46,451 nt of DNA. It comes from a virus. The position numbers and the translations under genes were made by a program. The DNA is taken from positions 1-46,451 of IMG/VR virus record IMGVR_UViG_3300025151_000066, one strand, 5' to 3'. Shown piece by piece: positions 1 through 46,451 of the stretch. Positions within the stretch are counted from its first letter, which is position 1, and the number at the start of each line of letters is the position of its first letter. A model generated the notes under the pieces. The model had not been told where the DNA came from, did no database searches, and saw only the letters and a list, made by a program, of their open reading frames with translations.

Positions 1-486
1 AGTCTTCACAACCATGATATATGCTAATATTTTTAATAGTAGACAATACTACCTTTATTATGTACTTAGGTATAGTATATAGTTGTATAGGTGTTTATGT
101 ATAGGGTTATCCTTAGTCTATTATTACCGCGACTAGGTGGATATATACCAGAAATGCTTAGAAATGCCTTTAAATAAAGGGTTTGAGGGTATATAAACTT
201 AGTAAATAAGGATGATATGTGCAAATATATATGGTATAAATTTAGAGTTCAACCCAGAAAAGGGTTATATATTGAGGGTAGGGGGTATATTTCTTAAGTA
301 CCTTATTTTGAGACAACTAAGATTTTTAAGGTCTAAAATTCTACGGGGGAAACACTTTTTTAGAAGGGGTGTTATAAGTTTAGAGTCTAACAAAGAAAAA
401 GGGAGTAGTGATTACTATACTCCCTTTATCAAATGAACTTGAAAATCGCACAAAGAACGCCTCGTTTAACTATATACAAAGATATA
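1..486. other. Non-coding left end with a leftward terminator
   Basis: I see no convincing gene in this stretch. It is very AT-rich, with a short palindrome at 167-180 (CCTTT, 4-base loop, AAAGG) and a strong hairpin at 398-427 listed separately. An open frame at 212-436 runs straight through that terminator hairpin and has no recognisable content, so I do not call it. Confidence 0.6.
388..427 (-). terminator. Rho-independent terminator of the leftward operon
   Basis: Perfect 10-base inverted repeat, AAAGGGAGTA at 398-407 and TACTCCCTTT at 418-427, with a 10-base loop. Read on the minus strand the stem is followed by a T-rich run (TTCTTTG), as expected for an intrinsic terminator. On the plus strand the stem is followed by ATCAAATG, not a T-run, so it acts mainly on leftward transcription. 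It lies about 60 bases beyond the stop of the minus-strand gene ending at 487, which fits the end of that operon. Confidence 0.75.
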
Positions 487-744
487 CTAATAACTTGTAA
501 AGCCAATAGGATTTTTATTAATCTTAGTTACTTTAGTTAATCTTACCTCTGCATGTCTAGAGAAGTCTATTGTTTCTTTAAGTACTATAGAGTTCTTGAA
601 GTTGTTTACTATCTTACCGTCTTTGAGTACGGCAGTAGTTTTTATCTTAAATGTTTTGATTTTTCTTTTAATTCCTTTTTTAAGAATCTTAGGAGGCTCT
701 TCTACTTCTCCTTCTACTGTGCAATAATAAATAGGATGTTTCAT
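487..744 (-). CDS. Small basic hypothetical protein, second gene of leftward operon
   Basis: 85 residues, not recognised. It is rich in Lys and Ile, with a basic stretch around residues 22-35 and predicted beta-like content. There is no signal peptide or membrane segment. The ATG at 744 overlaps the stop codon of the upstream minus-strand gene by one base (TAATG), so the two are probably translationally coupled and work together or in the same expression window. Transcription ends at the hairpin at 398-427. The overlapping plus-strand frame at 553-747 is a shadow. Function unknown; moderately sure it is a real gene because of the coupling and the terminator. Confidence 0.6.
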   Translation of the reverse strand: MKHPIYYCTVEGEVEEPPKILKKGIKRKIKTFKIKTTAVLKDGKIVNNFKNSIVLKETIDFSRHAEVRLTKVTKINKNPIGFTSY

Positions 745-1406
745 TAGTATAATATGTTTAAAAAGATTGCTTGTGGTCTATGTGCAGGTAGTTTACCCAT
801 ACGTGGATACATATAGGAAGATACTATTGGGTTAATCTCCTTACGCATAGTTTGAATTAAGTTCATGGTATTTACAGTTATTAGACTATCTCCAGAGAAA
901 GCTCCTATATAGTGTATACTCTTCTCTCCTTTTTCATGCTCTACTAGATATAACATAAAACTATCCTCCTGTATGTTAGAAGAGAACCCTATATACCTAG
1001 AATCCCATTTATCGGGAGATATAAACTTTAATCTCTTATTTACTATTCTTATTCTAGGAAGTACACTGTATCTAATACCCCATATTCTGTTTATCTGTTC
1101 TCTTTGCTCATCAGGATAATCCATATTAACCCAACAGTCAGAATGTACTTTAAAGTCTAGATTAAAATGTTCTTTACCAAAGGCTATATTAAGTCTAAAC
1201 CTAGAGTATCTACTATCTTTCTTAAAGAAATAGTATTCTCTCCTACCAACAGGTCTAGTTATTAAATATAGGATAAACATAAAGTCCATAAAGAATATAC
1301 TAAACATCATAAGGTTAAAGTAATCTTCAGGTACAAATAGAGCGAATAAGTAAGCTACTAATATCTGTGCTACTATGAACACAAGTCCGTGTAATAATGA
1401 TTTCAT
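744..1406 (-). CDS. Membrane-anchored hypothetical protein, first gene of leftward operon
   Basis: 220 residues, not recognised. The N-terminus carries two strongly hydrophobic segments, about residues 5-25 and 30-50, then a basic linker containing RPVGRREYY. The rest is a soluble domain rich in aromatic residues and Arg. The topology looks like a hairpin membrane anchor with a cytoplasmic C-terminal domain. It is one of only two genes on the minus strand, opposite to the whole virion block, so it is probably expressed at a different time. A near-consensus -7 element (TATATTTA on the minus strand) lies about 10 bases before the ATG. Possible roles are host takeover, superinfection exclusion or lysis control, but nothing in the sequence decides this. 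Confidence 0.65.
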   Translation of the reverse strand: MKSLLHGLVFIVAQILVAYLFALFVPEDYFNLMMFSIFFMDFMFILYLITRPVGRREYYFFKKDSRYSRFRLNIAFGKEHFNLDFKVHSDCWVNMDYPDEQREQINRIWGIRYSVLPRIRIVNKRLKFISPDKWDSRYIGFSSNIQEDSFMLYLVEHEKGEKSIHYIGAFSGDSLITVNTMNLIQTMRKEINPIVSSYMYPRMGKLPAHRPQAIFLNILY

Positions 1407-1674
1407 AGTTAAATATAATAAATTATAATTGCTTCATCTTAATAGGTTAGTTTAGGAGGTAAGTAAAAATGTCTAACCCCTACCCCTTGAAGAGATTAAA
1501 CATCCTTACCTTATTTGCTTACACCTTGAATTAGGAATTATCAGTATGGCTCTAGCAGGAAAATGTCTTCATCCATTGCACTAGATTTAAAAGTGGTACG
1601 TAGTAAAACTAACCTAGTCTTTACTCAACCCTGTATTATTTTTTAGAGATAAAACAACCGAAAATCTGGACAAT

Positions 1675-1704
1675 AAAAAAGCCTCACGCGTCCACTCGTA
1701 AGGC
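1675..1704 (-). terminator. Leftward hairpin terminator inside the divergent region
   Basis: On the minus strand GCCTTACG and CGTGAGGC form an 8-pair stem (one G-T pair) around an 8-base loop, followed by TTTTTTATTG. This is a classic intrinsic terminator. It lies about 270 bases upstream of the minus-strand gene at 744-1406 and does not follow any minus-strand gene I can see. It would therefore end a short leftward transcript starting near 1750-1850, or be part of a structured RNA. Confidence 0.6.
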
Positions 1705-1710
1705 TAAATC

Positions 1711-1770
1711 TGATTCCGTTAGTGCAAATTAACGGCTCGGAAAATATCTTAAACTTCTTTTGTGGACGAG
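1711..1770. other. Possible structured RNA or regulatory element
   Basis: CCGTTA (about 1716-1721) and TAACGG (about 1730-1735) form a perfect 6-pair hairpin, and the flanking TTCCG and CGGAA can pair as an alternative. In addition GTGGACG at 1762-1768 is the exact reverse complement of CGTCCAC at 1689-1695, inside the neighbouring terminator loop. The two could compete, as in an attenuator or a small regulatory RNA. I do not recognise a known RNA family. Confidence 0.35.
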
Positions 1771-1847
1771 AAAGTATTTTATCTAAAGAACTAATACGAA
1801 ATTAAATAACTAGTTTAGAATTACCAAATTTTTCATATATTTATTTT

Positions 1848-2093
1848 GTGGAAAAAATAGATTCTAACCTTTATAAACAAAATTACTTCTGTGAGGACTT
1901 CTTCAGTCTTGTTGATATAGAAGAAACAGAAACTGCTAGGCTAATGACACTAGATGTTTTTGTTGTTCACTACGAGTTAGGTGTAACAAATGAAGGCGAG
2001 GTATCGTTATTTTATTTAACTTTGTATTTTAAGTCGATTTCTAACAAAGAGTTGGATTTCAACAAATTATTTGATAATTATAAAAACAACTAA
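1848..2093 (+). CDS. Small acidic hypothetical protein
   Basis: 81 residues starting at GTG 1848; no in-frame ATG gives a better length. It is acidic, with many aromatic residues, and resembles no family I know. An imperfect TAnnTTTG-like element (ttTATTTTG) overlaps the start, as seen with other genes here, which would give an almost leaderless message. It is the first gene of the long rightward block, 2 bases before the next small gene. Function unknown. Confidence 0.5.
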   Translation: MEKIDSNLYKQNYFCEDFFSLVDIEETETARLMTLDVFVVHYELGVTNEGEVSLFYLTLYFKSISNKELDFNKLFDNYKNN

Positions 2094-2095
2094 TC

Positions 2096-2272
2096 ATGAA
2101 TCACGGTAAAAAACACTTGATGTCAGAGGCTAACAAGTCTAGAAAAAACGGTAGTAACATTCATCCTTCTAGTATCCAAAAAGGAACTGGTTCAGGAAAT
2201 CTTTACAAGCACGTGCCTAAGAACGCTGTTGATAAGCAAGACGTAAAAAGTCACGGTAAATACGGAATCTAA
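2096..2272 (+). CDS. Small basic Gly/Lys/His-rich protein
   Basis: 58 residues from ATG 2096 to TAA 2272. It begins MNHGKKH and ends KSHGKYGI, and is basic and rich in Gly, Ser, Lys and Asn, so probably mostly unstructured. It is packed between its neighbours, with 2 bases before it and none after it. Together with the two other small basic genes before TerL it may bind DNA or be a minor virion component, but I have no direct evidence. The compact spacing supports it being real. Confidence 0.55.
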   Translation: MNHGKKHLMSEANKSRKNGSNIHPSSIQKGTGSGNLYKHVPKNAVDKQDVKSHGKYGI

Positions 2273-2794
2273 TTGAGACAATTATTTAGCATAGAAGATG
2301 AGGGGAACATTGTATTACAAGATAACACCTTCTTACTTATCGAAGAGTTTAAAGACATCTACGATAAATACGGTGACAATCACGTTAGATACTTGGTATT
2401 GGTACATGACCACTACTCCCCTTATAGAGAATTAACTATATCTGAAAGAGAGAAAGAGGTCTGTGTTGATGTGTTTAACAAGACACCTAGCAAGGTTAAG
2501 GACTTACGTTCTCCTTTAATGAAACTAGCTATTGAGAAGTACAAGAAGCTTCAGTATGACCCAACTGTAGAACAGTACAAGGTATATACGGAAAAGATTC
2601 ACGAGTACAACCAATGGCTATTAGCTATGCCAATAAGCTCTGATAACTCTAAAACGCTTTCTGATGCAATGTTAGCTTTAGAGAAGATTACGGAAGCTAG
2701 AGAAAAGTTAAAAGAAATTATTCTTAAAAAAGAAGAAGAGTCTAAGATGATGGGAGGTGGGGAAGCTTCGCTCTTAGAAGAAATACTAGGATAG
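2273..2794 (+). CDS. Protein before TerL, candidate small terminase subunit
   Basis: 173 residues with a TTG start at 2273 directly after the preceding stop. It is mostly helical in appearance and charged, with a helix pair around residues 85-125 and a strong coiled-coil-like C-terminal third (residues 130-165, rich in Glu, Lys and Leu), ending in a Gly run and SLLEEILG. The position just upstream of the large terminase, the size and the helical oligomerising C-terminus fit a small terminase (TerS), the DNA-recognition ring of the packaging motor. I see no clear helix-turn-helix, so this rests on synteny. Confidence 0.4.
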   Translation: MRQLFSIEDEGNIVLQDNTFLLIEEFKDIYDKYGDNHVRYLVLVHDHYSPYRELTISEREKEVCVDVFNKTPSKVKDLRSPLMKLAIEKYKKLQYDPTVEQYKVYTEKIHEYNQWLLAMPISSDNSKTLSDAMLALEKITEAREKLKEIILKKEEESKMMGGGEASLLEEILG

Positions 2795-2795
2795 T

Positions 2796-2957
2796 ATGAA
2801 AAAGAATTTGCAAAAAGACGGAACTACTGTTGTTCAAGACTACACTGGAAACAAAGTTAAGTACGGTAAGGTAGAAGCAGTAGACAAAAAGATGAGTAGC
2901 TACGAAAAGGCTATGGATGCAATGAAGCAAAAACCCAAAATGAGAGGTCATGAATAA
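2796..2957 (+). CDS. Small basic protein overlapping the next gene
   Basis: 53 residues, ATG 2796 to TAA 2957. It starts one base after the previous stop and overlaps the next gene by 8 bases (ATGAATAA). It is basic and hydrophilic (MKKNLQKDG start, MRGHE end). There is no recognised domain. The tight overlaps at both ends show it is a genuine member of the pre-terminase operon. Confidence 0.5.
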   Translation: MKKNLQKDGTTVVQDYTGNKVKYGKVEAVDKKMSSYEKAMDAMKQKPKMRGHE

Positions 2958-3180
2958 GGATTTAAGAAAACAAAAGAAGGCTTTAAAGGCTCAAGGCTAT
3001 GACAAGCAAACAGCTAAGAGAATGGCTATGACAGGAGAAGGTGCAGACACTACTACTGTTTATATGTCTAAAGGAGGTAAACTTCCTAAGTACTCAAAAG
3101 GAGGCGTTATGAAGACTTCTACTAAAAGAACCAAGCATAGAGGGAAAACTACAAATGGAGGGTACGGTAACGGTATATAG
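2950..3180 (+). CDS. Small basic protein with GGKLP...GGVM motif
   Basis: 76 residues, strongly basic. The first 30 residues look like a basic helix (KDLRKQKKALKAQGY). The second half is Gly/Lys-rich with KGGKLPKYSKGGVM at about residues 41-54. A closely similar motif (GGKIP, then KEGGVM) occurs in the 1199-residue internal virion protein at 18.6-22.2 kb, which suggests a shared binding or processing signal for virion proteins. The gene starts within the previous gene and ends 3 bases before TerL. Function not known; nucleic-acid binding is plausible from the charge. Confidence 0.6.
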   Translation: MNKDLRKQKKALKAQGYDKQTAKRMAMTGEGADTTTVYMSKGGKLPKYSKGGVMKTSTKRTKHRGKTTNGGYGNGI

Positions 3181-3183
3181 CAG

Positions 3184-5067
3184 ATGTTTTCAAGTAAATA
3201 TGCGCCAGTAGCTAAAGAAGGAATACCTAAACTAAAGTTAGGTTCTAAAGAATACATAAGGTATTGGAATCTACAAATAGATAGGTGTAAGAACGGGTAC
3301 AAGCCTAACGGAGGCGAGTACATGTGTGGTGCTTATTACTTTTATTTAAACTTCTGTAAGATTCTTGCTAGAGACGAAAGTACTAACCGTAAGAAACTCC
3401 AAAATCCATGGTACAGAGATTTAGACCACGAATACTTTAACAAGGTATATAAAGCCAAAGAAGATGGTCATGGTCTTATAGTACTAAAAGCAAGGGATAA
3501 AGGGTTCTCGTATATGAACGCTAATATGGGCTTATACGAATGGACTTTTTTCCCACATAACGAAGTAGGTATTGGTGCTGCAACTCCTGCTTACGTACAA
3601 TCAGTTAGAACCAAGATAGTCAACTCTTGGAATAAACTACCACCAGAATTAAGATTACGTAAAGACCTTAAAGATAGAGCCGATATTATGCAATCGGGTT
3701 ATACTGTAAAAGAAAACGGTATATGGGTAGAAAAAGGTCTTAAATCTATACTTCACTTTAGATGTATGGATAACCCTGATGTGTTTAGGGGAGAACGTTT
3801 AGGTATGATGATATTTGAAGAGGCAGGGGAAATGAAAGATTTAATCCGTGCCTACATATCTTCAGAACCCTGTTTTAAAGATGGTGCTATTCAATACGGA
3901 GTACCTATTGTAGGGGGAACTTCTAACGTAATGAATAAATCAGAGGACTTCATGAAGCTTTGGTATGAGCATGAAACATATAACTTAGAGCAATTCTTTA
4001 TTCCTGCTTCTAAGGCTCTATATGGTTTCTGGGATGCTAAAACAGGTAAGTCAGATGAGCAATCAGCAAGAAAATACTTTGAAGAAAGAAGAGCTAAACT
4101 AAGAAGTGGTAAAGACAAGAGTGCTTACTACTTACACCTACAGGAATACCCTCTAGAGCCAGAGGATGCTTTTATGCAATCTAATAAATCTCCATTTGAT
4201 TTAGAAAAGATTAATACTCAGATTGCAAACGTACTAGCATCTAAGAAGATACAAGGCTTAATTAAGAGAGGTAACTTAATATGGAAAAACAGAGCTAAGT
4301 TTGAGGTTGACTTTGAGTTAGACCCAGATGGAGCTTTTCAAATAATAGAACATCCTAGAACTGATATTATGCACTTAGATATTGGAGCAGTCGATTCCTA
4401 CTATCAAACAGATGCACCTAGTTCAGACTCTAAAGGATGTGCTATAATGTTTAGAAGATGGCATAATGGTATTGATTCAGAAACGAACATACCTATTGCT
4501 ATATACTTAGACAGACCTTATACAAAAGATATATGGTTTGAAAACAATTTAAAACTAGCAGCGTATTACAAAGCTAAACTACTTGTCGAATATACCGATG
4601 AAATGTTTTTTGACTTCTTTGTTAAGCAAAAAGCTACAAGGTTCTTAAAGGAAAGACCCATTAGTGCTGACTCCCCATGGGCTAGGGTGTCAAATAAGTA
4701 TGGTGTACACATGAAATCTTACCAAAAGAATCTTGTTATTGAGTATATAGATGAGTACATAAAGAAGCATGTTGAAGGAATTTATTTCTTAGATTTGCTT
4801 AAAGAACTAGCAGATTTCGGTGTAAGAAACACGGATATGGCTATGGCTTTTGGTATTGCGCTTATGCACGATGCTGATATATCTAATCTTAGAATTAAGA
4901 ATAGAGAGGAAGAATCTGCTTCTAAAGAGTACTTTCTTCCTACTTTCAGCATGGATGCAAGTGGCAATATGAGAGTTATGAACAATAGAAATTTTGACGG
5001 TAGTTCAGGAGGTACAGACCCTCTTGGTCTAGGCGTAAATAATAAAGGATTATTAGGTAATTTATAA
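3184..5067 (+). CDS. terL: Terminase large subunit (DNA packaging ATPase-nuclease)
   Basis: 627 residues, the motor that pumps DNA into the prohead and cuts it. The N-terminal ATPase has a deviant Walker A, KARDKGFS (residues 102-109), where the usual GKS/T is GFS. Walker B is LGMMIFEEAGE (206-216) with the catalytic Glu at 212 or 213. The C-terminal RNase-H-like nuclease has its first acid in MHLDIGA (D399), a second probably in LLVEYTDE (E469/D472) and a third in NTDMAMAF (D551). Length is normal for a large terminase. The stop shares a base with the portal start (TAATG), the classical terminase-portal order. Confidence 0.9.
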   Translation: MFSSKYAPVAKEGIPKLKLGSKEYIRYWNLQIDRCKNGYKPNGGEYMCGAYYFYLNFCKILARDESTNRKKLQNPWYRDLDHEYFNKVYKAKEDGHGLIVLKARDKGFSYMNANMGLYEWTFFPHNEVGIGAATPAYVQSVRTKIVNSWNKLPPELRLRKDLKDRADIMQSGYTVKENGIWVEKGLKSILHFRCMDNPDVFRGERLGMMIFEEAGEMKDLIRAYISSEPCFKDGAIQYGVPIVGGTSNVMNKSEDFMKLWYEHETYNLEQFFIPASKALYGFWDAKTGKSDEQSARKYFEERRAKLRSGKDKSAYYLHLQEYPLEPEDAFMQSNKSPFDLEKINTQIANVLASKKIQGLIKRGNLIWKNRAKFEVDFELDPDGAFQIIEHPRTDIMHLDIGAVDSYYQTDAPSSDSKGCAIMFRRWHNGIDSETNIPIAIYLDRPYTKDIWFENNLKLAAYYKAKLLVEYTDEMFFDFFVKQKATRFLKERPISADSPWARVSNKYGVHMKSYQKNLVIEYIDEYIKKHVEGIYFLDLLKELADFGVRNTDMAMAFGIALMHDADISNLRIKNREEESASKEYFLPTFSMDASGNMRVMNNRNFDGSSGGTDPLGLGVNNKGLLGNL

Positions 5068-7325
5068 TGGCTACAGAAGGTATATTCCCAAAACAAAACA
5101 TTCCTGAGTCACAAAAGACTATAGAGTGGTGTAAGAAAAACATCTTAGCGATGTTGGCATATCAGAACTATACAACAAAGTTCAATAGAGAAAGAAAGAA
5201 AGATTACGAAAACTATCTTCTTTATAACGGTGTGTTTGACCCTAAGCAATTTGAGTATATAACTGATACTTACGGGATTACATCTCCTGCAAGGTTAGTT
5301 AACCATCCAATGATTGCACCAAAGATTGACTTATTAGTTGGGGAGTTTATGAGTCAACCTCTTGATTTCGGTGTAGAAGCTGTTAATGAAGCCGCTGTAG
5401 TTAAAAAACTTGATAAGAAAGTAAAGCTTGTAGCAGAGAAAGTACTTAAAGAAGTAAGAGCTGAGATAGAAAAAGAACTTGGTATTACCTTTGAGGAAGA
5501 AGATATGGGTCTTGAAATACCTGATGACATTGATAAGTTCTTAAAGCTTAATGGTAGAGAAACTGTTGAGCAAATGGTATTTGTAGGACTACAAAACCTA
5601 ATCCAAAAGTATTCTTTACAACACATATTTAAACAAGGTCTATACGATATTGCTATTACATCTAAAGAGTTCTATAACTGTAGCGTAAAGCAAGGAGACC
5701 CTTATGCACGTAGAGTAGACCCTAGAAGCCTTATATATGATATTAGCTCTGATACAGAATGTTTGCAAGATTCTGCATGGGTAGCAGAAGAAAGGTATCT
5801 TACTGTAAATGAGATTATTGACGAGTATGGAGACTACCTTACTCCTGAACAAATAGTTGCTGTTGAGAAACTTAGGTACGAATCTAAAGACTACTTTAAT
5901 AAATATAACAAACCTTATAGATGGTATTTCCAAGATGACGCATCTTCTCCAATGAGAGTTAGAATCGTAACAGCAGAATGGAAATCTATTAAGATGTTAA
6001 AGGTAAAGCTTAGTGAAAATAAGCATGACCCAGAAACTCCGTTTAGAAAGATACTTCCTGATGATTACAAAATGAAGAAGGGAGATAACGTAGAAAAGAA
6101 AGCTTATACAGATATATGGACTGCTACAATGATTGGTCATGATATAGTAGTAAATGCTAGGTCTAAGCCAAATCAAATACGTAGAGAAGATAACTATGCT
6201 GTAAGCTGTCTTTCTTATGTAGGTGTAATTAAGAATAACATAGATTCTATTACATTAAGTATTGTGGATAGTTTAAAAAACATCCAAATGCTTTATAACA
6301 TTGTAATGTACCATATAGAACTTTCTTTAGCTAGAAGTGGTGGTAAAGCAGTAGTTTATGATACATCTCAAAAACCAAAAGGAATATCTTTAGATAACGT
6401 ATTTTATCACGCTAAGAACTCAGGGGTAATTCCTATTAATACTAAACAAGAAGGTAATCAAGTTGGTGGGTTTAACCAATTCCAACAAATAGACTTTACA
6501 TTATCAAACTCTGTTCAGCAATTAATAAACCTTAAAATGATGCTAGAAGCGACTGCAGAGCAACTGACAGGTATTTCTAGAGCAAGAGAAGGGTTTACTA
6601 AGTCTGACGCTGTTGGAGTTAATGAGCGAAGTGTAATGCAGTCATCTTTAATTACTCAACCATTAATTGCTAACCACGTTAGAACAATGGACATGGTAAT
6701 GAATCAATTAGCTGATTTAATGAAGATTGCTTGGGGAGACGGTAAAAGAGTTGCTCATTTTATGGGAGAAGCAGGTGCTAAGATGATGAAAGTAACTTCT
6801 GAAATTAAGAATAGCGATTATGCTATCTATGTTAAGAATACATCTAAAGACAGAAGAGATAAAGAAAAGATTGAAGCTCTTGGTCAACAAGTATTATCTG
6901 GAGCAGGTGCAGAAGGATTCTTACAAATGATTAAAGTAATGAACTCTGTAAACGCTAAAGATGCAGAGATATTGTTAGAGCAGGGATTAGATGCTATTAG
7001 AGAATCACAAGAAGCTCAACAACAACAAGCTATGCAAATGCAACAACAAGCTTCTGAGGCTGAACAAGCGTCTAAACAAGCTGAAATGCAACTTAAACAA
7101 ATGGATATTGATGCTAAGATTAAGGTTGCACAAATTGATGCTGAAGCAATGATAGAAGCCACTAGAATGAAAATAGAAGGTGGTCAAGAAACACAAGACT
7201 TTAGACAAAAGCATGACCTTGACATGGCTATGATGAACGCCTCAAACAAAATAGGAGAAGAAAAGATGAGGTCGGATATGGCTAAAAATCAAGGAAATAA
7301 AGAAGAAAGTGAAACAAAAAAATAA
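5067..7325 (+). CDS. Portal protein
   Basis: 752 residues, forming the dodecameric ring at the capsid vertex through which DNA enters and leaves. It is overlapped by one base with TerL. The N-terminal two thirds alternate helix and strand as in portal proteins, with a core around residues 370-540 containing SLARSGGKAVVYD and a long helix region around QLTGISRAREG. The last 120 residues (about 630-752) are a Gln/Met/Ala/Lys-rich coiled coil, probably the crown or barrel. The call rests on position, length and overall pattern; no enzymatic motif is expected. Confidence 0.85.
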   Translation: MATEGIFPKQNIPESQKTIEWCKKNILAMLAYQNYTTKFNRERKKDYENYLLYNGVFDPKQFEYITDTYGITSPARLVNHPMIAPKIDLLVGEFMSQPLDFGVEAVNEAAVVKKLDKKVKLVAEKVLKEVRAEIEKELGITFEEEDMGLEIPDDIDKFLKLNGRETVEQMVFVGLQNLIQKYSLQHIFKQGLYDIAITSKEFYNCSVKQGDPYARRVDPRSLIYDISSDTECLQDSAWVAEERYLTVNEIIDEYGDYLTPEQIVAVEKLRYESKDYFNKYNKPYRWYFQDDASSPMRVRIVTAEWKSIKMLKVKLSENKHDPETPFRKILPDDYKMKKGDNVEKKAYTDIWTATMIGHDIVVNARSKPNQIRREDNYAVSCLSYVGVIKNNIDSITLSIVDSLKNIQMLYNIVMYHIELSLARSGGKAVVYDTSQKPKGISLDNVFYHAKNSGVIPINTKQEGNQVGGFNQFQQIDFTLSNSVQQLINLKMMLEATAEQLTGISRAREGFTKSDAVGVNERSVMQSSLITQPLIANHVRTMDMVMNQLADLMKIAWGDGKRVAHFMGEAGAKMMKVTSEIKNSDYAIYVKNTSKDRRDKEKIEALGQQVLSGAGAEGFLQMIKVMNSVNAKDAEILLEQGLDAIRESQEAQQQQAMQMQQQASEAEQASKQAEMQLKQMDIDAKIKVAQIDAEAMIEATRMKIEGGQETQDFRQKHDLDMAMMNASNKIGEEKMRSDMAKNQGNKEESETKK

Positions 7326-7333
7326 TATATTTG
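7326..7333 (+). promoter_or_regulatory. TAnnTTTG -7 promoter element
   Basis: TATATTTG, an exact match to the Bacteroidota -7 consensus, 9 bases before the scaffold gene ATG at 7343. A start of transcription about 7 bases downstream would leave almost no leader. I see no convincing TTG -33 element upstream, which is inside the portal/scaffold gap. Confidence 0.5.
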
Positions 7334-7342
7334 TAAAAAAGG

Positions 7343-8380
7343 ATGTTTATGGAAAGTAATGTTAATGAAAACCAAGAGGAAAAAGAAACCTCAGCTATCG
7401 CAGAAGAATTTGATTCATCTGCATTTTTAACCGAAGATGATGAGCAACGACATAGCGAGATATCTGATACAGAAGCACCTGAATCTTCAAAAGGAGAGGA
7501 AGCACCTCAAGCAACAACTGAAGAAGAGCAGGGAAGCGAACAGGAAGATGAAGCTACAGAAGGAGTTGCAGAAGAAACAGAAGAAGAATCTTATTGGTCT
7601 TTGCCATCAGATGAAGAAGAAAAAACCAATGAGGCTGATGATTCTGAAGTTAAAAGCGAAGATAAGGAAACTGATAATCTTGATGCGTGGAATACTATAG
7701 CTGAAGAGTTAGGTATAGATGCAGAAGATTATGATACGTTCATTGATACTTTAAAGACACAAAAACAATTAGCACAAACTAGTGCTACTAACGAAAAGAT
7801 AACTACTTTAGAATCAATAATTAAGTCTGATGACGAAAAGTTAATGAGGATAGAGTTAAAAGCTAAAGGTTTTACTCCTGACGAAATTGAAGATGAGATT
7901 GACATTCTTATTGAAAACAATACAATCAGAAGTGAAGCTAGAAAAGTTAGAAAATCATTAGAAGAAATTGTTGTTAACGAAAGGGAGGCTATAGCAAATC
8001 AAACTCAACAAGCTGATGCAACGCAACAGCAGGAGCTAGAGGAAGCTAGAAAAGAACTCGAAACATACATGTCAAAGACAACGGAGATGTTTGGAGGGAG
8101 AGTCAACAGCCAACAGAAGGAACAACATATTCAATATATCTCTTCAGGCGACTTCTTTGACGAGATAACATCAAATCCAGAATCAATGGCTAATGCTGCT
8201 TGGTTATGGAGATACCGAAATCAAATCCTAAAAGGTATGAAGTCAAACGGATTTGAAAAAGGTAAATCAGCAATCCTTGACAAAATGATTAATCCCGAAG
8301 CAACCAGAAAAACAAACATTCCAGACCCTGAGACAGGTGACTTTAACCCGAACAGGTTCATGGATTACGGACAAATGTAA
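7343..8380 (+). CDS. Acidic scaffold-like protein
   Basis: 345 residues. The first 115 residues are extremely acidic and low-complexity (runs of Glu, Asp, Ser, Thr). The middle (120-250) is helical and coiled-coil-like. The C-terminus (about 290-345) is more basic and compact with RFMDYGQM at the end. Acidic coiled-coil proteins directly upstream of the major capsid gene are typically scaffolding proteins that guide prohead assembly and bind the capsid through a C-terminal helix. No protease motif is visible. A second in-frame ATG at 7349 is an alternative start. Confidence 0.7.
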   Translation: MFMESNVNENQEEKETSAIAEEFDSSAFLTEDDEQRHSEISDTEAPESSKGEEAPQATTEEEQGSEQEDEATEGVAEETEEESYWSLPSDEEEKTNEADDSEVKSEDKETDNLDAWNTIAEELGIDAEDYDTFIDTLKTQKQLAQTSATNEKITTLESIIKSDDEKLMRIELKAKGFTPDEIEDEIDILIENNTIRSEARKVRKSLEEIVVNEREAIANQTQQADATQQQELEEARKELETYMSKTTEMFGGRVNSQQKEQHIQYISSGDFFDEITSNPESMANAAWLWRYRNQILKGMKSNGFEKGKSAILDKMINPEATRKTNIPDPETGDFNPNRFMDYGQM

Positions 8381-8399
8381 AATGTTAATTTAATTAAAA

Positions 8400-9770
8400 A
8401 TGAGATTTAATACTGGTACTTACGGAAAGGATACTATAGAGAATAACTCGTTAGTAACTAACTTGTTAAAATATCCTGAGATTAGTAAAGCACTAATCAG
8501 ACAATTTCCTCAATACTCTTTAACTTACTTTTTAGAGGGTACAGGAAGATTTGCAAAAGAAGAATTAATTGGAGACAACGCATTTAAGTGGTCAATCCTA
8601 GGAAGATTGAACAGAGCGTCTACTGCTACTGGTGTACAAACTGGAACAGGTGCTGCTCACGCTACTTTTACAGTAGAGTTTGTTGAGAACTATTTCAACC
8701 CAAATGATGTTGTTAGATTTAAAGATGGTACTCAAGCTATCGTATTAGGAGAACCTGCAGTTTCTGGTGGTGGATTTACTTTCACTTTCAAGCTTCAGAC
8801 TAACGACCCTGCTGCTGTTTTAGCTACTTCTAACACTGCTGTTGGAGAAACTGCTAACACTGTAGGTTCTGTTTTTGAAGAAGGTTCTGATAAAGGTTTT
8901 GAGAACCACGTATACCCAGATTGGTATGTGAACTACTTGACTACTTCTAGAAAGTCTAAGTCAATTACTGGTTCTGCATTAACTGATGTTACTTGGATTG
9001 AGAACAACGGACAGAGATTATGGTACTTCACTGACCAAAACTTGGTTATGGAAGAGTACTTATACCAATTAGAATTATCTAGATGGTACGGAAAGTCTAC
9101 AATGGACGTTAACGGTGTTTCTCAAGTTACTGATACAAATGGTAAGCCATTAGTAGCAGGAGACGGGTTACTTGCTCAAATTGATTCTGCTAATACAGAT
9201 ACATATACTGGAGCTTTAACAGAAGATATTATTGTTGATTTTATCGCAAACTTATCTTTAAACTCTGGTAAGAAAAACAATCAGTGGATGGTATTCACAG
9301 GAACTGCAGGTAAAGTTGCTTTCCATAGAGCGATGAGAGACTTGGTATTCCAAGGAAGTTCTTTAATCTATGATATGGATGCAGGTAGAAACTTAGAGCT
9401 TGGTGTACACTACACTACTTATAACGCTTTAGGTCACAGAATTACTTTAGTTCACTGTCCATTATTTGATGACCCTAACTTACATACTGATATTGATGCA
9501 GCTTCTGGTTATCCAAAAGAGTCTTATAGAATGGTATTCATGGACATGGGAGTAACTAACGGTGTATCTAACGTAGAAGTTAAAGTTAAAGGTGCAGGTG
9601 GTGTTGACAGAGGTATGATTGTAAAATACATCCCTGGAATGGTTAACCCATTTGACCAAAAATCAATGGTATCTTCTAACTCTAAAGATGGATTTACTTG
9701 TGAAATCTTATCTGAATCAGGGTTAATTGTAAGAAACCCATTGTCTTGTGGACAATTAAGAAAGGTATAA
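8400..9770 (+). CDS. Major capsid protein
   Basis: 456 residues, beta-rich with Gly, Thr, Asn and aromatic residues. It lies directly after the scaffold-like gene, where the main shell protein is expected, and its codon use looks optimised compared with neighbours (frequent act, gct, ggt, aac), as for a highly expressed gene. The N-terminal 60 residues look like a helical arm. An insertion-like, small-residue-rich beta segment lies at about residues 85-160, and a C-terminal beta region ends in LSCGQLRKV. An HK97-type fold is assumed from family knowledge, not visible directly. Confidence 0.8.
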   Translation: MRFNTGTYGKDTIENNSLVTNLLKYPEISKALIRQFPQYSLTYFLEGTGRFAKEELIGDNAFKWSILGRLNRASTATGVQTGTGAAHATFTVEFVENYFNPNDVVRFKDGTQAIVLGEPAVSGGGFTFTFKLQTNDPAAVLATSNTAVGETANTVGSVFEEGSDKGFENHVYPDWYVNYLTTSRKSKSITGSALTDVTWIENNGQRLWYFTDQNLVMEEYLYQLELSRWYGKSTMDVNGVSQVTDTNGKPLVAGDGLLAQIDSANTDTYTGALTEDIIVDFIANLSLNSGKKNNQWMVFTGTAGKVAFHRAMRDLVFQGSSLIYDMDAGRNLELGVHYTTYNALGHRITLVHCPLFDDPNLHTDIDAASGYPKESYRMVFMDMGVTNGVSNVEVKVKGAGGVDRGMIVKYIPGMVNPFDQKSMVSSNSKDGFTCEILSESGLIVRNPLSCGQLRKV

Positions 9771-9803
9771 TTTATTTCAATGTTTAAGTTAATGTTTTAA
9801 GAA

Positions 9804-10475
9804 ATGGCAAAGAGAAAAGAAGAAACTGAAGGAACAGTAGAAATCCGAATGATAAATCCAAAGAGAACAGGTACAGTGACAGTAAGAGACTACACTGATA
9901 TTGAAACAGGAGAACTGAGAGAGTTTAAAGACAGAAACGGTAATCCTCGTGTTAAGAAGTACACTAAAGCACTTACTGTTCTTGATTTATCTAGGGATGA
10001 CGATAGATTAGAGTATAAGCATGTTAAAGACCATCCTTTGTATGTTCTTGGTGCTGACCCAATCCTAAGAATAGTAGACGTGACAGTTGAAGCAGAAAAT
10101 AGAATAAGTGAAAGAGAAGCAGCGTTAGACGCATTAATCGAAGCTAAGTCTTTGAGAGGCGACAAGCTGTATAACTTCGCTAGAGTTCTAGGTATTGCTA
10201 CTTACAACTTGAAAGAAACTATTGTTAAGGATAAGGTTTACGATTATGCACAAAGAACTCCTGTTGAGTTTTTGGCTGCTTTTAATGACCCAAATAGAAC
10301 GTTTAAAGAGATTCTACACACAGGGAAGACACTTGGAGTGTTTACTCATAAAAACAAGGTGTGGAAGTACAGAGAGGTTTTATTAGGTGCATCTATCGAC
10401 GAAGCTATACTTTGGTTAAAAGATAACGACGACATGTTGCCGTCAATTAGAAAAGAAATTTCAAGCGCTAAATAA
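9804..10475 (+). CDS. Head-proximal protein of unknown function
   Basis: 223 residues, not recognised. The N-terminal half is beta-like and charged (MAKRKEE start, then strands around residues 10-60). The second half contains two helical stretches and a motif-like segment around residues 165-200 (TFKEILHTGKTLGVF). It is placed directly after the major capsid gene and overlaps the next gene by one base (TAATG). By position it is a head accessory or connector component. Confidence 0.6.
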   Translation: MAKRKEETEGTVEIRMINPKRTGTVTVRDYTDIETGELREFKDRNGNPRVKKYTKALTVLDLSRDDDRLEYKHVKDHPLYVLGADPILRIVDVTVEAENRISEREAALDALIEAKSLRGDKLYNFARVLGIATYNLKETIVKDKVYDYAQRTPVEFLAAFNDPNRTFKEILHTGKTLGVFTHKNKVWKYREVLLGASIDEAILWLKDNDDMLPSIRKEISSAK

Positions 10476-11092
10476 TGACATTTTCAGAAGCACACGAACA
10501 TTTAGATGTATTCATAGACAAACACGACTTGCCTTGGTTTGAACCAGAGGAAAAGGATATAGTTTTAAACTACGTTCAGAACGAGTATGTAAAGATGAAA
10601 CATAAAGATTTCGAGGTGGATGAAAAAGGTCGTCAAGATTTGAGAACACTTATTGTAAGTCAAACAGGTTCAGGGAGTTCAGTCTCCCTTCCTGCTGACT
10701 TTTTATTTGTTTTAAACTTGAAAGGAACATTTTCTGTAACAAATTGTGGTGTAACAAAGACGTTACCTAATAAGCTTATTCAGCCTGTTCAATACGACGA
10801 CATTAATAAAACTGAGGAAGACCCTTTCAATAAAGCTGATAATGAGAATCCACTTTATCTAACTGAGGCTAACGCCTTAAGTATTCAAAGTGATACCGCT
10901 CCTTCGGCTTGGACTTTAAATTATTTAAAAAGACCTGACGTAGTTAATGGAACAAACTTTCCTAACTCTTCGTTTAATTTACCAGAACATACTCATGAAG
11001 AGATTGTTAATTGGGCAACAAAGAGATTATTAGCGATGAGTGAGAACCCAAGCTACCCTGTCTATTTAAACGAACTTAAAAACAATGACTGA
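10475..11092 (+). CDS. Head-tail connector or adaptor-like protein
   Basis: 205 residues. The pattern of an N-terminal helical segment, a loop containing SVSLPADF, a strand region with DPFNKADNENPLY, then NYLKRPDVV and a final helix LPEHTHEEIVNWATKRLL is one I associate with connector proteins of Bacteroidota phages that sit under the portal. It is coupled by one base to the upstream gene and overlaps the SAP gene by 8 bases. No enzymatic motif. The assignment is by pattern and context. Confidence 0.6.
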   Translation: MTFSEAHEHLDVFIDKHDLPWFEPEEKDIVLNYVQNEYVKMKHKDFEVDEKGRQDLRTLIVSQTGSGSSVSLPADFLFVLNLKGTFSVTNCGVTKTLPNKLIQPVQYDDINKTEEDPFNKADNENPLYLTEANALSIQSDTAPSAWTLNYLKRPDVVNGTNFPNSSFNLPEHTHEEIVNWATKRLLAMSENPSYPVYLNELKNND

Positions 11093-11276
11093 TATGGATT
11101 ACAGTGATATGCTAAAGGCGGAATTAATCGCTGAATGTGAGAAAAGAGGTTTAGACACTAGTGGTTTAAAAGCTGATTTAATTGCAAGATTAGAGGATAA
11201 TGATTCTCAGCCAAAGGAGAAAGCTCCTAAGAAAAAGAAAAAAGTATTTAACTCGATGTTATTCAGATTTGAATAA
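11085..11276 (+). CDS. SAP-domain mini-protein
   Basis: 63 residues. Residues about 5-37 match the SAP motif, a two-helix DNA-binding fold: a first helix SDMLKAELIAECEKRG, a linker with a conserved Gly (TSGLK), then a second helix ADLIARLEDND. After it comes a very basic tail, KEKAPKKKKK (about 43-53). SAP modules bind AT-rich DNA, which suits this genome. It sits among capsid connector genes and overlaps the connector gene by 8 bases, so it may be a virion DNA-binding protein. ATG 11094 is a possible alternative start that keeps the whole motif. Confidence 0.8.
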   Translation: MTDMDYSDMLKAELIAECEKRGLDTSGLKADLIARLEDNDSQPKEKAPKKKKKVFNSMLFRFE

Positions 11277-11296
11277 TATTAAAAATAAGATAAGAG

Positions 11297-12049
11297 ATGA
11301 AAGTTTCAAGTTATAAAATTTACGATGCAGGTACAGGTATTGGTGCTGAAGCTGACCACTTTGCTGCAGGTAAATTAGAGGTAGGAGGAACTGCTGATGC
11401 TGCTGTAAGATGGCTAGGTGTTCCTGTTAGAGAAATTGTTGATGTTCAAAAAATCGCTGCTGTTGCTGCTGATGTTGCTTGGACTCAGACATTTCAACCT
11501 GCAGGTACTATTGCAGCAGGAGATGAGTTCTATTTAACTGTACAATACGGTGACTCTAGACAAAGACAAAGAAAAGTATATAAGCATATTGCTGTTGCAG
11601 GTGCTGTAACTGCTACTGACATTTGTAATGCTTTTAGAGCATTAGTAAATGGAGATGAGTTTATTGCAATTACTGCTACAGGAACTACTACTTTAATTTT
11701 AACTGCTGATGCTGCAGGAACAGGTGTACAATACATTGTTACTTCTGGCGCAACTAACGCAGCTACTTTTGCACCCGCTGCTCCTGCAACTGCTGATGTA
11801 CAGAAAACTGATGCTGCTTACTTCGCAGGGAAATATGAGTTTGTTGATGCTGATGACTTCGGTTCATCTACTGACGACTATATTGCTTATGTTGTTGCTT
11901 ACGAAGATTCAGGCGCTTCTGCAGATGGTAGAGTATTAGCTAGAAGAGTTGCTGCTATCTTTATTGATGGAGCTACTTCAGTTGCTACTTTAGAGACTGC
12001 TTTAAATGGTACTAACCACTTAGCAGGTAGAGTAGATATTTTAGCATAG
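11297..12049 (+). CDS. Ala/Thr-rich beta protein, probable decoration or tail structural protein
   Basis: 250 residues, exceptionally rich in Ala, Thr, Val and Gly, with alternating beta pattern throughout and no cysteines besides one in DICNAFRALV. The middle (about 60-150) has the look of a phage structural repeat: AGDEFYLTVQYG, then a helix, then ITATGTTTLILTADAAGTG. Codon use resembles the major capsid gene, which suggests high expression. It is the last gene before a strong terminator. Capsid decoration or tail structural protein are both possible. Confidence 0.55.
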   Translation: MKVSSYKIYDAGTGIGAEADHFAAGKLEVGGTADAAVRWLGVPVREIVDVQKIAAVAADVAWTQTFQPAGTIAAGDEFYLTVQYGDSRQRQRKVYKHIAVAGAVTATDICNAFRALVNGDEFIAITATGTTTLILTADAAGTGVQYIVTSGATNAATFAPAAPATADVQKTDAAYFAGKYEFVDADDFGSSTDDYIAYVVAYEDSGASADGRVLARRVAAIFIDGATSVATLETALNGTNHLAGRVDILA

Positions 12050-12078
12050 GTTAAAATTTGATACATAATTTATAAGGA

Positions 12079-12110
12079 GGGGGTTGGTGTATATCGACTC
12101 CCTTTTTTTT
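12079..12110 (+). terminator. Rho-independent terminator after the head block
   Basis: GGGGGTTG at 12079-12086 pairs with CGACTCCC at 12095-12102 (8 pairs including two G-T), loop of 8, followed by eight T at 12103-12110. It lies 30 bases after the stop at 12049 and ends the head operon. Confidence 0.8.
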
Positions 12111-12117
12111 ATCTTTG
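12110..12117 (+). promoter_or_regulatory. TAnnTTTG promoter directly behind a terminator
   Basis: TATCTTTG, an exact -7 consensus, begins on the last T of the terminator. A TTG at 12084-12086 lies 23 bases upstream, at the edge of the accepted -33 spacing, inside the terminator stem. The ATG of the next gene follows only 5 bases after the element, so a start about 7 bases downstream would give a leaderless mRNA. Confidence 0.6.
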
Positions 12118-12122
12118 TTACT

Positions 12123-12818
12123 ATGGCAAGTTTAAATGAATTGGCGTATAACGTCTTAAACATCGCAAGGGGTGGACTATCTTCTGATGATGATAGATTA
12201 AATATTAGACAGATTAAATTCTGGATTAGATATTATAGGTCTTATGCTATATTGAATTTTAGTCAATCGGGAAAGAAGATTGATTTTCAATTAGTACAAG
12301 ACTTAGGTTGTATAACATTAGAAGATGTAGATAAGGCTGATTGCCCTTCTGTATTATGGGGGTGCAATGTAAAAAAAGCAGTTATTCCTAAATTAGTTGA
12401 TTTACCCAATGACAAAGGTCTAGTATGGGTTGGATTAGTAGATAAACAAACTCCTATAATAATAACATCTCCAAACGTAGTGCATTTTAAGAAGCACCAA
12501 AGGTTTACAGGAGATATGAGAAGAGCATACTTTATTGGTGGGAATATTTATGTAACAGACCCATTTAACGAAGATATTTGTTATATTAATGTAAGAGGTA
12601 TATTTGATGACCCAAAAGATGTTTGTTACACAACCTCTGATGGTAATTCTACGTATATAGATGATGATGACGATTATCCATTACCTAACTATATGATTCC
12701 GTTTATTATGGAGAACATATTACAGAAGGAATTAAATATTAGCATTAGTTCTATTAATGATGAAACTAATGATGCAAGAACTCCTAATACACCAATAGAT
12801 GACAGGAAAGAAGCTTAG
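12123..12818 (+). CDS. Tail connector/ring-like structural protein
   Basis: 231 residues when started at ATG 12123. The longer frame from 12084 would begin inside the terminator and is rejected. The N-terminus (SLNELAYNVLNIARGGLSSDD, then IKFWIRYYRSYAI) and the segments QDLGCITLEDVDKADC, VVHFKKHQRFTG and VRGIFDDP form a pattern I associate with ring or adaptor proteins of Bacteroidota podoviruses, including crAss-like phages. The gene opens the tail operon behind its own promoter and overlaps the next gene by 20 bases. Exact role is inferred. Confidence 0.65.
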   Translation: MASLNELAYNVLNIARGGLSSDDDRLNIRQIKFWIRYYRSYAILNFSQSGKKIDFQLVQDLGCITLEDVDKADCPSVLWGCNVKKAVIPKLVDLPNDKGLVWVGLVDKQTPIIITSPNVVHFKKHQRFTGDMRRAYFIGGNIYVTDPFNEDICYINVRGIFDDPKDVCYTTSDGNSTYIDDDDDYPLPNYMIPFIMENILQKELNISISSINDETNDARTPNTPIDDRKEA

Positions 12819-13257
12819 AGAGAAGTTTGGTAGCAAAGCAATTTATGATTTACATGATTTGTTTGAAATGCAAAAGGAAGAGCTAGAACAAGATTTTGCT
12901 AAACACAACAAGTCAATGCTTTCTTATGGGGTTAAAAGAAAAATGTTTATCAGAGTTATCAAAACTTACTTTAGGTTTGTTATCAATGACGCTCTTTACA
13001 AGTATAGAGAAGTTAATCTAGGTTATAGAGTAGGAACAGTTATAGGTGTAAAGAAATTAGCTGTTGAATTTAACGCACGTCATCTTGATAAAACAGGTGG
13101 GTATTTTTATTATTTGTATTTTAAGCTAAATAAAACACTTAGTAAAAAGTATAAGATAGAACTTCTTAGATACAAGAAACAAGAATTATACAGACATATA
13201 GTTAATGACGGAGGGGATTTCCCAGAGATATGTTGGCAGACGAACGAACTAAAATAA
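12799..13257 (+). CDS. Small basic tail/connector-associated protein
   Basis: 152 residues, basic, mostly helical. It contains RKMFIRVIKTYFRFVINDALYKYR (residues about 48-72) followed by GYRVGTVIGVKKLAVEFN, a pattern I associate with a small protein that recurs between ring proteins in Bacteroidota phages. It overlaps the upstream gene by 20 bases and the next small Cys gene by 28 bases, so expression is coupled. The biochemical role is unknown; a structural assembly function is likely from context. Confidence 0.6.
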   Translation: MTGKKLREKFGSKAIYDLHDLFEMQKEELEQDFAKHNKSMLSYGVKRKMFIRVIKTYFRFVINDALYKYREVNLGYRVGTVIGVKKLAVEFNARHLDKTGGYFYYLYFKLNKTLSKKYKIELLRYKKQELYRHIVNDGGDFPEICWQTNELK

Positions 13258-13388
13258 ATAGACTAAAGATTTGCGAAGAATGTGAGCATCTTAAAAAGCC
13301 TTTATACCAATGTGGTGTATGTAAGTGCTTTATGAAGGTAAAGACTTCTTTGAAAAAAGTTAAATGTCCTAAAAATAAATGGCAATGA
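13230..13388 (+). CDS. Cys-cluster mini-protein (zinc-ribbon-like)
   Basis: 52 residues, ATG 13230 to TGA 13388, overlapping genes on both sides (28 bases upstream, 10 downstream). Six cysteines: CEEC near residue 15, CGVCKC near residue 28 and a last CP near residue 46, ending NKWQ. Two CxxC pairs suggest a small zinc-binding knuckle. Similar Cys mini-proteins occur at this place in other Bacteroidota phages. It may stabilise the tail or be an assembly chaperone. Confidence 0.7.
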   Translation: MLADERTKINRLKICEECEHLKKPLYQCGVCKCFMKVKTSLKKVKCPKNKWQ

Positions 13389-14086
13389 CACCACAAAGAT
13401 TAAGTGTAAAAACAATAATAGCTAATGTAATTAGAGATGCTCAATTAGATGATGCTAATAGATTAATTGATTCTATGATTGAATGGGCTTATGAGGCTGA
13501 AACTCTTATAGGTTCTGATGACACTTTTATTAGAAAAGAGTGTGAGGTTACTGTTAAAAACTTTAAAGCTAAACTTCCTAGAGACTTCTATCAGTTTATT
13601 TCTTTTAAGATTGGTGGTAACTATCCAGAGGTAACAAATAGAGACTTTAGATTATTTTATAAGAACACAGGTAATTTAGCTCAGTCTACAACTGCTCCAA
13701 GTGTTACAAATGCTATTAGCGATGAACACTCTTCTAGCAGATTAAAGATGAACATAACTAATGGTTATATTCACATTTCAGGTATAGAACAAGAAACTAA
13801 AGCAGGTCTTGCTTATATGGCGTTTGATTTAGATGAAGAAGGTTATCCTTTTATTAAGGATGGTCACGAGAAGGCTGTAGTTGCTTATATCTTATGGAAG
13901 ATGAAAACTGCAGACTTTATGAATGGAAAGATACCTGCAGGTGCTTACGATAGATTAGAACAAAGGTGGTATTGGTTATGTGGACAGGCTAGAGGGGATG
14001 ATGAAATGCCAGACCCAAAGCAGTTAGAATATATAGCTGCTATGTACAAACAATTACTACCAATGCCTAATCCTAACTTCTTTTAA
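13379..14086 (+). CDS. Adaptor/ring-like tail protein
   Basis: 235 residues. N-terminal helix bundle (SVKTIIANVIRDAQLDDANRLIDSMIEWAYEAE in two parts), then a beta domain starting at KECEVTVKNFKAKLPRDFYQFISFKIGG (about 57-84), and a C-terminal helix AVVAYILWKMKTADF leading to PNPNFF. The arrangement resembles head-to-tail adaptor proteins of podoviruses (T7 gp11 / P22 gp4 type function). It starts within the Cys mini-protein and is followed 2 bases later by the large tail gene. Confidence 0.6.
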   Translation: MAMTPQRLSVKTIIANVIRDAQLDDANRLIDSMIEWAYEAETLIGSDDTFIRKECEVTVKNFKAKLPRDFYQFISFKIGGNYPEVTNRDFRLFYKNTGNLAQSTTAPSVTNAISDEHSSSRLKMNITNGYIHISGIEQETKAGLAYMAFDLDEEGYPFIKDGHEKAVVAYILWKMKTADFMNGKIPAGAYDRLEQRWYWLCGQARGDDEMPDPKQLEYIAAMYKQLLPMPNPNFF

Positions 14087-14088
14087 TT

Positions 14089-17000
14089 ATGAGCGAAAGA
14101 ATAACAAATAGCTTTGAGGGAGGAATGGCTTCTGACCTTGATGATAAAATAAAAGCTACCAATACTTATGAGCTTTCTGTTAACGGAAGGCTTATTTACA
14201 ATGAAGACGGTTCATTAAGTTGGGAAAACGCTAAAGGTAATAAGTATTCTGTTTCTAACTATGATGACAGATACAAGACAGTAGGTGTATGTGAATTTGA
14301 GAATGTAGTAATTGTATTCTCTAAGTACACTAACGGAGCTACAACTTATGACGAGATTGGTTACATTACTTTTAACTTCGATGGTTTTGGTGTTTATAGA
14401 ATACTGCATAACGATACTACAGACACACTTAACAAAGAATTAAACTTTAGTTTAGACCATCCTATACAAGCAGTTCCATTTAAAGAATCTGACGAGCTTA
14501 TTAGAGCTTATTTTACGGATGATTTTAATGAGCCTAGAGTGTTTACATTCAAATTAAAAGATGATGGAACATTCGACACTTATGAAGCTATAACAACCTC
14601 TGAGTTCTATATGAACTTAGTTCCAGACTTCTCAATGGGAGAAATAGAGTATAGAGGATTAACTGATGGTTCTTTAAGAACAGGTATATACCAATACTCT
14701 TATAGATTAAAAACATTAGATGGATACCAAACTCCATGGATTCCAATAACATTTCCTATTGTTGTAACAGGTAGAAAAGCTCTTGAGAACAACGAAAGAT
14801 ACGGAATGAAAGATGTTGATGTTGTAGGTGCTACGGGTACAGTTATACAAGTCAACAATATAGATACTAGGTATAATGAAATAGAAATTGCTTACGTACA
14901 CACTATTGAAGAAACAGGTGTAAAAGAAGCAGGTATATTTTATGACTCTTTAATAAATGGTCAATCACAAATAAATACACAACACGTATCTGTAGAGAAT
15001 ATACAACCAATAGAAGTTACAGAACTAGCTGACCTTAAGGATGTTATAAAGAAAGCAAGAACGCTTCAGATAAAAGATAATAGATTGTGGTTTGGTAATA
15101 CAGAAGGAAAAGCAACATTTAGTATTCCTGACGACGTATTAGATAACTTCTATGTAGAACCAGAGTTTAGAGGACTACCTACTGACTTTTATGCTAGGAG
15201 ACCTTACGGAAGAGTTTCTGATATAAACGGATTTCAAGCTGTTAAAACAGAGTTAGGTACAGTGCCTACGTTTCAAAGGTCTTATGAAAAGCACGGACTT
15301 TCAGACACTTACGCTGTTAAAGAAAGATTAATAGGAGACAGCAGCAATAAAGGTATAGACGATTATTATAATTATCAAGGCTCTCAAGTATGCCACTCAT
15401 TTACAGGTTATTTCAGAGGCGAAACATATAGATTTGCAGTTGTGTTTTTTGACAAAAAAGGTTATCCATTTTTTGCAAAACACTTAGCTGATGTAAGGAT
15501 GCCACATAATACACATGGTATTTATCAAAGTGATATAAATGATTTATATGGTGGAGGGGATACAGAGGTTAGAAATTATCTAAACAAGCTTACAGCTACT
15601 AGAGTTAAAGATGATGGAACTACTCAGTATAAAGAAGTTGAAGTTGGTCACATGGGAGCTATACCTACTGAAACTAACGCAGACTATTCAGCAGAAGCAT
15701 TAGTTACTTCAGACGGAGACAGAAGACTATTTGGTCAATCATTACTAAGACACGGGGGTCAAGCTTCTGTAGAATCTAAATATCATATAGCACACAATGC
15801 TCCTGTAAATGCTTCAAATATATATAGAGCTACTGATTTACCCTTTAACAATCCTAATGACATAGGAACAACTTCTCAAAGAACAGTAACAAATACATAT
15901 ACTTCAAATGACTTAGCCTTTACTAGGATAATGGGTTTAAGATTTGGTGGTATTGATTTATCTGTAGAAATAGATGGAACTCCTTTATACGACCTTATTA
16001 GTGGGTTAATGATTGTAAGAGCAGACAGAGTTGGTGCTGATGAGCAAATTAAAGACACAGGTATAGTTGTTAATTGTCAAGACGCAGGTTCTAATGTTGA
16101 TGGAAAGAAAAAAGCATGGGTTCATAGTAACCCTGTTCTTGGTGGTGCTAACGCATCTAAAAATAAAACATCATTTGTGTCTAGAGATGACGGTGGAGAT
16201 GCAGTTAAAACCGTTGACTTATCGCCTCACGTTTATACGTTTGATGGTGTTAATCATAAAATAAGTGGAGAAGCACCTGAGTTTAAAGCAGGGCTTAGTA
16301 AACTAAGAGTTGAGTATATATGCGATGTTAGTAATCCATTTTTCTCTTCTAATGCTGATGAAGGATATAGAGCCTTAGCTACACAAGCAATACAAGAAAG
16401 ACACTATATATCTAAGAACTTAAACACTTACAACACAAGAGTTCTTACTCAAGACGTTAATAATAGATGGATTAGAGGTAACAAGCTTACTGATATAACT
16501 AAAATTGGAGAGATAACCAATGGTGGTAATAACTATGGTTACTTTGATGATTACCTAGTTGGTACAGAAGCTTGGGTTGGCTTAGTACAAGGAGATAATT
16601 TACCTGTTGATTCGTTAGACTTTGACACAGCCTATAAAGGTAGTTTAGGTGGTATAGGTAGTAATGTTGATGATGATAGATGGTATAGAGGTAGATACAA
16701 CAGTGATTCATTGTTACTTACTGCAGCTACTCCTTATCTTTCTGCATTTGGTCAAATACAAGGTTCAGGAGGTTCTGTAGATTTAAACCAACACTTATCT
16801 TTTTATGTAGCGTCTATTGTAGAACCTAATTCAAGCCCTTACGGAGGTGCTAAACTAGAAACAGTTCAGAACACTAGATTCCATACTACAGGGCATTTCT
16901 TAGCTATTACAGACCAACTAAAAGATGATATTAAGAATGGTGGTTATTTACTTAACGAAATGGAAGTATGGGGAGGCGATTGCTACTTAGACTTATTTTC

Positions 17001-18534
17001 ATTTGCTAGAGTATATCCTACTATTGAGTTTGATGGCTCTTGTGTTCCACAAGCACTAGGTAATGGAAATCAATATAGAGATTGGTCTCATGCTATTGTA
17101 TTCCCTGTTGAGTCTAAATATAACTACAGATTAACTTATAAAGACGAAGCTAACGGAGTTCCCGTTTGGTCTAGTACAGGAACAGCATCTGGCGCAACTA
17201 TTGCAGGAGACAGCGGAGAGCCTAACTATAACTCATACGCTATCAGTGGTTTACATGAATCAACTCAAGAAACTTGTCCAGATAAATTAGAAAACTTCCA
17301 ATATCAATTAGCTTTAAACTATAGCGACAGAGTAAGGTCTTTTGCGCCTAAACCTGTTGATTATGTGGAGATTACAGACAATCCTACTAGATGGCATTGG
17401 TCTAACAACAAGTTAACTAGAAATGCTAAAGTGGATGTATTCAGACAATTTGAAGAACTATCTAACTTTGACTTAGACTCTAACCACGGAGAAATTGCAG
17501 GTAACGCACTATTGTTTGATTATATATACTCAGTACAGGAAAGAGCAGTAGGAAGGCTTAGAATATCGGAAAGAGCTGTTCTTTCAGACCCTAATGCAGG
17601 TAACTTGCTTCTAGGAGAAGGAGGTATAATGGATGGTATTCAATATATATCAACTACATTTGGTACTCAACACAGAGACAGTGTAGTATCTTCTGATAGA
17701 AACTTTTACTTTGTTGATGCTAAGATGAGAAAGATTCTTAGGTTTGGTCAAGATGGACTAGACTATTTATCTGACTCTAAAGGAATACATACGTTTATAG
17801 AGCCTTATTTAGATTTATTAAGTAAGCCTAATACAGATAGAATAACTAACGGAATAGGTATAGTTGCTGCTTTTGATTACGGAAACAATGATGTAATCTT
17901 TACTATTAAGGATGGTATTAATGGTAACATTAGTGAATACAAGAAAGGCGGTAGTCCTAACTTATCTAGATTCTCAGGAGCATTAACAGTTGCTTATAAT
18001 GAGTTACTAGGTGCTATACATGGTACATTTACTTTCTATCCCTCTGTGTACTTTAGAAACGGTTCTAGATTGTATTCAAACAATAATGACGGTAAGGGTA
18101 ACTTGTACCTTTACAATGAAGGACAAAGAGGTGTTTACTTTGATGAAGATTATTACTCTGTTCTTAAGTTAAATATTAACGAGTACGGTTCTTTAGTTAA
18201 GAAGTTTGACAACTCTATATGGAATGTTAATGAAGATGCTTTAGCTAATATCGAAGAGGTATATGCTGAAACAGAGGGGGTTAGACACACATATAGTGTA
18301 CTAAGCGATGAGATAGTAAACGTAAGTGGTTATCAAAATAATGTATTAGGAAACAATAGAGCTAAGTATAGACAAGGATTACTTAGATTTCCTTTAAGAG
18401 AAAGGTCTTCTGGTAAACCTAGATTAAGTGGAAAGTCTTCTGAAATGCAACTTAAAATTGATAATTCAGTAGGTAATAATAAGTTTAGTTTGACAAGTAT
18501 TGATACTCTTGTTAGATTACATAGTAGAAAATAA
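14089..18534 (+). CDS. Large tail nozzle/stabilisation-like protein
   Basis: 1481 residues. The N-terminus (MSERITNSFEGGMASDLDDK, then NTYELSVNGRLIYNEDG) is one I associate with the large tail protein of Bacteroidota podoviruses, which begins by naming a small glycine turn and continues as repeated beta blades. The bulk is beta-rich with many Tyr, Asn, Asp and Gly residues and no membrane segments; a propeller-like tail nozzle equivalent to T7 gp12 is a reasonable model. It lies directly after the adaptor gene and before the ejection proteins, the usual podovirus order. Fine structure cannot be seen from sequence. Confidence 0.7.
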   Translation: MSERITNSFEGGMASDLDDKIKATNTYELSVNGRLIYNEDGSLSWENAKGNKYSVSNYDDRYKTVGVCEFENVVIVFSKYTNGATTYDEIGYITFNFDGFGVYRILHNDTTDTLNKELNFSLDHPIQAVPFKESDELIRAYFTDDFNEPRVFTFKLKDDGTFDTYEAITTSEFYMNLVPDFSMGEIEYRGLTDGSLRTGIYQYSYRLKTLDGYQTPWIPITFPIVVTGRKALENNERYGMKDVDVVGATGTVIQVNNIDTRYNEIEIAYVHTIEETGVKEAGIFYDSLINGQSQINTQHVSVENIQPIEVTELADLKDVIKKARTLQIKDNRLWFGNTEGKATFSIPDDVLDNFYVEPEFRGLPTDFYARRPYGRVSDINGFQAVKTELGTVPTFQRSYEKHGLSDTYAVKERLIGDSSNKGIDDYYNYQGSQVCHSFTGYFRGETYRFAVVFFDKKGYPFFAKHLADVRMPHNTHGIYQSDINDLYGGGDTEVRNYLNKLTATRVKDDGTTQYKEVEVGHMGAIPTETNADYSAEALVTSDGDRRLFGQSLLRHGGQASVESKYHIAHNAPVNASNIYRATDLPFNNPNDIGTTSQRTVTNTYTSNDLAFTRIMGLRFGGIDLSVEIDGTPLYDLISGLMIVRADRVGADEQIKDTGIVVNCQDAGSNVDGKKKAWVHSNPVLGGANASKNKTSFVSRDDGGDAVKTVDLSPHVYTFDGVNHKISGEAPEFKAGLSKLRVEYICDVSNPFFSSNADEGYRALATQAIQERHYISKNLNTYNTRVLTQDVNNRWIRGNKLTDITKIGEITNGGNNYGYFDDYLVGTEAWVGLVQGDNLPVDSLDFDTAYKGSLGGIGSNVDDDRWYRGRYNSDSLLLTAATPYLSAFGQIQGSGGSVDLNQHLSFYVASIVEPNSSPYGGAKLETVQNTRFHTTGHFLAITDQLKDDIKNGGYLLNEMEVWGGDCYLDLFSFARVYPTIEFDGSCVPQALGNGNQYRDWSHAIVFPVESKYNYRLTYKDEANGVPVWSSTGTASGATIAGDSGEPNYNSYAISGLHESTQETCPDKLENFQYQLALNYSDRVRSFAPKPVDYVEITDNPTRWHWSNNKLTRNAKVDVFRQFEELSNFDLDSNHGEIAGNALLFDYIYSVQERAVGRLRISERAVLSDPNAGNLLLGEGGIMDGIQYISTTFGTQHRDSVVSSDRNFYFVDAKMRKILRFGQDGLDYLSDSKGIHTFIEPYLDLLSKPNTDRITNGIGIVAAFDYGNNDVIFTIKDGINGNISEYKKGGSPNLSRFSGALTVAYNELLGAIHGTFTFYPSVYFRNGSRLYSNNNDGKGNLYLYNEGQRGVYFDEDYYSVLKLNINEYGSLVKKFDNSIWNVNEDALANIEEVYAETEGVRHTYSVLSDEIVNVSGYQNNVLGNNRAKYRQGLLRFPLRERSSGKPRLSGKSSEMQLKIDNSVGNNKFSLTSIDTLVRLHSRK

Positions 18535-18559
18535 GTATCTTTAATAAAACTTTTAATAA

Positions 18560-21500
18560 ATGGCTACTTTTAGAAGTTCACAAGAAATAAATAGACAGTT
18601 ACCAACCCAATATGCTCAAAGAAAAAAAGCTACAGGGATGCAAGTTTTTGCTAATTGGGCTACTGGTTTAGACAGATTTGGTAGAAAGAAAGACACTAAT
18701 ATATTAGGAGATGTTGCTAGAGGTGTTGTAAACATGGCAACACTAGGTGGTCTTCAAATGGCGACTAGAAAATATTATAGAGGTTCAGCAGGTGGAGTAG
18801 GTGCTATTCAAGCAGCAAATCAAGCTCAAGGTAAGGCTTATGTAGATTTAGCTCTTACTGCTGCTACACTAGGAACAGGAGCATTAGCAGGAAAGTTAGG
18901 TACTGAAGCAACAAAACAAGCAGGTAAACAAGGCATTAAGTCTGCAATAGGTAATGCTATACAACAAGGTAAAAACTTAGCTACTTCTTACCTAAGCGCT
19001 GATGGAACTAAAAACTTATCTAAAGACTTTGTTCAAAACTTAATAGCAAAAGGTGGAGATACTAAATTTATAGAGTTCGCTAAAGGTTGGGCTTTAGAAA
19101 ATAAAGACGAGCTTATTAAGAAAGGTGTAGACAAAGGATTAGAAAAAGCAAAAGAAGTTTACAAAGAGCAGTTTGGTAACGAACCAACTATGCAACCAAG
19201 AGGCGCACAGCAAGTTTTTGCAGGTTCAACTGATTACGATAGCTATTTAAACACTCCAAAGATTAATCCAGAGTACGTTAAAAAAGCTAGAAACATGAGA
19301 CAAGGAGCTAGGCAAAATGAAGATGGTTCTGTGTCTACCGTAAGGATGGCTTCGTCAGAAGCTGATGGTAAGTACTATGCTTTCCCTACATTGTTTCAAA
19401 AAGAAGATGGTTCTTGGTATGAGGTAGAAGACCCGTTTGCTGAGGCAAAGAAAAAAGGAGAGTTGTTTGAATTTGATACAGAAGATGAAGCTTCTTATTT
19501 TGCAGAAGGAGGTTGGAAACCAAAAGAAATGAAAACAGGAGGTAAGATTCCTAATCATTACCCATCACATAAAGAAGGAGGCGTTATGGCAATAGATAAA
19601 AAGACAGGTAAGCCTGTAGCTGAAGTAGAAGGTGGAGAAGAAGTATTCTCTGTAAAAGACACTAAGAAGATGGAATCCTTTATGAAGAAAGGAGACACTA
19701 AAGGCTTAGGTAAATTTGTTAATGCTGTAATGAAAAAGCATAGAAAGAATCCTAGTCCAACTTATGCCGCGACTGGTGGTGTTATTGGATTAGCTGCTAA
19801 CCTTTTAGACATGATTTCTAAAGCTGAGTCTGAATCAACAGGAAACTATAATGCGATTGTTCATTCAAAAACAGGAGATTCTGGATTAACAGGAATGACT
19901 ATTGCTGAAGCAAGAAAAAAACATGGAGCTAAAGCAATAGGTAGGTATCAAATCATAGGAAGTACTATGGATGAATTAGTTGATAAGCTTGGTATAGACC
20001 CCAACACTTTTGTGCTTACAGAAGAAAATCAAGATAAATTAGGTTTAGCTTTATTAGAAAAAAGAGGTTTTAAAGATTTTGAGGCAGGAAAAATAACTAA
20101 AGAGCAATTTCAAAATAACTTAGCTCAAGAATGGGCAGGTCTTCCAACTACTTCTGGAAAATCTTACTATGAAGGAGATGAGCATGGAAACAAAGCTACT
20201 GTAACTTTAGACTATATAGACAAAGTATTGGCAAACGAAGGTGGTGAAAGCGATAAAAAAGAAGATGTAAGTTTTTTAACTACACTGAATCAAAGTATTA
20301 AAGAGGCAGGTAAAGGGTTTTCTGAACCTATAAATGAAAAACGTAAGCAAGTAGTTGAAAGAGAAGAGTCTATAAAAGAACTTGAAAAGAAGTGGAAAAA
20401 CTCTGAAGGTCTTGATGACGAAACAAAAGATAGAATTTACAAAGACTTACAAAACGAAAGACTTTCTAAGTTACTTTTACAAAAAGAAATACTTGACTTA
20501 AAAAAAGAAAGAAACGATAAAATAAACGAAGTATTTGATTTAGAAGAAAATAAATCAAAGCTTTTTGAAGAGTACGACAAGGGTAATATAACTGAAGAAG
20601 ATTATAAAAAAATTAGGTCTGAACTAAATCAGTTTTCTGAAAGAAACGCATTGTTTAATCAAAAGTATCAAGAGCTTACTGATAGATACGAAGCTCAAAA
20701 ACAAGCTAGATTCCCTTATGACAATGCTGCTGATTACGAAGCTCAAAACAGACTTAAAGAAGGAACTACTAAATACTTGACAGCAGAAGAAGCTGCTAGA
20801 AAAGATTCAGCAATGGCTGAAGAGCAAGGTCTTCCTGCTTTTACTGAAGAAGAAATTCAAGAAAGAATACAAGAGTATAAAGAAGAATACGGAGAACAAG
20901 GAGTACCTGCCGCAGGAGAAGCTGTAGGCACAAGACTTCCTACTGGCGAAGAAATTGAGGGGGGGTTAGCTCAAATGGGAGACTACACTCAAAGAACTGA
21001 ATTAGGCGTTGAGGGAGAAGCTAGTGAATACACTAAAGAAAAATCACGCTTTGTTGAAGGAACTAAAGACGACCCATTTAAAAAAGTTAAAAGAGAAATG
21101 GCTGTTCAAGGTCGTACTCCTGAAGAATTAGAAGGAGAAATGCAGTACCTAGAACAAGAGTTTAGCTCTGTAAATAACGTTCAAGATTACGATTATCTTA
21201 GTACTGTTTTAGATGAATACGCTCTTGCTGATGAAGCTTCTTTTGAGTTAGACAAAGAAGGTAAAGGAGACGGAACAGGACAAGAAGAAGAATACGTACC
21301 TGTAGATTCTGAATCAACACTAGAAGATGACTATAATCTTGGTAACGGTAATTTTGATAAAGAAACGTTTGATAATTACGTTAGAACAAAGAAAGAAGAA
21401 AGACAAGCTTTAGGTCTTGAAAACGTATATAATAAACTAGGTGGTTTAGACGCTGTATTACAAGCTACAGGAATGGCAGCAGCTTATAAGTTTGCTACAG

Positions 21501-22159
21501 CACCAATGCCTCAACAAAGAAAGTCTGATGCTTGGCAAGAGCAAATGGCTAGAATGAAGGATAGAACACAGTTAGGTTTAGACCCTGCTACTAAAACATT
21601 ATACCAAAGAAATGCAGAAAGAACTTATGCTTACGATGTTTCTAATATAGGTAGAGTGGCTAGTTCTGCAAATGCAGCATTAGGTTCTTTAGGTAGTGCT
21701 TCAGAAAGAAAGTATCAAGCAGATATGATGATGGCTGCACAAGATGCTTCTTTAAGAGAGGCTCATCAAGCTCAGTACATGAACGCTATGGAAAAGGATG
21801 AAGCCATGACTCAAGAGCATTGGTTAAGAAACGTTTATAACGAGGCTGACAGAAAAAGAGAACTCAAAGCAGGTCTTACAGGGCAGTTTGTAAGTAACCT
21901 TAGAGATAATTTAAAATACTATGAAGAATACATAGACCCTAGTTCTATGAGAAATCAGTATATGCAATCTATAATCTCAGAAACTCAAGCTAAAGAACAG
22001 TCACACCTAAGTTCGCAATACGCTCAATTAAGACAAACAGGTATGTCTGAGGAAAACGCTATAGCTAGAGTTTACGGAGAACAACAGTCTCAGCCTGAAT
22101 CAAAAGTAGAAACAGGGGTTTTTGGAGGACTTATTAATAACATATTTAATAAGAAATAA
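18560..22159 (+). CDS. Internal virion protein with lambda-R-like lysozyme domain
   Basis: 1199 residues. Residues about 60-170 are hydrophobic and Gly/Ala-rich. Residues about 235-315 are a phage module with STVRMASSEADGKYYAFPTLF and FDTEDEASYFAEGGWK. Residues 324-390 carry GGKIP...GGVM and a Lys-rich stretch. Residues about 412-560 resemble the lambda endolysin (GH104 lytic transglycosylase): AESESTGNYN (E423/E425 as catalytic candidates), AIGRYQIIGSTMDEL (459-473), then a segment with ENQDKLGLALLEKRG and WAGLP. The remainder is a long Glu/Lys/Gln coiled coil. It probably cuts peptidoglycan during DNA entry and forms part of the ejection conduit. The gene lies next to two further internal proteins, like T7 gp14-16. 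Confidence 0.8.
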   Translation: MATFRSSQEINRQLPTQYAQRKKATGMQVFANWATGLDRFGRKKDTNILGDVARGVVNMATLGGLQMATRKYYRGSAGGVGAIQAANQAQGKAYVDLALTAATLGTGALAGKLGTEATKQAGKQGIKSAIGNAIQQGKNLATSYLSADGTKNLSKDFVQNLIAKGGDTKFIEFAKGWALENKDELIKKGVDKGLEKAKEVYKEQFGNEPTMQPRGAQQVFAGSTDYDSYLNTPKINPEYVKKARNMRQGARQNEDGSVSTVRMASSEADGKYYAFPTLFQKEDGSWYEVEDPFAEAKKKGELFEFDTEDEASYFAEGGWKPKEMKTGGKIPNHYPSHKEGGVMAIDKKTGKPVAEVEGGEEVFSVKDTKKMESFMKKGDTKGLGKFVNAVMKKHRKNPSPTYAATGGVIGLAANLLDMISKAESESTGNYNAIVHSKTGDSGLTGMTIAEARKKHGAKAIGRYQIIGSTMDELVDKLGIDPNTFVLTEENQDKLGLALLEKRGFKDFEAGKITKEQFQNNLAQEWAGLPTTSGKSYYEGDEHGNKATVTLDYIDKVLANEGGESDKKEDVSFLTTLNQSIKEAGKGFSEPINEKRKQVVEREESIKELEKKWKNSEGLDDETKDRIYKDLQNERLSKLLLQKEILDLKKERNDKINEVFDLEENKSKLFEEYDKGNITEEDYKKIRSELNQFSERNALFNQKYQELTDRYEAQKQARFPYDNAADYEAQNRLKEGTTKYLTAEEAARKDSAMAEEQGLPAFTEEEIQERIQEYKEEYGEQGVPAAGEAVGTRLPTGEEIEGGLAQMGDYTQRTELGVEGEASEYTKEKSRFVEGTKDDPFKKVKREMAVQGRTPEELEGEMQYLEQEFSSVNNVQDYDYLSTVLDEYALADEASFELDKEGKGDGTGQEEEYVPVDSESTLEDDYNLGNGNFDKETFDNYVRTKKEERQALGLENVYNKLGGLDAVLQATGMAAAYKFATAPMPQQRKSDAWQEQMARMKDRTQLGLDPATKTLYQRNAERTYAYDVSNIGRVASSANAALGSLGSASERKYQADMMMAAQDASLREAHQAQYMNAMEKDEAMTQEHWLRNVYNEADRKRELKAGLTGQFVSNLRDNLKYYEEYIDPSSMRNQYMQSIISETQAKEQSHLSSQYAQLRQTGMSEENAIARVYGEQQSQPESKVETGVFGGLINNIFNKK

Positions 22160-22160
22160 A

Positions 22161-23792
22161 ATGAGTAAATATTTAAACACCAATCTTTTTAACGCAATAG
22201 CTCAACAAAGCAAGTACGACCAAAAGGTCGCTATGAAAGAGCGTGAAATGGAGTATGCTTCTAGAATGGAGCAACGTGCTGAAAGACGTTTAAATGCTCA
22301 GTTAATGGCTCAAGAAACTGTCAATCAATCTTTAGAGCAATTAAACGAAAAGCTTCAAACAATGCACCCTAACGACTTAGCAAGGGTTAGGAATTTGGAA
22401 AAACAAGCAAGACAGTCTATATACCAAGGAATTAGAAATGCCAATGGAGACGTTAATCAATTCTTATTAGAAGGTGGTTTTAATACTATTAGAGAGTATA
22501 AGCAAAATGTTTTGCAGTCTGACGAAGTAGCAAGAGGTTTAAGAAATAAAGAGCAGTTTAATTTAATACAAGAAGCTTTATCAGATAATAAATTAGTACA
22601 TGATATGCCTGTTACTTTAACAACTAAAGACGGTAAGCAGGTTCAAAAGATGGTGTCTACTAAAGAAGCTATACAGCTTTTTAACGACAACATGATACAA
22701 GATATAAGTTTCACAGGTGCAGAAGAAAGAGTTGAGGTAAATTTAGAAGACTTTCAAGAAATTGTAAACCCAAACAATCCTTTTAGTAGCGCTCCTGTGT
22801 CTCAAGAAGCTTTTTATAATTACTTAGTTTCAAAAGGACAAGGAAGAGATGTTGCTAGACAAAGACTTAGTGAGTTTGAAACAGACCAATATGGAAACGT
22901 AAAAGGTGCTTTCTATGGAATGAAAAACGGAACTAATTATAGAAGTAATGGTGCTAGATGGAACAACTACAAAACTACTAAGGGAGGTACTTATAGTAAG
23001 AATTTACCTTATCTGAATGTATTTAATGAGTTTAACAATCTTACTTTGGCTAGACCAATGGAACAAACAGATTGGATTTACGATGAAGGTCATGGAAGAA
23101 TGACTATTGAAGAAAGAACAACTAATCCTGCTTTTCAAGATGCTATATCTTCTTTCTTTGGCTTACAAAAAAGCAATGTAGAAGGAAGTCCTTATGTTGG
23201 TTCTTTTCAAAATGCTGTTTCTATACAAAACTTAAGCAACGGAAAAGAGTTAGGTTTAACTGCTGACGAATATCAACTAGTTGGATTAGAGAATATAGTT
23301 GTAGCTACTGACCAAGAAACAGGAGAAACACAATATTTTCAACAAGCAAAAATTAGAATTTCTGAAGAAACAATGGAAGACAAGTTTGATGAGCCTTGGT
23401 GGGGAGGTACTTCTAAACTTTGGGGAGCTGTAACACAAGATGTTGAAGACGAATTAGGAGAGGGAAGGATTATAACAGTAGGTGTTAGTTTACCTTCAGA
23501 TGCTGTAAGTAGACAGTTAATTAGTGAAGAAGCTGCTGTAGAACAAGGCACTGTAGTAGGTGGAGCTTACCAACAAAACTATATGGGTTCTTATGTACAA
23601 GCAGACCCTAACTCAATGCAAAGACCTGAGGATATGATAATGGGCAATAATCAACAAATGGCAATGCAACAATCTTCAAATAATTTACTATTTTTAGAAC
23701 AGCAAAATTTGTTCAACCAAATGAAGCAACAAACAAACGCTTCCGACCAAGAAATATATAAAGCAATTCAAGAAATTTATAGAAATAAATAG
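22161..23792 (+). CDS. Internal virion (ejection) protein
   Basis: 543 residues from ATG 22161, one base after the previous stop. The longer frame from 22122 would overlap the upstream gene and is not preferred. The first 115 residues are a long amphipathic helix rich in Met, Gln, Arg and Glu. Then comes a mixed domain (about 120-420). The last 60 residues are Gln/Asn/Met-rich and low complexity. No enzymatic motif is visible. It lies between the lysozyme protein and the giant polyprotein, so it is most likely packaged in the head and ejected. Confidence 0.65.
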   Translation: MSKYLNTNLFNAIAQQSKYDQKVAMKEREMEYASRMEQRAERRLNAQLMAQETVNQSLEQLNEKLQTMHPNDLARVRNLEKQARQSIYQGIRNANGDVNQFLLEGGFNTIREYKQNVLQSDEVARGLRNKEQFNLIQEALSDNKLVHDMPVTLTTKDGKQVQKMVSTKEAIQLFNDNMIQDISFTGAEERVEVNLEDFQEIVNPNNPFSSAPVSQEAFYNYLVSKGQGRDVARQRLSEFETDQYGNVKGAFYGMKNGTNYRSNGARWNNYKTTKGGTYSKNLPYLNVFNEFNNLTLARPMEQTDWIYDEGHGRMTIEERTTNPAFQDAISSFFGLQKSNVEGSPYVGSFQNAVSIQNLSNGKELGLTADEYQLVGLENIVVATDQETGETQYFQQAKIRISEETMEDKFDEPWWGGTSKLWGAVTQDVEDELGEGRIITVGVSLPSDAVSRQLISEEAAVEQGTVVGGAYQQNYMGSYVQADPNSMQRPEDMIMGNNQQMAMQQSSNNLLFLEQQNLFNQMKQQTNASDQEIYKAIQEIYRNK

Positions 23793-23796
23793 CACT

Positions 23797-26700
23797 ATGG
23801 AAGAAAATTTCAACCCTATAGATGAAAGAACTAAAAATTTATTTCAAGAAACTTCAAAAGAAACACAAGGTTCAAGTCAGTCAGACTTAGTTTCTCTTGC
23901 GCAACAATTAAGAAGCGAGAACGCTCAAAAGCAAATGGAGAGCGGAATAACAGGAGATACACAAGTAACTACTGCAGGTAGTCCTTCTAGAGAATTTATT
24001 GAAGCTCAAGAAAAAGGATTTTCTGAAACACCATATTACGAAAGATACGGTGGTTCTGCATGGGGAGATTTTTACGATAGTGTTGTAAACGCAGGTATCA
24101 TAAGAACTGCTCGTGGTATAGCCGACATACCTGCCTATGTTAGTGCGTTGGCAATGAAAGACATGGGTCAACCTGTTTCAGGAAGTTGGGTAGAAGGTTG
24201 GATGCAAGGAACTAAAGATTGGGCTGATAGAAATGAAGGTTTTGTTTCTGCTATAGGTAATAAATCTTTTTTTGAAACTGGGGATATTCGTTCTTTATCA
24301 GCAGGTCTAGGACAAGGTATTGGCTCTATGATTCCAATGGTAGCAGCTATGGCAGCAACTGCAGCAACAGGTGGTGCAGCAGCACCATTAATAACAGGTG
24401 TTTCTACTGGTACTTTAGCCTCTGTTAGTGCTACTGCTATAAACATGATGCCCTCTTTAGTTGACGAAGGATTAGAAAACGGTTTGTCTCACGAACAGTC
24501 TATTAGCTTAGGTATGACTCTTGCACCTATAATAGGTATGATGGAAAAACTAGGTTTAGAAGCTGTTATTCAAGCAGGTCTTAAGCCTGTAACAGGTAAG
24601 GTTTCTAAAGAGGTTTTTAAAAGAAGTTTTCAGAATTTAGCTAAAAAAGGAGTTACAAAAGAGAACTTTAAAGACTCTGTTAAAGTAGCAATGGGAGAGA
24701 TTGCTGAAAACTATCAAAAAGAATTGATTGCTAAAGGTGTTTCTGGAGCTACAAGAAAAGCTATAGGTAAAGAGATAGGGTTAAGAACTAGAGATGTTGC
24801 TTCTAAGTTTGCAGAAGGTGCTATAGCAGAAGCAGGAATGGAATCTCTTCAGTCTTTAGTTGAAACAGCAGGTAAGGCTATGTTCGATAAATACGGAGCT
24901 AGTTACGGTGCTGAAGCAGGTAAAGGTAAGTTTGGTGTTGATTTCTTTAGTAAAGAAACATTCATGAACGCTCTTGAAGAAGGGTTTTATGGAGGTTTAA
25001 TAGGAGGTACTTTTTCTACTGGCGCTAGATTAAGCCAAGGAATGAAGAGAGAAACTATTTACAGTGCTTTAGATTCAGCTAAGAAAAGAGGAAAGCTAGA
25101 TGAAGAGTATGTTAAGATGAAAGAATCTATTAACAACTTAGCTACTAGAAACCAAAACAATCCAGAGTCAGAAAAAGAATTAGGAGACTTAAACAGAATA
25201 TTAGATAAGACTAAGCAAATGGTTGATGTTATGCCTGTGGAAATAAGCAGTCCAGACGCAAGACATCAAATATTCCAATTATCTAATATGTATGAGAGTT
25301 TAGTTGAAGAAGAAAAAACTCTTGACGTAGAAGGTACTTTACCTGCTATGGTTGATATTGTTAAAGCAAGAAGAAATAAATTAGAAAAAAGAAAAGCCTC
25401 TGTTAAACAAGCAATTAACGATATATACAATAGAAGACAGGCTGTTGATTTACAAGAAAAAGATATAAAAGGAAACAGAAAGTATTTTATCGAACAAATA
25501 GAAGAAGAGCTTCCTGCTACAATGCCTCCTGTTGATGACTATACAGACGTACCTTCTTTAACAGAGGAAGAAACATCTTTATTAAAGACAGAGTTAGACG
25601 ACGTTGCTACATATACACAAGACGAAGACATGTCTTATGTTAATGATTCTGCAGAACAAGTTCATAAAGACTTTTATGGAGAAGAAGCTTCATCTAGATT
25701 ACGTGGTATAGTTGATGACCTGTCAATGGATGAAGACCTTTACGAAGATGGATTTAACGTAAGAAAAGACTTAAATAAAAAACAAAGAGACGGCTTAGTT
25801 GATAAGCTAGTAACTGCTAGAAGGTCTGTCGTTGAAATGATGGAACAGACTGATGATGAAGCTGTTCAAACACAATTAAAGAACTTTGATAACTTATTAA
25901 GGTCTAAGATACAAGAAGCTAAAGCTTTAGACGTAATAGAAGATAAACAACTAGACGGAGTTAAAGCTATAGAAGGACAAAAACAACTAGATTCAAAACA
26001 AAAAAGAATAGGAGATGAGCAAGTTAAAAGCACAATTAAACCTTCACTTGATGACACAAGAACAAAGAAAGACACTCAAGCAACAGAAGGAACAACCAAA
26101 AGAACAGACGAAGGAACAACCGAAGGAAGGACTACTAAAAAGGATATTCAAAAGGTAGATAAGAAAGACTCTTCCCCTCAGCCAACCCCTGCGACCACTG
26201 ACAGTTTGAAGACTGCGAAGTCTAAGGGGAAGGCTGAAACCTTGACTAATGATGAAATTTTAGCATACGCTAGAGATGCTAAGACTCGTGATTTTAAAAG
26301 CGCTAGGCATGTAGACAATGCTTATAATAAGTATATTAATCCTAATCCTGCTGCTGTTAATGTAACTAACAAAGAGCAAATAGACGAGCTTAATAAGTTT
26401 TATGCTGAAACTACAGCAGAAGAAAGAGCAGAAATAGCTGAAGAAAATAAAGCTCAAAAAGAAAATACTTTAAGACTTAAAAAGGAAGCTGAAGAAAAGG
26501 CTAAAATTTCTGAAGAAGAAAAACTTAAAAAAGAAATAGAGGAAGCTGATAAAAAAGCAAGAGAGGCTGCTAAGAAACAACAAGAAGAAGTAGAAGATAC
26601 TGAGGTAGATGCAGAAGAAAACTTTGATTTTATAAGTGACGAAAGTATAGACAATACTGATGCACAAGCTTTTGCTGATTGGAATAGCAAGAAGTCTAAG

Positions 26701-29700
26701 TTTCAATCTTCTATAAAGCTAATAAAAGATAACCCTATTGAGTTTCAAGCAATGCTTGACGAGGTTAAAAAGATATTCCCTAATGTCGATATAAAGGTAT
26801 TAGAGAAAGTATTTGGTATGGGTGGTATCGAACTTGTTGGTAGGGTATATGACAATATAATTGAATTATCTGAAGACAAGGCAGGTCAAGAAGCTTTATT
26901 CCACGAACTAGCACACAAATTTTCTCCTTTACTTAGTGGAACTAAACTTTGGAATAAAGGTCTTGACTTGATTAAAGACACTAAGTACTTTGAAACAGCA
27001 AAAGAACTATATCCTGACGAGACAATAGAAGAACAAGCTGAAGAAGCATTAGTTCAGTTAATTGCTGAAAAGTCGTTAGACACCATTAAAACAAGAATGG
27101 GAGATAGCACTTTTAAAAAGATAAAAGCTTGGTTAAAGCAATTCTGGAACAAGATTAAATACATGTTAGGTAAAGCTGACACCAATACTATAGCAGAGAT
27201 AGCAGCATTTGACCTTACAATGAGAACTAAGCCTTATAAAGGTTCTGGTTTACAGTTTGCAGAAAAGGCTACTAAGTATGACCAAAAGACAGCAGGTGCA
27301 ATACAAAGCATTATTAACTTAGCAGGTAATGCTAAACTATATGCTGATATAAAAGGAGCTAACCCTTCTGCTATTTTTAGAATAAGCATTGAAAAGTTTA
27401 AAGAAGAAGCTTATCCTGACCTTAGTATAAAGGAGTTTAAGAATAAGTTTGCTAGACACATTTTAAAAGCTAAGAAAGAACTTCTTTCTGATGTAGTAAC
27501 TACAGAGCAAGAGTTGTTAGCTGAAATGATGCCTGAGATAGATGAGTATAGAAACGGAAGCTTTTTAGATGGAGGTGCTGAATTAGACAAGAAGATAAGA
27601 GAGGTATTAGGTACTGCTTACGATTCTTCTTTTAACAAAGTATCTGAAGATGCTATATACGGTGTTGCAATACAAGCAGCAAAGATATCTAGAGACCCAG
27701 ATAAGTTTTTAGAATCTTTAAACACTTTTGCAAGTAACTCTACTTCTGCTATAGATAAAGCTACTGCTGAAGTATTATCAAGTAAATTAGCTTCTTTACC
27801 TATTACTGTAAGAAAACCTATAATAGCAGGTCTTACTTCTTTAGTTAATGTAGAGTTTGCTAAACTATATACAGATAAAAAAGGTTCTAGGACTATTAAG
27901 CTTTCTAATGCAAAGTTTAAACCTGCTGAAATATCTAAAGCTTTACTTGATTTAATAAAGGCAAATGCTCTTACTAACATAGAGTCTAAGACTTTTAAAG
28001 ATGCTTTTTCGGGTCTAGGTAAGTCAATAGAAATACTTAGCAAAGAAAAGAATTATAAAAACGCAGCAATTCAAATAGATAAAGCTATTCAGCATATTAG
28101 AACTCTTACGGGTATTCCTTTTGAAACGTCTTGGTTTTTGCCTCCTATGGAAGAAAAGCTAACAGAACAACAAAAGACTGATATACTGATTAAAAACTTA
28201 TCTAATTTTCATAAAGCTATTTCTAAGCCTGTTTATAAGTACAGACAACTTGTTTCACAAACAGCTACTACAGAAAGAAGCAAAGCGTTTATTGCTAGAA
28301 AGTCTAATCAAGTATTTAATTCTAATTCTGCTTATGACTTAAACGATGCTATAAGAGATATGTCTAAAAAGATTGCTGACTCTTATGGTGCTAAGACTGT
28401 ATTTAGAAATGCTATGAATAACCAACAGTCTTCTCAAAGAGTTGGTGGTTGGTTTCATAAAGTACTTTCTTCAGTACCTCTTTTAAAAGGTCTTAACTTA
28501 TCTCAAAGAAAAGACTTAAAAGCGTTTGGCGATTCTTATGTAAAAGTTTTTGAAGACAACATAGAAGCAGCTTCTAAGAAAGGGGAATCTACTTTTTGGC
28601 AATTAGACGGTATTCATGATATAAACACAAATGAAAGGTTAGATTATCAAAAAATGTCTCTTGAACAAAAAACAGACTTTGAAATAAGAACAATGCTTCA
28701 GTCTGCTAAAGAGGTAAAAGGAGGTTTTGTTTATAAAAACTCTATGGGAGTTATATCTACAAATGATTACAAAATGTTTGTAGACGTTCCTTTCTTAGAC
28801 CTTGACAAAGCTAAAGAGATTTATAACAAACTAGAAAAAACTCACGACAATTCACTTCCTTCTGATAAAGGAGATAGCAACCCAATTCATGCTGAGAAAA
28901 AAAGAATAAGAGAAGTCATAGGGGAAGATTACGGAAACATGTTACGTAAGTTTAATGAGACAGGAAAAAAGGCTCATATATACGATTACATAGAAGCTTA
29001 CGGAGGTTTAATAGGACAAGAAGTTCAGCAAAAAGATTATAGAGGTACTGAAGAAGAAGTTCTTCTTGGTATCGCTTCTGAAATAAATAATCAACTAAGA
29101 GAACAAGCAGAAGCACTAGCTTATAACAACGCTGTCAATCAAGTGTTTTTAAAGAGCGTTACTATGGGTAATGTTTCTGATGCAGCAAACTTTAATGACG
29201 AAAAAAGAAGTAAAGGTTCTTTATCTCCGTTTCTTAATTTAGACCTTAGAATTAAAAATAGAACTGATTTAAAAAACAAAAAAGGAGAGCCTCGTAAAAC
29301 AGGACTAACTAAAACTCCTAAGGCAAAAATTGTAGTTTTACAAGACATTGAAACACAAGCTTCTAAAGAAGCTAGAGAGATGGCAAAAGCTAGGGGAGAA
29401 GAGTTACCAAAACCAACTTATGCTACCGACGCTGCTTCTTACTTTAATGATTTTATAGTTAATGCTATAGACCAAACGGGCGGAGATTTAATTAATTACG
29501 GACTAAACTATAAGCCCATAATTAATCAAACAAACGAAAAGGGAGAGATTCTTTATATGAAAACTGCTTCTAGAGGTTTTGATATAAATGTAAATAGCAC
29601 ACCACAAGAGGTTGACGCTTACATAGAAAAGTACCATACCTTAAACGGGGAAATAGACAGACACGGAATGATTGCTAAAGTTATGTATGAAATGTCTAAA

Positions 29701-32700
29701 GCTAATCCCGACACCCCTATTATATTTGCTTTCGAGTCTTCAATGAAAGGTACACAGACTTGGAAAAAAGGAGGCGTAAGTATAGATGATGTATACAACG
29801 GTGGTAATATAAATCTTAATGCTGCAGAGTTTATAGAAGAAGAATTAACAGGGTTTGGTATTCAGTTTAACAAGTATAAAGAGGTTAATCAGTACGAAGG
29901 CTTAGACGAGAACAACGAACCTAAGTACGGAAGAAAAGCCACTACTGCTGCTGCACCTATACAGTTAATAGCTTCTTTAATGGAGAATCCTCCACAAGGA
30001 TTAGAAAAACAAGCTAAAGCGTTTCAAGATTTATTAGCACAAGCAACTGACTTTAAACTACAAAGAGCTTTAAAAAGAGTTGATAATAAAAAGGCATTAC
30101 TTCAAGAAGCTGTTAAATCTTCTAAAGGAATGAGTCAATGGGCTAAAGACGCGCTAGAACAGTTTATATCTGGAGAAGAAGTTCCTAAGCTTGTTCATCA
30201 AGATTTAATTAATTCTTTACAAGGATACTTAGCTTCTGTATTTAATGACTCTATTAGACATAGGTTTAGTGGTGCAGAACTCACTCAAGACACAGACCCT
30301 TCTAATCAACTTAAATACCACACAACAGTAACAGACCAAGGCACTGTAAACTTTGCAGAGGTAAAAGTACCTGAAGGATTTGCTAACATGGGAGAGGAAC
30401 TTATTACTGTAAGGATTCCTATGAGTAATAAAATCAACGTAATGGTTACTAAGGTTGTAGGTTTTACAGACCCTAAATCTAGCGTTGTGTTAGTTCCTGA
30501 AGGCTGGATAGACGCTTCTAATGCAGATAATGACGGAGATTCTAAATTTACTTGGAGAAAGTCAAAAGGAAGTGGAGCTTTAGATGTTATTTATAATAAA
30601 ATGTTTAAAGCCGCTAAAGACCTTTTATTACACCCTTCAATGATAGAAGAAGGTAAAGGTTATAAACAACAACTAGATACTAAAAAGGTTTTAGATTCTT
30701 CTAATAAAGCAAATGAAGAACTAGGAACAAAAGAGCAAAAAATATCTTCTGTTGGTATTATTGGAGAAAACCAAAAATCACACGCTTTCCAAGACTCTAG
30801 TGTTAGTATTGGTTTATATGCTGTAATAGGTAAAACATTAAATGTATTAAGTGGTTTAAACTCTAAGTTTCTTAATCCTTTAGTTCTTCCTACTGCTGCT
30901 CCTAGAGTAACAGGAATTAAACTAAGAACTAAAAGAGATACAAAGCTTCAAGCAGGTGCAGCAAAAATATCTACAGACAAGCAATTTGAAATAGCTTCTA
31001 TATTACAATTAGCTCTTGATGATGCAGGTTCTGATACAAACTTTTATGAAACAGGATTGACTAAAGAAAACGCAGGTGCTTCTGCTATGTTCTTAACTGT
31101 TGGTTACGAACTTAAAGATGTACTAAAGCTAGTTAAGTCTCCTGTAATTAAAGATTATCTTAAACAGAAAAAAGAAGGAAAAGGAGTAGAGTATACAAAC
31201 GAGTTAAAAGCTAAAACTTCTGACCAAGGTAAAAAAGACTTTGAGCTTTTAGAAAGCTATCAAGGTGCGGAGATTGCGTTTAGAGCTTTTTCTCATATTC
31301 AAAACATAGTTGGTCTTGATTCTGGTGTTCCTTACGGTGTAGGTGCTGTAGGTAAGATAAATGAAAGTATAAGAAAAGTACAAGAAGAAAAATTTGATAT
31401 TCAGTTTGAACAAAACATTCTGGAGAATCCTGTTATATCTTCTAGAGTAAATGTTTTAAATCAATTTAACGCCACTCAAAACGACTTATTCTCTACTAAA
31501 GAATTAAGTGCTAAAGAACAAAGAATAGCTAGTGACCTTATTAACTCTATTCAAAACAAAACTTCAGATGCAGAAGTTACTAGAGCAATGCAAAGAACTT
31601 TTAGTAATTATATAGCAAGAAGTTCTTCTAAGTATAGTTATGACAAAGCTAGTTTAAATGAGCTTATAGAATATGTTTACGATAGAGTTTTATTAGGAAA
31701 GGCTAAAGGGCAAAAGTTCTTTAATTATATACAAAGAGAAACGCAAACAGATAAAAACGGTAATATTTCAGAGATTACTGCTATTCAAGCTGTAGCTACA
31801 TCTGTGTTACCTGAACTTAACATAAAAGAAAACACTAATGTAGACCAAGAAGCTATTAAGGAAATGTTTAACGAGATTTCTGAGTCTGATAGAAAAGCTC
31901 TTATTGAGTTTGCTAAAGTGTTTGAAGGACTATCTAATGGTTCTCATAACATAACTACTTTATTACCAATAGATGTATTAGAGGACTTCCAATCTAAAAC
32001 AGAAGAACTTGTTGCTAATGATGTTTCTATGTTTTCAGACCAAGTTGTTCTAAACTTCTTGTTTGATAATATTTCTGCTTTAAAAGAATACACTGGTCAA
32101 GGTATAGACTTAGACACCATAGAAGATAAAGCTGTAGACGATATGCCTCGTTACTTCAAGGTTAAAAACAAGCTTGGAGAGATTGAGGTTTTTCAAAGAC
32201 AGATAGGAGAAAAAGGACAGCTTACAGATAAGGCTCTTAGATTAGGTAAAGTTGAGTCAGTAAATATTAACGGAAAAACTGTTAACGTTTACAATACTTA
32301 TGGACAACAAGCTAAAGCTAAGTTCCGTAAGCCTGAAAACAAATCTACAGTTACTAACGTTGAGTCAAACAAACAAGCTTCACAAGCAACTAAGATAACT
32401 AAAACTGTTCCTAAACTTTCTAGGAAAATTAGAGTTAGAAACGCTATTGCTAAACTAAGTCCTAATCAAAGAGTTATAATGACTTCTGAAAAAGATTTTA
32501 GAAATGTTTCTTTTCCAGAGCAAGAAGCTTCTTACAAACCTAAAGGAACATGGTATGGACTAGGTGATTCTTGGAGTGAATGGGTGCAAGGAAATATGCC
32601 TCAATGGGAAACAGATTATGCTCATGTTTTAGAAATAGATAGTTCTAGAATTTTAAAGATTAAAAACTTCAACGAACTTCTTGAGTTTACTGAGAAGTAT

Positions 32701-35700
32701 GTTGGAAATAAAAAGGTTAGTCGACTAACAGGAAGGGCTTTTAATCAAGATATTGATTGGGCTAAAGTTAAACAAGATTACGCAGGTATTGAAATAGCAC
32801 CTTATATAGCTGAAGGAAGACTAAATACTTTAACAAGTTGGTATTACACTTGGGATGTTGCTTCTGGTGTTATATGGGATAGTTCTGCTGTTAAATCCTC
32901 TAGAGAAATACTAGGCGATTCTGAAACAGATACAACTACAGATGATAAGTTATATCAAGTAGCAGGAGAAGCTAAAACAGAAAGAGTAAACAGAGCTACT
33001 AAGAGATTACTTAGAAGGTTGTCTAATAAGTTTGGTGTACAGTTTACTTTTGTCAATGACCCTGATGCTAAGTTTACAGGTTACTATGACTCTGCAAACA
33101 ATGTAGTTGTTATTAACGAAGCTAAGGTAAGACCCGATACTGCGTTCCACGAATTTGCACACCCGTTTATTGCTTCTATAAAACAAAGCAACCCAAGCCT
33201 TTATGCAAGTCTTGTAAACGAAATAAACGCAACAGAGGAAGGAAAAGCTGTATTAGATAAAGTAGCTAAAGAACAACCTAACCTAAATAAAGAACAACAA
33301 GTAGAGGAAGCTATTGTACAAATGCTAGGAGAACTTGCTACAGAAAAAGCAGGTAAACTACCTACAGGATTAAGAGCTGCATTACAAAACTTATGGGATA
33401 CTATTAAGCAGATTGTATCTGAACTATTTGGTACTAAGAAAGAAGTAATTGCAGAGAAGCTTTCTAACGACACTTCTTTAAGTCAGTTAGCTGATATGTT
33501 AGTTGATGATACAAAGGTTGTTATAGATAAGCAAAACAACTCTAAAGCTAAATCTATACTTAATAAGTTAGCCAACTCAACAGAGATGACTAGAAAGATG
33601 TTTAATGAAACAGTAGAGGTAGTTAAGCAGTCTGATTACATGTCTAATGATTTAAAACAAACAAGCTCTAAACTTACTAAAGCAGGTTTCTTATCTCATG
33701 ATGGATATGTTGTAAAACAAAAGTCAGACACTGTGCCTACTGCAGAAGTACTTTCAGTATCTGTACCAATGGACATGGCTAATTGGATGGCTAAGATAAG
33801 ACAGGAATTTCCTGATGCAGAGATAGTTGGTAAGCATGATTCTAGAGTAGACAACTATGCAATGTATGAAGTTAATGCACAAGGAGAAACAATATTTGTT
33901 TACAAACCATTAACTCCTGAAGCAGCTTCTTTAGATACTTTAGTTAACTTAAACCTTAAGTATCAAATAGATGTAGATACTTCTACTGTTAAGAATCCAA
34001 ATACTGATGATAAGTTCTTCTCTGGAGAAGCTATTGATTTAGATAAGTTTGCAACTAAAGATGTTAATAAACCTTCTGGGCAACAACGTCTTATAGCTTT
34101 AAAACAAGCTTTATATAAAGACTTAACTGAAAAGTATAAAGGTATATTAGATGATGACGCAATAAAGCGTGAGCTTGTTAGAGAGGTTATTAAAAAAGCT
34201 AAAGATATTTACAATAGTGCTACTAAAGAAGGTTACTTAAAAGGAGACCTATCTGGTGTAGTAGATTCAAAGTATATAGACCTATTACAAGAAGATATAA
34301 ATTTAGCTGTTTATATTTTTAATAATATGGATAAGGATATTTCTGAAGCTACCTATGACCCTAGATATACAATAGCTTATGAGAACTTATTAAAAATGAT
34401 GGCTCTTGCAGAGCATATTGAAAACACTAAAGATGTTATTACAAGTAACAATAAAGGAGTTAGCACTTCTTCGGTTGTTTCTGATATAATGGATAGTGCT
34501 TTTAAGACTAGAAACACAAGAGCAGAGTTCTTTAGCAAGATTCCTGTTTTAGGAAGTATATATAAGTATATATCTCAGAAAGCTAAAAAGGTTAAGAAAG
34601 TATTCTATGACAGTTTAACTCCTGAAAACTTCTCTAAGTTTATTACAGGTAAGAAAGCTTCAATGCTTAACGCATTAGTTTACAAGCAAATAAACGAAGC
34701 AGAAGGTAATGCTCAAGTAATTACAGAAGGAGCTTGGGACGCTTTTCGTGAAAAGGTAGGAGAAGAGAAGTTACAAGAAATGAAAAAGTATTCTTCTTTC
34801 TTAAATGACGAAGGAAGAGTTAAGATGCTAACCTTAGAAGGAGGTGGAGAAATTACTTATGCTCAAGCAATGAACATTTACTTAAGTCTTAAACAAGAAG
34901 ATATAAGAAGTAAAGTTTCAAAGACAGGTCTTAAGATTAATTACTTAGACTCTAAGACAGAGCAAAAGAAGTCTACTACAATATCTCCTGATAAGTTTAT
35001 GGCGCAAATGGAGAACGCTATTAAAAAGAATCCAGACTTAGTTATACTTGAAGAAGGTACTAGAGCTATGTTAGATTACTTGTATGGAGAAGTAAACAAA
35101 ACCTCTAACAAGACTTTAGGTGTAGATATTAACAATATGCCTAACTACTTCCCTACAAGGTTTGGTAGTATGGTTAGTGGTATTGATTCTATTAGAAACA
35201 TTGAAGACTTCTCTGCTATTAAAGAGAGAACTACAGCAATGAGAAATGGTCTTATAGCTACCGATGTATTCCAAGCATTAGATAACTATAACAGACAAGC
35301 TTCTAAGTATGCTGCATTTGCAGAACCTATAAGCAATATAAGAAAGACTGCTGCTGCATTACAGAAAAACGAAACTTATAACTTAGACCCAGAAGGTAAC
35401 CAAGCTATAGTATCGTATATGGAGGATATGATTACAAGCGTTACTAATCATGGTGTGTTTATTAACTCATCAGATAAGATGTTTGCTAATAAAATAAACA
35501 AGTTCATGAACAACTTTAGTTTAGCTGTTCTTGGAATGAACCCATGGGTAATGTTTAAACAGTCATCTTCTTTATTTTCTGCAGCTTCTGAACTAGGTAT
35601 GTCTAATATAGCATCTAATAGCAAGGGTAGACAAGCTTACACAAGAATACTTAAAGGTCTTAAGAATGTTAAACTTAAAGATATTCAAGCAGGTAAGCTA

Positions 35701-36768
35701 GACTTAAATGACCCTACCATAATAGAGCTTATGGATTTAGACCCTATGTTTAGAAAAAGATTTGAAGGGGAGATAGATAGAGAGCAAGGGGATTATAAAT
35801 CACAGTCTGTTAATAACTTAACAGGTAAAGACACAGGTCAAAAAGTATTTGGTAAGAAACTACCTTTAGGTAATTCTATGAACGGTATTAAGGTATTTGA
35901 TGCTGCTACTATTGCTTGGATTTACGAAGCAGTAAAAGAAGAGATATCTAAAACTATACCTGATACAGAGTCTAAGGCTTTTAAAGACGCTGTAAGAAAA
36001 AGAATGACAGAGGTAGTAAACAGAACACAGCCTACTTATGGTGTTGCTACTAGAACAGGATTAGGTAGAAGCTCTGACCCTATATTAAGATTATTTACAA
36101 TGTTCTCTTCTCAAAGAGCTAAGAACATGAACATCTTATTAGAGTCTATGTTTGATTATATCCATAACCCTGACGAAAGAAGTATAAAGAAACTTAAGAC
36201 AGCAATGGCAACAGTAGGTGTAATGTCTTCTTTATCTATAGCCGCAATAGATATGCTTAAGTATAGTTTAATGGGTTACGATGATGACGATGACAGCACT
36301 GTCTTAGGAGAACTAGGAACTAGAACAGCAATGACTACGCTAGGTAACTTCTACTTTGTTGGTCAAGCAGCACAAATGATTGAGGCTCACGCTACTAACA
36401 AACCTTTTGGTAAAACTATAGAACACCCAATGTTCCAAACAGTAGGTTATGGAGCTGCGGCTGTGGCACACTTATCAAAAGGAGAATTGATAAAATCATT
36501 TGATAACGTAGCAAGAGCTACAATGCTTGGAACAGGAATACCTTATACTCCGTATTCAATGACAAGAAGGGGTGTTATGAATTACTTTGAAGACCCTAAG
36601 GCTAAGGATTACTTAACAAGCGATGAGAAAAAAACTTGGAAAGAAATTCAAGAAGAGAAGAAGTTAAGAAGAGAAGAAAAGAAAGGAGCTATGTCTTACG
36701 AACAAAAAGAAGAAAGGGCAAAGCAACAAGCTGAAAAAATGAGAAAACAAATTTCTAAATACAACTAG
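23797..36768 (+). CDS. Giant 4323-residue virion polyprotein with RNA-polymerase-like core and two zincin modules
   Basis: One uninterrupted frame of 12,972 bases, 28% of the window. Order of parts: hydrophobic Gly/Ala-rich region (about 165-265, 395-410); charged Lys/Glu region (about 430-960); zincin 1, HELAH at 1036-1040; RNA-polymerase-like core (about 1770-2470) with ESSMK (K1984), RIP (2206-2208) and NADNDGD (2242-2248); WDVASG module (about 2890-3040); zincin 2, HEFAH at 3118-3122; long helical region; C-terminal module (about 3900-4290) with two hydrophobic helices and a basic tail. Known relatives in kind are the giant ejected or polyvalent phage proteins. I infer packaging in the head and ejection, with early transcription by the polymerase core. 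The gene lies 4 bases after the internal-protein gene. Confidence 0.8.
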   Translation: MEENFNPIDERTKNLFQETSKETQGSSQSDLVSLAQQLRSENAQKQMESGITGDTQVTTAGSPSREFIEAQEKGFSETPYYERYGGSAWGDFYDSVVNAGIIRTARGIADIPAYVSALAMKDMGQPVSGSWVEGWMQGTKDWADRNEGFVSAIGNKSFFETGDIRSLSAGLGQGIGSMIPMVAAMAATAATGGAAAPLITGVSTGTLASVSATAINMMPSLVDEGLENGLSHEQSISLGMTLAPIIGMMEKLGLEAVIQAGLKPVTGKVSKEVFKRSFQNLAKKGVTKENFKDSVKVAMGEIAENYQKELIAKGVSGATRKAIGKEIGLRTRDVASKFAEGAIAEAGMESLQSLVETAGKAMFDKYGASYGAEAGKGKFGVDFFSKETFMNALEEGFYGGLIGGTFSTGARLSQGMKRETIYSALDSAKKRGKLDEEYVKMKESINNLATRNQNNPESEKELGDLNRILDKTKQMVDVMPVEISSPDARHQIFQLSNMYESLVEEEKTLDVEGTLPAMVDIVKARRNKLEKRKASVKQAINDIYNRRQAVDLQEKDIKGNRKYFIEQIEEELPATMPPVDDYTDVPSLTEEETSLLKTELDDVATYTQDEDMSYVNDSAEQVHKDFYGEEASSRLRGIVDDLSMDEDLYEDGFNVRKDLNKKQRDGLVDKLVTARRSVVEMMEQTDDEAVQTQLKNFDNLLRSKIQEAKALDVIEDKQLDGVKAIEGQKQLDSKQKRIGDEQVKSTIKPSLDDTRTKKDTQATEGTTKRTDEGTTEGRTTKKDIQKVDKKDSSPQPTPATTDSLKTAKSKGKAETLTNDEILAYARDAKTRDFKSARHVDNAYNKYINPNPAAVNVTNKEQIDELNKFYAETTAEERAEIAEENKAQKENTLRLKKEAEEKAKISEEEKLKKEIEEADKKAREAAKKQQEEVEDTEVDAEENFDFISDESIDNTDAQAFADWNSKKSKFQSSIKLIKDNPIEFQAMLDEVKKIFPNVDIKVLEKVFGMGGIELVGRVYDNIIELSEDKAGQEALFHELAHKFSPLLSGTKLWNKGLDLIKDTKYFETAKELYPDETIEEQAEEALVQLIAEKSLDTIKTRMGDSTFKKIKAWLKQFWNKIKYMLGKADTNTIAEIAAFDLTMRTKPYKGSGLQFAEKATKYDQKTAGAIQSIINLAGNAKLYADIKGANPSAIFRISIEKFKEEAYPDLSIKEFKNKFARHILKAKKELLSDVVTTEQELLAEMMPEIDEYRNGSFLDGGAELDKKIREVLGTAYDSSFNKVSEDAIYGVAIQAAKISRDPDKFLESLNTFASNSTSAIDKATAEVLSSKLASLPITVRKPIIAGLTSLVNVEFAKLYTDKKGSRTIKLSNAKFKPAEISKALLDLIKANALTNIESKTFKDAFSGLGKSIEILSKEKNYKNAAIQIDKAIQHIRTLTGIPFETSWFLPPMEEKLTEQQKTDILIKNLSNFHKAISKPVYKYRQLVSQTATTERSKAFIARKSNQVFNSNSAYDLNDAIRDMSKKIADSYGAKTVFRNAMNNQQSSQRVGGWFHKVLSSVPLLKGLNLSQRKDLKAFGDSYVKVFEDNIEAASKKGESTFWQLDGIHDINTNERLDYQKMSLEQKTDFEIRTMLQSAKEVKGGFVYKNSMGVISTNDYKMFVDVPFLDLDKAKEIYNKLEKTHDNSLPSDKGDSNPIHAEKKRIREVIGEDYGNMLRKFNETGKKAHIYDYIEAYGGLIGQEVQQKDYRGTEEEVLLGIASEINNQLREQAEALAYNNAVNQVFLKSVTMGNVSDAANFNDEKRSKGSLSPFLNLDLRIKNRTDLKNKKGEPRKTGLTKTPKAKIVVLQDIETQASKEAREMAKARGEELPKPTYATDAASYFNDFIVNAIDQTGGDLINYGLNYKPIINQTNEKGEILYMKTASRGFDINVNSTPQEVDAYIEKYHTLNGEIDRHGMIAKVMYEMSKANPDTPIIFAFESSMKGTQTWKKGGVSIDDVYNGGNINLNAAEFIEEELTGFGIQFNKYKEVNQYEGLDENNEPKYGRKATTAAAPIQLIASLMENPPQGLEKQAKAFQDLLAQATDFKLQRALKRVDNKKALLQEAVKSSKGMSQWAKDALEQFISGEEVPKLVHQDLINSLQGYLASVFNDSIRHRFSGAELTQDTDPSNQLKYHTTVTDQGTVNFAEVKVPEGFANMGEELITVRIPMSNKINVMVTKVVGFTDPKSSVVLVPEGWIDASNADNDGDSKFTWRKSKGSGALDVIYNKMFKAAKDLLLHPSMIEEGKGYKQQLDTKKVLDSSNKANEELGTKEQKISSVGIIGENQKSHAFQDSSVSIGLYAVIGKTLNVLSGLNSKFLNPLVLPTAAPRVTGIKLRTKRDTKLQAGAAKISTDKQFEIASILQLALDDAGSDTNFYETGLTKENAGASAMFLTVGYELKDVLKLVKSPVIKDYLKQKKEGKGVEYTNELKAKTSDQGKKDFELLESYQGAEIAFRAFSHIQNIVGLDSGVPYGVGAVGKINESIRKVQEEKFDIQFEQNILENPVISSRVNVLNQFNATQNDLFSTKELSAKEQRIASDLINSIQNKTSDAEVTRAMQRTFSNYIARSSSKYSYDKASLNELIEYVYDRVLLGKAKGQKFFNYIQRETQTDKNGNISEITAIQAVATSVLPELNIKENTNVDQEAIKEMFNEISESDRKALIEFAKVFEGLSNGSHNITTLLPIDVLEDFQSKTEELVANDVSMFSDQVVLNFLFDNISALKEYTGQGIDLDTIEDKAVDDMPRYFKVKNKLGEIEVFQRQIGEKGQLTDKALRLGKVESVNINGKTVNVYNTYGQQAKAKFRKPENKSTVTNVESNKQASQATKITKTVPKLSRKIRVRNAIAKLSPNQRVIMTSEKDFRNVSFPEQEASYKPKGTWYGLGDSWSEWVQGNMPQWETDYAHVLEIDSSRILKIKNFNELLEFTEKYVGNKKVSRLTGRAFNQDIDWAKVKQDYAGIEIAPYIAEGRLNTLTSWYYTWDVASGVIWDSSAVKSSREILGDSETDTTTDDKLYQVAGEAKTERVNRATKRLLRRLSNKFGVQFTFVNDPDAKFTGYYDSANNVVVINEAKVRPDTAFHEFAHPFIASIKQSNPSLYASLVNEINATEEGKAVLDKVAKEQPNLNKEQQVEEAIVQMLGELATEKAGKLPTGLRAALQNLWDTIKQIVSELFGTKKEVIAEKLSNDTSLSQLADMLVDDTKVVIDKQNNSKAKSILNKLANSTEMTRKMFNETVEVVKQSDYMSNDLKQTSSKLTKAGFLSHDGYVVKQKSDTVPTAEVLSVSVPMDMANWMAKIRQEFPDAEIVGKHDSRVDNYAMYEVNAQGETIFVYKPLTPEAASLDTLVNLNLKYQIDVDTSTVKNPNTDDKFFSGEAIDLDKFATKDVNKPSGQQRLIALKQALYKDLTEKYKGILDDDAIKRELVREVIKKAKDIYNSATKEGYLKGDLSGVVDSKYIDLLQEDINLAVYIFNNMDKDISEATYDPRYTIAYENLLKMMALAEHIENTKDVITSNNKGVSTSSVVSDIMDSAFKTRNTRAEFFSKIPVLGSIYKYISQKAKKVKKVFYDSLTPENFSKFITGKKASMLNALVYKQINEAEGNAQVITEGAWDAFREKVGEEKLQEMKKYSSFLNDEGRVKMLTLEGGGEITYAQAMNIYLSLKQEDIRSKVSKTGLKINYLDSKTEQKKSTTISPDKFMAQMENAIKKNPDLVILEEGTRAMLDYLYGEVNKTSNKTLGVDINNMPNYFPTRFGSMVSGIDSIRNIEDFSAIKERTTAMRNGLIATDVFQALDNYNRQASKYAAFAEPISNIRKTAAALQKNETYNLDPEGNQAIVSYMEDMITSVTNHGVFINSSDKMFANKINKFMNNFSLAVLGMNPWVMFKQSSSLFSAASELGMSNIASNSKGRQAYTRILKGLKNVKLKDIQAGKLDLNDPTIIELMDLDPMFRKRFEGEIDREQGDYKSQSVNNLTGKDTGQKVFGKKLPLGNSMNGIKVFDAATIAWIYEAVKEEISKTIPDTESKAFKDAVRKRMTEVVNRTQPTYGVATRTGLGRSSDPILRLFTMFSSQRAKNMNILLESMFDYIHNPDERSIKKLKTAMATVGVMSSLSIAAIDMLKYSLMGYDDDDDSTVLGELGTRTAMTTLGNFYFVGQAAQMIEAHATNKPFGKTIEHPMFQTVGYGAAAVAHLSKGELIKSFDNVARATMLGTGIPYTPYSMTRRGVMNYFEDPKAKDYLTSDEKKTWKEIQEEKKLRREEKKGAMSYEQKEERAKQQAEKMRKQISKYN
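26860..27190 (+). other. Zincin protease module 1 of the polyprotein
   Basis: Residues about 1022-1131. ALFHELAHKF gives the HExxH zinc motif (H1036, E1037, H1040). Downstream TIEEQAEEALVQLIAE (1076-1091) offers the third zinc ligand Glu (E1082 or E1083), as in gluzincin-type phage proteases. It is followed by an amphipathic Trp/Lys helix (IKAWLKQFWNKIKYMLG, 1109-1125). All catalytic residues appear intact. It precedes the polymerase-like core and could cut the polyprotein at a site N-terminal of that core. Confidence 0.7.
29200..31210 (+). other. Two-barrel RNA polymerase-like core of the polyprotein
   Basis: Residues about 1802-2471. First-barrel-like part: TPIIFAFESSMKGTQ with K1984, then GFGIQFNKYKE (2019-2029) and an A/P/Q segment TAAAPIQLIASLM. 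Second-barrel-like part: VRIPMSNKINVMVTKVVGF (2205-2223) and SVVLVPEGWIDASNADNDGDSKF (split here as VLVPEGWIDAS and NADNDGD, 2231-2248), where D2244, D2246 and D2248 would hold the metal. Then a helical segment with LQLALDDAG (2403-2411) and SPVIKDYL (2448-2455). The spacing and order RxP, strand, NADxDGD match cellular and phage RNA polymerases (NADFDGD). The usual Phe is replaced by Asn. Confidence 0.75.
32480..32920 (+). other. WDVASG module of the polyprotein (possible ADP-ribosyltransferase-like fold)
   Basis: Residues about 2895-3041. YKPKGTWYGLGDSWSEW (2913-2929), then VLEIDSSRILKI, then DWAKVKQDYAGIEIAPY and WYYTWDVASGVIWD (3015-3028). I recall this pattern as a conserved domain in bacterial and phage proteins and suspect an ADP-ribosyltransferase-like fold, but I cannot point to a complete catalytic triad. 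Function therefore open. Confidence 0.4.
33010..33460 (+). other. Zincin protease module 2 of the polyprotein
   Basis: Residues about 3071-3221. It has a strand pair with GYYDSANNVVVINEAKV, then AFHEFAHPF (H3118, E3119, H3122), then QVEEAIVQMLGELA with E3170/E3171 as third ligand and an amphipathic helix (LQNLWDTIKQIVSELFG). The layout mirrors module 1, about 2080 residues earlier, but the sequences have diverged, so the two are either an old duplication or independent acquisitions. Confidence 0.7.
35490..36650 (+). other. C-terminal membrane-seeking module of the polyprotein
   Basis: Residues about 3899-4285. It contains GMNPWVMFKQSSSLFSA (about 3913-3929), NRTQPTYG (4075-4082) and RLFTMFSSQRAKNMN, a pattern I associate with C-terminal domains of large phage polyvalent proteins. 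A hydrophobic helix (MATVGVMSSLSIAAIDML, 4137-4154) is followed by the acid run DDDDD (4162-4166) and a second weaker hydrophobic segment. Likely role: contact with the host membrane or with the portal during ejection. Confidence 0.5.
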
Positions 36769-36792
36769 ATAGATAGAAAGGTAGTAATTTTG

Positions 36793-36800
36793 TATATTTG
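36793..36800 (+). promoter_or_regulatory. TAnnTTTG promoter of the fibre cassette
   Basis: TATATTTG, exact -7 consensus, 14 bases before the ATG at 36815 and just after the giant gene. No clear TTG -33 element. It would start transcription of the host-recognition genes separately from the 13-kb ejection gene. Confidence 0.55.
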
Positions 36801-36814
36801 ATAAACTAAAAATT

Positions 36815-37531
36815 ATGGCAATAACAACACTAAACTTTACATTTGCTCAGAGTGCCGACTGTGATACATTAACCTTCACAGAGACTACTGGAGATGGAAC
36901 AGGTGGGTATTCAGATGGTAGTAACCCTGCTTTTTCTGATGTAAAGAATACTCTATTAAAAATTGAGTTCCCTGATGGAACTACAGGTAATATTCATAAG
37001 AGTTATTTACCAACACAGGACGCTAGTCCTAATGGAACTAAAGATTATGTTGCTAGTGATTTTGGTTATACTAAAATTCCTAATGGAGTTTGGGAAGTAA
37101 CATTTAACATTTATACTACAGATACTGCTTCAGGTGCTTTAGTAAACGGTACTGAATACATAGTAACAGGTTCGGGAGGACAGATTACTTATGATGGTAC
37201 TGTATATACTGAAAATGAAACATTTGTTGCAGGAGCTACAGCTACATATACAGAAGACGTTGCTTGTGAGGTAAATGGACTTCACGCTACTAAAACTTGT
37301 AACGTATTGTTCTATTGTGGCGTAAAGAAGTGTTTAAAGGACTTAATGTTATTGAGATGTGGAAACGAGTGTGATTGTAGAGACGACTTCCACGAAGCAA
37401 TGAATGAATTAATAATAGATATGAACGCTGCTATATTAGCTTTTGAAGCTTTAAATTATGACTGTGCAAACAAGACTATTAAAAGACTAGAAAAGCATTG
37501 TGGTGGTATTTGTAATGATTGTGGTTGTTAG
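36815..37531 (+). CDS. Cysteine-rich fibre-associated structural protein
   Basis: 238 residues. The first 145 are a beta-rich domain with many Thr, Gly, Asp and Tyr residues. The last 95 hold most of the 13 cysteines: CNVLFYCGVKKC, RCGNECDCRDD, then a helix (HEAMNELIIDMNAAILAFEALNYDC) and the end HCGGICNDCGC. The arrangement suggests a disulfide-knitted or metal-bound head domain attached to a beta stalk or collar. The first gene after the promoter at 36793; followed 2 bases later by another Cys-containing gene and a fibre. Family not recognised by name. Confidence 0.6.
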   Translation: MAITTLNFTFAQSADCDTLTFTETTGDGTGGYSDGSNPAFSDVKNTLLKIEFPDGTTGNIHKSYLPTQDASPNGTKDYVASDFGYTKIPNGVWEVTFNIYTTDTASGALVNGTEYIVTGSGGQITYDGTVYTENETFVAGATATYTEDVACEVNGLHATKTCNVLFYCGVKKCLKDLMLLRCGNECDCRDDFHEAMNELIIDMNAAILAFEALNYDCANKTIKRLEKHCGGICNDCGC

Positions 37532-37533
37532 TT

Positions 37534-37776
37534 ATGGGTAGCATGGGAGGTACTGCTTTAAGGCAGATGTTAGAAGATACAATGGTAGCAGAGATTTGTA
37601 AAAAGAATAATCTGCTATGTTTAGGAAAGAACGTAACTAAAGTAAACGGAGTTCTTAAACAACTTTATAATTGGTGGGTAATAACTGACCAATGTGCTTT
37701 AACTGACGAACAAATTAATTGCATAGTTAATGACGTTGTTGCAACGTGTAAATATGCTAAACCAAGAAAATTGTAA
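37534..37776 (+). CDS. Small Cys-containing protein between fibre genes
   Basis: 80 residues from ATG 37534; the longer frame from 37519 would overlap the previous gene and is not preferred. Helical, with five cysteines (EICKKNNLLCLG, DQCAL, NCIV, TCKY). Its position between a Cys-rich protein and a fibre with a Cys-bearing N-terminus points to a linker or chaperone in one complex. No known domain. Confidence 0.55.
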   Translation: MGSMGGTALRQMLEDTMVAEICKKNNLLCLGKNVTKVNGVLKQLYNWWVITDQCALTDEQINCIVNDVVATCKYAKPRKL

Positions 37777-37779
37777 GAC

Positions 37780-39417
37780 ATGACAGATTTTATAGTTAAC
37801 CCTCCTGACAATACTTGTTCTGAACCAACTCCTAATTCGGGAGCTTCATTATCAAGTCAAGTTACTTATGATGGTGTAACACTTAATTGTTTAGATATAC
37901 AAAACTTAGGACAGAACTTAAATTCTGTTCTTTCTAGTATAAATACGGTAGTGTGTTCATTAGAGGCTAGTATATCTTCTAACGCAACTAACATATCTAC
38001 TAACACTACAAATATAACCAATGTCAATACTACGATATCTAACTTAGATGGAACAGATATTGCTGATGGTAATAGCTATAGTTGTATTACAGGTGGTGCT
38101 ACAATAGCAGCTACCTTAACTGAATTAGAAGCTTTAGTATGTTCTATTCAGTCTGGTAGTTCTCTTACACCTGAGCTTGTAGCTGATGTAGATGGAATAC
38201 AAGAGTTTAATGGAGCGATTACTAAACCACTTGTTATTGAAGGTAGTGCTAGTGGTAAATTTGATACTTCTGGTATTTCAGGTTTTACAGGTACAATAGC
38301 AGGAGGTAAAGTTGTTCCTCAAGATGGTAAGGTAAGAGATGTAGCAGGTGCAGGGGTTACTGTAAACGCTAACAAGGATACTTACTTTTATGGTAAAAGC
38401 ACAGGGTCATTAGCAAAGAAAGAGGTTAACAATGGAGACCCTCAACCTTCTACTAGTAATGATGAAGTTGTTTTATGGAAGTTTGTTTCTGATGGTGCAG
38501 GTATTACAGGTACTACTGACTTACGTGTTTACGAGCCGTTTGATGAGACTTTATTTAGAAGCACTACAAATGTATCCACTTTCATACCAAACGGTTCTAT
38601 AGGCTCTTCTAAATTAGATTTAAGTGCTAAATTACAATATACTGCTGTTCACGCGTTAACAGACCCTAAGGATATTACTCATAAGAGTTATGTTGATGCT
38701 TTGTTAAGTGGAGGTACTACGAACTTTGTCTCTAAGTTTACAGCTAGTGGACTTGCTAATTCATTGATTAGAGATGATGGCTCTAATATTTCTATAGGAG
38801 CTACAATAGATTCTAACATGTCGTTATTAGTAAGTGGTACTGATAGAGACGCTGGTAATTTTTATAATACAGCAAGTTCTGGTACTAGCTCTAATGGTTT
38901 AGTTATTAGAAACTTCTCTACCCATTCTTCAGGAGCAGCTACTGGATTAAGGTCTACTGTATTAAATAGCACTACATCTGGTAATAGTGTTGCTATAGAT
39001 GCAGTAGTTACTTCAGCAGGAACTAATTCTTATGGTATTACTGTAGATGTTCAGAACGGTACTAATAAGTATGGTATTGTTGTGGAAAAAGCAGATAACT
39101 ATAATGGATTTGGTACTTCAACTCCAACAGGAACTATAGAAACTAAAGGAAAGGATAATGCTGCTACCATCAACATGCTTTTAAAGAGTAATGGAGGTAC
39201 TCAGTTATTTAAAGTATTAAACAATAGTTCTTTAGGTTTCTTTGCAGCTACACCTGTTACACAACCAAACGGCACAGGAGAAACTGTAGGGTTTACGGCA
39301 GGAGCAGGAACAGGCGTTAATGACGATTCTACTTTCACAGGAAATGTAGGAACTACCGCCTACAGAATTAGTGATGTGGTTAAAGCATTGAAAAACTTAG
39401 GGTTACTAGCTCAGTAA
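37780..39417 (+). CDS. Tail fibre protein
   Basis: 545 residues. The N-terminal 130 residues carry five cysteines and a coiled-coil-like Ser/Asn/Thr repeat (NATNISTNTTNITNVNTTIS), typical of trimeric fibre shafts. The middle is beta-rich with Gly, Ser and Thr, including DGKVRDVAGAGV and HALTDPKDITHKSYVDALL. The C-terminus ends with GTTAYRISDVVKALKNLGLLAQ, a closing helix I associate with fibre ends in flavobacterial phages. It probably binds the host surface. It follows the two Cys-rich genes. Confidence 0.7.
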   Translation: MTDFIVNPPDNTCSEPTPNSGASLSSQVTYDGVTLNCLDIQNLGQNLNSVLSSINTVVCSLEASISSNATNISTNTTNITNVNTTISNLDGTDIADGNSYSCITGGATIAATLTELEALVCSIQSGSSLTPELVADVDGIQEFNGAITKPLVIEGSASGKFDTSGISGFTGTIAGGKVVPQDGKVRDVAGAGVTVNANKDTYFYGKSTGSLAKKEVNNGDPQPSTSNDEVVLWKFVSDGAGITGTTDLRVYEPFDETLFRSTTNVSTFIPNGSIGSSKLDLSAKLQYTAVHALTDPKDITHKSYVDALLSGGTTNFVSKFTASGLANSLIRDDGSNISIGATIDSNMSLLVSGTDRDAGNFYNTASSGTSSNGLVIRNFSTHSSGAATGLRSTVLNSTTSGNSVAIDAVVTSAGTNSYGITVDVQNGTNKYGIVVEKADNYNGFGTSTPTGTIETKGKDNAATINMLLKSNGGTQLFKVLNNSSLGFFAATPVTQPNGTGETVGFTAGAGTGVNDDSTFTGNVGTTAYRISDVVKALKNLGLLAQ

Positions 39418-39422
39418 ATTAG

Positions 39423-39430
39423 TATTTTTG
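39423..39430 (+). promoter_or_regulatory. TAnnTTTG promoter-like element
   Basis: TATTTTTG, exact -7 consensus, 15 bases before the ATG at 39446 and 5 bases after the fibre stop. No convincing -33 element at normal spacing. Confidence 0.45.
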
Positions 39431-39445
39431 TTATAAACAATATAT

Positions 39446-39820
39446 ATGGTTAAGTTAAAGAATAAAGAAGTGATGAAGATTGACAACGCATTAGCGTATT
39501 TAAGTCAACAACAAACACCTGCATGGTATGGTGTAGCAAAAAACATTAGAATTATAACTCCTTTCTTAGTTGAGATAGAGAGTTCTAAACAAGATATTTA
39601 TAGAAAATATGCAGAGAAGGATGATTTCGGTAACCCGATTATCAAGGAGGGTCAAGTATGCTTTGAGAATAAAGAAGAAGCTGACAAGATATGGGATAGT
39701 CTTATGAACGAAGAGGTAGATATTGATTTCTATAAAATAAAAATAAACACATTAGAAGGAGTAAGCTTAGATGCTTTTGTAATGGAAGCCTTACTTGAAA
39801 CAGTTTTAATAGAAGAGTAA
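39446..39820 (+). CDS. Small phage protein, DUF1617-like pattern
   Basis: 124 residues, acidic. The run of a helix, then IESSKQDIYRKYAEKDDFGNP, a middle with FENKEEADKIWDSLMNEEVDIDF and a closing helix LDAFVMEALLETVL resembles the DUF1617 type of small phage protein, whose function is unknown. It follows its own promoter-like element and precedes the HNH-like gene by 2 bases. Assignment from memory of the pattern only. Confidence 0.45.
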   Translation: MVKLKNKEVMKIDNALAYLSQQQTPAWYGVAKNIRIITPFLVEIESSKQDIYRKYAEKDDFGNPIIKEGQVCFENKEEADKIWDSLMNEEVDIDFYKIKINTLEGVSLDAFVMEALLETVLIEE

Positions 39821-39822
39821 TT

Positions 39823-40104
39823 ATGGGATTAGGTCGTACAGCATTGTTTTATAAAGCTAACAAGAAAGCTAGAGATAGAAAGAAGAAGTACGACACTAAG
39901 TACCACTCTACTAAGAAAAGAAAGAAGTACCGTGCTGAACTTAATAGAGAACGAAGAAAGAGGGGAATATACGGAAAGGGAGGTAAAGACCTTCATCACA
40001 AGAAAGGTGGTGGTCTAGTACTTATGGATAGCTCTAAGAACAGAGCAATGGATAGACCAAAGGGGAAGAAGAAAATGAAGGCATTTATGCGTAAAAAGAA
40101 ATAA
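39823..40104 (+). CDS. Very basic HNH-like small protein
   Basis: 93 residues, extremely rich in Lys and Arg. Near residues 46-75 KGGKDLHHKKGGGLVLMDSSKNRAMDR looks like a degenerate HNH or McrA-type core: DLHH, a Gly turn, then SKNRA, with no CxxC zinc pairs. Either a small virion DNA-binding protein or an HNH relic; a complete nuclease is doubtful because the last conserved His is not evident. One base separates it from the next gene. Confidence 0.55.
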   Translation: MGLGRTALFYKANKKARDRKKKYDTKYHSTKKRKKYRAELNRERRKRGIYGKGGKDLHHKKGGGLVLMDSSKNRAMDRPKGKKKMKAFMRKKK

Positions 40105-40105
40105 T

Positions 40106-40426
40106 ATGAGACAAGAGATTAAAGACATTATTAACATTTTTACAGGTATTCTTCCTGCAGGTTTTGTAGGAGATGGTTCTAAAGACGTTGCATCAGCAGG
40201 TACGGCAGAAGCTTTAAGCTCTAGCCAAAAGTGTAATTGGGTAGCAGTTTCTGCTAAGTCAACTAACACAGGAAACATTTATGTTGGTGGTTCTACTATA
40301 GATAGTACAAGAGGAATACCTTTAGCTGCATCTGAATCTATTTCAATACCTGCTTCTAATATAGCAAGTGTTTATATTGACGCAGATACTAATGGAGAAG
40401 GTGTAACTTTTATGTACGGTAAGTAA
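40106..40426 (+). CDS. Small fibre/decoration protein
   Basis: 106 residues. A short N-terminal helix is followed by a beta domain with CNWVAVSAKSTNTGNIYVGG, RGIPLAASESISIP and VYIDADTNGEGVTFMYGK. I associate this beta sandwich with small surface or fibre-tip proteins of flavobacterial phages. One base after the HNH-like gene and one base before the LamG adhesin. A structural role in adsorption is inferred from context. Confidence 0.6.
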   Translation: MRQEIKDIINIFTGILPAGFVGDGSKDVASAGTAEALSSSQKCNWVAVSAKSTNTGNIYVGGSTIDSTRGIPLAASESISIPASNIASVYIDADTNGEGVTFMYGK

Positions 40427-40427
40427 T

Positions 40428-43175
40428 ATGTTTCAGAAAAAAGAAGAAAGGTTTTTAAACATAAAGGGCGCTCTCTATAATAACATAGGGGGTATTACTA
40501 AGTTTGTTTGGAAAAAGCCAAACGGAACTCCTGTTGAAGGTTACTCTGCTAACCTTTATTCTTATGAGTTTGATGGAGTAAATGAATATATAGATTTTAA
40601 AGACCCTGTTCAATTTTCATCTGACTATACTATTTCTGTTTGGTTTAAAACATCAGTAGGCGGTTCTAATAATTATATACTAGGCGGTCAATCAGGTTGG
40701 TCTTTGAATATGAACTTTGGAGACTTACAAGTTGTTAGTTCAGACAACTCTTTTGACATGACTGGACTTACTGGTTATAACGATGGAGAGTGGCATCAAG
40801 CTGTATATACTTATAATAGAACTTCGGGTGCTTTTAAATGCTATGTAGATACTGTTTTAGTTAAAAGTCAAACGGCTACCACAGGTGTTGATTCTCCTAA
40901 GTTTTTTAAAATAGGAAGTAACTTTGCAGGTAGTGTGTTTTATCAAGGCAGGATAGATGAGTTTATAATGTTTGGTTCTGAATTAAATGCAACAGACGTA
41001 ACAGCTCTTTATAATAATGGATTTGTTTCTAACCCTGCTTCGCTTTCCCCTTCTAACCAAGTAAGATTAGGAGATGGAGATGTGTTAGTTAAAGGATTAG
41101 ACTTTGATGGTGTAGCTGAATACGTAACTTTAGGAAATGTTTTAAACCTTTTTCCTTCTGATTCTTTTTCATTATCGTTTTGGTTTAACAAAGACACAGC
41201 CACAGGACACACAATTATTGGAAACAGAGGTGCTGCTGGATATGGTTGGCAAATGAGAATCAATGCTAATGTATTGTATTTCCAATTTATTACCTCGGGA
41301 GGTGTTTTTTATTTTAGAGGGGGGACTGTCTCTACGTCAGGTACTTGGAATCATGCTTTAATAACTTATGACGGTAGTGGTTCTAGTGCAGGAGGTAATA
41401 TATACTTAAACGGAGTTGATGATTTATCTGCAGCTTCTGGTACAGGTAGTGGAACGTGGGCAGCTAAAGAATTAACAATAGGAGCTACAGCAGGTACAGC
41501 TCCACGATTAAATGGAAAGTTATTTACGGTAGCTTATTTTGATTCAGTACTTACTTCTGGAAACGCTGTTACTTTATATAATGGTGGAATACCTAAACTA
41601 GCTACTGCCTTAGGCTTGTCTCCTAATAACGAATGGGATTTAGCCAAAAGGTTTACAAAGAGTTTAACTTTTGATGGGGTAAATGAATTAATATCTTTTG
41701 GAAATGTATTAAACTTGGAATACACAGATGCTTTTACTTTCTCTGGATGGATTAAACCTACTATTAGTGGTGTTACTTGTATCCTTAGCAGACAAGGAGG
41801 CTCGCCTTCTCTTGGTTATATGGTTTATATAACAGGTTCTAGGCTGACATTATCTTTAGGAGATGGTACAAATGTTCCTTTTGTTCAAAGCTCGGTGTTA
41901 AGTTCTGGACAACTATACAACTTTACTATTACTTATGATGGTACAGGCGATGTTTCTGGAATGAATATGTATATTGATGGAGTTTTAGATAATGCTGTTA
42001 CTAATTCAGACCCTATATCATCTACCATAACTAATTCTAATAACTTCCAAATAGGTAGGAGAGATACTTCTCAGTACTATTACGCAGGAGAGATATTAAA
42101 TATTTCTTATTTTAATACAGAGCTTACTTCGGGTAACGCGTTTACTTTATATAACGCAGGTGTTCCAAACACTGCTACTAACCTAGGTCTAACACCTACT
42201 AATGAGTGGGATATCTATAATGAGGATGTAAACTACTTTGATGGAACTAACCATGTTATAGTAGACCAAGCAGGAAGTATTAATGGTGCTTCGGTTAACA
42301 TGGAGTTAGTAGATATTACAGATGTGTTTTGGGCTGTAACAGACGAGGCAGGTTCTTTAAACGGAACGTCTGTTAATATGGAAGAAGCTGACGAGGTTGC
42401 TGTAGGTTGGATTGCAGATGATATTACAGGAGATGTAAAAGGTCTTTCAGTTAACATGGAAGAGACTGATAGGAAACTTGGTGTTGCTTATTCAGCAGAT
42501 TTTAATGGTACTGATGAATATATAAACTTTGGTAATGTATTAGACATAGACGGAGCTACCCCTTTTAGTATTAGCTTATGGCTTAATGCAGATGTAGGTT
42601 TTCCTTCTTTTGCCAATATAATAAGTAAGTTTGATATACCTAATAGTAAAGGGTTTTTGTTTAGACAAACAGGAAGTTCTTTAGATTTCTTTTTAAAAGA
42701 TGATTTAGGAGGAAGGTTAAGTGTAGAATCAAGTGCAGGTGCTATTACAGCGAATACTTGGCATCATATTGTTTGTACTTACGATGGTTCAAAAACTCCT
42801 GCAGGTATTAAGATATACAGAGACAAGTCTTTATTAAGTACATCTACTGGAAACGATGCTTTTACAACTTCTTCGTCTAACACGGCTGACTTTTTAGTTG
42901 GTGTTCAAGCAGGATTAAGTAATTATTGGAATGGTTCTATGACTAGACTTCAATACCACAACAAGGCTCTTAATCAATTAGAAGTAAATACTCTTTACGG
43001 TAATGGAGTTCCTGTGACTGCAGCCCAAGGAGGATTGTCCGATTCAGCAACATTAGACACTGTATTGTTTGGAGAAAATGATACGGCTACTACTATTACA
43101 GATAATAGTTCAAGTGGATTTAATGGAACGTTAGTCAATATGGACTTAACAAATAAATCAAATGATACACCCTAA
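40428..43175 (+). CDS. Four-LamG-domain adhesin
   Basis: 915 residues. Four concanavalin A-like/LamG repeats each open with a DGVNEYIDFG-type strand and continue with a SxWF/SxWI strand, a GTWNH-type turn and a closing ALYNNG or TLYNAG helix. They begin at about residues 43, 223, 411 and 687. Between the third and fourth are three short spacers of the type NGTSVNMEEAD, and the C-terminus repeats the theme (FNGTLVNMDL). LamG domains bind carbohydrates, so this is probably a host-polysaccharide receptor-binding protein. It lies in the fibre cassette. Confidence 0.8.
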   Translation: MFQKKEERFLNIKGALYNNIGGITKFVWKKPNGTPVEGYSANLYSYEFDGVNEYIDFKDPVQFSSDYTISVWFKTSVGGSNNYILGGQSGWSLNMNFGDLQVVSSDNSFDMTGLTGYNDGEWHQAVYTYNRTSGAFKCYVDTVLVKSQTATTGVDSPKFFKIGSNFAGSVFYQGRIDEFIMFGSELNATDVTALYNNGFVSNPASLSPSNQVRLGDGDVLVKGLDFDGVAEYVTLGNVLNLFPSDSFSLSFWFNKDTATGHTIIGNRGAAGYGWQMRINANVLYFQFITSGGVFYFRGGTVSTSGTWNHALITYDGSGSSAGGNIYLNGVDDLSAASGTGSGTWAAKELTIGATAGTAPRLNGKLFTVAYFDSVLTSGNAVTLYNGGIPKLATALGLSPNNEWDLAKRFTKSLTFDGVNELISFGNVLNLEYTDAFTFSGWIKPTISGVTCILSRQGGSPSLGYMVYITGSRLTLSLGDGTNVPFVQSSVLSSGQLYNFTITYDGTGDVSGMNMYIDGVLDNAVTNSDPISSTITNSNNFQIGRRDTSQYYYAGEILNISYFNTELTSGNAFTLYNAGVPNTATNLGLTPTNEWDIYNEDVNYFDGTNHVIVDQAGSINGASVNMELVDITDVFWAVTDEAGSLNGTSVNMEEADEVAVGWIADDITGDVKGLSVNMEETDRKLGVAYSADFNGTDEYINFGNVLDIDGATPFSISLWLNADVGFPSFANIISKFDIPNSKGFLFRQTGSSLDFFLKDDLGGRLSVESSAGAITANTWHHIVCTYDGSKTPAGIKIYRDKSLLSTSTGNDAFTTSSSNTADFLVGVQAGLSNYWNGSMTRLQYHNKALNQLEVNTLYGNGVPVTAAQGGLSDSATLDTVLFGENDTATTITDNSSSGFNGTLVNMDLTNKSNDTP

Positions 43176-43185
43176 ATAAAGAGAC

Positions 43186-43452
43186 ATGCAAAAATATTAT
43201 GTAATTAACACGAGTGATTTTGATTCAGTAAAAGACGAGGTAATAGAAAGCTCTACTGATAAAACTAGAAAATCAATAGACGGAACTAAACTTATTGTTA
43301 AGACTCCAACGGACTTTGTAAATCCAGATGGTTCTGAAAAGAAACCCAGCTTTTTATCAACAGTAACTCCTTTGTTTTCAGGAAATAATATGGCTATATT
43401 AGAGTACATTAATGTTACAAACTTTTCTGATTGGAATGAATCAATAGACTAA
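43186..43452 (+). CDS. Small acidic protein of fibre cassette
   Basis: 88 residues, not recognised. It has a mixed strand/helix pattern, with YYVINTSDFDSVKDEVIE at the start and an aromatic C-terminus. The stop shares one base with the next start (TAATG), so it is probably made together with the repeat-containing fibre protein that follows and may be its chaperone or partner. Confidence 0.55.
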   Translation: MQKYYVINTSDFDSVKDEVIESSTDKTRKSIDGTKLIVKTPTDFVNPDGSEKKPSFLSTVTPLFSGNNMAILEYINVTNFSDWNESID

Positions 43453-43961
43453 TGGCTAATATAGAAGACGTACATAAAAAGCTTATAGAACTTCACAAGG
43501 AATTGTTGGAGATTACCACTGTAGGTATAGTTAACGGAGCTACTGAAGCGAAGCAAGATGATATTATTGCAGAGATTCAGAACTTATTAACTGAAGTTCA
43601 AACGCCTTCTGCTTTAGCTACACAGTCAAAACAAAATGATATAATAGCAGAGCTACAGAGTATAATATCAGAGCTTCAAGATGTTTCTACGGAAGCCAAG
43701 CAAGATGATATAATATCAAAGCTTACAGGCTCTCAAAGAAACATAAGTGCCGTTGAGGCAACTACAGCAGGTAGTACAACAGCAGGGGTACAAAGCGTTA
43801 GTCTTTTATTCGATGGTAACGGAGGTACTTTAAACGGTGTGTCAGTGCCTAATAAATACTTTGCAGGGTTTACTCCTAATGGAACAAATGATACTGTAAA
43901 TGCTATAAGTTATACACCTCCTACAGGTAGCGGTAGAATCATAATAACATACGTATTATAA
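43452..43961 (+). CDS. Fibre-associated protein with AKQDDII repeats
   Basis: 169 residues. A coiled-coil N-terminus (IEDVHKKLIELHKELLEI) leads to three copies of ATEAKQDDIIAEI-like repeats (about residues 30-91), then a beta domain (about 100-169) ending RIIITYVL. The repeats are typical of trimeric stalks in phage fibre proteins. It is coupled to both neighbours by one-base overlaps. Likely a short stalk with a small C-terminal head that anchors or carries the adhesin. Confidence 0.65.
   Translation: MANIEDVHKKLIELHKELLEITTVGIVNGATEAKQDDIIAEIQNLLTEVQTPSALATQSKQNDIIAELQSIISELQDVSTEAKQDDIISKLTGSQRNISAVEATTAGSTTAGVQSVSLLFDGNGGTLNGVSVPNKYFAGFTPNGTNDTVNAISYTPPTGSGRIIITYVL
43539..43723 (+). repeat. 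Three coding repeats AxxAKQDDII
   Basis: Copies at about 43539-43577, 43617-43655 and 43685-43723 encode ATEAKQDDIIAE, ATQSKQNDIIAE and STEAKQDDIISK. They differ at synonymous positions, so they are old duplications rather than a fresh array. Confidence 0.7.
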
Positions 43962-44989
43962 TGGGAGCTTCTCAAGGTATATTAAATGGAGGGGAATCTA
44001 CATCTTCGGGGTTTTTAAATCTAGAGAATGTATCGGGAGCTAATGATAAGGTAGACTTAACAAGTGTTACAAGTCAAGATTTAATAGGTACAGGCATAAG
44101 TTTTACAGCAGGTAATAATATCTCTTGTGGGCAACCTGTGTTTTACAATTACAGCTCAACAGGTGTAGTTACAGCAGTATCAACAGGTTCTTTACCTTCA
44201 CAGCACGATTACATAGGCATAGCTTTAAATACTGCTACAACAGGGCAAGTAGTAAACGTGTTAACAAAAGGATTAGCTACAGCTAAAAGAGACACTACTT
44301 ATTTAACATCTTCTGAAACAGTAATTTTAAACAACACATCAAACAACACAACTAAAAACTTAACCAACAATACATCTTTTGTAGATAGTGGAGATACAGG
44401 TGGAAACTATACATCCAATGAGAACTACAGCATAACCTTTGACGCTCAAGAAGGATACACGATAAAGATTACGGTTAACGATTTTGAATTTGAACACTCA
44501 ACCTATAGAATGTATGATAGACTAGGTATACAAGGTTCTAATGACGGGGTTAACTTTGTTAATTTAAGTGTTCCGTGGCTTCAAAAGTCATCTGTTTCAT
44601 CTCCTACTTGGGGAAACAATTATTTTAATAACAACGCTTGGAATGGCACAGGAGCTAATAACGGGTACATACTCCCTAAAGATACTACAAGAGCTATATT
44701 AATTGGTGGAGTTCCTAATAACAGTTTTCCTGCCGAAATAAACACAAATTACAGATATATTAAATTTTATTTTAGGTCAGATAATAGCTCTAATAAAGAC
44801 GGTTGGGATATTACATTACAACCTAATACTCCGTATTCGTCTAACGTTGAAACAGTAGCAGAAGGCACTACTTTATATTTAGATAATTCTGATTACACAA
44901 AAATTACAACAGATGATACGTCACAAATAGTTGTTGGTTATTGTGTTTACAACAACGCTGAAAACAATAGTATATTTATAAGGGTGTAA
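43961..44989 (+). CDS. Surface protein with CUB-like domain
   Basis: 342 residues. N-terminal beta region (about 1-120). From about residue 139 to 230 there is a CUB-like sandwich: FVDSGDTGGNYTSNENYSITF, then GYTIKITVNDFEFE, then YDRLGIQGSNDG, matching the CUB order of a D-G-G-x-Y-x-N turn, an F-x-x-E strand and a Y-D-x-L/I strand. The C-terminus is beta-rich, with VETVAEGTTLYLDNSDYTKI. CUB domains bind proteins and sugars, so a receptor role in adsorption is plausible. Coupled by one base to the repeat protein before it. Confidence 0.65.
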   Translation: MGASQGILNGGESTSSGFLNLENVSGANDKVDLTSVTSQDLIGTGISFTAGNNISCGQPVFYNYSSTGVVTAVSTGSLPSQHDYIGIALNTATTGQVVNVLTKGLATAKRDTTYLTSSETVILNNTSNNTTKNLTNNTSFVDSGDTGGNYTSNENYSITFDAQEGYTIKITVNDFEFEHSTYRMYDRLGIQGSNDGVNFVNLSVPWLQKSSVSSPTWGNNYFNNNAWNGTGANNGYILPKDTTRAILIGGVPNNSFPAEINTNYRYIKFYFRSDNSSNKDGWDITLQPNTPYSSNVETVAEGTTLYLDNSDYTKITTDDTSQIVVGYCVYNNAENNSIFIRV

Positions 44990-45000
44990 TAAAAAAAACA

Positions 45001-45396
45001 ATGGAAAAGATAAAGTCTTTAGGAGCAGTAGCAGGTAGCGTAATGGCTATGATAACTTTAACTGTTTATTTAGGAGAACCATTTTTAGAGGACTACGTAA
45101 ACGAACAAGTAGACTTACACATAAAGGAGTTAAAAGAAGAAGATAGTAGCAGAGAAAGCCTTAGAAACCTTTTAGCTAATAAGATGGGGGTTGACAATGA
45201 TGAAGTACATATAGAACTAGGAAGATTATATAACAAGGAAGAAGTTTTTAAAAGAAGTGTTGTTAATTTAATAGACTCTATCCAGACTACTGTTAGTACT
45301 AAAGTAAGAATGGATGATAGGATATTAAACTCTATATTAGATTTACAAGACAGGCTTGAATCCTTAGAAGACCAAAGACGAAGAGCTAATAATTAA
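45001..45396 (+). CDS. Membrane-anchored coiled-coil protein, candidate spanin-like lysis protein
   Basis: 131 residues. One N-terminal membrane segment (about residues 7-26, GAVAGSVMAMITLTVYLG) is followed by a long charged coiled coil to the end (SILDLQDRLESLEDQRRRANN). This single-span plus coiled-coil layout is that of inner-membrane spanin components or accessory lysis proteins, and it stands directly before the holin. No lipobox partner is evident in the window. It could also be a fibre-end or adhesion accessory protein. Confidence 0.5.
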   Translation: MEKIKSLGAVAGSVMAMITLTVYLGEPFLEDYVNEQVDLHIKELKEEDSSRESLRNLLANKMGVDNDEVHIELGRLYNKEEVFKRSVVNLIDSIQTTVSTKVRMDDRILNSILDLQDRLESLEDQRRRANN

Positions 45397-45469
45397 CGAC
45401 AAAAAGAAACACTTAGACGATTAACTTTTTTTTTGTATATTAAAGTGAGTAATATTATAAAAAAAATTT

Positions 45470-45997
45470 ATGAGTGCTATAAGACTAAACATTGACAGAC
45501 AGATGAAAGAGTGGGGCTTCAACAACTTAAACGATTTTCTTAATAGCACTTTTCACTTTGAAAGTTTTAAGATTATATTTGTAACATCTATAAGCCTAAC
45601 TACGTTAGGCGAATTAACAAAACAAATAATCGGATTAACTCCTATGGTCTATATATCTTTCATAGTCTTACTATTCGCAGAAGTTATTAGTGGGATCAAA
45701 GCCTCTATGATGGAGGGAGAAAAGATAAACTCTAAAAGGTTTGGTAGATTCATACTGAAGATATTTGTTTACACATTGATGCTAGGTATCACTAATATAT
45801 TTGCTACCCAGACAGAGGGTATATCTGCTTTGATCTACGAATCTATTCATAGTATAGTATTTAACTACATCGCAGTACAACTTATAATCTCTGTGTTCGA
45901 GAACCTATCTAGAATGGGACTACAAGAGAGTAACTCTGTGTATAAAGGTATCCACGACTTCATCTCGAAGTACATAAATCTGAACTCAAAAAAATAA
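45470..45997 (+). CDS. Holin
   Basis: 175 residues with three to four hydrophobic segments (about 34-55, 59-76, 93-112 and 121-143). The stretch LLFAEVISGIKASMMEGEKINSKRFGRF matches the pattern of the phage holin 4 / toxin-secretion family: an acidic residue in a membrane helix, a small-residue turn, then a basic SKR linker. It forms holes in the inner membrane and times lysis. It stands between a membrane coiled-coil protein and an endolysin. A T-run and an AT-rich stretch at 45426-45469 just upstream may hold a promoter, but not a clear consensus one. Confidence 0.75.
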   Translation: MSAIRLNIDRQMKEWGFNNLNDFLNSTFHFESFKIIFVTSISLTTLGELTKQIIGLTPMVYISFIVLLFAEVISGIKASMMEGEKINSKRFGRFILKIFVYTLMLGITNIFATQTEGISALIYESIHSIVFNYIAVQLIISVFENLSRMGLQESNSVYKGIHDFISKYINLNSKK

Positions 45998-46036
45998 TTC
46001 TTATATTGTAAGACAAAACATTAAAACTTTTTTGTT

Positions 46037-46451
46037 ATGTCTGATAAGATATCAAAGAACGTAAGCTATAAAGAAGCTACGAGGACTAGCGTTAAGCTAG
46101 ACAACACGCCTACTAGGGTTCACTTAAAGAATATGAAGATTATCGCTAAAGAAATCTTCGAGCCTCTAAGAAAAGGACTAGGCAACAATCCAATTAAAAT
46201 CAATTCTTTTTACAGAAGAGTACCAGTTAACAAGATCATTGGTGGTAGCTCTAGGTCTCAGCACTGTAAAGGTATGGCTATTGATATGGATGGTATAGAC
46301 TCTACTAATGCAGAGCTATTCTTCTATATCCTAGACAAGCTAGACTTCGACCAGTTGATATGGGAGAAGGGAGACAGTAAGCAACCAGACTGGGTTCACG
46401 TTTCTTATAGATCGGACAACCCTTCTAAGAATAGAAAGCAAGCACTAGTAT
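46037..46451 (+). CDS. M15-type peptidase endolysin (truncated by window end)
   Basis: The first 138 residues are visible, from ATG 46037; the frame is still open at the window edge. After an N-terminal lead it shows the M15 peptidase (VanY/L-Ala-D-Glu or D-Ala-D-Ala type) motifs: SRSQHCKGMAIDMD, giving zinc ligands H76 and D83, then LIWEKGD with E110, and DWVHVSYR with H121. It would cleave the peptide bridges of peptidoglycan at lysis. It follows the holin by 39 bases, completing a lysis cassette. The C-terminus probably lies a short way beyond the window, because the core motifs are all present. Confidence 0.85.
   Translation, partial: MSDKISKNVSYKEATRTSVKLDNTPTRVHLKNMKIIAKEIFEPLRKGLGNNPIKINSFYRRVPVNKIIGGSSRSQHCKGMAIDMDGIDSTNAELFFYILDKLDFDQLIWEKGDSKQPDWVHVSYRSDNPSKNRKQALV

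Follow-up and report, generated by a model that had tools for sequence, protein, structure and literature searches.

What does a virus encode in a single uninterrupted open reading frame (ORF) of 4,323 codons? Such a frame occupies positions 23797–36768 on the plus strand of the window, by which we mean the whole 46,451-base stretch of DNA analysed here, which comprises an entire virus record and is probably a genome fragment. The frame starts with ATG and contains neither an internal stop nor any Ns, and the log-probability of an open run this long is about -363 at the base composition of the window. An earlier interpretation made from the letters alone (the sequence-only reading) had described one intact 4,323-residue frame, and both the ORF check and full-length orthologs bear this out; because orthologs of 3,973 and 4,479 amino acids exist in other phages, faulty assembly does not explain the single frame. 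Within the chain, the motifs HELAH, NADNDGD and HEFAH are found at residues 1036, 2242–2248 and 3118, respectively, together with two weak hydrophobic stretches (residues 178–200 and 4133–4155). A Pfam search with the whole chain and a sequence search of the PDB gave no match. The evidence set out below makes it very probable that the protein is a crAss-like injected two-barrel RNA polymerase with a three-in-one build, that is, a giant virion RNA polymerase formed as a collinear fusion of crAss-type polymerase-associated parts.

The genes upstream of the giant frame, all on the plus strand, indicate the kind of phage to which it belongs. They encode a crAss-like terminase large subunit (3184–5067; phrog_6681, E 1e-75; phi14:2 gp94, E 5.5e-17), a crAss-like portal protein (5067–7325; phi14:2 portal, 4.7e-48, the portal matches listed being from crAss-like phages), the major capsid protein (8400–9770; phrog_11589, E 1.2e-51; phi14:2 gp91, E 4.3e-10), a homologue of the phi14:2 virion ring protein gp74 (12084–12818; E 8.6e-12), a weakly matched IHF-like protein at the gene position equivalent to that of phi14:2 gp73 (12799–13257; E 0.011), a homologue of the phi14:2 tail tubular protein gp72 (13379–14086; E 1.4e-14) and a homologue of the phi14:2 muzzle/tail protein gp71 (14089–18534; E 3.5e-21). 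The Crassvirales set (TerL, portal, major capsid protein, ring protein, IHF, tail tubular protein and muzzle/stabilisation protein) is therefore present in a fixed order, with IHF matched at E 0.011 only, and this order is identical to that of phi14:2; the structural gene block is also kept in 12 related contigs. Judged by its genes, the phage is crAss-related, belonging either to the Crassvirales or to a sister group. Elsewhere in the window, positions 40428–43175 encode a 915-residue protein in which four stretches resemble LamG (Laminin_G_3) and the C-terminus matches phrog_347.

Between the muzzle gene and the giant frame lie two genes for putative cargo proteins, also on the plus strand, one of 1,199 amino acids with a lysozyme-like domain (18560–22159; phrog_34252 endolysin, E 3.6e-10) and one of 556 amino acids (22122–23792) that adjoins the polymerase gene and is kept there in relatives. 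The sequence-only reading had placed the frame directly behind a virion lysozyme and an internal protein, in a context of virion genes; the two genes are as it described, and the order of crAss-type virion and cargo genes is that of phi14:2. In the phi14:2 record gp65, gp66 and gp67 carry MS/MS virion annotations, and gp47, gp49 and gp50 of crAss001 have been detected in virions by mass spectrometry (PMC10172136). Because these homologues are virion-borne and the upstream genes follow the phi14:2 order, the giant chain is likely to be packaged in virions.

The central part of the chain (residues 1834–2603, positions 29296–31605, plus strand) was assigned as a two-barrel RNA polymerase core by profile searches, profile–profile comparison and an AlphaFold2 model. 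When a profile of the clade's core was run unfiltered against every ORF of phi14:2, crAss001 and cr271_1 and against four unrelated giant ORFs, crAss001 gp50 (4.7e-19), cr271_1 gp48 (2.1e-16) and phi14:2 gp66 (4.2e-9) ranked highest, with the next match at 0.0065. These three ORFs are the annotated or implied polymerases, and the decoys, cellular-type beta-prime ORFs, were not picked by the profile. Comparison of the core with gp50/gp66, profile against profile, gave a probability of 98.2 (E 5e-14). The AlphaFold2 model, which covers residues 1744–2723 (the core being model residues 91–860) and was made from 13 input sequences with a mean pLDDT of 64.7 (moderate confidence), had as its best Foldseek match in the PDB 6vr4, the phi14:2 virion polymerase gp66 (E 2e-13), followed by QDE-1, and its matches in the viral library were mostly crAss-like giant proteins. 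Aligned by VIA, the model matches 6vr4 with Z 21.4 and an rmsd of 3.9 Å over 645 residues (model residues 24–860 against 626–1859 of 6vr4), as compared with Z 11.6 for QDE-1. Its second double-psi barrel (DPBB-A, residues 2154–2289, positions 30256–30663, plus strand) aligns with the largest subunit of Pol II and with bacterial beta-prime at Z of about 9.7–9.9 and rmsd 2.7 over ~100 residues. The sequence-only reading had proposed a two-barrel core at this place, to be abandoned if structure prediction lacked double-psi barrels near residues 1984 and 2242–2248; both barrels are present in the model, and the nearest fold, by profile and model alike, is that of phi14:2 gp66.

The residues expected of such an enzyme are retained. 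Invariant in a ten-sequence core alignment are K-R, three further lysines, R-x-P and DxDGD; Lys1984 of the first barrel (K241 of alignment A5, positions 29746–29748, plus strand) is one of the invariant residues. DxDGD, R-x-P and Lys are kept even among members that are ~20% identical. In the predicted catalytic metal-binding motif DNDGD (residues 2244–2248, positions 30526–30540, plus strand) D, D, G and D are invariant in all relatives, and by eye FESSMK of the window lines up with FESTTK of crAss001 gp50. The features of the two-barrel family are thus found together: DxDxD in a double-psi barrel, a Lys barrel N-terminal to it in the same chain, and homology to gp66/gp50. We conclude from these comparisons and the model that the core (approximately residues 1834–2603) belongs to the crAss-like two-barrel RNA polymerases, with DNA-dependent RNA synthesis as its predicted activity. 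A filtered search of PDB sequences with profile A6 did not return 6vr4, so that the link needs unfiltered, profile or fold comparison, and the core sequences must therefore have drifted far. Profiles A6 and A7 found nothing relevant among PDB sequences, and tblastn searches of phages gave no match for the core of a full-length ortholog (L019) and, for the window core, only one to cr271_1 around the motif.

On either side of the core the chain carries a zincin-like domain. Domain 1 comprises residues 985–1125 (positions 26749–27171, plus strand), with HELAH at 1036–1040 and Glu1083, and is supported by conservation and hhalign; domain 2 comprises residues 3098–3207 (positions 33088–33417, plus strand), with HEFAH at 3118–3122 and Glu3171, and is supported by alignment A7 and a zincin profile. 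H1036, E1037, H1040 and E1083 are identical in 11 of 11 relatives, H84, E85, A87, H88 and E137 are invariant in A7, and Glu1083 and Glu3171 are possible third zinc ligands. The two domains match each other in hhalign with a probability of 98.1 and, on this comparison, are homologous. In the one close pair of phages tested (G017/G043), constraint is strongest on the zincins, where dN/dS is about 0.17 and 0.16; the C-terminal module follows with 0.27, the core with 0.34 and the N-terminus with 0.42. In comparisons with known families, DUF6782 (E 0.0019) and Peptidase_M78 (E 0.024) both fell below cut-offs, and a low-confidence zincin model matched abylysin, jannalysin and PprI in Foldseek at only E 2–5. 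When both zincins were combined in one profile and this was run against every ORF of phi14:2, crAss001, cr271_1 and N4, the best match was crAss001 gp49 (8.3e-5), and the homologue of gp49 in phi14:2, gp65, matched weakly (0.06) at its HEIMH. The two zincin proteases of the sequence-only reading thus hold up as two conserved domains of the HExxH type, with activity predicted. HExxH also occurs elsewhere in crAss-like virion or cargo proteins, at residue 2159 of crAss001 gp47 (where the region matches zincin 1 weakly, probability 17), residue 2199 of cr271_1 gp47 and residues 234 and 461 of phi14:2 gp70.

The ends of the chain are less readily matched. An N-terminal domain with approximate boundaries (about residues 85–260, positions 24049–24576, plus strand), which includes the hydrophobic stretch at 178–200, matches the N-terminus of crAss001 gp47 and phi14:2 gp67 in hhalign with a probability of 75 (E 2.5e-5). 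The mostly helical C-terminal module (residues 3208–4254, positions 33418–36558, plus strand; phrog_28077, E 1.6e-33) gave a poor model (pLDDT 54) with fold matches at noise level, and in profile comparisons showed no similarity to gp49/gp65 outside the zincin region. A likeness to T7 gp16 was considered and set aside: it consists of one VIA row (positions 34600–36765 against the T7 internal core protein 9jyy_I, Z 6.3 over 217 residues), which has no sequence support and lies under the noise level for helical models.

The chain also holds an accessory insert resembling phrog_8582 (residues 2898–3038, positions 32488–32910, plus strand) that has no counterpart in the closest ortholog and received no function from Pfam or PADLOC. 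Its kin are short hypothetical proteins that phages of Mycobacterium, Gordonia and Microbacterium encode as genes of their own, and in Gordonia phage Kudefre the homologue lies a few genes from the terminase genes. In a relative (L157, 6451–7200) an ADP-ribosyltransferase-like insert (ART-PolyVal, E 4.5e-4; DUF3990, E 3.1e-4) follows just after the catalytic barrel, which suggests that this site may accept mobile effector domains.

Relatives were found by a motif scan of viral contigs, which led to L019 (IMGVR_UViG_3300008261_000191), and then by a capsid-protein profile, which led to 72 contigs; the longer of these were read for the polymerase, and further loci came from the core profile. A scan of genome contigs found no relative. 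L019 encodes a full-length ortholog of 3,973 amino acids that is 27–32% identical over nearly the whole chain and has the motifs in unchanged order (HEFSH 1007, NADNDGD 2113, HEFAH 2816). Its neighbouring genes match those of the window, with the capsid protein 69% identical as against 27% for the polymerase. G010 encodes an ortholog of 4,479 amino acids at the equivalent gene position, and on contigs with enough sequence the giant gene follows the muzzle and cargo genes and has HExxH about 1,100–1,350 residues before DxDGD.

Not all of these phages make one chain. Among the contigs read, the one-chain members are the window, G001 and G010 (n = 3), while G012, G017, G043 and G022, like additional loci detected by the core profile, have two adjacent genes, the first encoding zincin 1 and the polymerase (2,794–3,454 amino acids) and the second encoding zincin 2 and the C-terminal module (about 1,090–1,160 amino acids). 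Where measured, the polymerase gene of split loci stops 729–755 residues past DxDGD and the second gene starts 2–21 nt downstream, 130 residues ahead of its HExxH; summed, these spacings match the 874 residues between DxDGD and HExxH in the window. As read from these sequences, the gene boundary of the split phages falls exactly before zincin 2. In a tree, the three fused members form one clade (97/97) and ten split members another (99/99), with a further fused chain, L158, on a long, unsure branch. A far clade (G035, G038 and G045; L119, L123 and L133) has capsid proteins that are 44–46% identical and a polymerase of 3.8k residues with DKDGD and a single HExxH; because G035, G038 and G045 lack a second HExxH, zincin 2 is not universal. 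Fusion and splitting at one junction amount to a natural experiment on the role of the conserved zincins and helical modules that giant virion polymerases carry.

Comparison with phi14:2 led us to the three-in-one reading. There, gp66 provides a single-chain two-barrel core (Z 21.4) with a DxDxD motif and a similar gene position, and because gp67, gp66 and gp65 lie on one strand in the order of the domains of the giant chain, we read the chain as their collinear fusion, with its N-terminal, core and zincin-2 parts as predicted counterparts of gp67, gp66 and gp65. We hold this equation firmly for the core but only tentatively for the ends, because the gp47/gp67 match is weak (probability 75) and the C-terminal module is unlike gp49/gp65 beyond the zincin. 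Phage phi14:2 differs in making three separate proteins, of which gp66 and gp67 lack HExxH; gp65 has it near residue 247 (HEIMH) but shares no detectable likeness with the C-terminal module beyond the zincin region. In crAss001, gp50 is the strongest sequence match of the core (4.7e-19) and the gp47 N-terminus and a zincin-like region of gp49 match weakly, but the genes are separate, gp49 and gp50 lie on the strand opposite gp47, and gp49 lacks HExxH. The 4,620-residue gp48 of cr271_1 is already one chain, with a polymerase fused to a gp49/gp65-like C-terminus, but it lacks HExxH and the large upstream protein gp47 is a separate gene.

Comparable proteins outside the crAss-like phages are also on record. 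Gp96 of P23-45 is a giant (5,002-residue) virion chain in which a two-barrel RNA polymerase is fused to a tape measure protein together with a metallopeptidase and membrane domains, and it is full-size in virions (PMC10770324). It differs in being a siphovirus tape measure of another sequence family with an N-terminal, clamp-less polymerase, and a tape-measure fusion was rejected for the window, which has a podovirus-type crAss block with no tape measure gene among its annotated genes. N4 gp50, which is ejected, likewise has a membrane-seeking N-terminal domain, a polymerase, an HExxH domain and a large helical C-terminal domain (PMC12633501), but its polymerase is T7-like and of unrelated fold; an enzyme of this Schitoviridae type was rejected, as the core here is two-barrel and the core profile had no match to N4 gp50. 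The likeness in layout is striking in view of the unrelated polymerases. An hhalign comparison of the HExxH and helical C-terminal parts with N4 gp50 scored 39.6 at a probability of 7, while the reversed sequence scored 30.4 and shuffled ones no more than 22.8, and the match was lost with a sub-alignment; profile comparisons established no sequence relation to N4 gp50 for the C-terminal or other non-polymerase parts. Among giant virion polymerases that have HExxH or metallopeptidase domains these two are the best studied, and reports describe P23-45 gp96 as uncut and treat N4 gp50 as one chain (PMC10770324; PMC12633501).

Virion RNA polymerase fusions to large proteins have been named for crAss-like and N4-related phages (PMC10770324), and crAss-like RNA polymerase genes of up to ~6,000 amino acids have been reviewed (PMC10136315). 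The giant fused chain is thus less exceptional than the sequence-only reading held: earlier papers already describe virion polymerases of giant size, fusions that join them to other large proteins and a chain of this sort bearing a metallopeptidase (PMC10770324, PMC10136315, PMC12633501), and the protein represents a known injected enzyme in a new arrangement rather than a novel kind of enzyme. As far as the literature and sequence collections compared here show, what is new is a single chain that unites three parts and includes two conserved zincins, its split/fused variation at one junction and the clade in which it occurs. This would add a widespread environmental crAss-related group (the 72 contigs found through the capsid protein) to the phages that inject a polymerase.

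Could the chain instead be a polyprotein that its own zincins cut, either within the particle or once ejected, into an N-terminal ejection part, the polymerase and a zincin with the C-terminal module? Sister phages do encode the same two halves as separate genes, split in the linker before zincin 2, and both zincins, where present, keep HExxH and Glu at low dN/dS. However, phages that already encode the halves separately conserve the zincins just as well, so that cutting at the junction is not their sole task. P23-45 gp96 bears a metallopeptidase and stays full-size in virions (PMC10770324), N4 gp50 likewise speaks against self-cutting as a precedent, and no cleavage site was recognised. We consider such self-processing rather unlikely: because sister phages place a gene boundary before zincin 2 and keep the zincins, cutting there is possible but not needed. 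A further step down in probability is the idea that the chain serves counter-defence, as a "polyvalent" protein of the Iyer/Aravind type, with the polymerase as one among a number of injected effector domains. The swappable modules (the phrog_8582 domain here and the ADP-ribosyltransferase-like insert of L157) would suit such a protein, and metallopeptidases are known in this class (PMC5512222), but the conserved backbone is that of crAss-like transcription cargo and the inserts are sporadic.

We think it improbable that the enzyme is made after infection for later genes and left unpackaged. P23-45 does encode a further enzyme, related in fold, that is not a virion protein (PMC10770324), but the gene here sits in the late structural block right behind the muzzle and cargo genes, like those of the packaged phi14:2 and crAss001 enzymes, and the same chain carries the gp47-like hydrophobic N-terminal domain. 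That the core is a degenerate polymerase, a structural remnant serving as an internal or ejection protein, seems hardly credible. The great divergence of the polymerase, when set against that of the capsid protein in the nearest ortholog, might be taken as a sign of decay, but rapid divergence is known for crAss-like RNA polymerases (PMC7886860), all members of the clade retain DxDGD, R-x-P and Lys, and dN/dS lies well under 1.

If the chain is, as we favour, an injected crAss-like polymerase in three-in-one form, its homologues suggest how it may work. Late in infection it would be packed as cargo near the portal, and on infection of the next cell it would pass through the tail partly unfolded, with the N-terminus leading. 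The N-terminal hydrophobic domain might then help to form, or sit in, an envelope channel, acting with the cargo protein that bears the lysozyme-like domain and whose gene lies two genes upstream. In the cytoplasm the core would refold and transcribe the phage's own early genes, with Asp2244, Asp2246 and Asp2248 holding Mg2+ and Lys1984 acting from the other barrel. The zincins are most likely active proteases, which we would guess function in entry, where they might open or clear away a protein of the envelope or scaffold, or in trimming cargo, and the helical C-terminal module may dock on the polymerase. It is a doubtful idea that the chain and N4 gp50 share one delivery chassis (membrane-seeking N-terminus, polymerase, HExxH zincin and helical C-terminal module), through common descent or strict convergence; if so, the zincin would be needed for entry of the enzyme whatever the polymerase fold, two-barrel here and T7-like in N4.

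Not every giant ORF with the motif letters belongs to this family. Those of L008, L012, L015 and L025 contain NADNDGD and were rejected as members by the core profile; in the giant phage ORFs of L008, L015 and L025 the motif is that of a cellular-type beta-prime (NPLV..GFNADNDGD), and these seem to represent a distinct class of polymerase fusions in phages.
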